Made by a program: the position numbers and the translations under genes. This document shows positions 1 through 64,000 of a stretch of DNA of 64,000 nucleotides, piece after piece. Numbering within the stretch: the first letter of the stretch is position 1; every line of letters begins with the position of its first letter. Under the pieces are notes generated by a model that had not been told where the DNA came from, searched no databases, and saw only the letters and a program-made list of their open reading frames with translations. The DNA is taken from assembly GCA_947502595.1 (NCBI GenBank), contig CANNAM010000009.1:1-64000 (forward strand). Direction: 5' to 3'. Source of the stretch: an uncultured Marinicella sp. Lineage in GTDB: Bacteria > Pseudomonadota > Gammaproteobacteria > Xanthomonadales > Marinicellaceae.

Positions 1-725
1 ATGCATCGCCCAGTTTCATCAACTAAACTGATGTAGCTTGATAGGTAAAAGGGGAGGTCATTATCACCTTTTCCAAAGCCTGATAACCATGTACTACCGT
101 TCTCAATGCGCTCTTTAATCGAGGTGAAATCAGAACTCTTCAAATCCTTAGCAATGGCTGCTCTGATTGGATTCAAATCAACGTAAGCCATACAGGTTAA
201 AAGGGCGCGTTCATCGAGTAATGCTTGGCTCTTGAACCTACTTTCCCAGAAGTGCCCTGTACATTTATCTTCATCGTTAGCCATGCGTGCAACATACTCA
301 TTAATCGCTTTCATGTACCAAGAGACAGAGGCTAATCTAGCACGATATTCAGCCACATATTCCTTAACCCGCCTTAGCTCAGCTTCAGTATCTATCTTGC
401 CTTTCAAATAACGATCACAAAGAACTGGCAATGAGTACATCGAACACCAGGTCATGAGCACCTGAGTAGCGTTCCATTCTTTGGTCGAGTTGACTTTTAA
501 AACGATGTGGAAATGGTTATTCATGATGGCATATGAACACACATCAATAGCGAACACAGAAGTGACTTGTTTGATTCGATCTATGAGCCATTGACGGCGA
601 TGCTCAAAAGACTTCCCAGTGAGCTTATCCTCCCCGCAAAGAAAGGCTCGTCTTACGCATCTTGAAACGACGTGATAATAGGGCGTTTCTTCAACACAAA
701 TTTGTTGATTTCGAGCAACTGTCAT
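1..725 (-). CDS. Y1 (HUH) transposase, REP-associated type, 3' end outside window
   Basis: This reverse-strand reading frame is open from an ATG at 725 to the left edge (241 codons) and continues beyond it. The protein begins MTVARNQQICVEETPYYHVV and has the HUH metal motif NNHFHIVLK, followed by a helix with SWYMKAINEYV that should carry the catalytic tyrosine. It then has the CTGHFWESRFK and AYVDLNPIRA motifs typical of the REP-associated tyrosine transposase (RAYT) branch of IS200-like enzymes. Such proteins nick and rejoin single-stranded DNA at small palindromes and are often single-copy chromosomal genes rather than mobile elements. No flanking terminal palindrome is obvious. It is transcribed away from the RHS gene, whose start is 93 bases away. 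Confidence 0.85.
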   Translation of the reverse strand, partial: MTVARNQQICVEETPYYHVVSRCVRRAFLCGEDKLTGKSFEHRRQWLIDRIKQVTSVFAIDVCSYAIMNNHFHIVLKVNSTKEWNATQVLMTWCSMYSLPVLCDRYLKGKIDTEAELRRVKEYVAEYRARLASVSWYMKAINEYVARMANDEDKCTGHFWESRFKSQALLDERALLTCMAYVDLNPIRAAIAKDLKSSDFTSIKERIENGSTWLSGFGKGDNDLPFYLSSYISLVDETGRC

Positions 726-818
726 AATAAATTCCTTTTAAAAAGACTATTTTGAGCAATGTGTTCAGAAAAATCTGTAGCAATTATCTGATTGGCATGT
801 AAGAATTTATAGATTGGG

Positions 819-3800
819 ATGCATGTCCTTGAATGGTTGGCCGATCAGTCATTCACAGTGACCGTGTCAGATGTGACAGTTAACACCCCACCAACGTTAG
901 ACTCAACGCCATCTTTTGTGGCTGCAGTCGGTAGGGTATACCTGTATCAATTGAATGTCATTGATGACAGTCCGGTATTGAATTACCAATTACTTACTGC
1001 GCCTACCGGCATGCAGATTGATCAAGCCGGAATGATCAGTTGGACGCCATCGATAGTCGGTGATTTTGATGTGTTGATGCAAGTTGATGATGGTGAATTC
1101 TATATTCAACAAGGTTGGACCATTACAGTAATTGATCCAGGTGCACCTTTAGGTGGAAACATAGAATTGTCTGCCACCACTGTGATTATTAACACCACAG
1201 TGAATGTCACCGTGATACCGACTGGTAACATTGGTAACACCACTGTAGTGGCCACTTTGGATGGTCAACCATTGGCCTTAGATACCAACTACCAAGCCAC
1301 CATCCCGGCAGATGTACTGGGTACACATACCATTGATGTCACCATCACTGATGAATACGACTCGATTGATTTGACAGCCGATTTTGAAGTGATAGAAGAA
1401 ACGGTATTAACACCGCCTGTGGTTGATATCCTCAGCCCTGAAAATGGCGGCATCATCACAGGTTTCAATGACATTCGGGTTTTGGTTGAAGATGATAACT
1501 TAGCCTCTTGGAAGCTGTCTTACCGTTACGCAGAAGACGATCCAACCCAAATCCCACGCATTACCATAGCAGAAGGTACCGATAATGTACCAAGCGAAGT
1601 GGTCGCTAATTGGGATACTTCATTGTTGATGAATGGCATTTATGTGTTGGTGATTGAAGCCATTGATGATACAGGTTTATACAGCAGCATTGCGCACTCA
1701 CTGTTCTTAGAGGGTGACTTGAAGTTAGGTCATTTCTCCATTGCTTTCGAAGACATGAACATCCCTGTGGCCGGTATCCCTATTACCATCACCCGTGGCT
1801 ATGATACACGTGAAAGAAACAGAGACCGCGCTTTTGGTAAAGGCTGGTCGATTGGTTACCAGTCTTTACGCTTGCAAGAAAGTCGTGTTCCTGGTGTTGG
1901 TTGGTACCAACAAGTTGAATACTTTTACCCACCCAATTCACCGGTGGCATTCCCTAGGTATTGTATTGAGCCGGTTGGGCAACCTTTGGTATCTGTCAGG
2001 ATGCCTGATGGTTCGGTTGAGAAGTTTGATGTCAAAGCCAGAACCGATAACCCCACGCCAGATGAACCTGAAAAAACCAACTGTCAGGATTTCGCTCCAC
2101 CACAATTGTTCGGAATAGAATTTATTCCGCAAGGCGACACCAATTCCAATTTGGAATCTAATACAGGCTTCAACGGATTGGGCGTGCAAGGCGGCAACCT
2201 CATTCCGTTTGCCGAATTCGACCCTGTGGATCCAAACGTCTACACTTTGACTACCTTGGATGGCACGACTTATCAATTAGATCAAGGGTTTAATGTTCGT
2301 GAAATCGAAACCACTACCGGTTATACCTTGACCTTTACCGAAAATGGTATTGAGCATTCAGGTGGTTTGGCGGTGAGTTTCATTCGTGACACCGAAGGTC
2401 GCATCACACGCATTGAGAAACAAGACGGTGATGGTGTGGATTATGCTTATGACACCAATGGTGATTTGATTTCATTTACTGACTTGAATGGTAACACCAC
2501 CACCTTCACCTACATCCAGGATCATTACCTGGAAGACATCATCGATCCGCGTGGTATCCGCGTGGCTCGCAATGTCTATGACAGCGATGGTCGTTTGGAA
2601 GCACACATCGATGCCGATGGTAATCGCATTGAGTATGACAATGACTTAGTCAACATGACCTCAACCATTACGGATCGTCGCGGTAACGTAACCATCAATG
2701 CCTTTGATAATGCCGGTAATATCATTGCTCAGACCAATGCCCATGGTGAAACAACCACCTATGAGTACAATGACATAAGGTTAGAAACATCCAGCACCAA
2801 CCACCTAGGCCATCGCACCGAATGGACCTATGACGGGCAGGGTAACCAACTGACCGAAAAAGACCCATTGGGACACATCACCACCTCGACCTATAACATC
2901 AAAGGAGAGTTGCTGACCCAAGTGGACGCTTTGAATCAGCCAGTCATCACCAATGATTATGTACCAGATACGACTGTCAATGGTACCGGTCAGTTGTCTA
3001 CCGTAACGGATGCACTGGGTAGGGTCACAGAGTTCCATTGGTTGACCGATTCACAAGGCACCATGGCCAACACCGGCTACACCGATGCTGCGGGTAATAA
3101 GTACGACATCACTCCAATTAATGGTGGCACCAATTCAGGCTTATCAGGTGCGACCACTGATTTAAATGGTCTGAAAACCGAAACCACTTATGACGATGAA
3201 GCCCGTCCATTAACTGAAAAACAAATCCTTACCGATGAGTTTGATAATGTTATCGCTGAATACACCACCACCTATGAATACAATGACAACGGTGATGTGG
3301 TTACAGTAACAGACGCCTTAGGTAACATCACCCGTACTGAATACAACGCATTGAATAAAGTTTCAGCCAGCATTGATACATTAGGTCGCCGCACTGAAAT
3401 GGAATACGATGACCGCGGTAATCAAGTGCTCACCCGCTATCCAGATGGCTCAACCGAAACCATGGTTTATGACGAAGAGAATAATGTCATTGAATCAATA
3501 GACCGGGCAGGACACGTTACTAAGACCATCTACGATGCTTTGAATCGGGCTGAAGCCGTGATCTATCCAGATGAAACGCCTTTGGATGATTCGGACAACC
3601 CAATGACGGTTAACTCATACGATGCTGCGGGTCGTTTGGTTGGTGTTTCAGATGCCAATGGTAACGCCACCACTTATGAGTATGATGATGCGGGCAGACG
3701 CACCAAGACAATTGATGCCTTAGGTAATGAAACAGTGAGTGTTTATGATGCCTTGGGCAGAAGAACACAAAGCACCGATGCCCTTGGACGAGTGACCACG

Positions 3801-5624
3801 TTTGAATACAATGCTTTGGGTAATCTTGAGCGCACCAATTTCGCCAACGGCTTATTCATCACAGTTGAATACGATGAGTTGTCACGCAAAGTGGCTGAAA
3901 CCGATTTGGCTGGGTTACGCACTGAGTATGAGTATGATGACGCCGGTAACCTCACCGCTGTTATCGACGCCCTGAATCAACGCACTGAGTATACCTATGA
4001 TCAACGCGGTAACAAGTTGACCCAAACCGATGCCAATAACCACACCACAGTGTGGACTTATGATGCACTCAATCGGGTCACTTCCAGAACATTGCCCATG
4101 GGTGAAGTCGAGTCATACACTTATGATGCAGTAGGAAACAGAGTCACCAAAACTGATTTCAACGGTGATACCACCACTTATGAATACAATGACTTGAATC
4201 AGTTGGTACTGACTATCTATGCCGATTTCACTACCGTGGCCAACACCTATACCATCACTGGACAAATGGCTACAGTCACTGAAGTCAACGGCACCACGAC
4301 TTACAGTTATGATACACAGGATCGTTTGACCCGAATCGATTACCCAAGCGGTAATTACATTGAGTATCAATATGACCTGAATGGTAACCGCACCCAAGTC
4401 CAAACCGCCAATCAGACTGTAGATTACACCTTTGATCAGCTTAACCGCTTGAAAACCGTAACCGATGCCACAGGAACCACGACTTACACCTATGATGCAG
4501 TGGGTAACCGCGCCACACAAGTTAATGCCAATGGCACAGTAGCGTCCTACAGCTATGATGATTTGAATCGTTTGACTGACTTGGTACACACCGATGCATT
4601 GAACACCATCCTTGCCAGTTATTCATATGAATTGGGACCTAATGGTAACCGTTTGAGTTTGACCGAAGGTACTGGTCGTTATGTTGAATATGACTACGAT
4701 GACTTGTATCGCTTGTTGATTGAAACCGTCACCGACCCCATCAATGGTAATCATTTCAGCCAGTGGTCATATGATGCTGTGGGAAATAGACTTCAACAAA
4801 ACATCGATGGTGTGGTGACGACTTACAGCTACAACGACAATGATCACCTCATAACCGAGACTGAAAATGGTGTGGTCACCAGTTATGTCTACGACGACAA
4901 TGGCAACACCTTAAGTAAGTCAGTTGATACCGTGTTGGATGCTCAGTATACCTATTCAAAAGACAACCGCATGTTAACTGCTGATACTGGCACATCCAAT
5001 ATCAGTTACAGCTATGATGCCGGTGGGATCAGGCGGTCACAGACAGTTGATGGAGTTACTACAAATTATTTGGTTGATCCGAACAGAAGCTACCACCAAG
5101 TTCTGGAAGAACAAGATGGCTTGTTCATGCCTCAAGTGGTTTACACCTACGGTGATGACTTGATCAGTCAGACCAATGCCCAGGGTGTGTACACTTTTGG
5201 TTATGATGGTTTGGGCAGTACCCGAATCCTAACTGATGTTAATGGAACAGTTCAAAATTCCTATGGTTATCAGGCTTTTGGTGAATTGGATTATCAGTAT
5301 GGTGCCATTGAAAACAACTACCTGTTTACTGGCGAGCAGTATGATAACAATGTTGGGTTTTATTATTTAAGGGCGAGGTATTATAATCCGGGTATTGGGC
5401 GGTTCCAGAATATGGATACGTTCCCGGGGATGCAGTTTGAGCCGTTGAGCTTGCATAAGTATTTGTATACGCATGCGGATCCGGTTAATAATATTGATCC
5501 TAGTGGGTATGTGAGTTTACCTGCATTAACATTAGGCATAGGAATTGGAGCTATTCTTGGTGAGTATGCTATTTTAAATCGTAATTTTTATAAATTTATT
5601 TTTCATAATGAAGAAAGACGGTAA
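819..5624 (+). CDS. RHS/YD-repeat protein, apparently truncated at both ends
   Basis: The 1601-residue product starts with Ig/cadherin-like beta domains (about residues 1-300). A segment like those preceding RHS cores follows (around 300-360, 'IPITITRGYD', 'FGKGWSIGYQ'). Then come about 40 YD repeats (YDxxGN/GR, about 530-1480) and an RHS-associated core ending in GFYYLRARYYNPGIGRFQNMD and DPSG (about 1510-1565). Only 37 residues follow DPSG, the place where variable toxin tips normally sit. There is no signal peptide: the ORF opens at a TAG at 810-812 and begins inside what looks like the end of an Ig-like repeat (QSFTVTVSDVTVNTPPT). The stop codon lies in the left inverted repeat of an IS3 remnant. 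RHS proteins are usually surface or secreted polymorphic proteins; this copy may no longer be functional. The start codon is uncertain. Confidence 0.85.
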   Translation: MHVLEWLADQSFTVTVSDVTVNTPPTLDSTPSFVAAVGRVYLYQLNVIDDSPVLNYQLLTAPTGMQIDQAGMISWTPSIVGDFDVLMQVDDGEFYIQQGWTITVIDPGAPLGGNIELSATTVIINTTVNVTVIPTGNIGNTTVVATLDGQPLALDTNYQATIPADVLGTHTIDVTITDEYDSIDLTADFEVIEETVLTPPVVDILSPENGGIITGFNDIRVLVEDDNLASWKLSYRYAEDDPTQIPRITIAEGTDNVPSEVVANWDTSLLMNGIYVLVIEAIDDTGLYSSIAHSLFLEGDLKLGHFSIAFEDMNIPVAGIPITITRGYDTRERNRDRAFGKGWSIGYQSLRLQESRVPGVGWYQQVEYFYPPNSPVAFPRYCIEPVGQPLVSVRMPDGSVEKFDVKARTDNPTPDEPEKTNCQDFAPPQLFGIEFIPQGDTNSNLESNTGFNGLGVQGGNLIPFAEFDPVDPNVYTLTTLDGTTYQLDQGFNVREIETTTGYTLTFTENGIEHSGGLAVSFIRDTEGRITRIEKQDGDGVDYAYDTNGDLISFTDLNGNTTTFTYIQDHYLEDIIDPRGIRVARNVYDSDGRLEAHIDADGNRIEYDNDLVNMTSTITDRRGNVTINAFDNAGNIIAQTNAHGETTTYEYNDIRLETSSTNHLGHRTEWTYDGQGNQLTEKDPLGHITTSTYNIKGELLTQVDALNQPVITNDYVPDTTVNGTGQLSTVTDALGRVTEFHWLTDSQGTMANTGYTDAAGNKYDITPINGGTNSGLSGATTDLNGLKTETTYDDEARPLTEKQILTDEFDNVIAEYTTTYEYNDNGDVVTVTDALGNITRTEYNALNKVSASIDTLGRRTEMEYDDRGNQVLTRYPDGSTETMVYDEENNVIESIDRAGHVTKTIYDALNRAEAVIYPDETPLDDSDNPMTVNSYDAAGRLVGVSDANGNATTYEYDDAGRRTKTIDALGNETVSVYDALGRRTQSTDALGRVTTFEYNALGNLERTNFANGLFITVEYDELSRKVAETDLAGLRTEYEYDDAGNLTAVIDALNQRTEYTYDQRGNKLTQTDANNHTTVWTYDALNRVTSRTLPMGEVESYTYDAVGNRVTKTDFNGDTTTYEYNDLNQLVLTIYADFTTVANTYTITGQMATVTEVNGTTTYSYDTQDRLTRIDYPSGNYIEYQYDLNGNRTQVQTANQTVDYTFDQLNRLKTVTDATGTTTYTYDAVGNRATQVNANGTVASYSYDDLNRLTDLVHTDALNTILASYSYELGPNGNRLSLTEGTGRYVEYDYDDLYRLLIETVTDPINGNHFSQWSYDAVGNRLQQNIDGVVTTYSYNDNDHLITETENGVVTSYVYDDNGNTLSKSVDTVLDAQYTYSKDNRMLTADTGTSNISYSYDAGGIRRSQTVDGVTTNYLVDPNRSYHQVLEEQDGLFMPQVVYTYGDDLISQTNAQGVYTFGYDGLGSTRILTDVNGTVQNSYGYQAFGELDYQYGAIENNYLFTGEQYDNNVGFYYLRARYYNPGIGRFQNMDTFPGMQFEPLSLHKYLYTHADPVNNIDPSGYVSLPALTLGIGIGAILGEYAILNRNFYKFIFHNEERR

Positions 5625-6014
5625 TCCCCCCGAAAAATAGCTGACGTTAAAAGTAGAAAATTCTTATAACTATTTGAATGGCGAGGCAAACCTACAGCAA
5701 CAAGATGTGACTATGGCACGGAATACATCAGCCAGATTCTGACAGATTGGGCAAACAAACATTAAATCACTTTGCTTTATATCCAGCCAAGAAAGCCAAC
5801 TCAGAATGCTTATATTGAACGACACAATCGAACAATTAGGTTTAGTTGAGTCAGCAAACACCTGTTTGATTCACTTGAACAAGTACAAAACTATGCAACA
5901 AAGTGGCTTTGGTTTTATAATCATGAAAGACCCCATAAAGCAAACGGTGGGCGACCTCCCTTAATGGCCGCATGAATTCTACTTTTGGCGTCAGTTAAAA
6001 ATGGGGGGATTACC
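5620..6014 (+). mobile_element. internally deleted IS3-family element (about 395 bp)
   Basis: The element is bounded by inverted repeats. The left end (5620-5663) and the reverse complement of the right end (5974-6014) both begin GGTAATCCCCCC and share CTGACG and AAAAGTAGAA further in. Between them lies the 3' third of an IS3-type orfB; orfA and the 5' part of orfB are missing, with a deletion junction near 5676. It interrupts the 3' end of the RHS gene, whose stop codon is inside the left repeat. I see no matching target-site duplication (left flank ..gac, right flank tac..), so the copy has been rearranged or has diverged. Confidence 0.85.
5673..5975 (+). pseudogene. IS3-family transposase orfB, 3' remnant
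   Basis: In one frame this reads RGKPTATRCDYGTEYISQ, then after an in-frame stop LYIQPRKPTQNAYIERHNR, and after another stop the typical end WLWFYNHERPHKANGGRPP and LMAA before TGA. These are the second Asp (DYG) and the Glu (YIERHNR) blocks of the DDE integrase core of IS3-family OrfB. Two in-frame stops and the missing first Asp mean it cannot make an active transposase. Confidence 0.85.
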
Positions 6015-6045
6015 TACCCTGGATTTACCTATTTTATCCATAAAA

Positions 6046-6073
6046 AAACCAGCTTAAGAGTTTAAGCTGGTTT
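6046..6073 (-). terminator. intrinsic terminator of the 6135-8792 gene
   Basis: A perfect 12-bp stem (AAACCAGCTTAA / TTAAGCTGGTTT, arms 6046-6057 and 6062-6073, 4-nt loop). In the minus-strand transcript it is followed directly by a run of U (the A tract at 6042-6048). It lies 60 bases past the minus-strand stop codon. Confidence 0.85.
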
Positions 6074-6134
6074 AGTCCTGATTAAAATGACAACAACCGA
6101 ATTAATAATTCAAGTCATTGGGTATAACAAAAAA

Positions 6135-8792
6135 TCAGTCCGTGACAGGATGGCGTCTTACAATAATAAGTGGATCAAAGCCATCTTTGAAGATGATGTC
6201 GCTGGCGTAGATTGAACCGAGTTCAACCGCGCCTATATCACAGTTATCATCGCCATCACCATTGCCGTCCCAAGGCCTGATGCGTCCGGTTTGATCTTCA
6301 TTTACTTGACAGAATGATTCACCACCATCAATGGCAATTCCGCCTAAAACTGGCAGATGAGTTAATGTGTCGCCGCCGTTATCTGCCAATAAAACATCAA
6401 TCACAGTGTTAGTAGCACCGACCGGAATGACATCGGTTGCACCCAGGGTTACGCCTGCTGAGCCACTGTCATTATTTTGGCCAATGATGTTAAAAGCATT
6501 CAAGGCAAAATTTGCTGTCTGTGAATTAATTTCGTTGGCTGTCGTAGCAACACCTCTATTTTCAGGTAGCATAAACCTACCATTTAAAAAATTATTGTTG
6601 TTAACATTGCTGCTAAAGCTATCTGGAGGAACAAGCAATTCATTTCCTGAAACAATAGAATGAGACATGCTTATTGGATCCAGGCCTCCATAAGAGCTGG
6701 CAAACACGCCACCAGTGTTGTAACCTGAGTTGCCAGTTATGGTTGAATTGCGGATTTCAGCGGCTGGTATGTGGCCATAGTAACCAGCTGCTATTATCAA
6801 GCCGCCATAGTTGTTTGATGTATTTCCTGAGACGGTTGAGTTTTCTAATGAAGCCAGTGCGACACTCCTGAAATCAACACCACCGGCGCCGTATACACCG
6901 ACATTGCCACTGACGGTAGACCTGCTTACTTCAAAACCTGTACTGCGAACAGCTGTTAAAGGGCTGAAATTACTGTTGAGATTTGTTGCTGACAGGGTAT
7001 TTTGACTGATTTCAGAATTAACCACAGAGGAATTAATTGAAAAGACATCAAAAATTGCAGCACTTTGGTTGCCGGTTATGACAGAGTTCAATACATTGAC
7101 ATTGCCACCATACCAAGTGGTTACTGCACCCAGCATTCCATTGGCTCCTGTCACTGTTGCATCAATCAAATTCAGCTGTCCACCCGGCTCGACATAAAAC
7201 AAATCAAAATCATCCAAGGAAGCTGCATCTCTCTCAAAAGTGCTGCCATTACTTTCTAAGGTCACTGCAGTTTCAATGCCTGCTATACCAAAACCTAATG
7301 TGTAGGGACCAGTGGTAACATAGCCAGCTATGGAATTAAAAGTCTGAACACTGTTTTCTTCTAACACAATGATGTCATGACCATTACCTGGTTGACAACC
7401 ACCCACACTGGCATCATTTTCAGCCGATTCTAACGCATTTAAAAAGGTACAAGGTGCACCATCAGCAATGATGGGCAAGGTGTGCTCAAAAGCACCTATG
7501 TCACAAATAAAACTGCCGTCATCATCGCCATCTTTACCGCGACCCTTGCCTTCTTGATCACTCACTGAACCGTAACAGCTCAGATCATTGGCATCGATTG
7601 CTGATGAACCAACTTTTAATGGGTGAACCAATTGTCCGTTGCTTAAACTTAATGGATAAAGATTATCTTCTGCATAATTAGTGAATGAAGAGTCGCTGGC
7701 ACCTAAGGTGATGTTGATTGATCCAGTCGAGCCATTATCACCAATGATGTTATTGGCGTTTAAATTAATGGTGCTGCTACCTTCACTGTAAATGTTTGGT
7801 GCAAACCCACCCCAAATGTTTGAGTTGCCAGCAACAATAGTGCCTTGCAATGTAATGTTGGCTCCATTTCCAACGTCTAAAATACCGCCTGCTATGATGG
7901 CTTGGTTGTTGGTGATGGTGCTGTTGGTTATTTGGGTGCTGCTGCCAATGAAACCTCTGAGCGAACTGTTACCAAATCGAATTGATTTTGAGGCCAAAGC
8001 CGGTGGCGTATCATCGGAAATAATAAATCCGCCACCATAGATGCTTTTGTTGCCACTGAAAGTTGAATCGGTGATGGTTACCTCAGAGTTAAACAAGGCT
8101 GCGCCACCAGCTATGGTAAATCCGCCACCTCGAGTTATGGGGCCCCCAGAATAATCAAATTCATTTTCTATGAAACTGGTTTTATCGATACTCACTTCCG
8201 CAAAATAAGTTTGTAGGCCACCTGGGCCATAACCACTGTTGATGTTGTGCCGAAAGACACTGTTATTGATCACATTGTTATAGCTATTAGCTATCGTGAC
8301 TGCATTGGTATTTAAAGCAAAGGTGCTGTTTTCAATGCTAACGCGTCCGCCATAAGCCAGTAAACCACTGCCCAAGCCAGCGCCATCATCGGCACTTGTA
8401 ACGGTGGTCTCACGTAAGGTTAAATCACCGCCCACACCTACTTCAAACAATCGAAAATTATCAATTGAGTTATCAGCAATGATGGTTAGACCATTACCCT
8501 CAATGGTCATTTTACTGCTGATAATCGGTAAACCCACGTCACCAGTGATTGAAGAAGGTTCAAAAATGGTGTTGATAAAAATTTGGTCATTTGCGGTGAC
8601 CACTTGAATGATGTCATCACCATTACCTACATTACAGGACCCAACAGGTAAGTCACTGTTAGCGGTTTGTATGGCTTGAATTAAACTACAGTTGTTGTCA
8701 ACCGTGATTGTGGCAGCGTGAGCTGATCCAAGTGCACATAGCAGCGCACTGTTCAGTACAGATTTTTTAAGAATAGTTTGATTTTTTTTCAT
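6135..8792 (-). CDS. exported parallel beta-helix protein of the choice-of-anchor Q type, two tandem halves
   Basis: The 885-residue product has a signal peptide (MKKNQTILKKSVLNSALLCALGSAHA). The body is Asn/Ser/Gly-rich with many short 'NSTVSGN', 'ITGN' turns typical of right-handed parallel beta-helices. It consists of two similar halves. Each starts with C-x-hydrophobic-x-x-A and 'VG.C..GNG.DII' (about residues 35-65 and 448-478) and each ends with a block like 'AID...C....DQ.GR.R..DG(D/N)GD...CDIGA.E' (about 400-437 and 820-858), the choice-of-anchor Q signature. The tail ASDIIFKDGFDPL resembles the C-terminal ends of three other exported proteins in the window. No catalytic residues are recognisable. 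It is monocistronic, with a strong terminator downstream and a decayed IS end upstream. Confidence 0.88.
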   Translation of the reverse strand: MKKNQTILKKSVLNSALLCALGSAHAATITVDNNCSLIQAIQTANSDLPVGSCNVGNGDDIIQVVTANDQIFINTIFEPSSITGDVGLPIISSKMTIEGNGLTIIADNSIDNFRLFEVGVGGDLTLRETTVTSADDGAGLGSGLLAYGGRVSIENSTFALNTNAVTIANSYNNVINNSVFRHNINSGYGPGGLQTYFAEVSIDKTSFIENEFDYSGGPITRGGGFTIAGGAALFNSEVTITDSTFSGNKSIYGGGFIISDDTPPALASKSIRFGNSSLRGFIGSSTQITNSTITNNQAIIAGGILDVGNGANITLQGTIVAGNSNIWGGFAPNIYSEGSSTINLNANNIIGDNGSTGSINITLGASDSSFTNYAEDNLYPLSLSNGQLVHPLKVGSSAIDANDLSCYGSVSDQEGKGRGKDGDDDGSFICDIGAFEHTLPIIADGAPCTFLNALESAENDASVGGCQPGNGHDIIVLEENSVQTFNSIAGYVTTGPYTLGFGIAGIETAVTLESNGSTFERDAASLDDFDLFYVEPGGQLNLIDATVTGANGMLGAVTTWYGGNVNVLNSVITGNQSAAIFDVFSINSSVVNSEISQNTLSATNLNSNFSPLTAVRSTGFEVSRSTVSGNVGVYGAGGVDFRSVALASLENSTVSGNTSNNYGGLIIAAGYYGHIPAAEIRNSTITGNSGYNTGGVFASSYGGLDPISMSHSIVSGNELLVPPDSFSSNVNNNNFLNGRFMLPENRGVATTANEINSQTANFALNAFNIIGQNNDSGSAGVTLGATDVIPVGATNTVIDVLLADNGGDTLTHLPVLGGIAIDGGESFCQVNEDQTGRIRPWDGNGDGDDNCDIGAVELGSIYASDIIFKDGFDPLIIVRRHPVTD

Positions 8793-8881
8793 GATGTTTT
8801 AAAGTTTCCCCAGTAAGTCGAACAGTAATTATAAACATTTCTGCTGCAGTAACCAAGAAATACTAATCTAGAACATGCGCT

Positions 8882-9080
8882 GGTAACTTCCTTGAAAATA
8901 ACTGACGTCAAAATCAGAATATTTTTATGATGTTATTTAAGAAGATTTACATGAAGACATTAAGGTATTCAATCAACCAAATTTTAGCAGTAGCTGAATA
9001 AAACAAGTCCTGTGTTGCCGTTCAAAACTTTGTGTTGGTAACAAAGTTGGTAACATTTGTGATGCGCAAATTAAAGCCTC
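8882..9080 (+). mobile_element. decayed 5' end of an IS3-family element
   Basis: Bases 8882-8931 align, with one gap and scattered changes, to the left inverted repeat and leader of the element at 5620 (GGTAA...GAAAATA.CTGACGT.AAAA..AGAA.ATT.TTAT). An ATG at 8951 then opens MKTLRYSINQILAVAE before a stop at 8999-9001, which looks like the start of an IS3 OrfA. Further on, fragments such as 'VGNICDAQIKA' (to about 9078) resemble the OrfA 'YGGM..SDA..LKAL' block. No right end is visible, so this is a solo, mutated IS start. Confidence 0.65.
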
Positions 9081-9387
9081 GATATTCACGCTCTTAAACA
9101 CCAGTTAGATTCTGCCACCTTAACATTTTTTACTTTGAATAAAAATTTATATACAGTGATACCTCAGCTTGTCCTGGTCTGGTTTCAGGGTCTAGATTAA
9201 TTACCATTTAAATGGATAATTCCAATAATTGATGTTAAATTATTAAAGTGTTTATGGGTGCAAAAAAATTGGAAGTGCAGTTATAACTTTCTAAAAAATG
9301 ATACACGGCGCCACAAAACATTGAAAACCACTCAAAATTGTTGAATGAGTTTTCAATTCATTAATTTCAAATAATCGGGGGATTCAC
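9081..9387. other. intergenic stretch upstream of the cupredoxin-CHRD gene
   Basis: About 300 AT-rich bases with no supported gene. The only clear signal is a GGGGGA ribosome-binding site just before the ATG at 9388. An imperfect hairpin (GAAAA..CTCA / TGAGTTTTC, near 9323-9355) precedes it. I cannot place a promoter with confidence. Confidence 0.5.
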
Positions 9388-10506
9388 ATGTTCAAATGGC
9401 TCATAATCATTTTGCTGTCTTTCAGTGCGCACGCTACAACGCACGATGTTTTTGTTGGCAACAATTATTTCAACCCGTCCATACTGAACATTCAGGTAGG
9501 TGACAGTGTTCGATTCTACAAAACATCATCTGGTAACCACAATGTTGTGGCAGATGATAATTCCTTCCGTTGCGCCTTGGGTTGTGATGGCAATGGGGGC
9601 AATGGCAATCCAACCACAGACCAGTGGGAGTTCACTTTGACTTTTAACGACCCGGGCTTAATCGGGTACTATTGTGAACTTCACGGCGGCGTTGGTTCAG
9701 GTATGTCTGGCAGCATCAGAGTGATGGATGGGGCCCTTGATTTCTTTTTTATTGCAGATACTGCTCAAGAATCACAGGCTACTTCCGGAACTTCAGAATT
9801 TACTCAAGGTGCTGGTGCCTTGCGCTGGGACCCGGAAATGGAAGAATTGAACTGGCAGTTTTATTATGAACAATTAACGGGCCTACCAACAGCTGCTCAT
9901 GTCCATGGGCCTGCCAATATGGGGGTCAACAGTGGTGTTTTATTGGGTTTGGGGGACGTATCAAGTTCACCAGTTTCTGGAACCGGTGCTTTCACAGAAG
10001 CCAATGTCAATCATATGAGGAACGGACTGACTTACATCAATCTTCATACTGCCGAGAATCCCGCGGGGGAAATTCGAGGCCAAATCTATCCCATCGCACA
10101 GAATTACACTTGGGAAACCATCATGACCCCTGAACAAATAACCGGTCAACTGACAGGCGATACCAGCATGTCCACGGGACAGGCTGTGCTTACATTCAAT
10201 GCCGTAACAAAAGTATTGCGTTGGAACGTCAGTTATTCTGGGTTGACCAGCAACATCACCAGTGCACACGTCCATGCACCTGCCAGAACAGGTGTCACCG
10301 GTCCTTCAACTATCACAATTACCAGCTCAAACCAGCCTTCACCCATATCCAGTGGCGCTGTCTATAGCGCCACATTGGGCAATATGGCTTATATAGATGC
10401 GGGTTTGTCATACATCAACATCAACACCCAAACCAATCCGTCAGGTGAAATACGGGGTCAACTCAGGCCCATTATATTTAAAGGAGGTTTTGCTTCAGGT
10501 GAGTGA
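9388..10506 (+). CDS. secreted cupredoxin-like protein with two CHRD domains
   Basis: The 372-residue product has a signal peptide (MFKWLIIILLSFSAHA). A plastocyanin/cupredoxin-like domain follows (about 17-112), with a His in SGNHNVV and a C-terminal Cys/His/Met cluster in YYCELHGGVGSGMSG that fits a type-1 copper site. Two CHRD domains follow (about 118-238 and 250-366), each with (A/S)AHVH(G/A)PA and ending in GEIRGQ. CHRD is a beta domain first described in chordin and found in many bacterial secreted proteins. The tail PIIFKGGFASGE is a weaker match to the C-terminal motif of other exported proteins here. The start is set by GGGGGA at 9376-9381. Electron transfer or copper binding is inferred; the partner is unknown. 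Confidence 0.85.
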   Translation: MFKWLIIILLSFSAHATTHDVFVGNNYFNPSILNIQVGDSVRFYKTSSGNHNVVADDNSFRCALGCDGNGGNGNPTTDQWEFTLTFNDPGLIGYYCELHGGVGSGMSGSIRVMDGALDFFFIADTAQESQATSGTSEFTQGAGALRWDPEMEELNWQFYYEQLTGLPTAAHVHGPANMGVNSGVLLGLGDVSSSPVSGTGAFTEANVNHMRNGLTYINLHTAENPAGEIRGQIYPIAQNYTWETIMTPEQITGQLTGDTSMSTGQAVLTFNAVTKVLRWNVSYSGLTSNITSAHVHAPARTGVTGPSTITITSSNQPSPISSGAVYSATLGNMAYIDAGLSYININTQTNPSGEIRGQLRPIIFKGGFASGE

Positions 10507-10512
10507 TTTTTC

Positions 10513-10552
10513 TACACATTCGGCTTAAATTTTTTATTGGGCCGAATGTGTA
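10513..10552 (+). terminator. probable hairpin terminator after the cupredoxin-CHRD gene
   Basis: A perfect 12-bp inverted repeat (TACACATTCGGC / GCCGAATGTGTA) with a 16-nt loop begins 6 bases after the stop codon. The following tract is AAAATC rather than U-rich, so termination efficiency is uncertain. Confidence 0.5.
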
Positions 10553-10672
10553 AAATCAAAATATTATTCGAGCACGGCCTGAGGTATATCTTTTTTTTAG
10601 GGACTGATAATGACCGAGGAACTATTATGGTGGTCGTAAGTAAGCACTTTTCTTTGTTAGATTTTTGAGCTA

Positions 10673-10701
10673 TTGGGTAGATTGGCTTTTTAACTTATAA
10701 T
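10673..10701 (+). promoter_or_regulatory. sigma70-like promoter overlapping the start of the zinc-ribbon gene
   Basis: TTGGGT (10673-10678), a 17-base spacer and a perfect TATAAT (10696-10701). The -10 box ends only 7 bases before an ATG at 10709, so a transcript from it would be leaderless or nearly so. Predicted from sequence only. Confidence 0.35.
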
Positions 10702-10714
10702 ACAGGACATGAAA

Positions 10715-11680
10715 ATGGGTCAAAACATACAGTGTGGCGCATGTGGTGCGTCCAGTGTTATAAAGCACTTGGATAAATCAATGCTTGAATGTCGGTACTG
10801 TGGGGCGTTGATGGCATTCAGCGAAAATCCACCTCAACACAGCTCGCCACAGCCGGATTATAAGCCGGCCAAGTTGGTGCTTTTGTTGGTGATGCTGCCG
10901 ATTATAGTGATTGCACTGATGGTGGTGTTTTGGGAGGTGTTCCAAAAAATCCGCAAGCACACCACCATGGATGCTTATGAATTCAATTCAGTTGAGGTGT
11001 CCAGTCAGCTCAGTACTGAAGCTGGCAATCATGCGCATTCTGGCAAACTTATAACCAATGTTGAAAGTCACGCCACTGAAACCTTGTCGGCAGATTCAAT
11101 CAGCCAAAATTTGACGGTTCAAAGCCAAGTGAGTGGGGTAACCACCAATGGTGGTAAGTATTGGATTTTTCAGGTTAAAAACAGTGGTGAAGATGCTTTG
11201 GCTGGTCCTGCTGTGATGGTCAGCCTATTCAATTCAGCAGGTAAAAGAGTGGCTGAACAAGGTGGTTGGGCACAGCGTGAAATCTTGGCAGCCGGTGAAG
11301 AAACAGCGATTTTGGTGTTTTTAAGCGATGTACCAGCTGATGTAGCAGAACAACAGATAACCACGGTGGCCAGAGCGCCGACTTCATATGGCTTGCAGCA
11401 AGTTACGGTGGAAGTACGAGATTTTTCTGTCAAGATTAAAAGCCGTCAGTTTGAAATCATTGGTGACGTAGTGAATTCACATGATCGCAATGTCAAGTAT
11501 GTGCGGGTGGTGGCTGTGGCCTACGATGCAGCTGGTGTTCCCATTGGCATAGGTGATGCTTTCAGTACAGTGAAGAATTTGGCACCCAATCAGCAATCAG
11601 GTTTTAAGCTTCGGGTGGGCACTTTTTTAACTGGCGAACCAGCTGCGTGGCAAGTTTGGGCCTTGGGCAGGGGCACATAA
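10715..11680 (+). CDS. zinc-ribbon membrane protein with FxLYD-type domains
   Basis: The N-terminus holds a four-cysteine zinc ribbon (CGACG ... CRYCG, about residues 6-30). One membrane helix follows at about 50-70 (LVLLLVMLPIIVIALMVVFW), then a polar linker. Two beta domains of the FxLYD type follow (about 125-215 'WIFQVKNSGEDALAGP', and 240-315 'FEIIGDVVNSHDRNVKYVRV'). These domains are common in envelope proteins of unclear role. I chose the ATG at 10715 because AGGA (10704-10707) is 7 bases from it; an in-frame ATG at 10709 adds two residues. Function unknown. It stands alone between the CHRD gene and the acetyltransferases. Confidence 0.75.
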   Translation: MGQNIQCGACGASSVIKHLDKSMLECRYCGALMAFSENPPQHSSPQPDYKPAKLVLLLVMLPIIVIALMVVFWEVFQKIRKHTTMDAYEFNSVEVSSQLSTEAGNHAHSGKLITNVESHATETLSADSISQNLTVQSQVSGVTTNGGKYWIFQVKNSGEDALAGPAVMVSLFNSAGKRVAEQGGWAQREILAAGEETAILVFLSDVPADVAEQQITTVARAPTSYGLQQVTVEVRDFSVKIKSRQFEIIGDVVNSHDRNVKYVRVVAVAYDAAGVPIGIGDAFSTVKNLAPNQQSGFKLRVGTFLTGEPAAWQVWALGRGT

Positions 11681-11744
11681 CTCCAATTTGGGTGGCAACA
11701 TATTTGTTGTCTATGTAAATATATATTAAAGGCTGTAAATAATT

Positions 11745-12023
11745 ATGAACACTAACATCAAGCACAACCCTGAAAATTCAAAATTTGAAGTTCATGTGAA
11801 TGGTTTCGTAGGGTACATTGAATATGAAAAATCAGCCACCGTGATTGATTACACGCACACCATAGTGCCTCCTGAACTGGGTGGCCAAGGCTTGGGTACA
11901 GAGTTGGTTAAGTATGCATTGGCCTATGCACGGGTTGAACATTTAAAAGTGATTCCCAGTTGCTCTTTTGTAGCGGCTTTGATGGACAAATATGTTGTTT
12001 ATCAAGATTTAAGGGCAGAATAA
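11745..12023 (+). CDS. small GNAT-fold N-acetyltransferase (YjdJ/COG2388 type)
   Basis: The 92-residue product has the pattern of the short single-domain acetyltransferases of PF14542. An initial strand pair (FEVHVNGFVGYIEYEK) is followed by IDYTHTIVPPELGGQGLGTELVKYAL, which holds the acetyl-CoA loop (GGQGLG). It ends with the conserved VIPSCSFVAALMDK block containing the family Cys. Members of this family have no well-established substrate. It ends two bases before the start of the next acetyltransferase gene, so the two are probably co-transcribed. Confidence 0.85.
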   Translation: MNTNIKHNPENSKFEVHVNGFVGYIEYEKSATVIDYTHTIVPPELGGQGLGTELVKYALAYARVEHLKVIPSCSFVAALMDKYVVYQDLRAE

Positions 12024-12025
12024 AA

Positions 12026-12565
12026 ATGTTAAAAGTTAATGACTCTGAACGATTAAGCTTTGCATTGATGGGTGCAGGGGATGCCGATTTGTTGTATGAG
12101 TTAGATCAAGATGTGGAAGTGATGCGGCACATCAATGGTGGCAAAATAACCACTATGCAGGATGTGCATGAGGTGTTTTTGCCCAGAATGGCGGCTTATA
12201 GAAATGTTGAAAAAGGTTGGGGCTTGTGGAAAGTAAGCACCACGTCTGATGGGGCATTTATTGGCTGGGTATTGGTGCGTCCCATGGGGTTTTTCTCAGC
12301 CCAACCTGAATGGGATAATTTGGAGTTAGGCTGGCGTTTCAAACGCACTGCTTGGGGTGTTGGTTATGCCACTGAAGCGGCTCAACATATAATGTCTGCA
12401 ATTGTTGCACAGCAAAAAGTTACAACCTTTTCAGCCATTGCCACACCTGATAATCAAGGTTCTATTAACATCATGAAAAAACTGGGTATGACCTATCAGA
12501 AAACCGCGTTAAACAAAGACCCATTGGGTGACATGCAAGTGGTTTATTATGCGCTCTCAGTGTAA
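12026..12565 (+). CDS. GNAT family N-acetyltransferase (RimJ/RimL-like)
   Basis: The 179-residue product begins MLKVNDSERLSFALM. The longer frame starting at 11960 would overlap the upstream gene by 64 bases with unlikely sequence, so the ATG at 12026 is preferred. It has the Acetyltransf_3 layout: FIGWVLVRPM, then LELGWRFKRTAWGVGYATEAAQ (the acetyl-CoA loop in a form reading GVGYATEA), and near the end FSAIATPDNQGSINIMKKLGM. Relatives acetylate protein N-termini or small molecules; the substrate cannot be told. Confidence 0.85.
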   Translation: MLKVNDSERLSFALMGAGDADLLYELDQDVEVMRHINGGKITTMQDVHEVFLPRMAAYRNVEKGWGLWKVSTTSDGAFIGWVLVRPMGFFSAQPEWDNLELGWRFKRTAWGVGYATEAAQHIMSAIVAQQKVTTFSAIATPDNQGSINIMKKLGMTYQKTALNKDPLGDMQVVYYALSV

Positions 12566-12691
12566 TCTTTAAACCGCCACAAGCTGGCGCATCAGTAACC
12601 AAATAGGTCAGTATTTTGGCGAGAAACAACTGAAGCCAATCAAAGCACGTTTATATTCAGCTTCAACAGCTGTAACGATGCCCTGCATACA

Positions 12692-13174
12692 TCAAAACAC
12701 AAAATCTGCTGGGGTGGCTCTTGTCCATGTTGTTTGGGTGACCAAGTATGCGTTGTCAAAGCGTTTAAAAGTGACAGTGAATTTAAGCAAATCACCACGC
12801 AATCCAGGCAGTTCCTCAAGGCTGAATTCAGTGCCAGCCACCGCCACCACAACTTCCGCTTCAGCTTGTTGGTCGCCACCATCTAACCAATCAAGGCGTT
12901 TGAGCAGTTGGTGAATATGGATGCTGGATTTGCGCATCATTCTTAGGCGCAGCAGACGTTCAGTGTCTGTTTTGTTCCAGCCACGTTGGTCACTGCTGAA
13001 GTCTGGGCTGAGATGGGCCATAAAATCATCTAAATTTTTGTCTTCAATGGCTGTTTCCATGACTTGTAAGGTATTGATCAGCTGGGTTTTTTTATCCAGT
13101 TCGGGTTCGGCTGAACAAGCAGCCAACAGTGCGGTAATGAGTGAAATGGTACATATTTTGAGAAATGGCTGCAT
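12692..13174 (-). CDS. lipoprotein, probably NTF2-like fold
   Basis: The 160-residue product has a lipoprotein signal with lipobox LLAAC (cysteine about residue 20). The rest (LQVMETAIEDKNLDDFMAHL, DFSSDQRGWNKTDTERLLRL, FTVTFKRFDNAYLVTQTTW) has the helix-then-sheet pattern of small NTF2/SnoaL-like periplasmic proteins. No enzyme motif is visible. It is divergent from the DUF2782 gene across 168 bases. Confidence 0.75.
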   Translation of the reverse strand: MQPFLKICTISLITALLAACSAEPELDKKTQLINTLQVMETAIEDKNLDDFMAHLSPDFSSDQRGWNKTDTERLLRLRMMRKSSIHIHQLLKRLDWLDGGDQQAEAEVVVAVAGTEFSLEELPGLRGDLLKFTVTFKRFDNAYLVTQTTWTRATPADFVF

Positions 13175-13342
13175 GGCACTTTTGACTAAATTCCGATTTT
13201 AAAAAACACCCAGTCATTGTATCATGTTGCCTTACTTGGCTCAGTATTTTGTCAGGTCAGGGATTATTTAAAGTCTGCTTATTCAGATGGATGCTTCTAA
13301 CCATGATTTAGGCACAACAATTCAAGCAATGAGGAGTTGGTA

Positions 13343-13696
13343 ATGAAAAAATTAATGCTGTTCGGTGTGCTGTTAATGACTCAACAATTGATGGCGCAGA
13401 CTGACAAAGCGCCTGTGGGAGAAGTGGGTGATGGTGAGCAAAGGCCAGCGGGTGTACTTTTGGCTCAAATGACACAAGCGGCAGATGAAGCTTCAAATAT
13501 CACCGTAATTGTTGAGAAAAAACAAACCATTGAAGAGTACCGACAACGTGGTGAGTTGGTTTTAGTTAAGGTCATACCTCATGAAGGTGTGCCTTATTTC
13601 ATTGATCCGTTGGAGCGTGAAAACCTGAATGGCTCAGGACGGGATTTAATTAATTCTGGAGTGAATCCAGTGCGTTGGGTGTTGAAGGAGTTTTGA
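13343..13696 (+). CDS. DUF2782 exported protein
   Basis: The 117-residue product has a signal peptide (MKKLMLFGVLLMTQQLMAQ). The C-terminal half fits DUF2782: ITVIVEKKQTIEEYRQRGEL, VKVIPHEGVPYFID and the final VRWVLKEF. A GAGGAG ribosome-binding site at 13331-13336 fixes the ATG at 13343. In many gammaproteobacteria this gene lies near polA; here it precedes the FMN enzyme gene by 4 bases and probably shares its transcript. Function unknown. Confidence 0.8.
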   Translation: MKKLMLFGVLLMTQQLMAQTDKAPVGEVGDGEQRPAGVLLAQMTQAADEASNITVIVEKKQTIEEYRQRGELVLVKVIPHEGVPYFIDPLERENLNGSGRDLINSGVNPVRWVLKEF

Positions 13697-13700
13697 TTAA

Positions 13701-15284
13701 ATGACAGTTAGACAGAAGTTTTTTGTGGCACTGTTTGTGGTGCCTGCGGTGGTGGTATTGTGGGCTCAGTTTTGGTCAGGTGCTTGGTGGTTATTCTTGC
13801 TGATTGGACCATTGGCTGCCTTGGGTTTGTATGATGTTTTGCAAACCAAGCGAACCATCCTGCGTTTGTACCCAATATTGGGGCATTTTCGTTACCTGCT
13901 TGAATCTATACGGGTGGAATTACAACAGTATTTTATTGAGTCAGATTTGAATGGTGTGCCAGTTTCCAGAGAATATCGTTCGTTGGTGTATCAGCGCGCC
14001 AAAGGCCAGAAAGACACCCGGCCATTTGGTACCATCTTAGAAGTCAATGAAGATGGTTATGAGTGGATGAATCATTCAGTGTCTCCTTCTGATGTGACGG
14101 CCGATGATTTGCACCTTACTTTTGGTGGCACTGAATGTAAACAACCTTATCAGTCCACGCCGTTAAATATTTCTGCCATGAGTTACGGCTCTTTAAGCAA
14201 AAATGCCATTGAAGCCTTGAATTTAGGCGCCCAAATGGGTGGCTTTGCTCATAACACTGGGGAAGGTGGTATCAGTCCTTACCACATCAAGCATGGTGGT
14301 GATTTGATTTTCCAGTTTGGCTCAGGTTATTTTGGCTGTCGCGATGCCGAGGGTAATTTTGATCCCCAATTATTCAAACAAAAGGCCGCACTTGATCAAG
14401 TCAAAATGATTGAAATAAAGTTATCACAAGGTGCCAAACCAGGCCATGGTGGCATGCTGCCAGCAATCAAGTTGACTGAAGAAATTGCTGAAATCAGGCA
14501 TGTCCCAATGGGAAAGGATGTGTTGTCACCTGCCAATCACTCGGCCTTCAACTCACCCAAAGAATTGCTGATGTTTGTGCAACAGTTGCGTGAACTTTCT
14601 GAGGGCAAGCCAATTGGTTTTAAAATGTGTTTAGGTAAGCGCAGTGAGTTTTTGGGCATTTGTAAGGCCATGTTGGAGACTGGTATAAAACCTGATTTTA
14701 TTACCATTGATGGTGGTGAAGGTGGTACCGGTGCTGCACCGATTGAGTTCACCAATTCAGTTGGTACGCCGTTAAAAGATGCGTTAATTTTTATTAACAA
14801 TGCATTGATTGGCACTGGATTACGTAATGACATTAAAATAATTGTTGCGGGTAAAATCATTTCCGCATTTCATATCATCAAGGCATTGGCATTGGGTGCT
14901 GACAGTGTGAATTCAGCCAGGGGCATGATGTTTGCCTTAGGTTGTATTCAATCCCGTTCGTGCAACACCGATTTATGTCCAACTGGTATTGCCACACAAG
15001 ACCCAGCGCGGGTACTTGGGTTGGTGGTCAATGAAAAGGCACAGCGGGTGGCACGGTACCATGGTCAAATGATGAAGAACTTGGCTGAACTGCTGGCTGC
15101 TGCTGGGGTTAAAACATTGGCTGAACTTAAACCTGAACACATCAAGCACCGTTTTAAAGGGACCATTATCAAGTCTTATGAGGAAATGTTCCCAACCATA
15201 CCAAAAGGCTTGTTGTTAGATGATGCCACCAGGCCAGAGACCTGGGCGGCTGATTGGCATGCGGCACAAGTGAATCGTTGGTAA
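13701..15284 (+). CDS. membrane-anchored FMN-binding glutamate synthase-like protein
   Basis: The 527-residue product has two N-terminal membrane helices (about 8-45). The FMN/Fe-S (central) domain of the large glutamate synthase subunit follows: ISAMSYGSLSKNAIEALNLG, KPGHGGMLPAIKLTEEIAEI, FITIDGGEGGTGAAP and CIQSRSCNTDLCPTGIATQ. That last block keeps the C-x5-C-x4-C spacing of the [3Fe-4S] ligands. The glutaminase and GXGXG domains are absent, as in the archaeal-type and stand-alone members of this family. The real reaction of these stand-alone proteins is not settled. AAGGAG at about 13685 supports the ATG at 13701. Confidence 0.88.
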   Translation: MTVRQKFFVALFVVPAVVVLWAQFWSGAWWLFLLIGPLAALGLYDVLQTKRTILRLYPILGHFRYLLESIRVELQQYFIESDLNGVPVSREYRSLVYQRAKGQKDTRPFGTILEVNEDGYEWMNHSVSPSDVTADDLHLTFGGTECKQPYQSTPLNISAMSYGSLSKNAIEALNLGAQMGGFAHNTGEGGISPYHIKHGGDLIFQFGSGYFGCRDAEGNFDPQLFKQKAALDQVKMIEIKLSQGAKPGHGGMLPAIKLTEEIAEIRHVPMGKDVLSPANHSAFNSPKELLMFVQQLRELSEGKPIGFKMCLGKRSEFLGICKAMLETGIKPDFITIDGGEGGTGAAPIEFTNSVGTPLKDALIFINNALIGTGLRNDIKIIVAGKIISAFHIIKALALGADSVNSARGMMFALGCIQSRSCNTDLCPTGIATQDPARVLGLVVNEKAQRVARYHGQMMKNLAELLAAAGVKTLAELKPEHIKHRFKGTIIKSYEEMFPTIPKGLLLDDATRPETWAADWHAAQVNRW

Positions 15285-15313
15285 CTTGTGCTGTTCAGTG
15301 GCTGATCAGTAGG

Positions 15314-15346
15314 GCGCAGATTATTCAGTAAGGATGCAATCTGCGC
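15314..15346 (+). terminator. probable terminator after the FMN enzyme gene
   Basis: A 9-bp perfect stem (GCGCAGATT 15314-15322 / AATCTGCGC 15338-15346) with a 15-nt loop, followed by TTTA. It is 30 bases past the stop codon. Confidence 0.55.
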
Positions 15347-15390
15347 TTTAATCGGCTATTATAAAAAATCATTATTTCAAAAATACACCT

Positions 15391-16650
15391 ATGTCTTTAA
15401 CCAAAAAAATCATTGTTTTCATGGTGGTTGGTGCAGTAGTCGGCTTGGCTTTGAACCTGTCCCAACTGAACCAAGACCCGTTTGTTGACACCTATTTAAC
15501 CAATGGCTTGTTCTATGTGGTAGGCCAGTTATTTATTTTGTCATTAAAAATGATGGTGGTGCCATTGGTGTTTGTTTCCTTGTTTTGTGGGACCACTGCC
15601 TTGCGTGATCCAGCCATGCTCGGTTCGATAGGTGGCAGAACTTTGGTGTTTTACTTGGTGACTACAGCCATAGCCTTAGCCATTGCTTTGACTGTTGCTA
15701 CATTGCTTGGAGTGGGCGTTGGCGCAGACATTCCAACTGATGTGAATTACATACCTAAGGAAAGTCGGTCTTTCGTTGAAGTGATTTTAAGTGTCATCGA
15801 TAACCCAATAAAAGCCATGGCTGAGGGCAATCTTTTGGCGGTTATAGTGTTTTCAATTTTGCTGGGCTTGAGTGCGACCATGGCCGGCAAAGCGGGTGAA
15901 CAGGTGATAGGTTTGTTCAAATCTTTCAATGAAGTGATCATGAAGTTGGTGATGTTGATCATGCATTTTGCTCCCTATGCGGTGTTTGCTATTCTTGCCA
16001 AAGTGTTTGCAGATTTGGGCGTTGAGGCCATCAGTACATTGGCGGGTTATTTTTTCACTGTGTTAGGTTTGTTGCTTTTTCACGCATTGGTGGTTTATCC
16101 ATTGTTATTGAAACTGTTGTCAGGCTTGAATCCTTTGACCTTCATCAAGAAAATGCAAAGTGCAGTGGTCTTTGCTTTCGGTACTTCCAGTTCCAACGCC
16201 ACCATTCCTGTGACCATGCGTACCATGACTGAGCGCATGGGTGTGGACAAATCAGTGGCCTCATTCACCATCCCTTTTGGTGCCACCATCAATATGGATG
16301 GCACGGCCATCATGCAAGGTGTTGCTACGGTTTTCATTGCCAATGCCTATGGTGTCGATTTGACTAACCTACAATTATTGATGGTGGTGCTGATGGCCAC
16401 CATGGCATCCATTGGCACCGCCGGTGTGCCAAGTGCTGGCATGGTGATGTTACAAGGTGTGCTGTTACAAGTGGGCTTGCCGATTGAAGGCATAGGCATC
16501 ATTTTAGGCATTGATCGCTTACTGGACATGACTCGCACCGCAGTTAACATCACTGGAGATTCTGCGGTCACTTGTATTGTGGCAAAATCGCAAAACAAAC
16601 TTGACCAAGCGGTGTTTGATGACCCAGATGCGGGCTTGATTAAGGACTGA
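15391..16650 (+). CDS. dicarboxylate/amino acid:cation symporter (DAACS family)
   Basis: The 419-residue integral membrane protein matches the GltP/DctA/SstT family. It has the serine-rich re-entrant loop AFGTSSSNATIPVTM, the NMDGTAIMQG motif of helix 7, and the second hairpin with GTAGVPSAGMVML. These family motifs bind the dicarboxylate or acidic amino acid and the coupling Na+ or H+. DRLLDMTRTAVNITGD in helix 8 carries the conserved Asp/Arg/Asn that contact the substrate. Exact substrate (glutamate, aspartate or C4-dicarboxylate) is not resolved. It has its own terminator. Confidence 0.92.
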   Translation: MSLTKKIIVFMVVGAVVGLALNLSQLNQDPFVDTYLTNGLFYVVGQLFILSLKMMVVPLVFVSLFCGTTALRDPAMLGSIGGRTLVFYLVTTAIALAIALTVATLLGVGVGADIPTDVNYIPKESRSFVEVILSVIDNPIKAMAEGNLLAVIVFSILLGLSATMAGKAGEQVIGLFKSFNEVIMKLVMLIMHFAPYAVFAILAKVFADLGVEAISTLAGYFFTVLGLLLFHALVVYPLLLKLLSGLNPLTFIKKMQSAVVFAFGTSSSNATIPVTMRTMTERMGVDKSVASFTIPFGATINMDGTAIMQGVATVFIANAYGVDLTNLQLLMVVLMATMASIGTAGVPSAGMVMLQGVLLQVGLPIEGIGIILGIDRLLDMTRTAVNITGDSAVTCIVAKSQNKLDQAVFDDPDAGLIKD

Positions 16651-16677
16651 GTTATTTGCTGGTGATGTGAATGAATG

Positions 16678-16702
16678 AAGGGTTCACAGCGAACCCTTTT
16701 TT
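16678..16702 (+). terminator. intrinsic terminator of the symporter gene
   Basis: Stem AAGGGTTC / GAACCCTT (16678-16685 and 16691-16698) with a 5-nt loop and a T run to 16702. Confidence 0.85.
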
Positions 16703-16806
16703 GTAGCTGAAGCCATCCTTTATATCAGGGTGTTGATTGATTACTGTTTGCTTTCAGTGCTGCGGTGCATGTGGTAATATCTATTGACTAAAACCTTTGG
16801 GCTATT

Positions 16807-17358
16807 ATGGGTTCTGTTACTAATGTCTTAAACAGTGAAACTTTGCAGGCAGCCTTACAAGACAAAAAGCTGCAAAGTATGCTGTATCAAGAATTGCGGA
16901 TCATTGCACGTGCCAAACTCAATGCCCACGCCAAAAATAACGACCTCAACACCACCGCATTGGTACATGAGGCATTCCTTAAACTAAACCCTAAATCTGC
17001 AGACAGCCAATGGAGTGATCGCCGTCATTTTTATGCCACCGCGGCTTTAACCATGCGCCATATTTTGGTTGATCAAGCCAGGCGCAGATTGACTGAAAAG
17101 CGCGCACCCGAACAGCCTATGGATAACCACAATGAAGCGGCCATTGAAGTACAGCATCAGTGCCAAGAGTTGGTGGCATTGGATGAGGCTTTGGAGCAGC
17201 TTAAGCAGCTTGATGCAAGCTTGGTAGAATTGGTTAACCTGCGTTATTTTGTGGGTTTGAATATGACTGAAATTGCTGGGTTGATGGGCGTCTCAAAACG
17301 CACCATAGATCGACAGTGGTTGAAAGTAAAAGCGATTTTGGCGGCTTGGTTGAAATAG
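16807..17358 (+). CDS. ECF-type sigma factor of the kinase-associated (TIGR02999/ECF43-like) group
   Basis: The 183-residue product has region 2 (LYQELRIIARAKLNAHAKNN, TALVHEAFLKL, FYATAALTMRHILVDQARRR) and region 4 (LRYFVGLNMTEIAGLMGVSK then RTIDRQWLKVKAIL). In canonical ECF factors region 2.2 reads like DAEDLVQE; here the acidic residues are replaced by LNTTALVHE (Thr49-Thr50). In the ECF43 factor EcfP of Vibrio parahaemolyticus, phosphorylation of a Thr in region 2.2 by kinase PknT enables core binding. The gene is directly followed, 36 bases on, by a Ser/Thr kinase gene. Phospho-activation here is inferred from that family. Confidence 0.88.
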   Translation: MGSVTNVLNSETLQAALQDKKLQSMLYQELRIIARAKLNAHAKNNDLNTTALVHEAFLKLNPKSADSQWSDRRHFYATAALTMRHILVDQARRRLTEKRAPEQPMDNHNEAAIEVQHQCQELVALDEALEQLKQLDASLVELVNLRYFVGLNMTEIAGLMGVSKRTIDRQWLKVKAILAAWLK

Positions 17359-17394
17359 TTGTCACAAAAGAGGGATCAACTGCGTATGTAACGT

Positions 17395-20151
17395 ATGAAC
17401 GATAAAACCAACAAGCAAATCAAAGGCATTGCTGCGAACGAGTGGAAGCAGTTGTTGGCTTTGTTTGATGTTCTTACACAGTTACCTGCAGTTGAACAGG
17501 TGCAGCGATTAAGCCAGGAGCAACTGTCCCAAACAGCCAAAAATTTATTGCAAAAAATGCTGGCATCACAGCATCAGCCGCATGTGTTGGATACAACCAT
17601 TGACCCTTTGGTGGAAACGTTGTTGGGTGAAGATGCGATCTGCGTGCATGCCAATCCTGCTAACATCATTGGTCGCACTTTCGGTGCTTGGAAAGCGGTT
17701 TCAGCTTTGGGCTTAGGTGGCATGGGTCAGGTGTTTGTGGCCGAACGGGCCGATGGACAGTTTGAAAAACAGGTGGCGCTTAAAATCATCAAGTCTGGCC
17801 AGTTTTCTGCGCACAGTCAACAAAGGTTTATGGATGAAATGCGCACTTTAGCGCAGTTTGAGCACCCGCACATTGCCCATTTAATAGATGGTGGCAGCAG
17901 TGAAGAGGGCATCACTTATTTTGTTATGGAATTGGTCGATGGTGTACCTATTGTTGCGTATGCCAACGCCAAACGCTTGCCACTGGCTGAGCGCATTAAA
18001 TTGCTGCTGCAGGTAATTGACGCTGTGGAGTATGCACACCAAAGCTTAATTATTCATGGTGACATCAAGCCAGCCAATATTTTGGTCAATGAATCAGGCC
18101 AAGTGAAATTAGTGGATTTTGGTATTGCCCGCTCATTAGGTGATGAATCAACAGATAATTACCTGCCACAATTCAGCCCCAGTTATTCAGCGCCCGAACA
18201 GGTGCAAGGTCAAGTTTTAACTACTGCCAGTGATGTATTTGGCCTGTGTGCTGTGTTGTATGAGTTGTGTACTGGTTCATCACCCAGGAACAGCGAATCA
18301 AAAACTACGCAGCTTGAATTCATTGCCCACATCAGTGCGCCAATTACTGCAGCCTATATCACTTTTTTATACAACCAACGCCATCACCAATTGGGTACAT
18401 TATTGCCAAGTTATAAAACTTATGATCAGGCGCTGTCTCAAGAGCTGGGTGCCATCATTGATAAGGGGCTACAAATAGCCGTGCCCAAACGGTATAAGAA
18501 TACCACTGAGTTGCGGCGTGATTTGTTGTTGTTCCTTGAAGGCGCTGCAGTGCCGAGCTTTGCCACCAGTTGGCTGTATAGGTGTAAAAAATCGGTACTA
18601 AAACACAAGTGGCCAGTGGTGCTTTCAATGTTTGGTTTGTTGGTGCTTATTGGCGTTACCTTGGTTGCCATAAAGCAAGCACAATTGGCCCAACTTGAAG
18701 CCAATAAAGCCAATTGGGCCAATCAATTTTTACTCAGTATATTTGATCATGCAGATCCGGTAAAAAACCAACAAAACCCGATCACCGTGAATCAACTGAC
18801 AGCACAAGCTGCAGAACAGATTATGGAAGATGACAGCGAGTTGCTGTTAAAAACCACTTCATTAGGTATGCTCAGTCAAATTCAATATAAGTTAGGTGAG
18901 GTGGAATCTGCTGAACGCTTGATTACAGAACAAATTAATTTGCTGCAAAAACTGCCGGTTGATGACACGCAATTGGCGGCGGTTCATATCAAGGCTGGCA
19001 ATATCATGGAAGCTCAAGATAAGCTGGTAGAAGCCATTGATCACTATCGGCAAGCCTTACAATTGGTACCTATTACTGCACACTTTACCGAATCTTCTGT
19101 GCGTGCCAGTCTGGCCTTGGCCAACAGTTTATTGCGTCTCAATGAGCTAGATGAAACACGCCAGTTGATGACAACTTTGGTTGGTAAAACCGTGCAAATC
19201 GAAGCCTTACCAGCAGCTGATTCTGTGCTGTCTACGCTGTATGCGGTCAAAGCCAATTTGTTGCTTTCCGCACAACAGTTTGAGGCAGCCATAGCACAGC
19301 TGCAAGAGGCCAAAGTGATGGCTTTAAGGGTTGCAGGTGAGCCTTTATTGTACCCCCATATTTTGTCTCTAGAATCTGATGCATATTACGAAAGTGGTCA
19401 GTTAATCCAAGCAGCAGAGATTGACCGTGAATTGGTTGAGTATTTCAGTCATCATTTTGGTGAGGACCACCCGGAAACCATTGATAAATTGGGGCGGTTG
19501 GCAGTTTCACTTGCTGGTATGGGTGATTTACAAGCAGCCATCACAATCAACCAAAAGATAATAGCCAACTTAAAAGGCACTGAAATCAAAGGCCATCAAA
19601 TTCCAGCAGCCTATTTAAACATGGGTACCGCATACCAAGCATTGGGAGATGATAAAACAGCCATAGAAAACTATACGCAAGCACAAAAACTGTGGCCTCA
19701 ATTAAAACCCAGAATTGTCATTTATGAGGCTACAACTGAAGTGCGAATAGCACAATCTTTGTTGAACCTGAAGCAATATGATGAAGCACAAAAGTATTTT
19801 GCTTCAGCTTTAGCTCGGATTGAAAAGGAGTATGGTGTAGATCATGGTCTATTTGCCAGATTTCAAATTATGTATGTACCTCTGTTGTTAGAATTGGGTC
19901 GAGCTGAAGAAGCCAATGCCATTATTCCAGCTGCATATCAGCGTATGGTCATTGTTTACGGTGAGCATTCGAAAAATGCAGCGGTGGCAAAATTAAGATG
20001 GGCGCAGTTGAATGTATTATTGAATCATCCAGAAGTGGCAGCAGAACAAGCGGCCAGTGTCATTGAAGTATTAGATGTGGATGCTTACAGAAAGCGCAAC
20101 CAAGAGTTGATAGATTTGGCACAACAAATCAGTCAAATGGCTGATCAGTGA
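17395..20151 (+). CDS. transmembrane Ser/Thr protein kinase with C-terminal TPR region
   Basis: The 918-residue product has a cytoplasmic kinase domain at about 92-380: glycine loop LGLGGMGQVFVA, catalytic Lys in VALKIIK, HGDIKPANILV (His221), VDFGIA and APEQVQGQ. One membrane helix (about 405-427, WPVVLSMFGLLVLIGVTLVA) follows. A long alpha-helical region of TPR type comes next (about 480-900, e.g. AVHIKAGNIMEAQDKLVEAI, AYLNMGTAYQALGDDKTAIE), predicted periplasmic. HGD replaces the usual HRD, so the activation-loop arginine is missing. The catalytic Asp is kept, so it can be active. It probably phosphorylates the upstream sigma factor; the TPR part may sense an envelope signal. Both are inferences from gene order. 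Confidence 0.88.
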   Translation: MNDKTNKQIKGIAANEWKQLLALFDVLTQLPAVEQVQRLSQEQLSQTAKNLLQKMLASQHQPHVLDTTIDPLVETLLGEDAICVHANPANIIGRTFGAWKAVSALGLGGMGQVFVAERADGQFEKQVALKIIKSGQFSAHSQQRFMDEMRTLAQFEHPHIAHLIDGGSSEEGITYFVMELVDGVPIVAYANAKRLPLAERIKLLLQVIDAVEYAHQSLIIHGDIKPANILVNESGQVKLVDFGIARSLGDESTDNYLPQFSPSYSAPEQVQGQVLTTASDVFGLCAVLYELCTGSSPRNSESKTTQLEFIAHISAPITAAYITFLYNQRHHQLGTLLPSYKTYDQALSQELGAIIDKGLQIAVPKRYKNTTELRRDLLLFLEGAAVPSFATSWLYRCKKSVLKHKWPVVLSMFGLLVLIGVTLVAIKQAQLAQLEANKANWANQFLLSIFDHADPVKNQQNPITVNQLTAQAAEQIMEDDSELLLKTTSLGMLSQIQYKLGEVESAERLITEQINLLQKLPVDDTQLAAVHIKAGNIMEAQDKLVEAIDHYRQALQLVPITAHFTESSVRASLALANSLLRLNELDETRQLMTTLVGKTVQIEALPAADSVLSTLYAVKANLLLSAQQFEAAIAQLQEAKVMALRVAGEPLLYPHILSLESDAYYESGQLIQAAEIDRELVEYFSHHFGEDHPETIDKLGRLAVSLAGMGDLQAAITINQKIIANLKGTEIKGHQIPAAYLNMGTAYQALGDDKTAIENYTQAQKLWPQLKPRIVIYEATTEVRIAQSLLNLKQYDEAQKYFASALARIEKEYGVDHGLFARFQIMYVPLLLELGRAEEANAIIPAAYQRMVIVYGEHSKNAAVAKLRWAQLNVLLNHPEVAAEQAASVIEVLDVDAYRKRNQELIDLAQQISQMADQ

Positions 20152-20222
20152 GGGCATGAAACGCTCGTTTACTTATTTTGCTAAGAAAGCCAGGACTGTC
20201 AATTATTTTTATTAACTCTATT

Positions 20223-20241
20223 GACAATCATTCTCATTAGC
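20223..20241 (+). promoter_or_regulatory. Fur-box-like operator upstream of bfd
   Basis: The 19-mer GACAATCATTCTCATTAGC matches the Fur consensus GATAATGATAATCATTATC at 14 positions by eye. It lies about 36 bases before the bfd start. Iron-dependent repression of bfd by Fur is well known in other proteobacteria. Confidence 0.7.
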
Positions 20242-20276
20242 ATTTAAAATTAAGCTGTTCTCTTAATTAGATTGTT

Positions 20277-20501
20277 ATGTACGTTTGTATTTGTCACGGT
20301 GTGACTGAAAAAGACATCCAAAAAGCAGCCAAGCAAGGTGCCAATTCCTTACAAGACATTAAGTCAATGACTGGTTGTGGGACCGGCTGTGGTTCTTGTG
20401 TTGAGCTGGCCGCTGAAGTTTTGCAAGCCCATCACAACAAATCAACACCTGACTTTTTGCAAATTCTGCAACCTAATTCTGATTGGCAAGTTCCGGCCTA
20501 G
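20277..20501 (+). CDS. bfd: bacterioferritin-associated ferredoxin
   Basis: The 74-residue [2Fe-2S] protein of the BFD type starts MYVCICHGVTEKDIQKA, with C4-x-C6, and ends its domain in TGCGTGCGSC, giving the last C-x2-C pair. Bfd reduces the ferric core of bacterioferritin to release iron. The operator upstream and bfr downstream (94 bases) agree with this job. A C-terminal extension of about 20 residues (TPDFLQILQPNSDW) is unlike the short E. coli protein. Confidence 0.92.
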   Translation: MYVCICHGVTEKDIQKAAKQGANSLQDIKSMTGCGTGCGSCVELAAEVLQAHHNKSTPDFLQILQPNSDWQVPA

Positions 20502-20595
20502 TGCTTTCATTGCTGCAATATTTGGCTTTCTCATACCCAACTCGCGACGAATCATTTATAATCAATTTAACCCAATAACAATTGATTAAAAACTT

Positions 20596-21060
20596 ATGAA
20601 AGGTGACGCAAAAACCATCCAAATCTTGAATAAAGTTCTGTACAACGAACTGACCGCCATCAATCAGTATTTTATGCATTACAAAATACTGGAAGACATG
20701 GGCTTTTCCAAATTAGCAGAAAAGTCGAAGCAAGAGTCGATTGAAGAAATGAATCATGCCGATGCGCTGATGGAACGTATATTGTTCTTAGAAGGATTAC
20801 CTAATCTGCAACAGTTGGGCAAGTTGCGCATTGGGGAAACACCCATCGAAATGTTGCGCTGTGATTTGGCTTTGGAGCATGATGCCATTCCTGATTTACG
20901 TGATGGCATTGAATACTGTGAAAGTATTCGTGATTACATCAGTCGTGATCTGATGCAAAAAATCCTGGACGATGAAGAAGAGCATGTTGATTGGTTAGAA
21001 ACCCAGCTGGGCTTAATCGAAAAAGTCGGTGAGCAAAATTATTTACAATCTCAAATGTAA
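20596..21060 (+). CDS. bfr: bacterioferritin
   Basis: The 154-residue product is close in length and sequence pattern to E. coli Bfr ([60 protein letters not shown]). The ferroxidase ligands are present: Glu18 (NELTAIN), Glu51 and His54 (EEMNHAD), Glu94 (LALEHD), Glu127 and His130 (DEEEHVDW). The heme-ligand Met52 (IEEM) is also kept. It forms the 24-subunit iron store. It is in the same direction as bfd, with a terminator after it. Confidence 0.95.
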
Positions 21061-21081
21061 CTAGTCAAACACTCCCTATCC

Positions 21082-21123
21082 AAAGCATCCAATGACTGTA
21101 ACAAGTACTGGGTGCTTTTTTTG
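21082..21123 (+). terminator. intrinsic terminator after bfr
   Basis: A stem AAAGCATCCA / TGGGTGCTTT (21082-21091 and 21109-21118, one G-U pair) followed by a T run. Confidence 0.8.
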
Positions 21124-21286
21124 TTGTAATTTCATCTCAGGATTAAATAATTATTTGTAAAAAATAAAAATCTTTTTAAAATACCCTCAAATTATGTCCC
21201 TTCAGGGTCATTGGTTGATTTGTTAAAGCCCACGAGGTTTGGTGTTGCTTTGGCTGGTTTGATTGAATTTATCAATGGGTTTTAAT

Positions 21287-22762
21287 ATGAGTACTTTGGG
21301 GCTGTTTGTTATCTTTTATGTGGGTATTTCTATTGGCTTTGGCCTGTTGGCCGCTCGTCGAGTCAATAATTCAACTGATTACATCCTGGCAGGACGTTCT
21401 TTGCCAGTCTACATCACCATAGCAACGGTATTTGCAACCTGGTTTGGCTCTGAAGCCGTGTTAGGCGTACCTGCTACTTTTATGCGAGAAGGCATGGCGG
21501 GTATTGTTGCAGATCCTTTTGGTGCGGCCTTCTGTTTGATCTTTGTGGGTGCGTTCTTTGCCGCACGTTTGTACAGGATGAAACTGTTAACCATCAGTGA
21601 CTTTTACCAGCAGCGGTACAGTCGACAAGTGGAAGTGCTGGTTTCTATTGCCGTTTGTATCAGTTACCTGGGCTGGGTGGCCGCTCAAATTGTTGCTTTG
21701 GGTTTGACCATCAACTTAATTTCTGTGGGGTATATTTCGTTTGAATGGGGCATGGTTATAGGCCTGACCGTGGTGATGCTGTACACCATTTATGGCGGTA
21801 TGTGGTCAGTGGCCATTATGGACTTTATTCAAATGATGACCATATTGGCGGGTTTATTGGTGGTGGCATATTTGGTGGCTGGGCGTTTGGATGGTGGGGT
21901 GATGGAAGTAGTTGATCATGCCCAAGCACATGATAAATTCAATTTTTGGCCTGAGCTGAATACAGCAGCAGTGTTGGGTTTTATTGGTGCATTTGTTACC
22001 TTGGCGTTGGGGTCCATTCCACAACAAGATGTGTTTCAGCGGGTGATGTCTGCCAAGAATGAAAAAGTAGCGGTGCGCGGTACCATCATAGGTGGCGTGA
22101 TGTATTTGCTGTTTTGTTTTGTGCCGATATTCATCGTTTATGGGGCTTCTTTGCTTGACCCAGTGCTGGCCGAAACGCACATGGCCGTTGGTGGTGACCC
22201 ACAAAGAATCCTGCCTGAGTTTATTCTGCGTGATGTGCCTATTTGGGTGCAAGTGATGTTTTTTGGTGCGTTGTTGTCTGCCATCATGTCGACCGCTTCT
22301 GGAACCTTGTTGGCACCTTCGGCGATTTTAGCCAAAAACATCCTTAGGCAATGGCTGAATTTAAACGATCAACAATTACTGGTGGCTTTGCGTTTAACAG
22401 TGTTGGGTTTTGGATTGCTGGTGTTGTTGTATGCCTATTTAAGTAGTTCAGTGGGTTTGAGTATCTTTGAAATGGTAGAAAACGCTTATTTAGTGACTTT
22501 ATGTGGTGCTTTCGTGCCGCTGGCATTTGGTGTGTATTGGCAACGGGCCAACAATGCCGGGGCTTTGTTGTCAATTGCTTTGGGGGTGTTGAGTTGGGCG
22601 GCCATGGAAATCATCAGTTTGCAACTGTCAGCTGATGATGACGCCTTGTTGGTGCCGCCGCAATTGGTTGGGTTATTGATGGCCATAGTTGGCATGGTGT
22701 TAGGCAGTTTAATGCCTCGGTTTAAAAATGAATCAATTGCGCTGAAGCAAGCTTCAGAATAG
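21287..22762 (+). CDS. sodium:solute symporter family transporter
   Basis: The 491-residue protein has about 13 membrane helices and the signatures of the SSS (2.A.21) family: FGLLAARRVNNSTDYILAGR near the start, TWFGSEAVLGVPATFMREGM, DFYQQRYSRQVE, and GSIPQQDVFQRVMSAKN in the middle. ALLSAIMSTASGTLLAPS holds the Ser pair of the sodium site in helix 8. Substrate unknown; related proteins carry proline, pantothenate or short acids. In-frame starts also exist at 21275 (ATG) and 21263 (TTG). I chose 21287 because a GGG lies 7 bases before it, which is weak support. Confidence 0.88.
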   Translation: MSTLGLFVIFYVGISIGFGLLAARRVNNSTDYILAGRSLPVYITIATVFATWFGSEAVLGVPATFMREGMAGIVADPFGAAFCLIFVGAFFAARLYRMKLLTISDFYQQRYSRQVEVLVSIAVCISYLGWVAAQIVALGLTINLISVGYISFEWGMVIGLTVVMLYTIYGGMWSVAIMDFIQMMTILAGLLVVAYLVAGRLDGGVMEVVDHAQAHDKFNFWPELNTAAVLGFIGAFVTLALGSIPQQDVFQRVMSAKNEKVAVRGTIIGGVMYLLFCFVPIFIVYGASLLDPVLAETHMAVGGDPQRILPEFILRDVPIWVQVMFFGALLSAIMSTASGTLLAPSAILAKNILRQWLNLNDQQLLVALRLTVLGFGLLVLLYAYLSSSVGLSIFEMVENAYLVTLCGAFVPLAFGVYWQRANNAGALLSIALGVLSWAAMEIISLQLSADDDALLVPPQLVGLLMAIVGMVLGSLMPRFKNESIALKQASE

Positions 22763-22870
22763 ACTCAGTTGCAGGAGCTCAAAAATATATAGTGTGGGTA
22801 TTCTGTTGTAGGCGTGATGTTTTGAAAGCGCTGTGTGAAACAGCATAAAGCCTTTGGTCTGGTATTACAG

Positions 22871-22910
22871 CAACGGCCACCGTTTGAGTAAACGATAAGG
22901 GTGGCCGTTG
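22871..22910. terminator. hairpin between convergent symporter and queF genes
   Basis: A perfect 11-bp inverted repeat (CAACGGCCACC / GGTGGCCGTTG) with an 18-nt loop between the two convergent stop codons. T richness on either side is modest, so it is a probable, not certain, bidirectional terminator. Confidence 0.55.
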
Positions 22911-22923
22911 TTTGGTTAATGGC

Positions 22924-23277
22924 TTATTTTTTATGTTCGATGACCACGTCGGTATAGATACCACCACGGACATTGAATTTCATGGTGATTTTCATCCACT
23001 TAGGATCAGTGGCTGCGATTAAGTCATCTAAAATTTCATTGGTAACCGCTTCATGGAATGCACCGCGTTCGCGGAAGGTCCAGATGTATAGTTTCAGGGC
23101 CTTTAATTCTACGCATTTCTCATCTGGTTGATATTCGATTTTGATGGTGGCAAAATCAGGTTGGCCAGTTTTTGGGCACAAACAAGTGAATTCAGGAATG
23201 TCGATAATGATGGTATAATCCCTTTCTTGATTAGGATTAACAAATGTTTCGAGGTCTTTTGTGGGGTGCGTGGACAT
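22924..23277 (-). CDS. queF: NADPH-dependent 7-cyano-7-deazaguanine reductase (short form)
   Basis: The 117-residue product is a type I (unimodular) QueF, the enzyme that reduces preQ0 to preQ1 in queuosine synthesis. It has the nucleophilic Cys in [15 protein letters not shown], the family motif [20 protein letters not shown] with substrate and NADPH contacts, and the final strand [13 protein letters not shown]. It is a single gene, divergent from smc across 130 bases. Many gammaproteobacteria have the longer bimodular form, so the short form is worth noting. Confidence 0.93.
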
Positions 23278-23407
23278 GTTATTCTCTGGTTAATTTAAGA
23301 CTCTGAGGTCATTGCACTGACCTCATATTTCAATCAAGGGCGGAACAATACCCAAAAATGGACTATTTATCAAGAAAAATAAGCAGTACAGACACAATAC
23401 GCAATAA

Positions 23408-26400
23408 ATGAAATTATCAAAGATAAAGCTTGCGGGATTCAAATCCTTTGTTGATCCCACTGAAGTACTGATGCCCAGTAACCTGATTGGTGTGGTTGGC
23501 CCCAACGGTTGTGGCAAATCCAACATCATCGATGCGGTGCGTTGGGTGATGGGTGAAACATCAGCGAAAATGTTGCGTGGGGCCTCAATGACAGATGTGA
23601 TATTCTCTGGTTCATCCACGCGTAAACCAGTGAGTTTGGCAACGGTGGAGTTAATCTTTGATAATTCAGATGGACAACTCAAAGGCGAGTACGCCAGTTA
23701 CAACGAAATTTCCGTTAAGCGTCAAGTCAATCGCGACGCACAATCATTTTATTATTTGAATGGCAGTAAATGTCGCAAGAAAGACATCGTTGATTTATTT
23801 TTAGGCACCGGTTTGGGGCCCAGAAGTTACTCCATCATTGAACAAGGCATGATTTCAAATATAGTTGAGTCCAAGCCAGAAGATTTACGTGGTTACATTG
23901 AAGAGGCTGCTGGGGTTTCAAAATACCGAGAAAGGCGCCGTGAAACCGAACGACGAATCAAACGCACCAAAGAAAACTTAGAGCGCTTAGATGACCTGCG
24001 TACCGAAGTGGGTAAACACATCCAACATTTACAAAGGCAGGCTAAGAACGCGGAAAAATACACCGACTTAAAAGGTCAGTTTAAATTAATTAAAGCCGAA
24101 GTGTTGGCGCTCAGGTGGCAACAATGGAACAGCCAAGCAGAACAAGGCCAGCTTGAGGTAAAACAATTAGAAACCGCAGTTGAAAAAGCCAAAGCGGGAC
24201 AAACTGATGGTGAGAAAAACATCGAGCAACACCGCCTTGCTCACCAAACATTGAGTGATGAAAACAATAAGTTACAGGAACAACTGTATCAAATCAATGC
24301 CGAGATTGGCAAAATTGAACAAGCCATTGCACACTCTAAATCATTATCAGAAAGACACCAAAAAGATTTAAGCAACACCGAAACCAACCTGACAAATTCT
24401 CAGGCTCGATTAGAACTGGATCAACAAGAACTCAAACAGCAGCAAGACCTTTACGCCACTGCCAAGCCTAAAGAGGAAGAGCTGGCCCTACAATTGGAAC
24501 AGGCCCAAGAGCTGAACGAAACCAATGAAGAACAACAAGAGCAATGGCGTGCTGAATGGGACAGAAACAATGCGTTGATCGGCGAACACAGTCGCACGGT
24601 TGATGTGGAGAAAACCCGCATCACTTCATTGGAATCACACATGCTGCGCCAGGCCGATCGGCTGAAGTCTGTCAAACCAGGTGATAACAATGAATTGGTC
24701 AATAAATTGCAACAAGAATTGGCCGGTATTGCTGAACAATTGGAAACTCAGCAAGCCAAACATGACACTTTTGAGGCTTCGTTGGCGGAGCAAAAAGACC
24801 AGGTAGATTTGAATGTGGAGCGGGGCCAACAATTACGCAATCAAATAGACCAGGTACAACAGCAGTTGCACCAGGCCAAAGGTCGCCGTGGTTCATTGGT
24901 GACATTGCAACAAGCAGCCCAAGCCCAAGACAATGCTGAGTTACAACAGTGGATTAAGGACAACAAAGAGCTAAGCCAACAACGTTTGGCAGAACTGATT
25001 GAAGTTGATACGGGTTGGGAAACAGCGGTGGAAACTGTTTTGCAGCAGCGCTTACAGGCTTGGGTAACCAATAACCAAGATATTTATGCGGTGACTGCGG
25101 ATTGGTTGTTTGGCAACATGACAGCAGTACATTCAAGCCAGGGTGGCATAAAATCCCGGCCTGGCACTTTGGCAGAATGTGTCAAAGCCCCAGATGCGGT
25201 GCTTGAATGGTTCAATCAAATCAAGATATGTACGGACGTCGAAGCTGCTAGGGCGCTGACTGATAAGTTGGCTGCTGGAGAATCGGTGGTTACCCAACAG
25301 GGTGAATGGTTTGGACAAAACTGGGTACACATCAACCGAGGTGAACAAGCTGAAGGCTTTTTATTGCGTCAGAAAGAACTGAAAAAACTGGAAAAACAAA
25401 TAGCCATTGATGAAGCCCAATTGGCAGTTTTACAGGAACAATTAGAAACCAGTAAATCGGAACGTGTGTCATTGGCCGCTGGTGCTGAACAACTGCAATT
25501 AGATGTCAACATGTCACACCGTAAGCTATCAGAGCTGAATGGCTTGGTATTGAATAAGCAACAGTTGATTGAAAGAGAGCAACAGCAAAGCCAAGAAAAG
25601 GCCGCTGAAACCGCTCAAATCCAGCAACAAATGGCGGAAGATGAGAAGCAAGTTAAAAGTTCGCGGGCCAAGCTTGAAACAGCCATGAATGAATTGGCCA
25701 AGTTCGAACAGTTGAAAGTTAAGTTGTTAGATCAACAACAGTCATTTCAGCAGCAGTACCAACAGACCAAAGCGCAGTTGAATGACATTTCGAATCAGTA
25801 TTACCAACATAAAATGGGCTTGTCAGCGACCGGTAATAAAATTGAATCCTTACAACAAAACATTGAAAGAACCCAGCAATCGGTACAAGAGCTGGTAGCG
25901 CGCAAGGATGACTTGCTGAAACAATTGACCGAAGACATGGACCCAATCGAAGGCAAAAAACAAGCCTTGGATGATTTAATCAGCCAACGTTTGCGGACTG
26001 AAAAAGACCGTGATGCGATGCGCCAACAGGTCACCACTTCGCAGTCAAAATTGGATGAAATGGAGCGACTGCGTCATCAGCATCAAAGTTTGATTGATGA
26101 AACCCGCAACCAATTGGAGGCGGCTAAATTGGCCTACCAATCCAATGAATTGCGCGCCAACGGATTTGCTGAACAATTATTAGACCAAGGTTTTGAAGCT
26201 GCTGAGCTGCTAAAAACTCAGGGTGAAATTACGGCTGAAAATTTAGCTGGACTGATTGATAAAAAAGAACAACAAACCGAAAGGTTACACCACAATATTG
26301 TGCGTTTAGAACCGGTTAATCTGGCGGCGATTGAAGAGTTTGAAGAAGAGTCCAAACGCAAGCAATATTTAGATGAACAAAACGATGATTTAGAGCAGGC

Positions 26401-26920
26401 ACTGGAAACTTTGGAGCTGGCCATTGCGCGCATTGATAAAGACACCCGAACGTTATTCAAAGAGACCTTTGAAGCGGTTAACAGTAACATCAAACAGCTG
26501 TTTCCGCGTTTGTTTGGGGGCGGGCATGCTTATCTAGAGTTAACTGGTAATGATTTGTTGACCACTGGGGTGACCATCATGGCCAGACCACCAGGCAAAC
26601 GAGTTTCGAGTATCCAACTGCTCTCTGGTGGGGAAAAAGCATTGACTGCGGTGTCTTTGGTATTTGCTATATTCAATTTAAACCCAGCACCTTTTTGCAT
26701 GCTGGATGAGGTGGATGCGCCTCTGGATGATGCCAATGTAGGACGCTTTTCTGCGATGGTTGCTGAAATGTCAGAAAAGGTTCAATTCTTGTTTGTGTCG
26801 CACAACAAAGTCACCATGGAAATTGCCAACCAATTGATGGGTGTGACCATGCGTGAACCTGGTGTTTCACGCATGGTGAGCGTGGATTTGGCTGAAGCCG
26901 CACAATTGGCTTCCGAATAG
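23408..26920 (+). CDS. smc: chromosome segregation protein SMC
   Basis: The 1170-residue SMC ATPase has an N-terminal head with Walker A GPNGCGKSN at residues 31-39. A first long coiled coil rich in Gln/Glu/Lys follows (about 160-495), then a hinge (about 505-640) and a second coiled coil (to about 1010). The C-terminal head has the signature LLSGGEKALTAVSLVFAIF and Walker B FCMLDEVDAPLDD. It works as a dimer with ScpA/ScpB to compact and sort chromosomes. The ATG lies 130 bases from queF, divergent. The usual gammaproteobacterial neighbours zipA and ligA are not present; a ComF-family gene follows by 12 bases. Confidence 0.96.
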   Translation: MKLSKIKLAGFKSFVDPTEVLMPSNLIGVVGPNGCGKSNIIDAVRWVMGETSAKMLRGASMTDVIFSGSSTRKPVSLATVELIFDNSDGQLKGEYASYNEISVKRQVNRDAQSFYYLNGSKCRKKDIVDLFLGTGLGPRSYSIIEQGMISNIVESKPEDLRGYIEEAAGVSKYRERRRETERRIKRTKENLERLDDLRTEVGKHIQHLQRQAKNAEKYTDLKGQFKLIKAEVLALRWQQWNSQAEQGQLEVKQLETAVEKAKAGQTDGEKNIEQHRLAHQTLSDENNKLQEQLYQINAEIGKIEQAIAHSKSLSERHQKDLSNTETNLTNSQARLELDQQELKQQQDLYATAKPKEEELALQLEQAQELNETNEEQQEQWRAEWDRNNALIGEHSRTVDVEKTRITSLESHMLRQADRLKSVKPGDNNELVNKLQQELAGIAEQLETQQAKHDTFEASLAEQKDQVDLNVERGQQLRNQIDQVQQQLHQAKGRRGSLVTLQQAAQAQDNAELQQWIKDNKELSQQRLAELIEVDTGWETAVETVLQQRLQAWVTNNQDIYAVTADWLFGNMTAVHSSQGGIKSRPGTLAECVKAPDAVLEWFNQIKICTDVEAARALTDKLAAGESVVTQQGEWFGQNWVHINRGEQAEGFLLRQKELKKLEKQIAIDEAQLAVLQEQLETSKSERVSLAAGAEQLQLDVNMSHRKLSELNGLVLNKQQLIEREQQQSQEKAAETAQIQQQMAEDEKQVKSSRAKLETAMNELAKFEQLKVKLLDQQQSFQQQYQQTKAQLNDISNQYYQHKMGLSATGNKIESLQQNIERTQQSVQELVARKDDLLKQLTEDMDPIEGKKQALDDLISQRLRTEKDRDAMRQQVTTSQSKLDEMERLRHQHQSLIDETRNQLEAAKLAYQSNELRANGFAEQLLDQGFEAAELLKTQGEITAENLAGLIDKKEQQTERLHHNIVRLEPVNLAAIEEFEEESKRKQYLDEQNDDLEQALETLELAIARIDKDTRTLFKETFEAVNSNIKQLFPRLFGGGHAYLELTGNDLLTTGVTIMARPPGKRVSSIQLLSGGEKALTAVSLVFAIFNLNPAPFCMLDEVDAPLDDANVGRFSAMVAEMSEKVQFLFVSHNKVTMEIANQLMGVTMREPGVSRMVSVDLAEAAQLASE

Positions 26921-26932
26921 CGTTCAACGACC

Positions 26933-27580
26933 ATGCAACGCTGTGCAATATGTCTAGTTCACAGCCAACAAGCATTGTGCCACGGTTGTCAATCGTTGCT
27001 TCAAGCACCAATCAACCCATGCCAAATATGTGCCAAACCGTTGCAACAAAGCCATGGCATATGTGGTGAATGCCGCAGTGATACACCGGGCTTTTCTCAC
27101 ACCATTTGTGCCACTATTTATGAGCCGCCAGCCAGTTTATGGGTACAGCAGCTTAAATTTGGTGCGCGCATGGATCGTGCGCGTATTATGGCCGAAGCCT
27201 TGTTGGCACCGCTGGCATCAGTGGCATCAAGCGTGCCCATTATCCCCGTGCCACTGCACCCGAAAAGGCTGCAATCGAGGGGTTACAATCAAGCCTATGA
27301 AATTGCCAAAATCATTGGTAAACGGCATAATCGCGAAGTCCTGACTGATGTCTTAATCAGAACCAAACACACCGCCATGCAGGCAGAACTGCATGAAAAA
27401 CAACGCAGCGCAAATGTCCGAGCAGCCTTCAAGGTTGATAAGGTCATTAATTTTGACACGGTGTTGGTGTTAGATGATGTGATGACTACCGGCCAAACCA
27501 TGCGTTCAGTGGCCAAATCCCTGCGACAAGCAGGGGTAAAGAAAGTCATGGCAGTGGTATTTGCTCGTTCAGGTTGGTGA
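26933..27580 (+). CDS. ComF family protein (phosphoribosyltransferase-like)
   Basis: The 215-residue product has an N-terminal Cys-rich zinc part (CAIC, CHGC, CQIC, CGEC) and a type I phosphoribosyltransferase fold. The fold shows IIPVPLHPKRLQSRGYNQAY and the PRPP loop VLVLDDVMTTGQTMRSVAKS. ComF is needed for DNA uptake in naturally competent bacteria, but its reaction is unknown and the family is also widespread in non-competent species. It probably shares the smc transcript. Confidence 0.9.
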   Translation: MQRCAICLVHSQQALCHGCQSLLQAPINPCQICAKPLQQSHGICGECRSDTPGFSHTICATIYEPPASLWVQQLKFGARMDRARIMAEALLAPLASVASSVPIIPVPLHPKRLQSRGYNQAYEIAKIIGKRHNREVLTDVLIRTKHTAMQAELHEKQRSANVRAAFKVDKVINFDTVLVLDDVMTTGQTMRSVAKSLRQAGVKKVMAVVFARSGW

Positions 27581-27610
27581 CCAATCACCGCTAGTTTTGA
27601 ATGCAATGCG

Positions 27611-29062
27611 CTAAAATTCCCAATAAGCAGGAATCAACAAAATAAACAATGTAAATAATTCCAGACGGCCAAAAATCATGGCAAATGAAAGTACGGTTTT
27701 GGCGCCGTCGGATAAATTGGCAAAATGCGCGCCGGCATCACCCAAGGCGGGGCCCAAGTTGGTAAGGCTGGATAAAGAGGCTGAGAAAGCGGTGGTGATG
27801 TTTTCGCCGAATCCAGCCAGTAACAAAGTAAACACGCACCATAAAAACAGAAACTGCACAAAGAAGGCTGAAACTGAGTCAAGCACTCGATAATTAACTG
27901 TTTTACCGTTGATTTTAACCAAGTATTTACCATGTGGATGAATCAATCGATACAGTTCTCGCATGCTCATTTTAAACAATAAGATCATGCGGATGACTTT
28001 GAAGCCACCAGCTGTGGAGCCTGCACAGCCGCCAATCACACTGAATAATATCAACAACAGGGGTAAGGCGCCGGGCCACAGATAGAAAGGCTCGGTGGTG
28101 AAGCCAGTGGTTGAGCCTACTGATACGGCTTGGAATGTGCCTTGGCGAATTGATTCATACAGTGAGTCAGAAACACCGCTGGTGTAAAGTTGGAAGGAAG
28201 TGATGGCGGATGCCGCTGCCATGAAGCCAAAAAATACTTTGACCTCGGTGTCCATTAAGTAGGTTTTGATTGAAGCTGATTTCCATGCCAAAAAATGCGA
28301 GGCAAAATTAATACCTGCAATCAACATAAATATCACTGCAATCATTTCGATCAATGAGTTATTAAAATAACCCATAGAGTCATCATAAGTTGAAAAACCA
28401 CCTATGGATATGGTTGAAAATGCATGACATATGGCATCAAACATATTCATGCCAGCCATGTAATAGCTTAAGGTACACATCACTGTAATACCCAAATAGA
28501 TGAACCACAAAGCTTTGGCGGTTTCGGTGATTCTGGGGGTTAACTTTTGATCTTTCATAGGGCCTGGGGTTTCGGCTTTGAAGATCTGCATGCCACCAAT
28601 GCGCAACATCGGTAACACAGCCACCGCCAGTACAATGATACCCATACCACCAAACCATTGTAACTGCTGGCGGTAGTATTTTATCGAATGCGGCAATTCG
28701 TCGATATTGGTTAATATGGTCGCGCCGGTGGTGGTTAAGCCAGAAATTGACTCAAAAATAGCATCGGTCAATGAAAGGTTCATGTGTTCAGAGAGGAAAA
28801 GTGGCAATGATCCGGCCAGGCCAACTATCAGCCAAGAAGCCCCAACCACTAAAAAGCCACTGCGAATTTTTAATTCTGCATGGATGTTCCGATAGATGAA
28901 AAAAGGGATTGCACCCATCACTGCCAATGTGCCAAAACCTTGTAAAAATGGATAAATATCACCGTCTTGATAAATGTAACCAACTAACGCAGGCGGTAAC
29001 ATCATGCTGCTAGCAACCAGCAACAACAGACCAACAATTTTTGCTATCAGACGTGGGTTCAT
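27611..29062 (-). CDS. trkH: Trk-type potassium uptake channel subunit TrkH
   Basis: The 483-residue membrane protein has the four pore repeats of TrkH/KtrB, with selectivity-loop sequences SGLTTTGATIL, STISIGGFSTYD, SVGSTTGFTTEP and SLSSLTNLGPALGD. The intramembrane glycine-rich loop GGCAGSTAGGFKVIR is also present. It forms the K+ path and is gated by TrkA, whose gene ends 4 bases upstream. The ORF is complete and of normal family length. Confidence 0.94.
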   Translation of the reverse strand: MNPRLIAKIVGLLLLVASSMMLPPALVGYIYQDGDIYPFLQGFGTLAVMGAIPFFIYRNIHAELKIRSGFLVVGASWLIVGLAGSLPLFLSEHMNLSLTDAIFESISGLTTTGATILTNIDELPHSIKYYRQQLQWFGGMGIIVLAVAVLPMLRIGGMQIFKAETPGPMKDQKLTPRITETAKALWFIYLGITVMCTLSYYMAGMNMFDAICHAFSTISIGGFSTYDDSMGYFNNSLIEMIAVIFMLIAGINFASHFLAWKSASIKTYLMDTEVKVFFGFMAAASAITSFQLYTSGVSDSLYESIRQGTFQAVSVGSTTGFTTEPFYLWPGALPLLLILFSVIGGCAGSTAGGFKVIRMILLFKMSMRELYRLIHPHGKYLVKINGKTVNYRVLDSVSAFFVQFLFLWCVFTLLLAGFGENITTAFSASLSSLTNLGPALGDAGAHFANLSDGAKTVLSFAMIFGRLELFTLFILLIPAYWEF

Positions 29063-29066
29063 AAGG

Positions 29067-30443
29067 TCACAGGAACGAAGCGTCTACTTCGAATAAACGT
29101 TTCATGTCGTTGATGTTGCGTTTATCAGTAACAAACACTATTAAATGGTCTTGGTTTTCAATCACCACATTTCTGTGCGCCATGAGTACCTGGTCCTTTC
29201 TGATTAAACCGCCAATATTGCAACCTGGTGGTAAGTTGATGTCCTGAATCATTTTACCCACCACCTTAGATGAGCTGCTGTCACCAGTGACTTCGATTTC
29301 AATGGCTTCAGCGGCACCTGATTGCAGCGAGTGCACACGTGCAGTGTAGTCACCACGGACATGAGCCAAAATTCCACCCATGGTGATGTGTTGTGGTGAA
29401 ATAACGATGTCGATGGTGTCTTTTTCAATCAGTTGGGCATAGTTTTGCTTGTTGATTAAAGTCATGACTTTTTTGGCACCCATTTTCTTGGCCATCAATG
29501 CCGACAATAAGTTGGCTTGATCATCATTGGTTACGGCACAAAAAATATCGGTGTGGTTGATGTTTTCTTCATTCAATAATTCTTCAGACGTACAGTCGCC
29601 ACGAATCACCAAAGCTTTGTTTAATTCTTCAGCAATGAAACGCGATCTGAGTTTCTCATATTCGATGATTTTGACTGAATGATCTCGCTCTAGGGCTTTG
29701 GCCAGATTGAAGCCTATGTTGCCGCCACCGGCAATGATGATCTTATAACTGCTCTTGCTGGTTTTGTGCCACGCCTCCATGATTTTGGTGATGTGTTTAC
29801 GGGCAGCTAAAATAAAAACTATGTCATTGATTTTTAAGACAGTGTCGCCATCAGGCATGACTGATTTATTTTTTCTAAAGACCGCCGCTACCCTGGCATC
29901 AACGTTTTCAGGCAGTAAATGACTGAACTCTCTGAGTTGTTGGTCAACCAATGGGCCATTTTTTACAATTTTTATGGTGACTAATTGTGCCTTGCCGCCA
30001 GCAAAATCCAATACTTGCATGGCGCCAGCGTACTCAATCAGGCCTTTGATGTGGCGAGTGACCAATTGTTCGGGTGAGATATGGAAGTCAATCGGCACAT
30101 GTTCATGTTCAAACATTTCTGGGTATGAAGCATACTCAGCTTCACGTATTCGAGCAATTTTAGTGGGCGTATTAAACAAGCTGTAGCACACTTGGCAAGC
30201 CACCATATTGACTTCATCTGAATTGGTCAGTGCCACCACCATATCGGCATCATTGGCACCGGCCCTGATCAGCACAGATGGGTGGGATGCATGGCCATGT
30301 ACGGTTCTGATGTCAAACTTGTTCTGTATGTCGTTTAAGCGTTCGGCATCTGTATCTACGACAGTTACGTCATTGTTTTCATGGGACAAATGTTCAGCTA
30401 TCGATGAACCCACTTGTCCGGCGCCAAGGATAATTATTTTCAT
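29067..30443 (-). CDS. trkA: Trk potassium uptake regulatory subunit TrkA
   Basis: The 458-residue peripheral protein has two RCK_N/RCK_C pairs. The first Rossmann loop is IIILGAGQVGSSIAEHL (about 3-19) with acidic strand end VVDTD. The second is IIIAGGGNIGFNLAKAL (about 234-250). RCK_C parts lie at about 140-220 and 370-455. It binds NAD(H)/ATP and gates TrkH. Its start overlaps the stop of the upstream response-regulator gene by 4 bases (ATGA), so the three genes are translationally coupled. Confidence 0.95.
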   Translation of the reverse strand: MKIIILGAGQVGSSIAEHLSHENNDVTVVDTDAERLNDIQNKFDIRTVHGHASHPSVLIRAGANDADMVVALTNSDEVNMVACQVCYSLFNTPTKIARIREAEYASYPEMFEHEHVPIDFHISPEQLVTRHIKGLIEYAGAMQVLDFAGGKAQLVTIKIVKNGPLVDQQLREFSHLLPENVDARVAAVFRKNKSVMPDGDTVLKINDIVFILAARKHITKIMEAWHKTSKSSYKIIIAGGGNIGFNLAKALERDHSVKIIEYEKLRSRFIAEELNKALVIRGDCTSEELLNEENINHTDIFCAVTNDDQANLLSALMAKKMGAKKVMTLINKQNYAQLIEKDTIDIVISPQHITMGGILAHVRGDYTARVHSLQSGAAEAIEIEVTGDSSSSKVVGKMIQDINLPPGCNIGGLIRKDQVLMAHRNVVIENQDHLIVFVTDKRNINDMKRLFEVDASFL

Positions 30444-31771
30444 GATTTGTCCTTGCTTTTGGGGTTGATGTTCAAGGCCCTGAGTTTGCGGTATAGGTTG
30501 GTACGTTCCATGCCAGAAATTTTGGCCAAATCACCCACTTTGCCTTCCACTTGTTGAAGGTGGTACAAGAAATAATCGCGTTCAAATTCTTCTCTGGCTT
30601 CTCTGAGCTCTAAATCATAACGGGTGCTTTGTGATGAGTTTGATTGGGCTTGTTGGGTTTGTTCCAGTAGTTCAATCACTTCATCCAACTGAATTTCTGC
30701 GTCTCCTGGCTGTAATTGGAGTTGTCTTACCAGGTTTTTTAGTTCACGTAAATTACCCGGCCAACCATAATTACGCAAATGGTTTTGTGCTGCAAAAGAC
30801 AGCTTGCGGTAAGGTGTTTGTTCTTGGTCGGGCATGAAGTTTACATAGAAGTTAAGTAGTTCAGGTACATCTTCAGCTCGCTCGCTTAGGGTGCAAACGG
30901 GTACGGTAAACTCTGCAACAAATTCATACAGTTCGCGATTAAACTCATCATTATTGACCATAACTTTGATGTCTTGATGAGTGGTTGAAAGCAACTGTAC
31001 AGGGTTTTGCTGGTGTGGTTTTTGCCATTGCTTGAGGTGTATCAACAGTTTATTTTGTAGTCCTGAAGTCAAACAATCAATGTTGGTTAAAATGAATGAG
31101 CCAGATTGTGAGTGTTGTATCAACTGTTGGTAATTATCCGCCAATACTTTATCAATGTTGGCATCATTAAGTGTCAAGCTATCAATGATTACAGCGGCTT
31201 GTTGGTTTTGGTAACGTTGTTGGTGTAACCACAGTGCCAAAGTTAATTTCCCGGTGCCGCTGTCACCCACAAATGTGGTATTGGTGGTGGTTTTGCTGAG
31301 CTTCTCAATACAGGTGCGCAGTTCATGTATAGCTGTTGAACTGCCTATCGGTTCTAATACCTGCCATTCTTGGTTCATTTCATTGCTGCCCAGTTCGCCC
31401 TGATTGGCGGCCAAGGTTTGTTCAATGGTTTGTAATAATTTTGCCAAAGAGATGGGTTTTTCAACAAAATCATGGGCCCCCATTTTGGTGGCTTCAATGG
31501 CAGTTTCTATGGTGCCATGACCAGACATCATCACCACTGCAAAAGGCATGTTGTGGTTTTGGTTCCAAGATTTTAATAAACTGATGCCATCAATGTCAGG
31601 CATCCAGATATCCAACAACACCAAATCTGGGGTTTTGTCTTGCATTTGTTGATTGGCATCATGCCCGCCTTCAGCGGTTGAAACTTGATAGCCCTCATCA
31701 GTCAATATCTCAGAGATTAAGTTGCGAATGTCTGGTTCATCATCAACAATTAAAATATGGGATTGGCTCAT
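30440..31771 (-). CDS. NtrX-like response regulator with a degenerate AAA+ domain
   Basis: The 443-residue product has a receiver domain (Asp10-Asp11, phospho-acceptor Asp54 in LVLLDIWMPD, Lys in DFVEKPISL). An AAA+ domain follows with Walker A GDSGTGK and the sensor II part YGWPGNLRELKNLV. A Fis-type DNA-binding helix pair lies at the end (VGDLAKISGMERTNLYRKL). The sigma54-contacting GAFTGA loop is absent and the Walker B acidic pair is replaced (FILTNID). It is therefore unlikely to drive sigma54 promoters by ATP hydrolysis, and more likely acts as a classical DNA-binding regulator. No NtrY-like kinase gene lies nearby. It heads the trkAH unit. Confidence 0.85.
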   Translation of the reverse strand: MSQSHILIVDDEPDIRNLISEILTDEGYQVSTAEGGHDANQQMQDKTPDLVLLDIWMPDIDGISLLKSWNQNHNMPFAVVMMSGHGTIETAIEATKMGAHDFVEKPISLAKLLQTIEQTLAANQGELGSNEMNQEWQVLEPIGSSTAIHELRTCIEKLSKTTTNTTFVGDSGTGKLTLALWLHQQRYQNQQAAVIIDSLTLNDANIDKVLADNYQQLIQHSQSGSFILTNIDCLTSGLQNKLLIHLKQWQKPHQQNPVQLLSTTHQDIKVMVNNDEFNRELYEFVAEFTVPVCTLSERAEDVPELLNFYVNFMPDQEQTPYRKLSFAAQNHLRNYGWPGNLRELKNLVRQLQLQPGDAEIQLDEVIELLEQTQQAQSNSSQSTRYDLELREAREEFERDYFLYHLQQVEGKVGDLAKISGMERTNLYRKLRALNINPKSKDKS

Positions 31772-32045
31772 TTATTTGATCCTGTTTTAAGCGGCAAGTT
31801 TGAAATTCCACTGGCATTATTTAATACCCTGATTTTACACGATATTTACCCTATGACACCGGCTATATAAAAAAACATGCAGACGGTAAATCGGAAGTTT
31901 ATCGGACTCTATAGGGTACTTTAACATCATTGGATTCAGCTTTGAAGTGTATTGCAGTTGATTCAATATCCAGAGAATTGGTTAACACCTCAGGCCTGGG
32001 TGATTAAAATGCTGAAGACCAAGTTCTTAGACCTCAATTGCTTGG

Positions 32046-32678
32046 CTACTTAACCAACCAAGCCAATAAAAATCCAGTGGCAAAGCCCATGATGTGGCTG
32101 ATCCAAGCGATGTCATAAGAAGGGTTGGTTTGGACTTGTAAAATGATTTGTACCAACAGCCATAAGATAATGACCACGGCCAAGGGCATCGATGTTTTTT
32201 GCATGTATAGCCCAATGGGCAGTATGAAATTGATTTTTTTTCGTGGAAAAAGTACCAGCCACATACCAATTAAACCTGATACAGCACCACTGGCACCGAC
32301 CAGTACATTGTCTTGTGACTGTAAAAAATAACTGGCAAACACATTGCCGACAATGCCTGATAATAAAAACACCGTAAGAAATTTTTGGCCACCAATGACT
32401 TGTTCTATTGCAAAGGCCAGCAGCAGAAAAATACTGATGTTAATCACCCAGTGTAATACATTGCCATGTAAGAACAATGTGGTCAATAGTCTAAATAATT
32501 CAGTAGGTTGCTGCTGTATCAGACCCCAATATTGCTTGGTATGGATGGCGTATAAGTCCATCAGCTGATTTTGGTACTGGGTATAATTATTCAGGAACAA
32601 AAACAGCAAAAACACCACTAATAACAACACCGATACATACGGGAAATACTTGGGTTTTTGGTTGGAAAAATTGATCAC
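32046..32678 (-). CDS. rhomboid family intramembrane serine protease
   Basis: The 210-residue protein has about 6 membrane helices. The catalytic Ser is in VGASGAVSGLIG (helix 4), the catalytic His in WISHIMGFATGFL (helix 6), and the oxyanion-side HxxxN-type segment is HGNVLHWVINI in helix 2. Rhomboids cut helices inside the membrane. Its start overlaps the gspB stop by 4 bases (32675-32678), so it is co-translated with the type II secretion genes. The sequence looks like an ordinary rhomboid, not clearly a rhombosortase. Confidence 0.9.
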   Translation of the reverse strand: MINFSNQKPKYFPYVSVLLLVVFLLFLFLNNYTQYQNQLMDLYAIHTKQYWGLIQQQPTELFRLLTTLFLHGNVLHWVINISIFLLLAFAIEQVIGGQKFLTVFLLSGIVGNVFASYFLQSQDNVLVGASGAVSGLIGMWLVLFPRKKINFILPIGLYMQKTSMPLAVVIILWLLVQIILQVQTNPSYDIAWISHIMGFATGFLLAWLVK

Positions 32679-33508
32679 TTGGGAATTAAAAATTTAACGC
32701 CCTCAAACGTCAAAACCACACCGTCTTGATTAATTTCTTCGACAGTAACCAAATCTTCAATACTGTCGCCAGTGGTGTATTTGACGCCATTCAATATCAC
32801 CATTCGATTTTCTGGCTCAGGGTCATAAATGTGAATATTTAATTTGATTGGCGGGATGTTTTTGCGAATTTCAAAGTCAATCTGATGAACCAATAAGAAG
32901 TCTTGCTTCATCGCGGGCTCCAAGTCTTTACGTTGCTGTTGTGCTGTGGCTCTCACTTGTTCTTTGTTGGCTAATTTTTTATCAGTGTTTTCTGCTTTTT
33001 CAGCCCTTGGCACCACTTGTAAGGTGTCCTCTCCAGTGTCAGCTTGTTGGCCTTGATTACCTTGACGCTTTGCCATAGTAGTGGCTTTTTGCTCAATGTC
33101 GCTGTGGGGTTTAACCTGAGCTAAATTTGCAGCCTTGGATTTGACTGTATCTGGTTTTGGCGGTGTCAATTTGTTGGATGTATCAGCTGCAACTGATTTG
33201 ATGTCGTTGACAGGTGGTTCGGCTTCTCTGCTTGGTTCAATGTCTTTAACCACTGGCTTGGGTTCAGTTTGGGAGCTGGTATCGGCACCCAGCCAGCTGC
33301 TTACTTGGTTGATGGCGCTGTGGTGCCAACCTTGAGTCCAAGCAAACACCCCAGCAGCAACCACCAGCAACAATACCAGAAGCCACCAAAAACTTCGCCG
33401 CCGGCCATTGCTTGGTTGGTCAGTGAATTTTATTTGATTGACGTTGGCGACTGATTCAGTGCTGCGGTTGTGGTCAGATTTTTTTAGTGCGTCAATAATT
33501 GAAGACAT
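32675..33508 (-). CDS. gspB: general secretion pathway protein B
   Basis: The 277-residue product has a short cytoplasmic start (MSSIIDALKKSDHNR). A membrane helix at about 39-60 (FWWLLVLLLVVAAGVFAWTQ) and a long charged, low-complexity linker follow. A C-terminal T2SSB domain runs from about 205 (LVHQIDFEIRKNIPPIKLNI, MVILNGVKYTTGD) to the end, FEGVKFLIPK. The start residues SIIDALKK are typical of GspB/ExeB/OutB. With ExeA it helps place the secretin GspD in the outer membrane through the cell wall. It lies 3 bases after gspA. Confidence 0.9.
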   Translation of the reverse strand: MSSIIDALKKSDHNRSTESVANVNQIKFTDQPSNGRRRSFWWLLVLLLVVAAGVFAWTQGWHHSAINQVSSWLGADTSSQTEPKPVVKDIEPSREAEPPVNDIKSVAADTSNKLTPPKPDTVKSKAANLAQVKPHSDIEQKATTMAKRQGNQGQQADTGEDTLQVVPRAEKAENTDKKLANKEQVRATAQQQRKDLEPAMKQDFLLVHQIDFEIRKNIPPIKLNIHIYDPEPENRMVILNGVKYTTGDSIEDLVTVEEINQDGVVLTFEGVKFLIPK

Positions 33509-33511
33509 ATT

Positions 33512-35038
33512 TTACTCAACTAGTTTGGGTCCTTGATAAGCGTTCAATGACAACGCCATTTGGGTTTCTTTGCCAATGATTCCGTCAGCCAATAAACCGT
33601 TGGCTTGTTGGAATGCAATGATCCACTCGGTTAAATCTGCTGCTTGAATATTTGGGTTATTATCTATTACTTGGGCCATTTTTAATGCCCAAGAGCTGGT
33701 TGCGTTGCTGATTGTATCATCAATCAACTCCACAGCCATTGGCCACAGAATGAAATAATGTCCAAACCACCGTTGGTCTATGTTGCTGGTTAAAAAAGCT
33801 TGATCTCCTTTGGTGGTATTTAAAATCAATTGGTGGTCCTTCAGGCCTTTTAATAACGCCAATTCGCCGTTATCCAATAACAGTAAAACCGGCACGTTTT
33901 GTTGTTTAAGTTGAGTGAGGTTGCCTTGTCTGCGTAGGCAGGCCATGCCAATCAATTGTATCTGTGGGCATTCGTTGTGGTTCCAAACCACACTGCTTGG
34001 CTCTCCCCATAAAGCCAGTAAACGTTGCCAGCTGACTGCCGGACTTGGTAGTTCCAATGTTGGGCTCGCTGTGTTGTTGGCTTCAGTCGTAACCTTCACT
34101 GAGGAAACTGGCTTGCTTAGGGTTTGAGGAGAGGGCTTGTCAAAAGCATGCCACAACCAACCAAACAGCAGCAGCAAAAACGGCGTCATTACCATTGCCC
34201 AATACTTCAGTTGTTTAGGTTTTTGATCAGGGTAAACTTCTTTGATTGCTTGTTTGGCATGTTTCAGTTTAACGCTGGGTGATTCAGTGGCAAATGCCAC
34301 CAACAAAGCCCGGTCACATAATATGTTAATCAACCGAGGTACGCCCTGCGTTTGTTGGTAAATTTGTTTGATTGCGTTACTGGAAATTAAATCCTGTTTA
34401 CCACCGCTGACGGCAATTCGGTGGTGGATGTATTGCTGAGTTTCTGCTTTTGATAGAGGCTGCAAGTGAAATCTTGAGGTGATGCGTTGGGCCAATTGGC
34501 GCAAATCTTTGCGTTGCATCAGCTGCTTTAATTCAGGTTGGCCAATCAGGATAATTTGTAACAGTTTTTGCTGGTCGGTTTCCAAATTGGTTAACAGCCG
34601 CAGCTGTTCCAAGGTATCGCGTGGAATATTTTGCGCTTCATCAATGATAACCAAGGTGTTTTTGCCTTCTGCCCACCATTGTAGCAAGTGTTGGTTGAGC
34701 TTCTCAACCATTGCATTGAGTTTGCCTTTCATCCCTCGAGTGGATAATTTAAATTCATTGAATATATTTTCCAATAACTCAACTGGGGTGATGTTGGGGT
34801 TTAAAATCAAAGCAGCTTGGGTGTCGGTAGGTAATTTCTGTAAAAACAAGCGGCTGATGGTGGTTTTTCCAGTGCCCACTTCGCCAGTCAATTGGACAAA
34901 TCCTGCGCCACCACCGCGGGTAACTCCGTAAATTAAATGGGCCAAGGATTCTTGGTGTTTTTGGCTTAAATAAACAAACTCTGGATCAGGCGTGATCGAA
35001 AAAGGGGCTTGTTGTAAGTCAAAATATTCTAAATACAT
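33512..35038 (-). CDS. gspA: GspA/ExeA family AAA ATPase with peptidoglycan-binding end
   Basis: The 508-residue product opens with MYLEYFDLQQAPFSITPDP, the ExeA hallmark. It has Walker A TGEVGTGKTT (about 51-60), Walker B LVIIDEAQNI, and the conserved RLLTNLETD, RITSRFHL and GVPRLINILCDRAL segments. A membrane helix at about 285 (WAMVMTPFLLLLFGWLWH) leads to a periplasmic region. It ends in a peptidoglycan-binding domain (about 440-500, IIAFQQANGLLADGIIGKET). ExeA-ExeB assemble the type II secretin. The core gsp genes are not in this window. Confidence 0.92.
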   Translation of the reverse strand: MYLEYFDLQQAPFSITPDPEFVYLSQKHQESLAHLIYGVTRGGGAGFVQLTGEVGTGKTTISRLFLQKLPTDTQAALILNPNITPVELLENIFNEFKLSTRGMKGKLNAMVEKLNQHLLQWWAEGKNTLVIIDEAQNIPRDTLEQLRLLTNLETDQQKLLQIILIGQPELKQLMQRKDLRQLAQRITSRFHLQPLSKAETQQYIHHRIAVSGGKQDLISSNAIKQIYQQTQGVPRLINILCDRALLVAFATESPSVKLKHAKQAIKEVYPDQKPKQLKYWAMVMTPFLLLLFGWLWHAFDKPSPQTLSKPVSSVKVTTEANNTASPTLELPSPAVSWQRLLALWGEPSSVVWNHNECPQIQLIGMACLRRQGNLTQLKQQNVPVLLLLDNGELALLKGLKDHQLILNTTKGDQAFLTSNIDQRWFGHYFILWPMAVELIDDTISNATSSWALKMAQVIDNNPNIQAADLTEWIIAFQQANGLLADGIIGKETQMALSLNAYQGPKLVE

Positions 35039-35202
35039 GGGTTATCAGGCACAAGGCTTGGAGAAAGGTTCAATCAGAGCTAATCATTGCTAATTGTAAT
35101 CTGCTTTTGTGATTGAAGCAAAATTTATACTTTTGCCAATCACAACAAAATTTTATCGCATAATTGTGATAGCATGAATACTTACAATTGAGGTTGGTAG
35201 TG

Positions 35203-36549
35203 ATGAAATATATATACGCATTCATGGTCGCATGTTTTCTCTCAGTCGCTGGTGCAGAAAAAGTCGATTTAGCGATTCTGAATATTGATGGCGTTGGGCC
35301 AAGTGTATTGACCCAGGTTAAACAGTCTGAAGGCGTGGACTGGTGGATAGAGGTGGGTGAAAAACTGTTGGTCGCCAGCAGTGTTAATGGCCACCAAGAC
35401 TTACCCGGCGGTGTTGTCCTTGAATCCACTTTGTCTGCAGTCGATATTGACCAGCTGGCTTTTCATGTGTTGGGTCATTGTGACCACTCAGAAACGGATA
35501 AAATTTTGCATGACAAGCTGAATGTGGTTTATGCAGGCCAGCCGACCAGAATAGTTAATATTGCTGCCGTACATGACAAAAGTCAATTGCTGCAGCATGA
35601 TGCAATATTGCCTTTTGAAAAGAATAAAGTGCTGAGCTATCAAATCAAAAACCGTGAATTTAAAAAGCAACAGTTTGGCAGCAGCCAGGTTCAAGGCTTG
35701 GTCGATCAGGTGAGCCAAAATCGTTGGTACAGTCAAGTAGAATACTTGGCTGGTTTTGACCGCATGTTGGAAGTTGACCTTGAAACTACGGGCCAGTGGC
35801 TAGAGGAACAATTCAATGCACTGGGGTTGGTCACTTCAAGGGTTTCATTGCACAGTCACTACCGTGGCTTCAATGTGCTGGGTTTCAAGCAAGGCAGCAC
35901 CAGAGCAGATGATTGGTATGTGGTGGGTGCGCATTTGGACTCCAGAAATGCAACATGGAATGATAATTTGCCTTCACCTGGTGCAGAGGACAATGCCTCA
36001 GGTTGTTCTGGGGTTTTGGAAATGGCCAATGTCATCACTCAATATGATACTGAGGCATCCATTGTTTTCATGTGTTTTATTGAGGAAGAATCAGGTTTAT
36101 TGGGTTCCAAGGATGTGGTGACTCAATTAACCACTGATGGTGACATCAATAAAGTTCAGGCCATGTTGAACCTAGATATGATCAGTTACCGAGCCCCCGA
36201 CATGAATACCGCCGTGGTAGGCACCAACTCCGCTCAATACCAATCTTTAGCCAATACAGTTGCAACCAATGGCAATCTATATACTGATCTTGATTGGCAA
36301 GTTAACTTGAACATGTGTTGTACTGATTTTGTCAGTTTTTCGGCAGCTGATATCCCTGCCGTTACCACCAATCAACCCAATATCTCTAGTTATTTTGGCT
36401 ACCATTCAACCCAAGATTTGGCGGTTAATCTTGACCCAGTATTAGGTTCAAGCATTGTCAAAGCCAATCTGGCTACTTTGATTGATAGGGTGGGTGTTGA
36501 CTTCACCTCAAGTGACCTCATTTTTGCCGATGGTTATGAGCTGCCTTAA
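35203..36549 (+). CDS. secreted M28 family zinc aminopeptidase
   Basis: The 448-residue product has a signal peptide (MKYIYAFMVACFLSVAGA). After a propeptide-like part comes an M28 domain with the zinc ligands in order: His about 244 and Asp about 263 (VVGAHLDSRN, GAEDNASGCSG), Glu about 294 (CFIEEESGLLGS), Asp about 325 (LNLDMISY) and His about 401 (YHSTQDL). CCTDFVSFSAADIPA fits the Vibrio leucine aminopeptidase branch. The end DLIFADGYELP is a strong match to the shared C-terminal tail of exported proteins here. The ATG at 35203 follows GAGG; the frame opens at a TTG at 35188. It is divergent from gspA. Confidence 0.92.
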   Translation: MKYIYAFMVACFLSVAGAEKVDLAILNIDGVGPSVLTQVKQSEGVDWWIEVGEKLLVASSVNGHQDLPGGVVLESTLSAVDIDQLAFHVLGHCDHSETDKILHDKLNVVYAGQPTRIVNIAAVHDKSQLLQHDAILPFEKNKVLSYQIKNREFKKQQFGSSQVQGLVDQVSQNRWYSQVEYLAGFDRMLEVDLETTGQWLEEQFNALGLVTSRVSLHSHYRGFNVLGFKQGSTRADDWYVVGAHLDSRNATWNDNLPSPGAEDNASGCSGVLEMANVITQYDTEASIVFMCFIEEESGLLGSKDVVTQLTTDGDINKVQAMLNLDMISYRAPDMNTAVVGTNSAQYQSLANTVATNGNLYTDLDWQVNLNMCCTDFVSFSAADIPAVTTNQPNISSYFGYHSTQDLAVNLDPVLGSSIVKANLATLIDRVGVDFTSSDLIFADGYELP

Positions 36550-36603
36550 TTGAAGTAAACATGGTTATTCTGCTGACAAATTTATCCGGGGTTTGTAAGT
36601 TAA

Positions 36604-36915
36604 GTGAATGATTGGTTGGTCATTAACTTGGGTGATGCGATGTTGGTCTATGAACAGCAACAACAGCTGGAATCTTTGTTGTTCTCGGCTTACAAAAAAG
36701 CTGGAGAACCTGCAGACATGGCAGCATTTATTCGGCATGAATCTGCAGGTCGGTTGCACTGCGAGGTCAAACTGTACATATCACCGCAGTTGGCTGCTGC
36801 GGTCAATGTAGAAGGGGCTCAAGCATGCCCCAAGCCCAAGGCTCAAGACCTCGGGTTATTGGTTGGTGATGTCGATGCATGGTTGGCACTGTTTCCAGCA
36901 ACCAATGGCATTTAG
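36604..36915 (+). CDS. small protein of unknown function
   Basis: The 103-residue product begins at a GTG (NDWLVINLGDAMLVYEQQ). It has mixed helix and strand content with a plausible folded pattern: QLESLLFSAYKKAG, AAFIRHESAGRLHCEVKLYI, QAC and DVDAWLALFPA. There is no signal peptide or membrane helix. I do not recognise the family. Amino acid composition and the lack of a competing frame make it a likely gene, but the ribosome-binding site is weak. It lies 54 bases after the peptidase gene and faces the next minus-strand gene. Confidence 0.6.
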   Translation: MNDWLVINLGDAMLVYEQQQQLESLLFSAYKKAGEPADMAAFIRHESAGRLHCEVKLYISPQLAAAVNVEGAQACPKPKAQDLGLLVGDVDAWLALFPATNGI

Positions 36916-36940
36916 CCCTTACTTATTACGCCATGTATGC

Positions 36941-38569
36941 TTAAGGGCCTTCAAATGCATTGGCAAAAATCAAGTCGCCCATTGTGGTGAATGGGTGGGC
37001 ACCCATATGCACAGTTGGCACACTCCAAAAAGTACCATCTCCGGCATGACTTGCTGGGCTGCTGTCTAACAGGTAAAAGTCGATGGAGTTGGTGAATTGT
37101 GGGTCGGCACTGATTGATTGTGCCTCTCTGAGGCTGAACTCATTTTGAAAAGTGCTTAAGCCATAGGGTGTGCCACTGTAAAAGTTACCACCCCAATTGG
37201 GCCTTAAATGGATATCGGCATGGCTGTTGTTGAAGTACAAATTATGGTGTGATTCAAACTGATCCAGGTAGTCATTAACAGTGGTTGTGGTGCCTCCACT
37301 TTGCAGGTAAACACCCACTTCATTGTTGGCAAAAATATTGTTGGCAATCACTGTACCAAAACTGCCTTCCCAGCCGATTTGCACGGCCGTTGCCACATTA
37401 TAGAACACATTGTTGTAGAGGTTGTTGTTGTGGTTGTCTTCGTCATAGGCAGGCAGTCTGAGGCCAACTTCTGTGTTGGTGACGATGTTGCCATAAATTT
37501 GCCAATCACCACCAGGGCGGTATTCGACATCAGTGGATTGACAGCCGTCGGTGTTGGTGGCTGACCAAACGCAACGAAAACCACCCGGCTCAAAGGCATT
37601 GTAGACATCATGGATGTAGTTGTAGCGAACAATCAAGTTCGAAGTGCCGCCTTTGGTACCGACGGCTGAGCGACCAGGGATGTCGTATATTTCATTGTAC
37701 TCAACCACATTGGGGTCACCAATTTTAGTCACCATAAAACTGACACCTTTGCTGTTAGAGGTGCCGCCCCAGTAGACAGAGTCAAAGATTGTGTTGTGTC
37801 TGACCACACTGCCTTGCGAATCCCAAATCCTGACTGCGTAAGCGTTGTCATTGCCATTTGAAATGTGACCAAACACATTGTTTTCCAGGGTGACGTAATC
37901 TGCACCCTCAAAGAAAATGGGACTGCTTTGGGTGTAGTATATATGTAAGTTTTTCAGGGTCATGTAATCAGCCACTGAACGTGGCAAGCCGCGTTGTGAC
38001 AATTCATAAACCTGGGTGTTGGGCAGTTCACCGTCAGCTGGGAAAAGGTAAATAAAACAACCGCTGTTGTCAGCAAAACATTGGCTGCCATTGGCATCGG
38101 CTTTGGTCCAGTGGTTGGGCGTGACTAGATTGCTCACATGGTCATGATCCCTGCCGCCATCCAAATCACTTTGGTGGTCGACCCGTTGATGGCCATTGAA
38201 CATGCCTTTGGGGTCGCTGTTCAATTGATCTGCTGGGATGCGCCAAACTTGGGCGTTGTAAGCTTCCCAAGTGTTATTCGCCGTACCGTATGATCCGAGC
38301 AATTCTACCACCTCACCCGCATGGCCCTGAATGGTGGTATTGGGTGTGGTGAAGGTGCTGAAATTGGTTTCTTCAATCAGTCGATAGACGCCGCCCCTGA
38401 TAGTTAATGTGTCGCCCGCTTGCAACTGGTCAAATCCATAGGCCAGGCTCTGCCATGGACTGGAAATAGTGCCGGAATTGTTGTCATCACCATTGGTGGC
38501 AACAAAATATTCAGCCGCTGAAGAATTTAATGACAGTAATATCAATGCAATTGCGCGCAAAACTCTCAT
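36941..38569 (-). CDS. secreted parallel beta-helix protein (DUF1565/polysaccharide-lyase-like)
   Basis: The 542-residue product has a signal peptide (MRVLRAIALILLSLNSSAA). DUF1565 follows (YFVATNGDDNNSGTISSPWQ, LTIRGGVYRLIEE), then a right-handed beta-helix with repeated 'NNVF', 'RHNTIFDS', 'VRYNYIHDV' rungs (about 190-450). Such proteins are often polysaccharide lyases or hydrolases; no clear catalytic set is seen. The C-terminus is GDLIFANAFEGP, a variant of the shared tail. The ATG at 38569 has GAGG 8 bases before it and gives a proper signal peptide; the longer frame adds nine residues. Confidence 0.88.
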   Translation of the reverse strand: MRVLRAIALILLSLNSSAAEYFVATNGDDNNSGTISSPWQSLAYGFDQLQAGDTLTIRGGVYRLIEETNFSTFTTPNTTIQGHAGEVVELLGSYGTANNTWEAYNAQVWRIPADQLNSDPKGMFNGHQRVDHQSDLDGGRDHDHVSNLVTPNHWTKADANGSQCFADNSGCFIYLFPADGELPNTQVYELSQRGLPRSVADYMTLKNLHIYYTQSSPIFFEGADYVTLENNVFGHISNGNDNAYAVRIWDSQGSVVRHNTIFDSVYWGGTSNSKGVSFMVTKIGDPNVVEYNEIYDIPGRSAVGTKGGTSNLIVRYNYIHDVYNAFEPGGFRCVWSATNTDGCQSTDVEYRPGGDWQIYGNIVTNTEVGLRLPAYDEDNHNNNLYNNVFYNVATAVQIGWEGSFGTVIANNIFANNEVGVYLQSGGTTTTVNDYLDQFESHHNLYFNNSHADIHLRPNWGGNFYSGTPYGLSTFQNEFSLREAQSISADPQFTNSIDFYLLDSSPASHAGDGTFWSVPTVHMGAHPFTTMGDLIFANAFEGP

Positions 38570-38957
38570 GGTGTATACCTCATAAATCAATCCCAACAGC
38601 CTAACTGGCAGTTTGCTTGAACATTGTGACTCAGTTCACAGGCAAGGGCAATCATAAATTACAAGGCAATTTCAGTGTTCGATAACTGTTTACTTTGGGT
38701 GCTCACCGGAGTTCATGGAGTGGTCAACTGTTGGTGTTTTTTATGAGTTATGCCAGCAATGCTGTGATTCAGGCTGAAGTGAAAAGTACACTACTTGGTT
38801 GCACCTCACAAATTTATATGGTATTTCATTAAGCAATGATTCATGGAAAATGTTGAAAATAAAGCTTAATGGGTCATTGGCTGAACCACAATATATTCGA
38901 TGCCCACTCAGAATGTCGCGGTGACATTGAGATAAAAACAGTTGAGGGAGTGTGATC
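38570..38957. other. intergenic region with no recognised feature
   Basis: About 390 bases between divergent genes (beta-helix protein, minus; transglutaminase-like protein, plus). I see no gene, clear promoter pair or repeat. A GAGGGAG ribosome-binding site (38944-38950) closes it. Confidence 0.6.
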
Positions 38958-41228
38958 ATGTATAAGTTATTGATTTTATTAGTCGCGTTGTCTTCAGTTT
39001 GTGTCGCTGAAAACAACCTATACCCAGACATAGAAAAAGGCCTTAAGGCTTATGCCGAGAAAGTGAGTCGGCTGAAACAAACCATAGATAACAGTGTGTT
39101 TCAAGATCAAGAGTTGTTGCTTGAATTGGATTTTGAGACCGAACAGCTGATCGCATTCGTTAAGAGTGAAATCGCATTTCAACCCTACCAAGGGTTGTTG
39201 CGTGGTGTTCAGGGCACTTTAAATTCACGTGCTGGCAATGCCTTGGATCAATCGGTGTTGTTGGCCAAAATGCTCAATGACGCGGGTCTTGATGCACGAA
39301 TTGCCACTACCCAATTGTCAGATCAACAAGTTTTGCAGCTGTTGTCTGGAATGGCCAATGCCAAAACCCCACAGCACATTGGGCAAGGTGCTGATTTCGA
39401 TCGAGCACTGAGCGCATTTGCCAACCAGAATCAAGAGCAGGTGGATTGGCAAACAACAGCAACCTTTACCAGATACAAGAAAAATTTACAGGATTTAACA
39501 GCAGTTTTGGCAAAGCACCATGCGGTTTTACATGAATCCGATATCACTCAGCGATTGATTGAAGACAGCAAGGCTTACTTTTGGGTGCAATACAGATCAA
39601 ACCCAACCGATGAATGGCATACTGCACACCCGGCTTTCAGTCAATCAGTTGAATTTGAACTCAAAGCGCAGTCGCACTTTCAGGGTTCGGTACCTGAGAA
39701 GTACCACCACCAATTAAAAGTTGAAGTCTTCATCAAACAAAGGGTGGGTAAAGAGCACAAAATTCATCGTTTGATGCAACCTTGGATTAAACCGGTGGCT
39801 AATTTGCAAGATCAGCTGATTACATACAGCAATGCCCCTTCAGGCGTCGATATTGCAGCAGACTATGACTTGGCGAATACATTGGCGGCAAGCAATTATT
39901 TCATGCCTGTGTTTAATGGTAATAAAGTAGGTGGCAAAGTATTTGACTTGAAAGGTCGGTTGGTGGATGCAGAGGCCATGGCTGCTCCAGCCGGTGCCTT
40001 GTTTCAAACCTTGGGCAATAAAGCTATGTCGGCTGCAGATAAGTTGGCGGATAAAGGGGATGGTAAAGCATCCATGCAATTAATCAGTCAATGGTTGGAA
40101 TTCACCTTTATTTACCCTGATGGTTCTGAGTTTGTGCAACAGCGCTACTTCTACCAAGCGCCAAGTTCAGAACAAGTCAGTGACTTAACGGTAAAAACCA
40201 AACTCATGTCTGAATATACTTTGTTGACCAGCAGTGGCGCAAAATCAAATGCCTACCTAGCCAAAGTTTTTGTTGATTTGGTTGAAGCTGGCTTGCCGTT
40301 ATTGAATGCATCGGCCAAGAAAGTGTTTAATCCTGAGCAACAAGTGGCTTTCCCCAAACAAGTCATTGGCAATGAGTTTGAATTACTAAGTCAGTACCAT
40401 TGGATGCAACAAAACCCTGAATTAAATAAAAGCACCATTCAGTTTCGTTCCCAAGCCAGTTTAATGGGTTTTAAACGGGGTTATGTCAATCCGGAGACGG
40501 CATTTTTAGCCGTTGATGTGATTGCCAATAAGCAAATGTTCATACGCAAACAGGGTGAGAAATTTTTTACCGACCCCCAAAGCGCATTAGCCCAAGGTGT
40601 TTGGGAAACTGCATGTGAGTGGCTTCCAAGTAAAATGACAGGGGTTTCTGGCAACAGCATAGACACCTTGAAAGTCACCCAAGCCAGTGTGGAACAAGGC
40701 ATTGACTTTAAAGTTTACCAACCCACCGAGCAGGACCAAATACAGCTGCATAAAGATTTAGCCAAGCATGTGGTGCTTCTTGAACGTGTTGCAGCGGACA
40801 TCAAGCAAGGTTACGCGGTTGTCATCCCTGCACAGCAACCCAAAGGTGTAAGCCTGACGGGTTGGTGGCGTATCAACCCTGAGAGCGGAGAAACCCTGGG
40901 TATGATTGGCGATGGCGGTGGCTCTGAAGTCACAGAATATTTAATCGAGAATACCCAAATTGCTTTGTCATTGGTCAGGGCTGTTAATAATTTAAAAAAA
41001 TGTGATAAAAAAACCAATGATTTAGAAAAGTTATGCTGTCTGGCTGAAGCACACTTTAATAATGTGGGTGGTTTGGCCTTTGGTGGCGTGTTGGGTGCTA
41101 CCTTGGGAACATCGGGTGCTGCACTGTTTGACATAGTTGATTTCACTGCAGAAACGGTACTTGAAACAGGAATCGCTCCCAGCACCGGTGGAAAATTGTG
41201 TGCTGGAATAGACTTTCCTGAATTTTAA
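38958..41228 (+). CDS. exported transglutaminase-like protein of unknown function
   Basis: The 756-residue product has a signal peptide (MYKLLILLVALSSVCVA). At about 75-120 the segment GTLNSRAGNALDQSVLLAKM then NDAGLDARIATTQL has the layout of a transglutaminase-like domain, but the usual catalytic Cys position is Asn/Ala. The long remainder (beta-rich, with a YPDGSEFVQQRYFYQ strand set) is unfamiliar. A glycine-rich helix near the end (NNVGGLAFGGVLGATLG) could be a membrane hairpin. GAGGGAG fixes the ATG at 38958. The next gene starts 9-33 bases on, so the two form a unit. Confidence 0.7.
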   Translation: MYKLLILLVALSSVCVAENNLYPDIEKGLKAYAEKVSRLKQTIDNSVFQDQELLLELDFETEQLIAFVKSEIAFQPYQGLLRGVQGTLNSRAGNALDQSVLLAKMLNDAGLDARIATTQLSDQQVLQLLSGMANAKTPQHIGQGADFDRALSAFANQNQEQVDWQTTATFTRYKKNLQDLTAVLAKHHAVLHESDITQRLIEDSKAYFWVQYRSNPTDEWHTAHPAFSQSVEFELKAQSHFQGSVPEKYHHQLKVEVFIKQRVGKEHKIHRLMQPWIKPVANLQDQLITYSNAPSGVDIAADYDLANTLAASNYFMPVFNGNKVGGKVFDLKGRLVDAEAMAAPAGALFQTLGNKAMSAADKLADKGDGKASMQLISQWLEFTFIYPDGSEFVQQRYFYQAPSSEQVSDLTVKTKLMSEYTLLTSSGAKSNAYLAKVFVDLVEAGLPLLNASAKKVFNPEQQVAFPKQVIGNEFELLSQYHWMQQNPELNKSTIQFRSQASLMGFKRGYVNPETAFLAVDVIANKQMFIRKQGEKFFTDPQSALAQGVWETACEWLPSKMTGVSGNSIDTLKVTQASVEQGIDFKVYQPTEQDQIQLHKDLAKHVVLLERVAADIKQGYAVVIPAQQPKGVSLTGWWRINPESGETLGMIGDGGGSEVTEYLIENTQIALSLVRAVNNLKKCDKKTNDLEKLCCLAEAHFNNVGGLAFGGVLGATLGTSGAALFDIVDFTAETVLETGIAPSTGGKLCAGIDFPEF

Positions 41229-41261
41229 AGACTGAAAATGCAACTAAATATGAGATTGATT

Positions 41262-44200
41262 ATGAAAACTTTATTATTTTCAATATTGATGCTGACAGCT
41301 TTCAGTCTATCAGCGCAAGTTACCATGTATGAACAAGAGCCTAATAATGCGCCCGACACCGTTAACCCTATTCAGGTACCAGTGGTTATCTTGGGCAGCA
41401 TGGAAAATAATGATCAAGACATGTTCGTTTGGGAGGTTTCAGATGAAGCTGCTGGGTATTCATGGGACCTTGAATTACAGGGCATTCCAGACCGCTTAAC
41501 CCGGCTAGATGTCATGCAATTGCATTTCACTGAAGATGGCAAAGGTGTCACTAAAGTAAATAAACTGTTGGCTTTACATAACCGCGGAGCCACTGCAATC
41601 AGTAAAACAGGTTTGGTGTTTGCGCCAGGTACATACTATTTCGGCTTGTCGTATGCAGGTGGTGCGGATGTCACAAAATCAAGCTTATTGGGTGATCAGT
41701 TACTGGCGGACTTGGGTGAGGCGTTTGTTCAGGAAAACCAAGTCATTGAGACAATGAACACCAAGCCATTGAACGGTTATCAATTGAGTATCAGTCAACA
41801 TTCTAAAGCAACCACCATCAATACTTCAAAAAACAGCCAAGACCGTCCCGGCAAGTTAAGAACCAACAGCAAAGGGCGTTTGTTTTTTGACCAGCAAATC
41901 ATTTGGTTGGAATTCAATCTTACAACCAAAGATGCGGCTGAAATTTGGCGTATCAGTGGCCAAGTTAATTTGGGTCATTCAATTCAATTGGATTTGTATA
42001 ATGCACAAGGGGATAAGTTAGCCACCACCAGCGCTGAGTCTCTGGGGGCATTCAAGCTCAATAACCTTAAACTACCTGCCGGAGGTTATATGTTGGCCAT
42101 TGGCAGCGCCAACAATGCATTGGCTGAAATTGAAATTCAATCAATGGGAGAATACATCGATGGCAATGAGTTTGAGCCCAATGATGCCATCAAAACGGCC
42201 AATCATTTTTCGATTGATGCTGGCATTTCTGGACTGGTGGACCAAACCAAAGACAAAGATTTTTTTAAGTTTGTAATCACTGAGGAACAGGCTGTCTATC
42301 ATTTCGATATCAAACTCATCAATCATGATCATTCACCACTGACCCTGTGCTTGTATGGCTTGAATCAAAACAAACTTCAGTGCAAACAAGGCCAAAGTGA
42401 CATGCTGCTGTCGCAACTGCTGCTGAATCAAGGTGAATACACCCTTGGTATTTCAAATGGCAAACTCAATACCAAATACAGCATCGAAGTGGTCAATAAT
42501 GGCATCCAAAAAAGCCTTATGGAAGCCGAACCCAATGATCGATTTGAAGAGGCAATAATGTTGAATCAAAAGCGAGTGGTGAAGGGCAATTTCAATGGAA
42601 AGGAAGATGATTTTTTTGTATTTGAAGTGGGCGAGGAGGCTCAGATGTGGACGCTTCAAGCCATCGGTGAAGGCATCAGTCAAATGCACTTATACAATGC
42701 AGCCAACCAGAAAGTTCAGTCTCATCGCTATGCAAAAGGCACCAAAAGAGCTCGAATCAGCAATTTAAATTTACAACCGGGAAAGCACATCGTGCAACTG
42801 CATGGTGAGGACAGTCAGTATATATTCAGGGCCTTTGCTACGGGTCCAGCCGACGCTTCATTCGAAGCAGAACCCAATGATGAGGTGAAAAATGCACAAT
42901 TGATTGCTTTTGATCAGCCAAAAAAAGGCTTGCTACAAAACACCGCTGATGAAGACGTTTATCGTTTTCATTTGAGCAGTGAACAAGGCGTCAATTTAGA
43001 AATTCAGCCAGCAGCTGATGCAGACATCAGTTACAACATTTATTGGGACAAAGTGTTGGTGGCAAAGAAAAAATCGGCTCCAGGTGAAAAAGTAGGTTTC
43101 AAAGGCATGTTACAAGCAGGTGATTATTCAGTCAGTCTTAAGGCTGGGAAATCCCCCAGTGATGATGTGTACCAACTTGAGTTGCAGCCAGCCAATTTGA
43201 TGGCTTGCCAATTAGATTGTGAGCCCAATGACAGTGCGCATCAAGCCAATTTAATTGAGCCATCATTGAAGTTAGCGGGCGAGACAGGTACACATGAAGA
43301 TGATGATTGGTATAGACTGCCCCCGTTCACCACGGAAACTACCGTCACATTCATTAAAGATTCTGGTCAGATCAGTCATGATTTGGATGGGTATATTAAC
43401 TATGATAAAAAACTCAGTAAGCAATTAAACCCAGAAAAAAACCAGCTGAGTTTTGTGGTGCCAGCCAAGCAAGCCAGTTTTTATCAAATCCATCAACAGG
43501 TCAACCAATACCAGTACCAAGTGCTGATTAACAATCAAGTGCTTGAGGCGCCAACCCAGTACAAAGACCTTAAACTGGAGCTGCAAAAATTACCTCAAAC
43601 AGTAACGGCCTACAGCCCTTATGCGCAAGTGATTCAAACACAGCTTAACATTGAAAACACCGGTCTCCTTGACCAGGTTGTGGACATTGAGGCGGCGGTC
43701 AATGACCACCGTTGGCGCATTGACTTTGCATCCCAAAACCAAGCAATTGCCATCAAAGCCAATGACCGTATGCAAATTCCCATCAGCATAAATGTACCCA
43801 ATGAACTGATCAGAAATCAGCAAGTTAGGCTCAGCTTCGCGGTTAAAAACACCCAAGGTCATGTCTCACAAATTTGGCATGATTTGCGAGCAGCTGTGGA
43901 TGTGCCATTAATTCAGCCTAAACAGTATTGGTCAATTGACGAACAATTGTTAGGTGGCATCAACGTAGCAGCCACAGCAATGGGTGCGCAAAGAACTGCT
44001 GAAGACCGAGTGATCAATACCAGTGCCAATGGTTTTGGTTTTGATGAGTTGTTTGATGGCATCACAGCAGAGGGCGTGGGCTTGCAGTATCGGGGCGGCA
44101 GAAAAGCTGATCATGACCACATCACCGTTGACTTGGCTGGTGATGAGCTTGTCAATATACAAGGCATTCTATTGAACCCGTTGTCTCGGGGTAAGCCGCA

Positions 44201-46625
44201 AGTTGCTGCTAAAGATTTTGATTTACACTTGTCAGTTGATGGCATCAATTTTAATTCGGTGTTAACAGGTCAGATAAAGCCTGTCCTTGCAGAACAGTCC
44301 TTTGTACTGCCGCAACCGGTGCCTGCTAAATTTGCCAGACTGTACATTTTAAACAGCTACCATGACATTGACCGACCACAAACCACATTGGGGGAGTGGA
44401 AGGTTGTTGCCAGTCCATCCCAGTCAATTGGCAGTGGTTTTAATCTTGCCAATCCAGAACTGGGCGGTCATGTGGTGTGGGCCTCGCCTGAGCCATCAAA
44501 CAGTTGGAATCAACGTTTGCTCACTGAGAAGCAAGCGAACAATTTAATCCGCTCTAAAGCCAATGAAGATTGGCAGTGGGTGGTGGGTTTTCATAATCAA
44601 AGGGCAGCAAAAATCAACAAAATCCAATGGCAACACGCCACAATAAGTGCCGCTAAACTGCCGAAGTTTAAAGAGGTAAAAGTGATGACCTCATTGGGCA
44701 GCAATGTTGGTCCATGGACTGTGGTAGCAACACATCAATTTAAAAACCTGCAAGACATGGATGAAGTCGTTTTTGCGCAACCGATTTGGGCCAGGTACAT
44801 TAAGTTTTCTATAGGCAATGACGGTGCATCTACCACCGCCTATTTTCCTGAAACCACGCGTGTTTTTGAGGCCCCCAGTGGCAGCGACTATCAAAGCATT
44901 TTGGGCGAATGGGGTGAGCTTTCTGAGCAGGCAGTGTATGAATTACAGCACTTTAACAGCATCAAACCCAGTCTTCAAGACAGCAACAACCACAGTAAAT
45001 CAACTGCGATTGACCTCACCAGGTTGCAAAAAGCCACTGGACAGGTTCAGCTTGAACATGCCGATAAACCAGATTGGTACAAAATCAAAACCCAAGCAAC
45101 TGACAACACTTTGAAAATTAATTTGTCTGGTAAACAAAGCATTGAAACAGTGCTTGAGGTTGAAGATGATCAAGGCAACAAAATGCCTCTGATCACCCAT
45201 AAAAAAACCAGTAATGAAATTGAATACCACCTGTCAGTCAATCCCAACCAAGATTATTTCATCAAAATCACTGAGCCACCCAGGTCAGTGGTGTTTGTCT
45301 GGGACACCAGTGGCAGTACGCTGGCGTATCAACCAATGATTTATAACGCCATTGGCAGTTACAGCAATGCTGTCAAAGCTGACCGTGATGTGGTTAATTT
45401 TTTACCTTTTGGTGGCCAGCTGCTGATGCAAGATTGGTATGGCAATCCACATTACCTGAAAACCATTTTAAACAACTACCCCAGGAAGGACAATTCAAGC
45501 AGTGCTGAAGAATCCCTTTATAAGGCGACGCGGGCACTGGCGCAAAGACAGGGTTCGAAAGCCATCGTCATCATTACCGATGCCATCACATCGAAGTACA
45601 CACCTATGTGGGAAGCCTTCAGGACTACCCAGCCCAGAATATTTGCCATTGGAATTGTACAAAGTGCTTTTGGCGGTAACCCTGATCAACAAGTTGACTT
45701 AATGCAAACATGGTCACGGGTAAACAACGGAGATTTTCAGCGAGTGGTTAATGCCACCCAAGTTGAACATGCTTTTGATCGCGCTGCTGTGAAGCTGCGT
45801 CAGCCAGCTGATTACAGTATTCAGGTCAGCAGTGAATACATCAAAGCGCCAGGTCCTGGGGAACTGTTTATCAGTCAAGCGGCTGATACTCAAGCCACTG
45901 CAGTGGAGTTGATATTAGATGCTTCTGGTAGTATGTTAAAACGCCTCAATGGTGAGCGCAGGATCAACATTGCTAAAGGTGTGTTGATTGATGCAGTGAC
46001 AACCATCATCCCTGAAAACACGCCACTTGCTTTGCGGGTATTTGGCGATAAACAAGCCAATGCATGCCGCACAGATCTGGCCATCAAGCTCAACCCATTG
46101 AACCGGAGTCAAGCCAAAAAGGTAATCAGTCAGATCAATGCCAAGAACTTAGCCAAAACCCCGATAGCTGATTCATTGGCTCAAGTTGCCAATGATTTAA
46201 AATCCCACCAAGGCAAAAAAATAGTTATTTTGGTCACCGATGGTGAAGAAACTTGTGATGGTGATCCAGAACAGGTGATTGCACAGTTAATAGATCAGGG
46301 TATAGACGTGCGCTTGAATATAGTTGGTTTTGCCATCAATGACGAAGAATTAAAAGCACAATTCAATCAGTGGTCAGTTCAAGGTGGTGGCAAGTACTTT
46401 GACAGCAATGACCCAGAATCACTGAAACAATCGGTCAGTCATGCCTTAAAAACACCTTTCTCAGTGTTCTCACCCGCAGGTGAGTTGGTACAAGAAGGTG
46501 TGGTTAATGGTCAGCCATTGCAGTTGCCCGCTGGCATTTATACCATCAAAGTGTTTGGCAATAAAACGCAAACGTTTGAGAATTACCACATCAAAGGTGA
46601 GGTGACCCAGGAAATTAAACTTTGA
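41262..46625 (+). CDS. giant exported PPC / discoidin-like / double VWA protein
   Basis: About 1787 residues with a signal peptide (MKTLLFSILMLTAFSLSA). It has about five pre-peptidase-C-like beta domains, each opening with an EPN(N/D) motif (near residues 24, 302, 422, 535 and 652). Two discoidin-like beta domains follow (about 905-1045 and 1055-1190), then another PPC-like domain. Two von Willebrand A domains have MIDAS sequences FVWDTSGST (near 1347) and LILDASGSM (near 1550), the second with the late VTDGEETCDG. A beta domain ends the protein. VWA and PPC domains bind proteins, metal or sugar outside the cell. The start is uncertain: ATGs at 41238 and 41250 are also in frame. It works with the preceding gene by inference only. 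Confidence 0.8.
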   Translation: MKTLLFSILMLTAFSLSAQVTMYEQEPNNAPDTVNPIQVPVVILGSMENNDQDMFVWEVSDEAAGYSWDLELQGIPDRLTRLDVMQLHFTEDGKGVTKVNKLLALHNRGATAISKTGLVFAPGTYYFGLSYAGGADVTKSSLLGDQLLADLGEAFVQENQVIETMNTKPLNGYQLSISQHSKATTINTSKNSQDRPGKLRTNSKGRLFFDQQIIWLEFNLTTKDAAEIWRISGQVNLGHSIQLDLYNAQGDKLATTSAESLGAFKLNNLKLPAGGYMLAIGSANNALAEIEIQSMGEYIDGNEFEPNDAIKTANHFSIDAGISGLVDQTKDKDFFKFVITEEQAVYHFDIKLINHDHSPLTLCLYGLNQNKLQCKQGQSDMLLSQLLLNQGEYTLGISNGKLNTKYSIEVVNNGIQKSLMEAEPNDRFEEAIMLNQKRVVKGNFNGKEDDFFVFEVGEEAQMWTLQAIGEGISQMHLYNAANQKVQSHRYAKGTKRARISNLNLQPGKHIVQLHGEDSQYIFRAFATGPADASFEAEPNDEVKNAQLIAFDQPKKGLLQNTADEDVYRFHLSSEQGVNLEIQPAADADISYNIYWDKVLVAKKKSAPGEKVGFKGMLQAGDYSVSLKAGKSPSDDVYQLELQPANLMACQLDCEPNDSAHQANLIEPSLKLAGETGTHEDDDWYRLPPFTTETTVTFIKDSGQISHDLDGYINYDKKLSKQLNPEKNQLSFVVPAKQASFYQIHQQVNQYQYQVLINNQVLEAPTQYKDLKLELQKLPQTVTAYSPYAQVIQTQLNIENTGLLDQVVDIEAAVNDHRWRIDFASQNQAIAIKANDRMQIPISINVPNELIRNQQVRLSFAVKNTQGHVSQIWHDLRAAVDVPLIQPKQYWSIDEQLLGGINVAATAMGAQRTAEDRVINTSANGFGFDELFDGITAEGVGLQYRGGRKADHDHITVDLAGDELVNIQGILLNPLSRGKPQVAAKDFDLHLSVDGINFNSVLTGQIKPVLAEQSFVLPQPVPAKFARLYILNSYHDIDRPQTTLGEWKVVASPSQSIGSGFNLANPELGGHVVWASPEPSNSWNQRLLTEKQANNLIRSKANEDWQWVVGFHNQRAAKINKIQWQHATISAAKLPKFKEVKVMTSLGSNVGPWTVVATHQFKNLQDMDEVVFAQPIWARYIKFSIGNDGASTTAYFPETTRVFEAPSGSDYQSILGEWGELSEQAVYELQHFNSIKPSLQDSNNHSKSTAIDLTRLQKATGQVQLEHADKPDWYKIKTQATDNTLKINLSGKQSIETVLEVEDDQGNKMPLITHKKTSNEIEYHLSVNPNQDYFIKITEPPRSVVFVWDTSGSTLAYQPMIYNAIGSYSNAVKADRDVVNFLPFGGQLLMQDWYGNPHYLKTILNNYPRKDNSSSAEESLYKATRALAQRQGSKAIVIITDAITSKYTPMWEAFRTTQPRIFAIGIVQSAFGGNPDQQVDLMQTWSRVNNGDFQRVVNATQVEHAFDRAAVKLRQPADYSIQVSSEYIKAPGPGELFISQAADTQATAVELILDASGSMLKRLNGERRINIAKGVLIDAVTTIIPENTPLALRVFGDKQANACRTDLAIKLNPLNRSQAKKVISQINAKNLAKTPIADSLAQVANDLKSHQGKKIVILVTDGEETCDGDPEQVIAQLIDQGIDVRLNIVGFAINDEELKAQFNQWSVQGGGKYFDSNDPESLKQSVSHALKTPFSVFSPAGELVQEGVVNGQPLQLPAGIYTIKVFGNKTQTFENYHIKGEVTQEIKL

Positions 46626-46640
46626 ACCGTTAAAAGCTTC

Positions 46641-46690
46641 ACCCAAGACCACTTGGGTGTGTAGTTTGGGTTGGCCGCACCCAAACTACA
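46641..46690. terminator. two adjacent hairpins between convergent genes
   Basis: First hairpin ACCCAAG / CTTGGGT (46641-46647, 46652-46658); second TGTAGTTTGGGT / ACCCAAACTACA (46660-46671, 46679-46690). They lie between the VWA gene and putA. No strong U run follows on either strand, so a termination role is likely but not proven. Confidence 0.5.
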
Positions 46691-46762
46691 ATCTGATATC
46701 AGCAGCTGATTTTGCTAAGTCTTGTCGCTCAACTGGTTTTGTTTGGTTTGGCAGCTGTATAA

Positions 46763-49700
46763 TCAATCATCATCTGACAGTTCCAACAAGTCTGCATTGC
46801 CCCCGACCGCTGAGATGTTGTTGGTAACGGTTTTTTCGGTGAGGAACTGTCTTAAGTAACCAGGGCCGCCGGCTTTGGGGCCAGTGCCAGATAAGCCCAT
46901 GCCACCAAACGGTTGTACGCCAACCACTGCGCCGGTCATGTTGCGGTTGATGTAGCAGTTGCCGGCTTGAATTTTGGACATCACGTATTCAATGGTGTCA
47001 TCAATTCTGGAATGAATGCCTGCGGTCAGACCGTAACCTGTGCTGTTGATGGCATCGATTACTTGGTCCAATTCACTGGCTTTGTACCTTATTACATGTA
47101 AAAAAGGCCCAAATATTTCCTGTTCCAGTACGCCGATGTCGCTGATTTCAACCGCCTGAGGGGCAAAATAATGACCATTGAGCTTGGGCTCAGCCAATGA
47201 TTTGATTGGTTTGGCAGCTGCCTGCATGCGGGTTTTATGCTGCTGTAATATAGTCAAAGCTTTCTCATCTATCACAGGTCCCAGGTCAGTTGAGAATAAC
47301 TGTGGTTTACCAACCGACAATTCATCCATGGCGCCTTTGAGCATGTGGATGACTTTATCGGCCACATCATCTTGGATGAAAAGGACCCGCAATGCAGAAC
47401 AGCGCTGGCCAGCACTGAAGAACGCTGAATTAATCACATCTTTGACGAGCTGTTCTGGTAAACAAGATGAATCAGCAATCATGCAATTTTGGCCACCTGT
47501 TTCAGCGATCAAAGTGGCAATTGAAGCGTTTTTGCGGTTGGCTAAATTGAGGTTGATGATTTGCGCTGTTTGGGTTGAACCAGTGAAGACCACACCAGTG
47601 ATGCGATTGTCTTGACACAGTTGGTTGCCGATTTGACTGCCCGAACCGAGTACCAATTGGAACACCGATTGAGGGATGCCAGCTTGGTGAATCAATTCAG
47701 CAGTGAAATGACCAATCAGGCTGGTTTGTTCAGCTGGTTTGGCAATCACACAGTTGCCGGTGACCAGTGCAGCAACGATTTGTCCGGCATATATGGCCAA
47801 AGGAAAGTTCCATGGACTGATGCAAACAAACACGCCTTTGCCTTGATGGAATAAATAGTTGCTCTCACCGGTGGGTCCAGGCATTTTTTCACCGGTGGCG
47901 CACAACTCATCTGCTTGGTAGGCATAATAGCGACAAAAATCCACGGCTTCACGCAATTCAGCGATGCAGTCGCCCAAGGTTTTTCCAGCTTCATTTTGTA
48001 ACAAGTGAATCAAGGTATGGCTGTGCTGCTCCAGCAAATCTGCCAGTTTCAATAAGCAGTCAGCCTTGAGCTCAACATTTTGGTCACGCCATGCAGGAAA
48101 TGCTTGTTGTGCATTGCTGATGGCTTGTTCAACAGTGGCTGTGCTGGCTCGGTTGTATGTGCCCACCAACATGTCTAAGTTGGCCGGTGAGTGGACTTCT
48201 ATCAGTGGCTCATCAGTTGCTGCATTGGCCGCAACATCAGGGACCAAAGATGTGGCATGAATTTTCAAGGCTGATTCAGTCGCCACTTGATTGAGTAAAT
48301 GATCTACGGTTTGTATGTCACCCAGATTAAAGCCTTTGGAGTTGATGCGTTGTTCACCATATATATCTGCCGGCAACGGTAATTTAGGGTGCTTATGGGT
48401 TTTGTGTTTCCTGACCTTTTCAATCGGGTCTTGAGTGATGTCATCAATGTCTAAAGTCAAATCGGTGAGCCGATTAACAAAAGAGGTGTTGGCGCCATTT
48501 TCCAATAACCTTCTGACCAAGTAAGGCAGCAGGTCTTCGTGAGAACCTACGGGTGCATAAATACGGCAAGGTCTATTCAAACCTTTGTCACTGATGGTTT
48601 GTTCGTGCAAAGCCTGTCCCATGCCATGTAGGCGCTGAAATTCATAACCGCCACTTTCACCAGCCAAAACATGAATGGCGGCCACTGAATTGGCGTTGTG
48701 GGTGGCAAATTGCGGGTAAAATCGAGAACGGTTGGACAATAAGAATTGGGCACAGGCTAAATAGGATACGTCGGTATTCACTTTGCGGGTGAATACAGGG
48801 TAGTGGCTTAAGCCTTGTTCTTGAGCGCGTTTGACTTCGGTGTCCCAATAGGCGCCTTTAACCAAGCGCAGCGGGATCAGACGTTGGTGTTGGTCATACA
48901 AATCAGCCAGCCATTCCAGAACTTTAAGTGCGCGTTTTTGATAGGCTTGGACCACCAAGCCAAAGCCTTGGTAATCTTCCAGTTGTGCGTAAACTTCGGC
49001 AAAAATTTGTAATGAAATCTCTAAACGGTCGGCTTCTTCGGCATCGATGGTGACTGCAACATTGAGTTCTTTGGCATGGTTGGCAATCGCCAATACCCGA
49101 GGTGCCAACTCTGCCAATACACGTTCAGCTTGTGCCACTTCATAGCGCGGGTGCAATGCCGATAATTTTATCGAAATACTGGATGCATCATTGATGTGAC
49201 GTTTTTTATTGGCCTCAGCAATGCTGGCTATCGATGACATGTAAGCATCATAATAGCGGTCGGCATCACTCTGGGTCAAAGCTGCTTCACCCAACATGTC
49301 ATAAGAATAGCGGTAATCTTTAAAGCCTTTTTTACCTGAGCGTTTGATGGCTTCTTTGATGTTTCGACCCATAACAAATTGTTTGCCCATCACTTGCATG
49401 GCGCGGTGAATGCCTTTGCGAATCACTGGTTCACCAGTTTTATTGATGAATTTATCCAGGGCACGCTTCATGCCTCTTTTGCTTTCATCGATGTCTATTA
49501 TCTTGCCGGTTAACATCAGCCCCCAAGTAGAGGCGTTAACAAACAATGACTCACTTTTGCCTAAATGTGATTCCCAATCGGCTTCAGATATTTTGTCTTT
49601 GATCAGTTTGTCAGCGGTGTCCTTATCAGGAATTCGCAGCAATGCTTCGGCCAAGCACATCAGTAAAATACCTTCTTTAGATGACAGGTCATACTCTTTC

Positions 49701-49885
49701 ATGAAAGCATCAACCCCATCCATGTCATCAATTTTGGACCGAACATTTTCCACCAACTGGGTGGCTAACTGTTTAATTTGTTGGCGTTTAGGTGCACCAG
49801 GGTTGGCATAATCCAGAAGTTGATTAACCCAAGTTTCTTCATCAATTAAATAATGGGCAGAAAATGGCAAAGCTTGGTGAGTCAT
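46763..49885 (-). CDS. putA: bifunctional proline dehydrogenase / L-glutamate gamma-semialdehyde dehydrogenase
   Basis: About 1040 residues. The proline dehydrogenase barrel (about 90-480) has [39 protein letters not shown] and [11 protein letters not shown]. The aldehyde dehydrogenase domain (about 520-1020) has [31 protein letters not shown] and the nucleophile Cys in [12 protein letters not shown]. It oxidises proline to glutamate at the membrane with FAD and NAD+. The N-terminal ribbon-helix-helix repressor domain of E. coli PutA is absent, so this form is purely enzymatic. I chose the ATG at 49885, with GGAAA upstream; one at 49897 is in frame. Confidence 0.93.
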
Positions 49886-50264
49886 GGCGGTTTCCATAGA
49901 ATAATGATAAGCAGGCTGGATTATAAAGAATGTTAAGCAATTATTCCAAATTAATATGCGCTCAATCAATGTCTGCATAATTACCAGTTGAGTGTCTGAT
50001 TTCAGCAAGCAATTAACAAAATAATAATATTGTTTGCGGATATTTTGTTTCTACAATGGTAGAATTGCGCCGATTGGCCTGTGCGACATTGAGTCGCATT
50101 GATTGTAACTTTTTAAGTTCAGTTAAAACTTGGGTTTATGATTGGTTAGAGTCACAGATGTGATGAAACCTTGTTTGCGGGTATGTGTGGCATACAGCAG
50201 ATAAGCAATCATAGCGACACGTTCATAGGTTTTGGTTTTCAAAAATTCATTAAGGTATAAATTT

Positions 50265-51419
50265 ATGAAAAAAGCACAAATGAAATTCATGATGCTGATC
50301 ACCGGCTTATTGGCATCGTCCATGGCGGTCGCTGAATATGGGTTGAATTTAAGGAGAGGCGTTACTGAATACAGTCAAACGGCTTATGGGTTACATACCC
50401 TCACATTGTGGATATGTATTGTGATTGGGGTATTGGTGTTTGGCGCAATGATTGTGTCCATATTTACGCACCGTAAATCCAAAGGTTATAAAGCTGAACA
50501 GTTCAGTCACAGCACCGTTGCCGAAGTGATTTGGACCATCATCCCGATCATCATCTTGGTGGTGATTGCGATTCCGGCAACCAAGGCATTGATTCAGATG
50601 GAGAACCCAACTGATGACAGTGGTAAGCGCATGAAGATGGATTTGACCATTAAAGTGACAGGTTACCAATGGAAATGGAAATATGATTACATGGAAGATG
50701 GCATCAGTTTCTTAAGTACATTGGACAGAGACCATAACATCGCACGTCAAAAAGGTTCAAACATTGATGTAAATACCATTGAAAATTATTTGTTAGAAGT
50801 GGACAACCCATTGGTCATTCCAGTGGATACCAATATCCGCTTTTTATTGACTGCAGATGATGTAATTCATTCTTGGTGGGTACCAGATTTTGGCTGGAAA
50901 CGTGATGCCATACCTGGTTACATCAATGAAGCTTGGACCAATGTCAAAACGCCCGGTATCTACCGCGGCCAATGTGCTGAGTTGTGTGGTAAAGACCATG
51001 GGTTCATGCCTATTGTGGTTGAGGCCCTGAGCAAAGAAGACTATGCTCAATGGTTAGCAGAACAAAAAGGTGAGCAAGCTGAAGAAGCTGAATTGGTTCA
51101 AACTGAATGGACCAAAGAACAACTGATGGCCAAAGGTGAGGAAGTTTATAACGCGCAATGTGGCACATGTCACCAAGCCTCCGGTGCTGGAATGCCGCCG
51201 GCATTCCCCGCTTTGGCCGGCAGTGAATTTGTCAATGGGCCCGCAACGGATCAAATTGACTTAGTCCTCAATGGCAAACCTGGAACTGCCATGCAAGCCT
51301 TCGGTAACATCTTGTCAGAAACTGACATTGCTGCTGCCATTACCTATACCAGAAATTCTTTTGGCAACACAGCCGGCGACGTCGTTCAGCCAGCCACTGT
51401 CAAAAGCATGAAACAATAA
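50265..51419 (+). CDS. coxB: cytochrome c oxidase subunit II with fused cytochrome c domain
   Basis: The 384-residue product has a signal peptide, two membrane helices (about 45-65 and 85-110, ending VIAIPATKALI) and the cupredoxin domain with the CuA site GQCAELCGKDHGFMPI. A C-terminal cytochrome c domain has CGTCHQASG (C-x2-C-H) and a distal Met, probably AMQAFG. This caa3-like layout lets the enzyme take electrons through its own heme c. The ATG at 50265 with AAGG upstream gives a normal signal peptide; the longer frame starts at 50232. First gene of the oxidase operon. Confidence 0.94.
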   Translation: MKKAQMKFMMLITGLLASSMAVAEYGLNLRRGVTEYSQTAYGLHTLTLWICIVIGVLVFGAMIVSIFTHRKSKGYKAEQFSHSTVAEVIWTIIPIIILVVIAIPATKALIQMENPTDDSGKRMKMDLTIKVTGYQWKWKYDYMEDGISFLSTLDRDHNIARQKGSNIDVNTIENYLLEVDNPLVIPVDTNIRFLLTADDVIHSWWVPDFGWKRDAIPGYINEAWTNVKTPGIYRGQCAELCGKDHGFMPIVVEALSKEDYAQWLAEQKGEQAEEAELVQTEWTKEQLMAKGEEVYNAQCGTCHQASGAGMPPAFPALAGSEFVNGPATDQIDLVLNGKPGTAMQAFGNILSETDIAAAITYTRNSFGNTAGDVVQPATVKSMKQ

Positions 51420-51434
51420 GTTAGAGGATTTATT

Positions 51435-53054
51435 ATGAGTCACGATATCACACATAATGAGATAGGCCACGATCATCATGACCACAAACCCAAAGGTTTC
51501 GTGAAAAGATGGTTGATGACTACCAACCACAAAGACATAGGTACTTTGTATTTAGTTTTTGCTTTAGCCATGTTCATTTTGGGTGGGGCTATGGCGATGG
51601 TAATTCGCCTGGAACTGTTTCAGCCTGGCTTGCAATTCATTGAGCCACACTTTTTTAACCAGATGACCACCATGCATGCATTGGTGATGATTTTTGGTGC
51701 AGTGATGCCGGCTTTTGTTGGCTTGGCAAACTGGATGATACCACTGATGATTGGTGCGCCTGATATGGCATTGCCAAGAATGAATAACTGGTCTTTCTGG
51801 ATTCTGCCATTTGCTTTCACCATGCTGCTGGCAACATTCTTTATGGATGGTGGTGCCCCTGCAGGCGGCTGGACCATGTACCCACCTTTGGTTTTACAAG
51901 GTGGACACAATGTCGGTTTCTTGGTGTTTGCTGTGCATATGATGGGTATTTCCTCAATCATGGGTGCAATCAACGTGATTGCTACCATCATGAACATGCG
52001 CGCACCTAATGTGGGCTATTTGAATATGCCCTTGTTTGTTTGGACTTGGTTGATTACGGCGTTTTTATTGATTGCTGTGATGCCCGTTCTGGCAGGTGCT
52101 GTGACCATGGTGTTAACTGATCGTTACTTCGCTACCAGCTTCTTTAATGCTGCCGGTGGTGGTGATCCGGTGTTATTCCAACACCTGTTCTGGTTCTTCG
52201 GACACCCTGAAGTTTACATCATGATTCTACCGGCTTTTGGTATCGTTTCAGAAATCATACCGACCTTTGCCCGTAAGCCATTGTTTGGCTACGTGTCAAT
52301 GGTGTACGCAACTGCAGCCATTGCATTTTTGTCATTCATTGTATGGGCACATCACATGTTCTCAGTGGGTATGCCATTGGGTGGTGAGCTTTACTTTATG
52401 TATGCCACCATGATGATTGCGGTTCCTACCGGGGTTAAGATTTTTAACTGGGTGGCAACCATGTGGAAAGGGTCGATGACCTTTGAAACACCCATGCTTT
52501 GGTCTTTGGCATTTGTGGTGTTGTTCTCAATTGGCGGCTTCTCTGGTGTTATGATGGCCTTGGCTCCAGTTGATTTACAGTACCATGACACTTACTTCAT
52601 TGTGGCGCATTTCCATTATGTATTGGTTACGGGTGCGGTCTACGGTATCATTGCTGGGGTTTACTATTGGTTGCCTAAATGGTCAGGCCACATGTACAGC
52701 GAGCGTCTAGGCAAAATTCACTTTTGGTGGTCAACCATTTCTGTGAATGTGCTGTTTTTCCCACAACACTTTTTAGGCTTGGCTGGAATGCCACGTCGTA
52801 TTCCAGACTACTCAACCCAGTTTGCTGAGTTTAATATGATGTCTTCAATCGGTGGTTTTGCCTTTGGTTTAGCCCAAGTGTTCTTTGTATACATCGTATG
52901 GAAAACTGTACGTGGTGGTGAAAAAGCCACTGACCAAGTTTGGGATGATGCCAAAGGTTTAGAGTGGACAGTGCCTTCGCCTGCTCCTTACCACACATTT
53001 GAAGAATTTGGCCCAGTAGACTTAGATAAAATGGCTCACGGTAAAATTCATTGA
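51435..53054 (+). CDS. ctaD: cytochrome c oxidase subunit I
   Basis: The 539-residue protein has 12 membrane helices and the heme-copper oxidase motifs. Heme a His is in TTMHALVMIFG. The CuB His and cross-linked Tyr are in FWFFGHPEVYIMILP. The CuB His pair is in WAHHMFSVG. The heme a3 and second heme a His are in HDTYFIVAHFHYVLV. It follows coxB by 15 bases with AGAGG as ribosome-binding site. Length and motifs are those of an A-type (aa3) oxidase. Confidence 0.97.
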   Translation: MSHDITHNEIGHDHHDHKPKGFVKRWLMTTNHKDIGTLYLVFALAMFILGGAMAMVIRLELFQPGLQFIEPHFFNQMTTMHALVMIFGAVMPAFVGLANWMIPLMIGAPDMALPRMNNWSFWILPFAFTMLLATFFMDGGAPAGGWTMYPPLVLQGGHNVGFLVFAVHMMGISSIMGAINVIATIMNMRAPNVGYLNMPLFVWTWLITAFLLIAVMPVLAGAVTMVLTDRYFATSFFNAAGGGDPVLFQHLFWFFGHPEVYIMILPAFGIVSEIIPTFARKPLFGYVSMVYATAAIAFLSFIVWAHHMFSVGMPLGGELYFMYATMMIAVPTGVKIFNWVATMWKGSMTFETPMLWSLAFVVLFSIGGFSGVMMALAPVDLQYHDTYFIVAHFHYVLVTGAVYGIIAGVYYWLPKWSGHMYSERLGKIHFWWSTISVNVLFFPQHFLGLAGMPRRIPDYSTQFAEFNMMSSIGGFAFGLAQVFFVYIVWKTVRGGEKATDQVWDDAKGLEWTVPSPAPYHTFEEFGPVDLDKMAHGKIH

Positions 53055-53069
53055 TTGATGATTCAAGCC

Positions 53070-53234
53070 ATGAAACACGAGTCTACAAAAAAGGTAACAA
53101 CTGATTCAGCCACTGATCAGCAAATGATGAAAAATCGCCAAGCCGCGAAAAAAACAGCAGTTATTCTTGCGGTGGTGGCTTTTTGCTTCTTTGCGTGGTC
53201 AGTTTATACGGTGATAGATCATGCAACAAAATAA
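53070..53234 (+). CDS. small membrane protein in the oxidase operon (assembly type)
   Basis: A 54-residue protein begins MKHESTKKVTTDSATDQQMM. It carries a Lys-rich part followed by one membrane helix (TAVILAVVAFCFFAWSVYTV). It lies between ctaD and ctaG and overlaps the ctaG start by 14 bases. Position and shape fit the short 'cytochrome oxidase small assembly protein' that stands there in other proteobacteria. An in-frame ATG at 53058 would add four residues. Confidence 0.72.
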   Translation: MKHESTKKVTTDSATDQQMMKNRQAAKKTAVILAVVAFCFFAWSVYTVIDHATK

Positions 53235-53811
53235 GCAAACAGTTAAAAACAACAACCATAAAATTCTGCGGCGGGGTGTACTGGCTTCAGTGTTGATGGT
53301 TGGTTTTGGCTTCGCATTGGTGCCTCTGTATGATGTTATTTGTGACATCACCGGATTGAACGGAAAAACCGGCGTTTTGGCTGCTGAAAATGTAACAGAG
53401 CAAAACATTGACCACACAGTGGTGGTGCAGTTTGATGGAACGGTGAACAGTGATTTACCGTGGTCATTCAAACCTGAACAGTTTTCTATGGAAGTGGTTC
53501 CAGGTAAGTTGTACCATACAGAGTACGTTGCTTTGAACCAATCTAAAGCTGATGTAACCGGTCAGGCGATACCCAGTGTTGCGCCAGCCAAAGCGTCCAT
53601 ATATTTCAGTAAAACAGAGTGTTTTTGTTTCACTGAACAGCTGTTGACAGCTGGTGAAAAGAAACAAATGCCAGTGACTTTCATCGTCAGTCCAGACATT
53701 CCTAAAGACATTGATGTGTTGACTTTGTCATACACATTTTTTAATAAAAATCGCATGACTGCAGAACAACAAGTTGCAGGCAATGCATCGCATGAAGAAA
53801 TAGAAATTTAG
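53221..53811 (+). CDS. ctaG: cytochrome c oxidase assembly protein CtaG/Cox11
   Basis: The 196-residue product has one N-terminal membrane helix (about 18-38, LASVLMVGFGFALVPLYDVI) and a periplasmic Ig-like domain with the copper-binding CFCF motif (KTECFCFTEQLL). It delivers copper to the CuB site of subunit I. It is in the usual place between subunits I and III. Confidence 0.95.
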   Translation: MQQNKQTVKNNNHKILRRGVLASVLMVGFGFALVPLYDVICDITGLNGKTGVLAAENVTEQNIDHTVVVQFDGTVNSDLPWSFKPEQFSMEVVPGKLYHTEYVALNQSKADVTGQAIPSVAPAKASIYFSKTECFCFTEQLLTAGEKKQMPVTFIVSPDIPKDIDVLTLSYTFFNKNRMTAEQQVAGNASHEEIEI

Positions 53812-53822
53812 AGGCAATAAAC

Positions 53823-54695
53823 ATGTCAGAAACAAGCAAAGATCAATACTATGTTCCACATTTAGCTAAATGGCCAATTGTTGGTACTGTTGGTATGACG
53901 GTTACTTTTGTGGGTGCCACTCTTGCCATGAACAGTCAAACTTCAACTACACCATGGGTGATGTATGCTGGTATAGCCATCATTTTAACCATGTTCTTTG
54001 GTTGGTTCAGTGAAGTCATCAAGGAAAGTGAAGACAATCTGTATAACAAACAAGTGGATGGCTCATTCCGAATGGGCATGATTTGGTTTATATTTTCTGA
54101 AGTGATGTTTTTCGCAGCATTCTTTGGCGCATTATTTTATGCCCGTACCTTATCTATTCCTTGGTTGGGTGGTGAGGGCACAGGCCTTGCAACCAACGAA
54201 GTACTGTGGAATGGTTTTGAAGGTGTATGGCCCAGTAATGGCCCGGGTGAACTGAATGGTCGTTTTGAAATCATCGATCCCTATCACTTACCATTGGTCA
54301 ATACATTGTTGTTAATTGCCAGTTCGGTGACCATCACCATTGCACACCATGCATTGCGTGCAGGCAACCGCTCTCAAACTATTTTTTGGTTGATTGCTAC
54401 GGTAATTCTGGGTGCTGTGTTCATCTTCTTCCAAGCAGAAGAGTATGTGTTGGCATACCAAGAGTTTAATTTGAAACTGTCATCGGGTATTTATGGTTCC
54501 ACGTTCTTCATGCTCACTGGTTTCCACGGTGTGCATGTGACCTTGGGTGCCATCATGATCAGTATCATCACCATCAGAGTGATAAAAGGCCATTTCAAAC
54601 CTGAAAGTCATTTTGGCTTTGAGGCAGTGGCTTGGTACTGGCATTTTGTTGATGTGGTTTGGTTGGGTCTGTTTATCTTTGTATATATACTCTGA
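53823..54695 (+). CDS. ctaE: cytochrome c oxidase subunit III
   Basis: The 290-residue protein has seven membrane helices. It shows the subunit III motifs WFSEVIKESEDNLYNKQV, GMIWFIFSEVMFFAAFFGAL, AEEYVLAYQE and FHGVHVTLGA, with AVAWYWHFVDVVWLGLF at the end. It sits 11 bases past ctaG and is followed by a strong terminator. Confidence 0.96.
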   Translation: MSETSKDQYYVPHLAKWPIVGTVGMTVTFVGATLAMNSQTSTTPWVMYAGIAIILTMFFGWFSEVIKESEDNLYNKQVDGSFRMGMIWFIFSEVMFFAAFFGALFYARTLSIPWLGGEGTGLATNEVLWNGFEGVWPSNGPGELNGRFEIIDPYHLPLVNTLLLIASSVTITIAHHALRAGNRSQTIFWLIATVILGAVFIFFQAEEYVLAYQEFNLKLSSGIYGSTFFMLTGFHGVHVTLGAIMISIITIRVIKGHFKPESHFGFEAVAWYWHFVDVVWLGLFIFVYIL

Positions 54696-54724
54696 TTTAA
54701 GGCTGTTCAGCCCCAATATCCTAC

Positions 54725-54751
54725 AAAAGCCCATCACATTGATGGGCTTTT
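54725..54751 (+). terminator. intrinsic terminator after ctaE
   Basis: A perfect 12-bp stem AAAAGCCCATCA / TGATGGGCTTTT (54725-54736, 54740-54751) with a 3-nt loop and a closing T run. It may reduce transcription of the downstream assembly genes compared with the structural genes. Confidence 0.9.
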
Positions 54752-54801
54752 GCCGTTAAATCATTTAAAATAAGGCGCAATAATTAAAGACCTACACACT
54801 T

Positions 54802-55014
54802 ATGAAATACCTCATTATTCTCATCTTGTTGTTCATAGTTTTCAGTCTTGGATCAGCAATGTTTTATATGATTAAAGGGAAGGGACAAAGCTCGAATACC
54901 GTACGGTTTTTGACCGTTAGGGTGGCTTTAAGCGTGGTGCTGTTTTTGTTCATTTTGTTGGCTGCTAAAATGGGTTGGATTGAACCCAATCAACCTGTTT
55001 TTTTAAAGCCATAA
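54802..55014 (+). CDS. DUF2909 twin-helix membrane protein
   Basis: A 70-residue protein with two membrane helices (about 1-23 and 42-60) and NTVRFLTVRVALSVVLFLF between. This is the DUF2909 pattern, a small protein regularly found between subunit III and SURF1 genes in gammaproteobacterial oxidase clusters. Function unproven; a role in oxidase assembly is inferred from position. Confidence 0.85.
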   Translation: MKYLIILILLFIVFSLGSAMFYMIKGKGQSSNTVRFLTVRVALSVVLFLFILLAAKMGWIEPNQPVFLKP

Positions 55015-55030
55015 ACAGGGGTGTAGTGTC

Positions 55031-55756
55031 ATGACATGGGCAACACGAAAATTCCCATGGGTTTTCAGCCTGTTGTGGTTAGTTATATTAATGGTCATGA
55101 TCCGAGCCGGATTCTGGCAATTAAGTCGTGCCGATGAAAAGCAACTGATCAATGACAGAATGGCAGCGGGTTATATCAACAGCCCTCAAACATTAAACGA
55201 TTGGCAAGCGTTGCATGCTTTTGATGAAGTACAAATCAAAGGACAATTTGCCAACACCCATTTCTTATTGGACAACCAAATCATGGAAGGTCAAGTTGGT
55301 TTTTTTGTGTTCACTGCTTTCAGAACCGTAGATGGGGTGTTGCTACTGGTCAACCGCGGTTGGACTGACGATGACCAACAGCAGTTTGATCTACAAGTTG
55401 AACCAATGCGCATCAGTGCGCTGTTAGCAGATTGGCCAAGACCGGGTATTCAACTGGGTGAACAAGAAACCAACAACCAAGCACTACAACATTTGACTTA
55501 TTTAGAGCAACAGCCCATTACAGCATTGCTTAAACAGCGTCACTGTCAGTCCTTGGATACTGAGAGCTGCAAGATATTACCTCGAGTGCTCAAATTAAAA
55601 ACAGCAGTGGACCCTGCTTTTAAAAGGCTCTGGCAACTGCCAAAAATGACGGTTGAAAAACACCGGGCTTATGCAACACAATGGTTTACCATGTCGCTGG
55701 TGTTGTGTTTTATTTATATGGTATTCATCAGAAAAACCTATGCAAACAAAAACTAA
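55031..55756 (+). CDS. SURF1 family cytochrome oxidase assembly protein
   Basis: The 241-residue product has an N-terminal and a C-terminal membrane helix (about 11-28 and 215-233) around a periplasmic domain. It shows the family segments RAGFWQLSRADEKQ, IKGQFANTHFLLDNQIMEGQ, LLVNRGWT and EKHRAYATQWFTMSL. SURF1 proteins help insert heme a into subunit I. Its end overlaps the next gene by 17 bases. Confidence 0.93.
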   Translation: MTWATRKFPWVFSLLWLVILMVMIRAGFWQLSRADEKQLINDRMAAGYINSPQTLNDWQALHAFDEVQIKGQFANTHFLLDNQIMEGQVGFFVFTAFRTVDGVLLLVNRGWTDDDQQQFDLQVEPMRISALLADWPRPGIQLGEQETNNQALQHLTYLEQQPITALLKQRHCQSLDTESCKILPRVLKLKTAVDPAFKRLWQLPKMTVEKHRAYATQWFTMSLVLCFIYMVFIRKTYANKN

Positions 55757-56306
55757 AAACAGATTAACCATCATTGCCACTGTATTGTTATTCACTTCAC
55801 CGGTGGTGGTGGCCTATTTATTAAGTTCTGGTTTAATTGATTTTCATCCGGATGATACAAAAAACAACGGTCATTTTGTGTCCCCATTGGTTAAAGTGGC
55901 GGATTACTCAGACGCTGATTGGGTGGCTGGATTGAATGGTCACTGGACTTTGATCCACAGAATCCCCGAGGTTTGTGCACAACAATGTCAAAGCTTGGAA
56001 CTGGATTTACATAAATACCGTTTGACCCTGGGACATCGCGCTGACAAGTTGAATTTAATCCTACTGGCAGATGGCTTCAATTCAGAGTCACCAGATCATT
56101 ACCCATTGGTTAAAAAAGTTGCTATTGGTGATAATCAAGCACTGGGGTCCGTTTTTGATCAGTTATCAGCGCAGTCTTTACAAGGTGGTCATGGCATGTA
56201 CGTGGTGGCTCCAGAAGGATTTTTAATGATGGCCTTTACCCCTAAAAATACTTCAACTGAAATCATCAGAGACCTGTCTTTGTTGGTTAAGAGAAAAGGT
56301 GAGTAA
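55740..56306 (+). CDS. Sco-like transmembrane protein of the oxidase cluster
   Basis: The 188-residue product has one N-terminal membrane helix (about 8-28, LTIIATVLLFTSPVVVAYLL) and a periplasmic thioredoxin-like domain. In it WTLIHRIPEVCAQQCQSLEL gives a C-x3-C pair, the same spacing as the copper site of Sco1/SenC. Proteins of this kind lie between SURF1 and heme A synthase genes in many gammaproteobacteria. The distal His typical of Sco is not obvious. The ATG at 55740 lies inside the SURF1 end; the longer frame from 55653 would overlap more and is unlikely. Confidence 0.78.
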   Translation: MQTKTKNRLTIIATVLLFTSPVVVAYLLSSGLIDFHPDDTKNNGHFVSPLVKVADYSDADWVAGLNGHWTLIHRIPEVCAQQCQSLELDLHKYRLTLGHRADKLNLILLADGFNSESPDHYPLVKKVAIGDNQALGSVFDQLSAQSLQGGHGMYVVAPEGFLMMAFTPKNTSTEIIRDLSLLVKRKGE

Positions 56307-56307
56307 C

Positions 56308-57288
56308 ATGAAATTCAGACATTTGGCATGGTTTGCAGTTTTTTTGACATTGTGTGTCGTCGTATTGGGCGCATATGTGCGGTTATCTGATGCTGGTTTG
56401 GGCTGTCCTGATTGGCCAGGGTGCTATGGTCATTTGGCATGGCCCACTGAAGTGCATGAAATCGAACAAGCCAATCAAAACTTCAGTGAGCGCACTGTTG
56501 AAGTCCATAAAGCTTGGAAAGAAATGGCGCATCGCTATTTAGCAGGTGTGTTGTCTTTAACTGTATTGGCATTATTTATATGGTCTTTTAGACAGCGCAA
56601 GCTGGCATCCTACAGTTTGCCACTGATTATATGTTTTGTGATACTGTTTCAGGCAGCACTGGGCATGTGGACCGTAACCCTCAAATTACACCCCAGTATA
56701 GTGATGAGTCATTTATTGGGTGGTTTAACCACATTATCGCTGTTGGTGTGGTTGGCCTGTTCACGAACCCCCAGTATCACGCCATACCGCTATGCAGGTC
56801 ATGTGAAGCAATGGATGGTGGTGGTGGCATTGGTGTTGTTGCTGTTACAGATTGCCTTGGGCGGCTGGACCAGTGCCAATTATGCTGCACTGGCCTGTGT
56901 CGGGTTCCCACAATGCAATGGTGTTTGGTGGCCTGATATGGACTTTGTACAAGCCATGGACCTATTTAAACAGTATGGGCCAAATTATGAATTTGGGGTG
57001 AAAGATGGACCTGCCAGAGTGGCCATTCAAATGATGCACCGCATGGGCTTTGTTATAGTGACGCTGTATTTCTCATGGTTGGCATTTAAACTGACGCGCA
57101 ACCGTGAGCTGATGCCCTTGGGCTTGAGCTTGTTGACACTGTTGGTGTTGCAAATTATATTGGGCGTCATCAATGTGAGTTTTTCATTGCCTCTGGTGGT
57201 GGCTACCATGCACAATGGTGTGGCGGCTTTGTTATTGACCAATGTGGTCGTGTTACTTTATAAAACACGGAAAACGCAACAATTATGA
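56308..57288 (+). CDS. ctaA: heme A synthase
   Basis: The 326-residue membrane protein has eight helices and the COX15/CtaA motifs YVRLSDAGLGCPDWPGCYGH and EVHKAWKEMAHRYLAG (heme His), with further His in MMHRMGFVIV and ATMHNGVAALL. CVGFPQCNG gives the second Cys pair. It converts heme O to heme A. The ATG at 56308 has AAAGGTGAG before it; a GTG at 56299 is also in frame. Confidence 0.94.
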   Translation: MKFRHLAWFAVFLTLCVVVLGAYVRLSDAGLGCPDWPGCYGHLAWPTEVHEIEQANQNFSERTVEVHKAWKEMAHRYLAGVLSLTVLALFIWSFRQRKLASYSLPLIICFVILFQAALGMWTVTLKLHPSIVMSHLLGGLTTLSLLVWLACSRTPSITPYRYAGHVKQWMVVVALVLLLLQIALGGWTSANYAALACVGFPQCNGVWWPDMDFVQAMDLFKQYGPNYEFGVKDGPARVAIQMMHRMGFVIVTLYFSWLAFKLTRNRELMPLGLSLLTLLVLQIILGVINVSFSLPLVVATMHNGVAALLLTNVVVLLYKTRKTQQL

Positions 57289-58193
57289 GCCAATTCAAAC
57301 AATACCTGGAACTGACTAAACCCAAAGTGGTGCTACTGATTTTGTTCACCGCTTTGGTCGGCATGCTGCTTTCTATGCGCAACTTTCCTAGCTCTGAGTG
57401 GGTTTTGGTTTTTTGGGGCATGGTAGGGATCGGTTTATCATCTGGTGCGGCCGCGGCAATCAACCATTGGGCTGACCAAAAAGCCGATGCCATCATGCTC
57501 AGAACACAACACAGGCCGTTACCCAGCGGTGAACTCAGTGCAGGTAAAGTGTTGTTGTTTGCTTCGACTCTGACTCTAATTGGGATGGCAGTGTTGGTGT
57601 ATTTTGTCAATGTATTGACTGCGGTACTGACTTTTTTGTCATTGATTGGCTATGCCTTTGTTTACACCTTTTATTTGAAACGAGCCACCCCGCAGAACAT
57701 TGTAATCGGTGGTGCTGCAGGTGCCACACCACCGGTATTGGGTTGGACCACCATGACCGGCCATGTGACGGCTGATGCGTTGATATTATTTGGCATTATT
57801 TTTGCTTGGACGCCGCCACATTTTTGGGCTCTGGCTATATACCGCAAGGAAGATTATGCCAAAGCCGATATACCAATGTTGCCAGTAACCCATGGCGTTG
57901 AGTTCACTCAATTACACATCATCTTATACACCATAATTTTAATTATTGTGACCATTTTTCCTTTCTTAACTGGTATGAGTGGTCTGATTTACTTAACTGG
58001 TGCTTTGTTGTTAGGTGGTAAATTCTTGTGGATGACCTTTGAGTTGAAAAAAACCCAATCGCCATTACTGGCCTGGCAAACATTTAAATACTCCATCTGG
58101 TATTTGATGTTGTTGTTTGCATTTTTACTGATTGATCATTATGTGCACATTGGCGATGTGATGCCCCGCATCTTTCAGGAGCCAGTCATTTGA
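57285..58193 (+). CDS. ctaB: heme O synthase (protoheme IX farnesyltransferase)
   Basis: The 302-residue UbiA-family protein has nine membrane helices and the prenyl-phosphate sites NHWADQKADAIMLRTQHRPL (with the Asp-rich part) and YRKEDYAKADIPMLPVTHG. TPPVLGWTTMTG is also conserved. It adds the farnesyl chain to heme B. Its start overlaps ctaA by 4 bases (ATGA). Confidence 0.95.
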   Translation: MSQFKQYLELTKPKVVLLILFTALVGMLLSMRNFPSSEWVLVFWGMVGIGLSSGAAAAINHWADQKADAIMLRTQHRPLPSGELSAGKVLLFASTLTLIGMAVLVYFVNVLTAVLTFLSLIGYAFVYTFYLKRATPQNIVIGGAAGATPPVLGWTTMTGHVTADALILFGIIFAWTPPHFWALAIYRKEDYAKADIPMLPVTHGVEFTQLHIILYTIILIIVTIFPFLTGMSGLIYLTGALLLGGKFLWMTFELKKTQSPLLAWQTFKYSIWYLMLLFAFLLIDHYVHIGDVMPRIFQEPVI

Positions 58194-58954
58194 CTGTGTT
58201 GATTGACTCTCACATACACCTGGATGATGCCCGATTTGATTTTGATCGAGAACAACTGATCGCTGCTGCGCAGCAGGTTGGTATCGGTCGTTTTATCGTG
58301 CCAGCAGTTACAGTCAATAGATTCCCTGCTGTCTTGAAGTTGGCCCAAGAGCAGGCATTGGTTTCTTATACTTTGGGTTTGCACCCTTATTATATTGATG
58401 AGCACAAGGCCACTGATTTGGAGTTTTTGGCACGTTCATTACAGGGTTCTGGGGCTGTAGGCATCGGCGAATGTGGATTAGATTACCACCTGAAAAATTT
58501 AGATCGCAACAAACAACAGCTGATATTTGAAGCCCAAGTGGTGCTGGCCAAACACTTTAACTTGCCATTGGTGTTACATGTTCGGGGGGCGGTTGATGAC
58601 GTGTTCAAAACATTGAAAAAACATGACTATTATAAAGCCGTGATGCACAGTTTTAACGGTTCAATTGAGCAAGCCAGACAAATCACAGAACAGGGCATTT
58701 ATTTGGGTTTTGGCCCTGCTGCATGTAACCCCAAAGCAACCAAGCTCAAAGCGCTGGTTGAAGCGGTACCCATTGAACACATGGTGTTGGAAACTGATGC
58801 ACCCGACCAGCCATTTTTTGACCGTGCTGACAAACGTAATTTACCCATAGACTTACTGCGTGTGAATCAAGAAATTGCCAAGATTAAAGGCATAGAAGGC
58901 GCTAAGCTGGCACATCAAACCACCAAAAACACACAACAACTATTCAATTTATGA
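58190..58954 (+). CDS. TatD family metal-dependent hydrolase
   Basis: The 254-residue product has the metal ligands of the TatD family: DSHIHLDD (His-x-His), the Glu in GIGECGLDYH, LVLHVRG, VMHSFNG and LETDAPDQP. TatD enzymes are DNases/RNases or deoxyribonuclease-like phosphodiesterases. The start is a TTG at 58190 that overlaps the ctaB stop; GGAG at about 58178 is well spaced from it, and no ATG lies before the first conserved strand. It is translationally coupled to ctaB. Confidence 0.9.
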   Translation: MTVLIDSHIHLDDARFDFDREQLIAAAQQVGIGRFIVPAVTVNRFPAVLKLAQEQALVSYTLGLHPYYIDEHKATDLEFLARSLQGSGAVGIGECGLDYHLKNLDRNKQQLIFEAQVVLAKHFNLPLVLHVRGAVDDVFKTLKKHDYYKAVMHSFNGSIEQARQITEQGIYLGFGPAACNPKATKLKALVEAVPIEHMVLETDAPDQPFFDRADKRNLPIDLLRVNQEIAKIKGIEGAKLAHQTTKNTQQLFNL

Positions 58955-59700
58955 AAGCTAGATTTGGCGGCATTGAGAGACTCTTTGGTGCGGCACAATT
59001 GAATCAATTACATGACAGCCATGTGGCCATTGTTGGGCTTGGTGGTGTCGGTTGTTGGGCGGCTGAAATGTTGGCACGTTCAGGAGTGGGTCAAATTACT
59101 TTGATTGATGCCGATGAATTGTGTGTGACCAATATCAACCGCCAGATTCATGCTTTAGACAGTACGGTTGGTAAAGGCAAAGTACAAACCATGGCCAACA
59201 GGATTCATGACATCAACCCGAATTGTCAGGTGGTTTGCCATGACGTGTTTTTTATGGCCAACAATGCCAATGAGTTGTTGATAGCTTATGATTATTTAAT
59301 CGATGCCATCGATTCAATTAAGCACAAAGTGTTGTTGTTGGCTGAATGTCGTCAAAGGAAAATACCCGTGGTGACTTGTGGTGGTGCCGGAGGAAAAACC
59401 GATCCAAGCAAAATTAAAACCACAGATTTGGCCAAAACCAGTGGTGATCGCTTGTTAAGAAAAGTTCGGTATGAACTGCGAAAACACCACGGTTTAAAAA
59501 ACCGCAAAAAATTCAATATCCAAGCAGTTTATTCAGACCAAGAAATGCTGTTGCCTTTTTGTGACGTAAATACAGCAACCAGTCGCAAATTAGACTGTGA
59601 TTCTGGTTATGGCACCAGCCCCATGGTAATCAGTAGTTTTGGTATTCGAGCTGCGGATCTGGTGGTTAATAAATTGATAAGAAATTTAAGTATTCAATAG
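58951..59700 (+). CDS. tcdA: tRNA threonylcarbamoyladenosine dehydratase
   Basis: The 249-residue ThiF/E1-like protein opens with RFGGIERLFGAAQLNQLHDS. The ATP-binding loop is IVGLGGVGCWAAEMLARSG (about 29-47), with DADELCVTNINRQIHA, DAIDSIKHKV and CGGAGGKTDPSKIK. It cyclises t6A at tRNA position 37 to ct6A. It overlaps the tatD-like gene by 4 bases (ATGA) and is the last gene of the unit. Confidence 0.93.
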   Translation: MKARFGGIERLFGAAQLNQLHDSHVAIVGLGGVGCWAAEMLARSGVGQITLIDADELCVTNINRQIHALDSTVGKGKVQTMANRIHDINPNCQVVCHDVFFMANNANELLIAYDYLIDAIDSIKHKVLLLAECRQRKIPVVTCGGAGGKTDPSKIKTTDLAKTSGDRLLRKVRYELRKHHGLKNRKKFNIQAVYSDQEMLLPFCDVNTATSRKLDCDSGYGTSPMVISSFGIRAADLVVNKLIRNLSIQ

Positions 59701-59824
59701 TCAAAAACTGCGCAAAATAAATGTATGGTAAACTTAAAATTCAGTTCAGATACCAGGTGTAAATTGCTGCAACTTTTGCGTACCAAGTTACTAATAATCA
59801 GCAAAAGGCTGACTGTTTAAGCTT

Positions 59825-61234
59825 ATGTTATTCAATAGTTTGGCTTTTTTTATTTTTCTGGCCGTGGTCTTGGTAATGAGTGCGGTGTTAAGGAAATACT
59901 CCAGAAAAGCTGAATTATGGTTCTTGGTATTGGCCAGTGCATATTTTTATGGGCAATGGAGCTGGAAATACCTGTTGTTGATATACACCACCATTTGTGT
60001 GGATTACCTACTTGGCTTGCGCTACCACAACAGTGAGCGGCCGCATAAATATTTACTCATTAGTTTGTGGGTTAATTTAGGTATCTTGGGGCTGTTTAAA
60101 TACTTTAATTTTCTTTTAGATTCTACCAATCAGCTGTTGGTATACAGTGGCTTTGATTATCACTTTTCATCTTTAGAATTGTTACTTCCTGTAGGTATTT
60201 CATTTTATACCTTTCAAAGTATGAGCTACATGATAGACATACACAGAAAATCCCTTAAACCCAGAACCCAATTTGTGGACTATGCTTTGTTTGTGTCTTT
60301 TTTTCCGCAGTTGGTTGCAGGGCCGATAGTCAGGGCCAGCGAGTTTTTTAAACAGCTTGATGAAAAGCGCCATTTTGATTTCAGCATGGCGCAAGCTGGG
60401 GTGATGCTGATTATGGTTGGTTTGGTAAAAAAAGTGGTGTTTGCAGACAATCTGGCCTTGTTTGTCGATCCCGTGTTTAATCAACCTGAAGCATATTCTG
60501 GACTGCTCACCTTATTGGCCGTTTATGGTTTCGCTTTTCAAATTTACTTTGACTTCTCGGGCTATACAGACATAGCCATTGGGGTGGCTAAATTATTGGG
60601 GTTTAACTTTCCCAGAAACTTCATGCATCCCTATGTTTCGTTGTCAATTCAAGATTTCTGGCGACGTTGGCACATGACACTTTCAAGGTGGTTAAGAGAT
60701 TATCTATACATCAGCTTGGGCGGTAACCGCGAAGGCACATACAAAACCACCAGAAATTTATTTTTGACCATGTTCCTTGGTGGCTTATGGCATGGCGCTT
60801 CATGGAACTTTGCTATTTGGGGTGTTTTACATGGCGTCTACTTGGGAGTAGAGCGCATCAACAGCCATTGGCGTATTATCAAGCTTAACGACAGCTTGTT
60901 GTGGGTTAAATTAGTTCTGTGGTTTTGGGTGTTTCATTTGGTGTGTTTTGCTTGGGTATTTTTTCGGGCTGGTGACTTGTCAGACAGCACCACTGTCATT
61001 CAAAATATACTGTGGTGGAAATCAGGCGGACATTTATCGCTCAGCCAATGGTACTTCGCCATATTTATAGCCATGTGCCCAGTTCTGCACTGGTTAAGCG
61101 CACGTTATGACATCACCAGCAAGGCAGAAGTTATGGGCACAAAAAGTTATGTACTGATACAGACGTTATTGATATTAACGCTGATGGTGTTCAGCACGCA
61201 GCAGTCTGAATCGTTCATGTACTTCCAATTCTGA
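59825..61234 (+). CDS. MBOAT family O-acyltransferase (AlgI-like)
   Basis: The 469-residue protein has about 11 membrane helices. It shows the AlgI/DltB/PatA motifs LLPVGISFYTFQSMSYMIDI, FFPQLVAGPIVRASEFF, YFDFSGYTDIAIGVAKLLGF, IQDFWRRWHMTLSRWLRDY and the catalytic His in GLWHGASWNFAIWG. Members transfer acyl groups across the membrane onto polysaccharides or envelope molecules. The next gene, one base on, encodes the usual SGNH-type partner. No alginate or capsule genes are present, so the substrate is unknown. Confidence 0.92.
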   Translation: MLFNSLAFFIFLAVVLVMSAVLRKYSRKAELWFLVLASAYFYGQWSWKYLLLIYTTICVDYLLGLRYHNSERPHKYLLISLWVNLGILGLFKYFNFLLDSTNQLLVYSGFDYHFSSLELLLPVGISFYTFQSMSYMIDIHRKSLKPRTQFVDYALFVSFFPQLVAGPIVRASEFFKQLDEKRHFDFSMAQAGVMLIMVGLVKKVVFADNLALFVDPVFNQPEAYSGLLTLLAVYGFAFQIYFDFSGYTDIAIGVAKLLGFNFPRNFMHPYVSLSIQDFWRRWHMTLSRWLRDYLYISLGGNREGTYKTTRNLFLTMFLGGLWHGASWNFAIWGVLHGVYLGVERINSHWRIIKLNDSLLWVKLVLWFWVFHLVCFAWVFFRAGDLSDSTTVIQNILWWKSGGHLSLSQWYFAIFIAMCPVLHWLSARYDITSKAEVMGTKSYVLIQTLLILTLMVFSTQQSESFMYFQF

Positions 61235-61235
61235 T

Positions 61236-62357
61236 ATGTTGAACTTTTTTAAACACAAGAAATTTTGGCTGCCTTTACTGGTTGTAGCTTTGCTGTTTGT
61301 TGTCTTGGAGTGTTTGCTCAGGACAGGTGCATATGATGCTTATGTTGAGCCTAATTCTTACTTAGGAAATGCCATGCAACGGCAACAAGCTATCGACAAT
61401 TTTGGTAAAGAAAATATAGACTGGATAACCGTTGGAAACTCAAAAATTGATTGGGGAATTGACCACCATGCCTTAGCCAAAGCAAGAAAGAAAATGGGTT
61501 TAAAACATATTCGGTTGTCTATAGAGAGCTCTAATTTCTTGGCCATCCAAGCAGTCATGGATTGGTCTATTAATAACATGCCTAATCTGCAAGGTATTAT
61601 GGTGGGGATCACTGAAACTAATTTGGCACAGTACAGCTATTTAACTAAGTTGTATAAAATTATTTGGCCATTCAGAAGTGCTTTAGATTATCAAAACTAC
61701 CAAGTTTTGGCTCCAAGGCAAGGATGGTTGAGGTATTTTTATCAATTGGCTGTGGTGAATTTTGCCATTGATTTAAAACACTATATTACAGATCCAATTG
61801 GACGCAACAGACGAATAGAGCATGCCAATAAAAGTAATGTAATTAAAGTGTTAAAGTTTAAAAGACACCGAGCAAATGACATATGTGCTTTGCCACTTAA
61901 TGATTTAGCGGCCTGTGTTGCTGCTGCTGAAATTGTTCAGAAAACACCAGGAGGTGTCGAAGGATTTGAGTTGCCAAAACGATTGTGTAGTAAAAAATCA
62001 ACACATTATAGACTCAATAAATCATTGCCAGTGGCGCCAACATCAGAAGCTGACCGTTTGACTGAAAATTGGGTGAAGTTGTTTGAACATATTATCAGTA
62101 AAGACAAAGCCATCACTTTGGTGCTGTTACCTGAACATGAAATGCATGATTACATGATTAAACCCAGTAACGCGCATGAGATAACCGAAGCTATTTTGCA
62201 ACAACTGAAGGGCAATCCATCATTCAAGTTGATTGATCTTAGGGGTTTGTTTGAGGAGGTGGCAGATTGTGAGGTTTTTGCTGACCCATTGCACTTTAAT
62301 AACCAAGGCATTGAGCTGATTACCCAGGCATTGATTGATGCTTTTTGGCAGTTATAA
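61236..62357 (+). CDS. SGNH/DltD-like membrane-anchored partner of the MBOAT enzyme
   Basis: The 373-residue product has one N-terminal membrane helix (about 10-28, FWLPLLVVALLFVVLECLL) and a periplasmic domain. ITVGNSKIDWGIDHHAL could hold the nucleophile Ser; a later DPLHFNNQG gives the Asp-x-x-His of SGNH esterases. VLLPEHEMHDYMI lies between. With MBOAT proteins, such partners (AlgJ/AlgX, DltD) complete the O-acyl transfer. AT-rich codon use is somewhat higher than in the neighbours. Confidence 0.75.
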   Translation: MLNFFKHKKFWLPLLVVALLFVVLECLLRTGAYDAYVEPNSYLGNAMQRQQAIDNFGKENIDWITVGNSKIDWGIDHHALAKARKKMGLKHIRLSIESSNFLAIQAVMDWSINNMPNLQGIMVGITETNLAQYSYLTKLYKIIWPFRSALDYQNYQVLAPRQGWLRYFYQLAVVNFAIDLKHYITDPIGRNRRIEHANKSNVIKVLKFKRHRANDICALPLNDLAACVAAAEIVQKTPGGVEGFELPKRLCSKKSTHYRLNKSLPVAPTSEADRLTENWVKLFEHIISKDKAITLVLLPEHEMHDYMIKPSNAHEITEAILQQLKGNPSFKLIDLRGLFEEVADCEVFADPLHFNNQGIELITQALIDAFWQL

Positions 62358-62367
62358 TAGCCAATAA

Positions 62368-62402
62368 AAAAGCCACAAACTTGATTAAGTTATGTGGCTT
62401 TT
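62368..62402. terminator. bidirectional terminator between the SGNH gene and kbp
   Basis: Stem AAAAGCCACA / TGTGGCTTTT (62368-62377, 62393-62402), extended inward by AACTT/AAGTT, with A and T runs on the outer sides for both strands. Confidence 0.85.
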
Positions 62403-62418
62403 CTTGTGTGCTGAGCAG

Positions 62419-62928
62419 TTACTCTGGTATTCTTAATACTTGGCCTGGGTAAATCTTATCAGGATCTGACAACATGGGTTTGTTGGCTTCAAAGATTTTA
62501 GGGTATTCCATGGCATTGCCATAAAATTGTTTGGCAATTTTGCCCAAAGTATCACCAGATTTAACTGTGTAAGTTTTAGATTCCCAAGCAGCCTCACCTG
62601 GTTTGTCGGCTTCGGCTTTGGCTGCTTCGGCTTCGGCTTTTTCAGCTTCAGCCACATCAGCTGGTTTTTGGCCTAATATCAAATTATCTTGGACCCTTGA
62701 AACGCCCGCAATGTTTCCAGCGGTAATCACTGCTTTTTCTTTTTGTTCTTGATTGGGTACATAGCCAGATAAAGTAACTACACCATTGGCAAATGCGGTT
62801 TTAAGGTTACTGATGTCTACACCACTGTTCTCAATGTGTTTGATGACCGGCATGGTCACTTCAGGTTCTGCCTCGTCTTTACCAAAAACTTTAGAGCCTG
62901 CATCGGCTAAAAAATCAAAAAATCCCAT
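62419..62928 (-). CDS. kbp: BON-LysM potassium-binding protein (Kbp/YgaU type)
   Basis: The 169-residue product begins MGFFDFLADAGSKVFG, as in E. coli YgaU/Kbp. A BON domain (about 30-88, VVTLSGYVPNQEQKEKAVIT) and a LysM domain (about 119-168, YTVKSGDTLGKIAKQFYGN, IYPGQVLRIPE) follow. E. coli Kbp binds K+ in the cytoplasm. An Ala/Glu/Lys-rich linker (about 92-112) is longer than in E. coli. There is no signal peptide. Confidence 0.88.
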   Translation of the reverse strand: MGFFDFLADAGSKVFGKDEAEPEVTMPVIKHIENSGVDISNLKTAFANGVVTLSGYVPNQEQKEKAVITAGNIAGVSRVQDNLILGQKPADVAEAEKAEAEAAKAEADKPGEAAWESKTYTVKSGDTLGKIAKQFYGNAMEYPKIFEANKPMLSDPDKIYPGQVLRIPE

Positions 62929-63179
62929 AATATGCCTCTTTTAATGTTTTGAATGTTTTGAGCATAGCAATGAATTTGGTGCAGGTCAATCCAGCAAAGC
63001 ACGTTTTTACAATCTGTCACATGAACAAAATTTGTCACAATCAGCAAGAGTTGGTATTGAGTCTTTGCAATAGATATAATTTTGATCTGAATACCTCACT
63101 AATTTAAGATTTAATGACCACTGGTTTACAAGGTTGGTACATAATATCTAATGTGTGAGATTAAAAAATCAGGGGATTT

Positions 63180-64000
63180 ATGAAAAAATATTTGTTTGTA
63201 TTGTTGTTTTCTAGTGCCTGTGTGCAAGCTGGGTTGCCCGTTTGTATTCCAAATGCTGGAACCGCTTTTACAGATTACCAAAATCAAGCCTTTACTGTTG
63301 CTTATGATGCGGTTGGAGATGCACGCTTGTACCGTCAATGCACCAATATGTCGAACCAACAATTCATCAACACCATGAATGCTTGTGATCCATTGTCACA
63401 CCCGATTGATGGTCTGGGTTTGAGTCCAGTGGATAATTTCCTGTATGGTTTGATGCCAACTGATGCCTTAGGCATTGGTACCCATTTGGAGTTAACCGTG
63501 CCTTTTCCAGCACCCGGAAAACCAGGCGATATGATGAAGGCAGATGCGGTGGATGTGTACCGCATAGGTAATGATGGTGGGTACCAAAAAATTGGTTCAA
63601 TTGAGCCACCGGCAGAAGATGTCGTGTTGCCACCAGACACAGATCAAGTCATTCCAATTGTTCATTCAGCCGCTTCTTTCGACCCATCTGGAAGCTTGTA
63701 TGTATTGGCTTATAAAACCAACTACCAATCCAGTGCCGATGTCATGGCTGGCACTGGACAGGTGCTTTACCAAGCGCCGAACATCATGATCGGACAAGTC
63801 GGCAGTGCAACACTGAGCGCTGCCAACGGTGGCGTGATTCCTGCCATTTGGCAACAAGCAGACACCACCACAGATGCCACCTGTGCGGCGGTGATGAATC
63901 AATTCAGTCATCGCACCAATATTTTTTCTGAATGTGTGGTTGATGACTTTATTGCCAATGGCGATGCCGATGCTGCCGTGCAAAGTTGCTTGGTCAGCAC
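63180..64000 (+). CDS. exported protein, start only (cut by right edge)
   Basis: An ATG at 63180 with AGGGGA upstream opens a frame that runs to the window end without a stop (273 codons seen). It has a signal peptide (MKKYLFVLLFSSACVQA). GLGLSPVDNFLYGLMPTDAL and PSGSLYVLAYKTNYQS look like blades of a beta-propeller of the DUF6923 kind, common in large secreted proteins. Cysteines occur near the start and end of the visible part. The rest lies outside. Confidence 0.75.
   Translation, partial: MKKYLFVLLFSSACVQAGLPVCIPNAGTAFTDYQNQAFTVAYDAVGDARLYRQCTNMSNQQFINTMNACDPLSHPIDGLGLSPVDNFLYGLMPTDALGIGTHLELTVPFPAPGKPGDMMKADAVDVYRIGNDGGYQKIGSIEPPAEDVVLPPDTDQVIPIVHSAASFDPSGSLYVLAYKTNYQSSADVMAGTGQVLYQAPNIMIGQVGSATLSAANGGVIPAIWQQADTTTDATCAAVMNQFSHRTNIFSECVVDDFIANGDADAAVQSCLVS

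Follow-up and report, generated by a model that had tools for sequence, protein, structure and literature searches.

A short C-terminal tail on unrelated exported proteins of the Lysobacterales, possibly a sorting tag linked to a second type II secretion system

The window, the whole 64,000-nucleotide stretch of DNA analysed here, encodes four exported proteins that carry variants of a short C-terminal tail. A LapA-like M28 aminopeptidase (PF04389) with a signal peptide (35203-36549, plus strand; listed ORF start 35188) bears the tail DLIFADGYELP at 36514-36546. Note that its score against the LapA model itself was far under the model cut-off. An exported right-handed beta-helix protein (PF13229; 36941-38596, minus strand, start probably at 38569) has the tail GDLIFANAFEGP (36944-36979, minus strand). 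An exported 372-residue protein combining cupredoxin (PF00127) and CHRD (PF07452) domains (9388-10506, plus strand) carries a weak variant, PIIFKGGFASGE (10468-10503), whose core GGFASGE is missed by our strict search pattern. The fourth protein, of 885 residues (ORF 6135-8792, minus strand), contains DIIFKDGFDPL at 6168-6200 of the minus strand, followed by ten further residues, IIVRRHPVTD; profile searches gave no Pfam match for it and, in NCBIfam, choice_anch_Q (NF041518, residues 802-858), directly before the tail. All four tails had been described in a sequence-only reading of this DNA and are present, at coordinates that differ by 3 to 8 bases from those given there. That reading also placed each tail at the end of its protein, which fails for DIIFKDGFDPL and with which we found no fault in the other three. 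The signal peptides it assigned agree with the signal-peptide-like start seen by eye in all four ORFs, while its unrelated folds come down to three kinds (M28, cupredoxin-CHRD and beta-helix-like), since two of the proteins are beta-helix-like.

To count the tail, we searched DNA with a strict pattern for F-x-[DNGS]-[GA]-[FY]-[DE] and used the reversed pattern as control. The window's genome gave 82 matches, compared with 30 for the control; when a stop codon was added to the pattern, the numbers were 23 and 3, and in one relative they were 63 and 0, the highest count. Forty-nine of the 82 matches lie near the C-terminus, in 47 proteins of at least 120 residues, and define the consensus D-[LVI]-I-F-x-[DN]-G-F-[ED]. 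Its upstream residues, outside the search pattern, are conserved as well: relative to F, position -3 is D in 41/49, -2 is L, V or I in 38/49 and -1 is I in 44/49. The distance from F-[ED] to the protein end is at most 12 residues in 46 and at most 21 in 48 of the 49. Residues beyond F-[ED] are present in 25/49 tails, making a strictly C-terminal reading, of the PDZ-carboxylate type, unlikely. Two proteins (L053 and L054) end in tandem copies. The proposal that the motif is always C-terminal does not hold without exception, as full-motif copies occur inside three proteins (L018, L044 and L068) and right after the signal peptide of a fourth (L033).

Of 299 genomes from the order Lysobacterales, 77 had the tail at high frequency (tail-rich, at least 5 matches on both strands; thresholds of 3 and 8 gave a similar picture). 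It was rare in whole families of the order and at background level in 271 gammaproteobacteria outside it. A chance or composition artefact could appeal to the shortness of the motif and to the other 33 of the 82 matches, which are not C-terminal in ORFs of at least 120 residues and mostly look like chance. Such an artefact is nevertheless refuted by the reversed-pattern controls, the restriction to one order and the conserved positions beyond the pattern, and we give it virtually no weight. We also considered a motif-blind sample of 184 kb (150 ORFs in the window and six further stretches of 20 kb). Here the strict core fell within the final 30 residues three times and at another position once. 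All five tails recognised, strict or variant, were in ORFs called exported by a permissive script (60/150 ORFs, some plainly cytoplasmic); a relaxed pattern also caught two signal-less ORFs, judged false. The refuting outcome named at the outset, a motif equally frequent inside proteins or in cytoplasmic ones, was thus for the most part not what we observed.

Among carriers in the window's genome with a visible N-terminus, 44 of 45 begin with an export-signal-like segment, recognised by a crude script in 42 and by eye in 2. One of these 44 (L055) looks like a chance match in a membrane protein. In other genomes, a rougher script found such a start in 51 of 66 closed ORFs, and some of the 15 misses look like chance frames. 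By script and eye, the carriers therefore behave as substrates of type II secretion (T2SS) do, being first exported by Sec or Tat; one tailed protein (L104) has a Tat-like RR start, as judged by eye. An RTX protein (L075) has the motif but no signal peptide, in keeping with type I export. Alignment of 46 carriers gave a mean column identity of 8%, the tail F being the sole invariant column, and the same proteins matched 44 Pfam families (E <=0.001), bearing out the view that many unrelated folds share the tail. AlphaFold2 modelling of one carrier, the window's M28 peptidase, predicted a folded M28 domain with a disordered tail behind it (last nine residues pLDDT <50).

The tail may resemble the start of MAM-like domains (FxDGFE...GW), raising the alternative that it is left over, structurally or evolutionarily, from a lost or duplicated MAM-like domain whose first strand it would represent, with no role in sorting. 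A domain-like stretch does follow the motif in L068 (minus strand), and InhA-like MAM domains match 2 of the 46 carriers. However, the tail is disordered in the M28 model, is conserved over 46 unrelated proteins, is kept in orthologues and occurs in the tandem copies mentioned above, rendering such a leftover very improbable. Conservation in orthologues was assessed at 30 M28 loci matched to the window's peptidase. In fifteen, from families f1, f3, f4 and f11, the protein closes with a variant of the tail, whose G position varies. Six are tail-less (two close orthologues and four more distant proteins, among them L209 and L212 in tail-rich genomes). The remaining nine were misframed by the script, three of them (L193, L195 and L199) being tail-like on re-reading.

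The tail differs from several known C-terminal sorting signals. According to the accessible text of PMC3237569, the C-terminus of PEP-CTERM and GlyGly-CTERM proteins consists of a motif, a transmembrane helix and a cluster of basic residues. GlyGly-CTERM is similar in being a short C-terminal region on unrelated exported folds, several per genome, in genomes that mostly have T2SS (PMC3237569, in part), and PEP-CTERM in that a sorting region sits at the C-terminus of numerous unrelated exported proteins, with a sporadic distribution by lineage (PMC1569441 and PMC3237569, in part). In contrast, the present tail has ~9 residues with neither helix nor basic cluster. No membrane helix was seen across the 49 matches, in line with the sequence-only reading, and the tail is thus not PEP-CTERM or GlyGly-CTERM; models of these two found no match in ten tail C-terminal 40-mers at E <=10. 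Nor did the Type IX sorting-domain models (TIGR04183 and PF18962) match any of the ten, giving no sign of membership; their sole match in the window is to residues 244-294 of a tail-less protein of 1795 residues (41238-46625). In Type IX (Por) secretion a C-terminal region decides outer-membrane export after Sec, and in this the tail resembles it. However, the Type IX region forms a whole domain (72 and 75 positions in the two models), whereas the tail is a ~9-residue peptide, disordered in the one model. The signal for outer-membrane beta-barrels (BAM) is the last barrel strand, ending in an aromatic residue; our tails do not fit this, ending in E or D or in further residues, and the one carrier that was modelled combines an M28 enzyme fold with a disordered tail. 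A literature search, in which subscription journals and preprints were thinly covered, found no published name for the tail, lending weak support to the absence of one.

We next consider whether the tail serves anchoring or processing, being read by an undiscovered enzyme or a receptor, either periplasmic or at the cell surface, in the way that rhombosortase reads GlyGly-CTERM. This is the main rival of a sorting tag. Among the 46 carriers, NCBIfam matches at E <=0.01 included choice-of-anchor Q (8), rhombosortase-dependent M36 (3), an LPXTG-anchored peptidase family (3), T9SS-dependent M36 (2) and myxosortase-dependent M36 (1), as judged by E and not by model cut-offs; these matches favour anchoring but could be due to PA or P domains in common. 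The choice_anch_Q model stops short of the tail, which it leaves uncovered; its name suggests that anchoring tails of different kinds follow it. The motif on the RTX protein without a signal peptide points the same way. Against anchoring, the tail lacks the membrane helix and the basic cluster by which a protein could be retained for an enzyme, we are not aware of a candidate enzyme, and the Tat-like start alongside many Sec-like ones argues against a Sec-coupled enzyme of the inner membrane.

The suggestion that genomes with the tail share a particular export gene was largely borne out by a second type II system, T2SS-B, which comprises GspC with a PDZ domain, GspD, GspE and GspF, with GspG-K encoded elsewhere. 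Its GspD was detected in 73/77 tail-rich and 46/222 tail-poor genomes (family-stratified CMH chi2 84.8; per-genome tail and T2SS-B values entered by hand, and four genomes, G009, G014, G024 and G482, called positive from contig-end fragments of 47 to 86% identity). Nearly all tail-rich genomes thus possess a T2SS, as those of type II substrates should. In family f2, the two tail-rich genomes among 78 are the only two called positive; 19 others, with partial, Xcs-like GspD matches, were called negative. In family f12, T2SS-B is present in 10/10 tail-rich genomes compared with 2/66 others. When the 20 tail-less genomes in which the GspD match is largely to the C-domain of GspD_B (the 19 in f2, and G545 in f12) are counted as positive, the CMH chi2 is still 65.0; one of them (G053) falls outside the B clade in the GspD tree. 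A control, the ECF family TIGR02999, was above cut-off in 216/299 genomes (~74/77 tail-rich, ~142/222 tail-poor), a much weaker association. ECF/kinase pairs beside tail genes (L010/L164, L025 and L057) were rejected as regulator or partner, TIGR02999 being so widespread, including in many tail-less f2 genomes.

GspG, examined in 49 of the 299 genomes, provides only supporting evidence for T2SS-B. A high-scoring second GspG in tail-rich G015 and G346 would raise the count to 75/77, and the same evidence in tail-poor G451 and G459 would give 48/222. As a T2SS-B mark GspG had fitted the first 15 genomes. It was rejected as a clean one, being high-scoring in tail-less G053, G498, G540 and G545 (another system) and not in T2SS-B-positive G024, G450 and G482.

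The association has exceptions in both directions. T2SS-B occurs with fewer than 5 tail matches in 46 genomes (36 in family f9, 27 of these in genus g12), indicating that T2SS-B does not need the tag. Conversely, G387 (98% complete; 8 tail matches, five of them read) and G355 (77% complete) have neither GspD_B nor a high-scoring second GspG. These genomes, together with the six tail-less M28 proteins, speak against a T2SS-B that reads the tail. The genomes with T2SS-B and few tails, and one tailed genome without T2SS-B, would fit anchoring, for which T2SS-B is just the usual road; GlyGly-CTERM species, too, generally have type II secretion, according to the accessible part of PMC3237569. On balance, we consider anchoring or processing unlikely, though a reading to be reckoned with. 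T2SS-B also tracks family lines in the GspD tree, so that the co-occurrence may reflect shared loss. The independent events behind it appear to be few in number.

The reported T2SS signals (loop 3 of PelI/Pel3, the Ig fold of VesB) are likewise read in the periplasm on folded proteins and involve flexible segments and the GspC PDZ domain, which is needed for VesB export in Vibrio (PMC7949064 and PMC12369372, the latter for Vibrio; both in part). The PDZ domain of GspC_B speaks for T2SS-B in this respect. In the portions of these papers available, the signals are structural composites that share no linear sequence, unlike our tail, and this counts against reading by T2SS-B. We compared GspC_B in a profile-derived sample (n=30; 11 clusters and 19 of 20 stretches, the other one being too short). 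In family f9 its PDZ hairpin is shorter than in most tail-rich genomes. A short hairpin as the cause of tail loss was rejected, as G403 (15 tails), G431 (9), G447 (9), G439 (7) and G372 (6) have the short form too; hairpin length does not track tail use and is a mark of lineage.

PDZ proteins of the DegP/Prc type also read C-termini, and the short, predictedly disordered end would suit a periplasmic quality-control or chaperone tag recognised by such a protease or by a chaperone. However, to our knowledge these proteases are near universal, whereas the tail is restricted to a single order and scarce in entire families of that order, and about half of the tails run past F-[ED]. We therefore regard a quality-control tag as improbable.

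In conclusion, unrelated exported proteins share the tail, and their genomes nearly always have T2SS-B, suggesting that the tail may be an as yet unnamed sorting tag. The many folds, the C-terminal place, the export-like starts and the shared T2SS-B support the original idea of a sorting or secretion signal, as far as sequence can. We tentatively favour, at somewhat below an even chance, a linear tag that acts after Sec or Tat, most likely for T2SS-B. The tag would form a disordered C-terminal end on folded proteins of many families. Sec, and for at least one of them seemingly Tat, would take these proteins across the inner membrane, and they would fold in the periplasm, where the outer-membrane export step, most likely T2SS-B, would read the tag as a linear peptide; T2SS-B would then carry the proteins to the surface or medium. 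The more specific proposal, a transplantable C-terminal address of nine residues read by a dedicated second T2SS in Lysobacterales, is conceivable but more doubtful.

The basis on which type II secretion systems select cargo is an old question, and no common linear signal is known for it according to two recent papers, as far as their accessible text goes (PMC7949064, PMC12369372). A nine-residue tag on dozens of proteins per genome, which can be removed, moved or mutated, brings the question within direct experimental reach in environmental bacteria. If true, such a tag would contradict the view that the machine recognises folded shapes only. Even if the tail serves anchoring, it would be a sorting signal at the C-terminus that has no membrane helix, helps to list exported proteins from sequence and could serve the display or secretion of chosen proteins.

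Exported proteins of many folds within one order (taken to be Lysobacterales/Xanthomonadales) carry a linear C-terminal tag that co-occurs with a second type II secretion system, T2SS-B. All four tails that the sequence-only reading had reported in the window are present, although its coordinates deviated by 3 to 8 bases; ten more residues come after the first tail, so that it does not form the last residues of its protein. One of the four, PIIFKGGFASGE, is a weak variant. The carriers differ in type (M28 peptidase, cupredoxin-CHRD, beta-helix and choice-of-anchor-Q proteins), and each has a signal-peptide-like start as judged by eye. An RHS/YD-repeat protein (819-5624; start position approximate) lies close to the window's left edge.

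In the 3.24-Mb genome of the window, the strict pattern F-x-[DNGS]-[GA]-[FY]-[DE] gave 82 matches, versus 30 for the reversed pattern. Examination of the stretches around the matches showed 49 of the 82 to be in frame and close to a C-terminus, in 47 proteins no shorter than 120 residues. The stop followed within 12 residues in 46 cases and within 21 in 48; in the last case it came 44 residues later. An export-signal-like start was found in 44 of the 45 carriers with a visible N-terminus (42 by a crude script, 2 by eye); one of these 44 (L055) resembles a chance match in a membrane protein. The sole exception was an RTX-repeat protein (L075; G000:C35, minus strand), which has no signal peptide and bears VDDLIFESGFE 44 residues from its end. 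The remaining 33 matches fell mainly in short or antisense frames, but four were full motifs elsewhere in exported proteins, so that the motif is not strictly confined to C-termini. Three of these copies are internal, at apparent domain borders (L018, whose N-terminus lies outside the stretch examined, L044, and L068, minus strand). The fourth, ADLIFYNGFD (L033; G000:C4 near 71565, minus strand), stands close to the mature N-terminus, directly behind the signal peptide. In a motif-blind sample of 184 kb (the window plus stretches L312-L317; 150 ORFs, of which a permissive script called 60 exported), the strict core occurred three times in the last 30 residues versus once elsewhere, and a new variant, DVIFYDDFDIVY, was the fifth tail.

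Among the 49 matches near protein ends, the first F (position 0) was preceded by D at -3 in 41, by L, V or I at -2 in 38 and by I at -1 in 44, and was followed by A or K at +1 in 29, D or N at +2 in 43, G at +3 in 46, F at +4 in 48 and E (36) or D (13) at +5, positions 0 and +2 to +5 being fixed in part by the search pattern itself. The stop codon came immediately next in 24. Codons of the tail varied among the matches of this genome, and selection thus seems, from sequence, to act on the protein. Two tandem tail copies stand at the end of L053 and of L054. Other families of the order have the core [LIV]-F-x-[DN]-G-F-E at the extreme C-terminus, in searches whose pattern required the stop codon and, in a GC-rich species-wide version, also fixed A and E. 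In the single structure modelled, that of the M28 peptidase (AlphaFold2, ten homologues; mean pLDDT 85.7), the tag is predicted to be disordered: the last nine residues of the protein were the only run of at least three with pLDDT under 50.

Alignment of 46 carriers (the weak cupredoxin-CHRD case and 45 of the 47 proteins, without L055 and the open-ended L310) bore out the spread over unrelated folds, with a mean column identity of 8% and the F of the tail as the single invariant column. At E values up to 0.001, the carriers matched 44 Pfam families, of which the 25 listed include S8, M14 and M28 peptidases, endonuclease I, sugar dehydrogenases, FG-GAP, beta-helix and Calx-beta. NCBIfam matches (E up to 0.01, model cut-offs not shown) included models whose names refer to other sorting tails: choice-of-anchor Q (8), an LPXTG-anchored peptidase family (3) and rhombosortase- (3), T9SS- (2) and myxosortase-dependent (1) M36 models. 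The M36 matches may reflect shared accessory domains, as the 25 Pfam families listed include none for M36. Within these limits, the tail seems to occupy the place of known sorting tails in other bacteria, most clearly behind choice-of-anchor Q. No model covered the tail itself in searches with ten C-terminal 40-mers. Of 30 M28 loci, 15 ended in a tail variant, six did not and nine had been read in the wrong frame. Four of the tail-less proteins are more distant and two are close LapA-like orthologues (L190 and L191, genomes G003 and G017), each extended at the C-terminus by a further module of ~115 residues (SGMWYNPDQSGHGL...) that may be an alternative tail. LapA of Legionella belongs to the substrates of type II secretion.

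Extending the pattern by the stop codon gave up to 63 matches per genome (control, 0 to 3). At least five were found in 77 of 299 genomes of the order (tail-rich), and never more than four in 271 gammaproteobacterial genomes outside it. Five or so stretches read in each of G346, G355, G382, G387, G439 and G507 showed apparently genuine tails. The GC-rich search of one genome per named species (84,980 species) returned 65 stretches, 58 of them titled Lysobacterales or its members (including Dokdonella, Aquimonas, Pseudofulvimonas, Tahibacter and Chiayiivirga) or unclassified proteobacteria or gammaproteobacteria. Six of the other seven were frames unlike exported proteins (Verrucomicrobiales, Chthoniobacterales, Treponema, Streptomyces, Nocardia, Burkholderiaceae). 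The last, on a Chloroherpetonaceae contig (L117), encodes a tailed protein resembling one of Xanthomonadales KatS3mg125 (L121), and is either mis-binned or transferred.

Searches for GspD showed that most tail-rich genomes encode two paralogues of it. System A of the window's genome is an Xps-like cluster (L165) and includes a GspN-like protein without a match to any Pfam model; system B has gspC-D-E-F in L164, with a PDZ domain in GspC, and gspG-H-I-J-K elsewhere (L274). The labels Xps and Xcs are our own. In a tree of 23 GspD proteins, the 11 of system B formed one clade (94/98) within the canonical group; the Xcs-like GspD of G053 fell outside this clade. Pairs of an ECF sigma factor and a large kinase-like protein occur in the window (16807-17358 and 17395-20151) and, near tail genes, at L164, L025 and L057.

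The GspD of T2SS-B was present in 73 of the 77 tail-rich genomes and in 46 tail-poor ones, and absent from 176 tail-poor genomes (CMH stratified over families, chi2 84.8). A control family, TIGR02999, was also commoner in tail-rich genomes (~74 of 77 versus 142 of 222) and a far weaker discriminator. Most genomes with the tail thus share an export machine, as the sequence-only reading had expected. Among the four tail-rich genomes without this GspD, G015 and G346 have a second high-scoring GspG, evidence on which tail-poor G451 and G459 would also count as positive; the assembly of G355 reaches 77% completeness; and G387, with tails and no T2SS-B, stands as a real exception. The distribution of T2SS-B follows family lines, so the system looks ancestral, with several losses in which tails were lost alongside. 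Family f9, above all its genus g12, retains T2SS-B with rare tails; all four members read (G040, G336, G354, G388) have the GspC PDZ domain despite the near absence of tails. For one Wenzhouxiangella strain, a published study reports a type II system together with a medium free of proteolytic activity (PMC7691419).

Carriers have Sec-like starts and at least one, read by eye, a Tat-like start (L104), suggesting that a reader of the tag would act past the inner membrane, either in the periplasm or beyond it. The best candidate for this reader is T2SS-B, as the sole export component found to track the tag among the few tested and because of its GspC PDZ domain. Its retention without tails in some genomes means that T2SS-B does not need the tag everywhere, and G387 suggests that the tag can work without T2SS-B. 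For both reasons, recognition of the tag by an anchoring or processing reader stays the main rival to T2SS-B.

The tail differs from PEP-CTERM and GlyGly-CTERM, as first proposed, and from the type IX domain in lacking their defining features, and the literature searched, with most subscription journals outside its scope, gave no published name for it. We file it among C-terminal sorting tags, as a new variant; a linear address tag for type II secretion, if true, would be the larger novelty.
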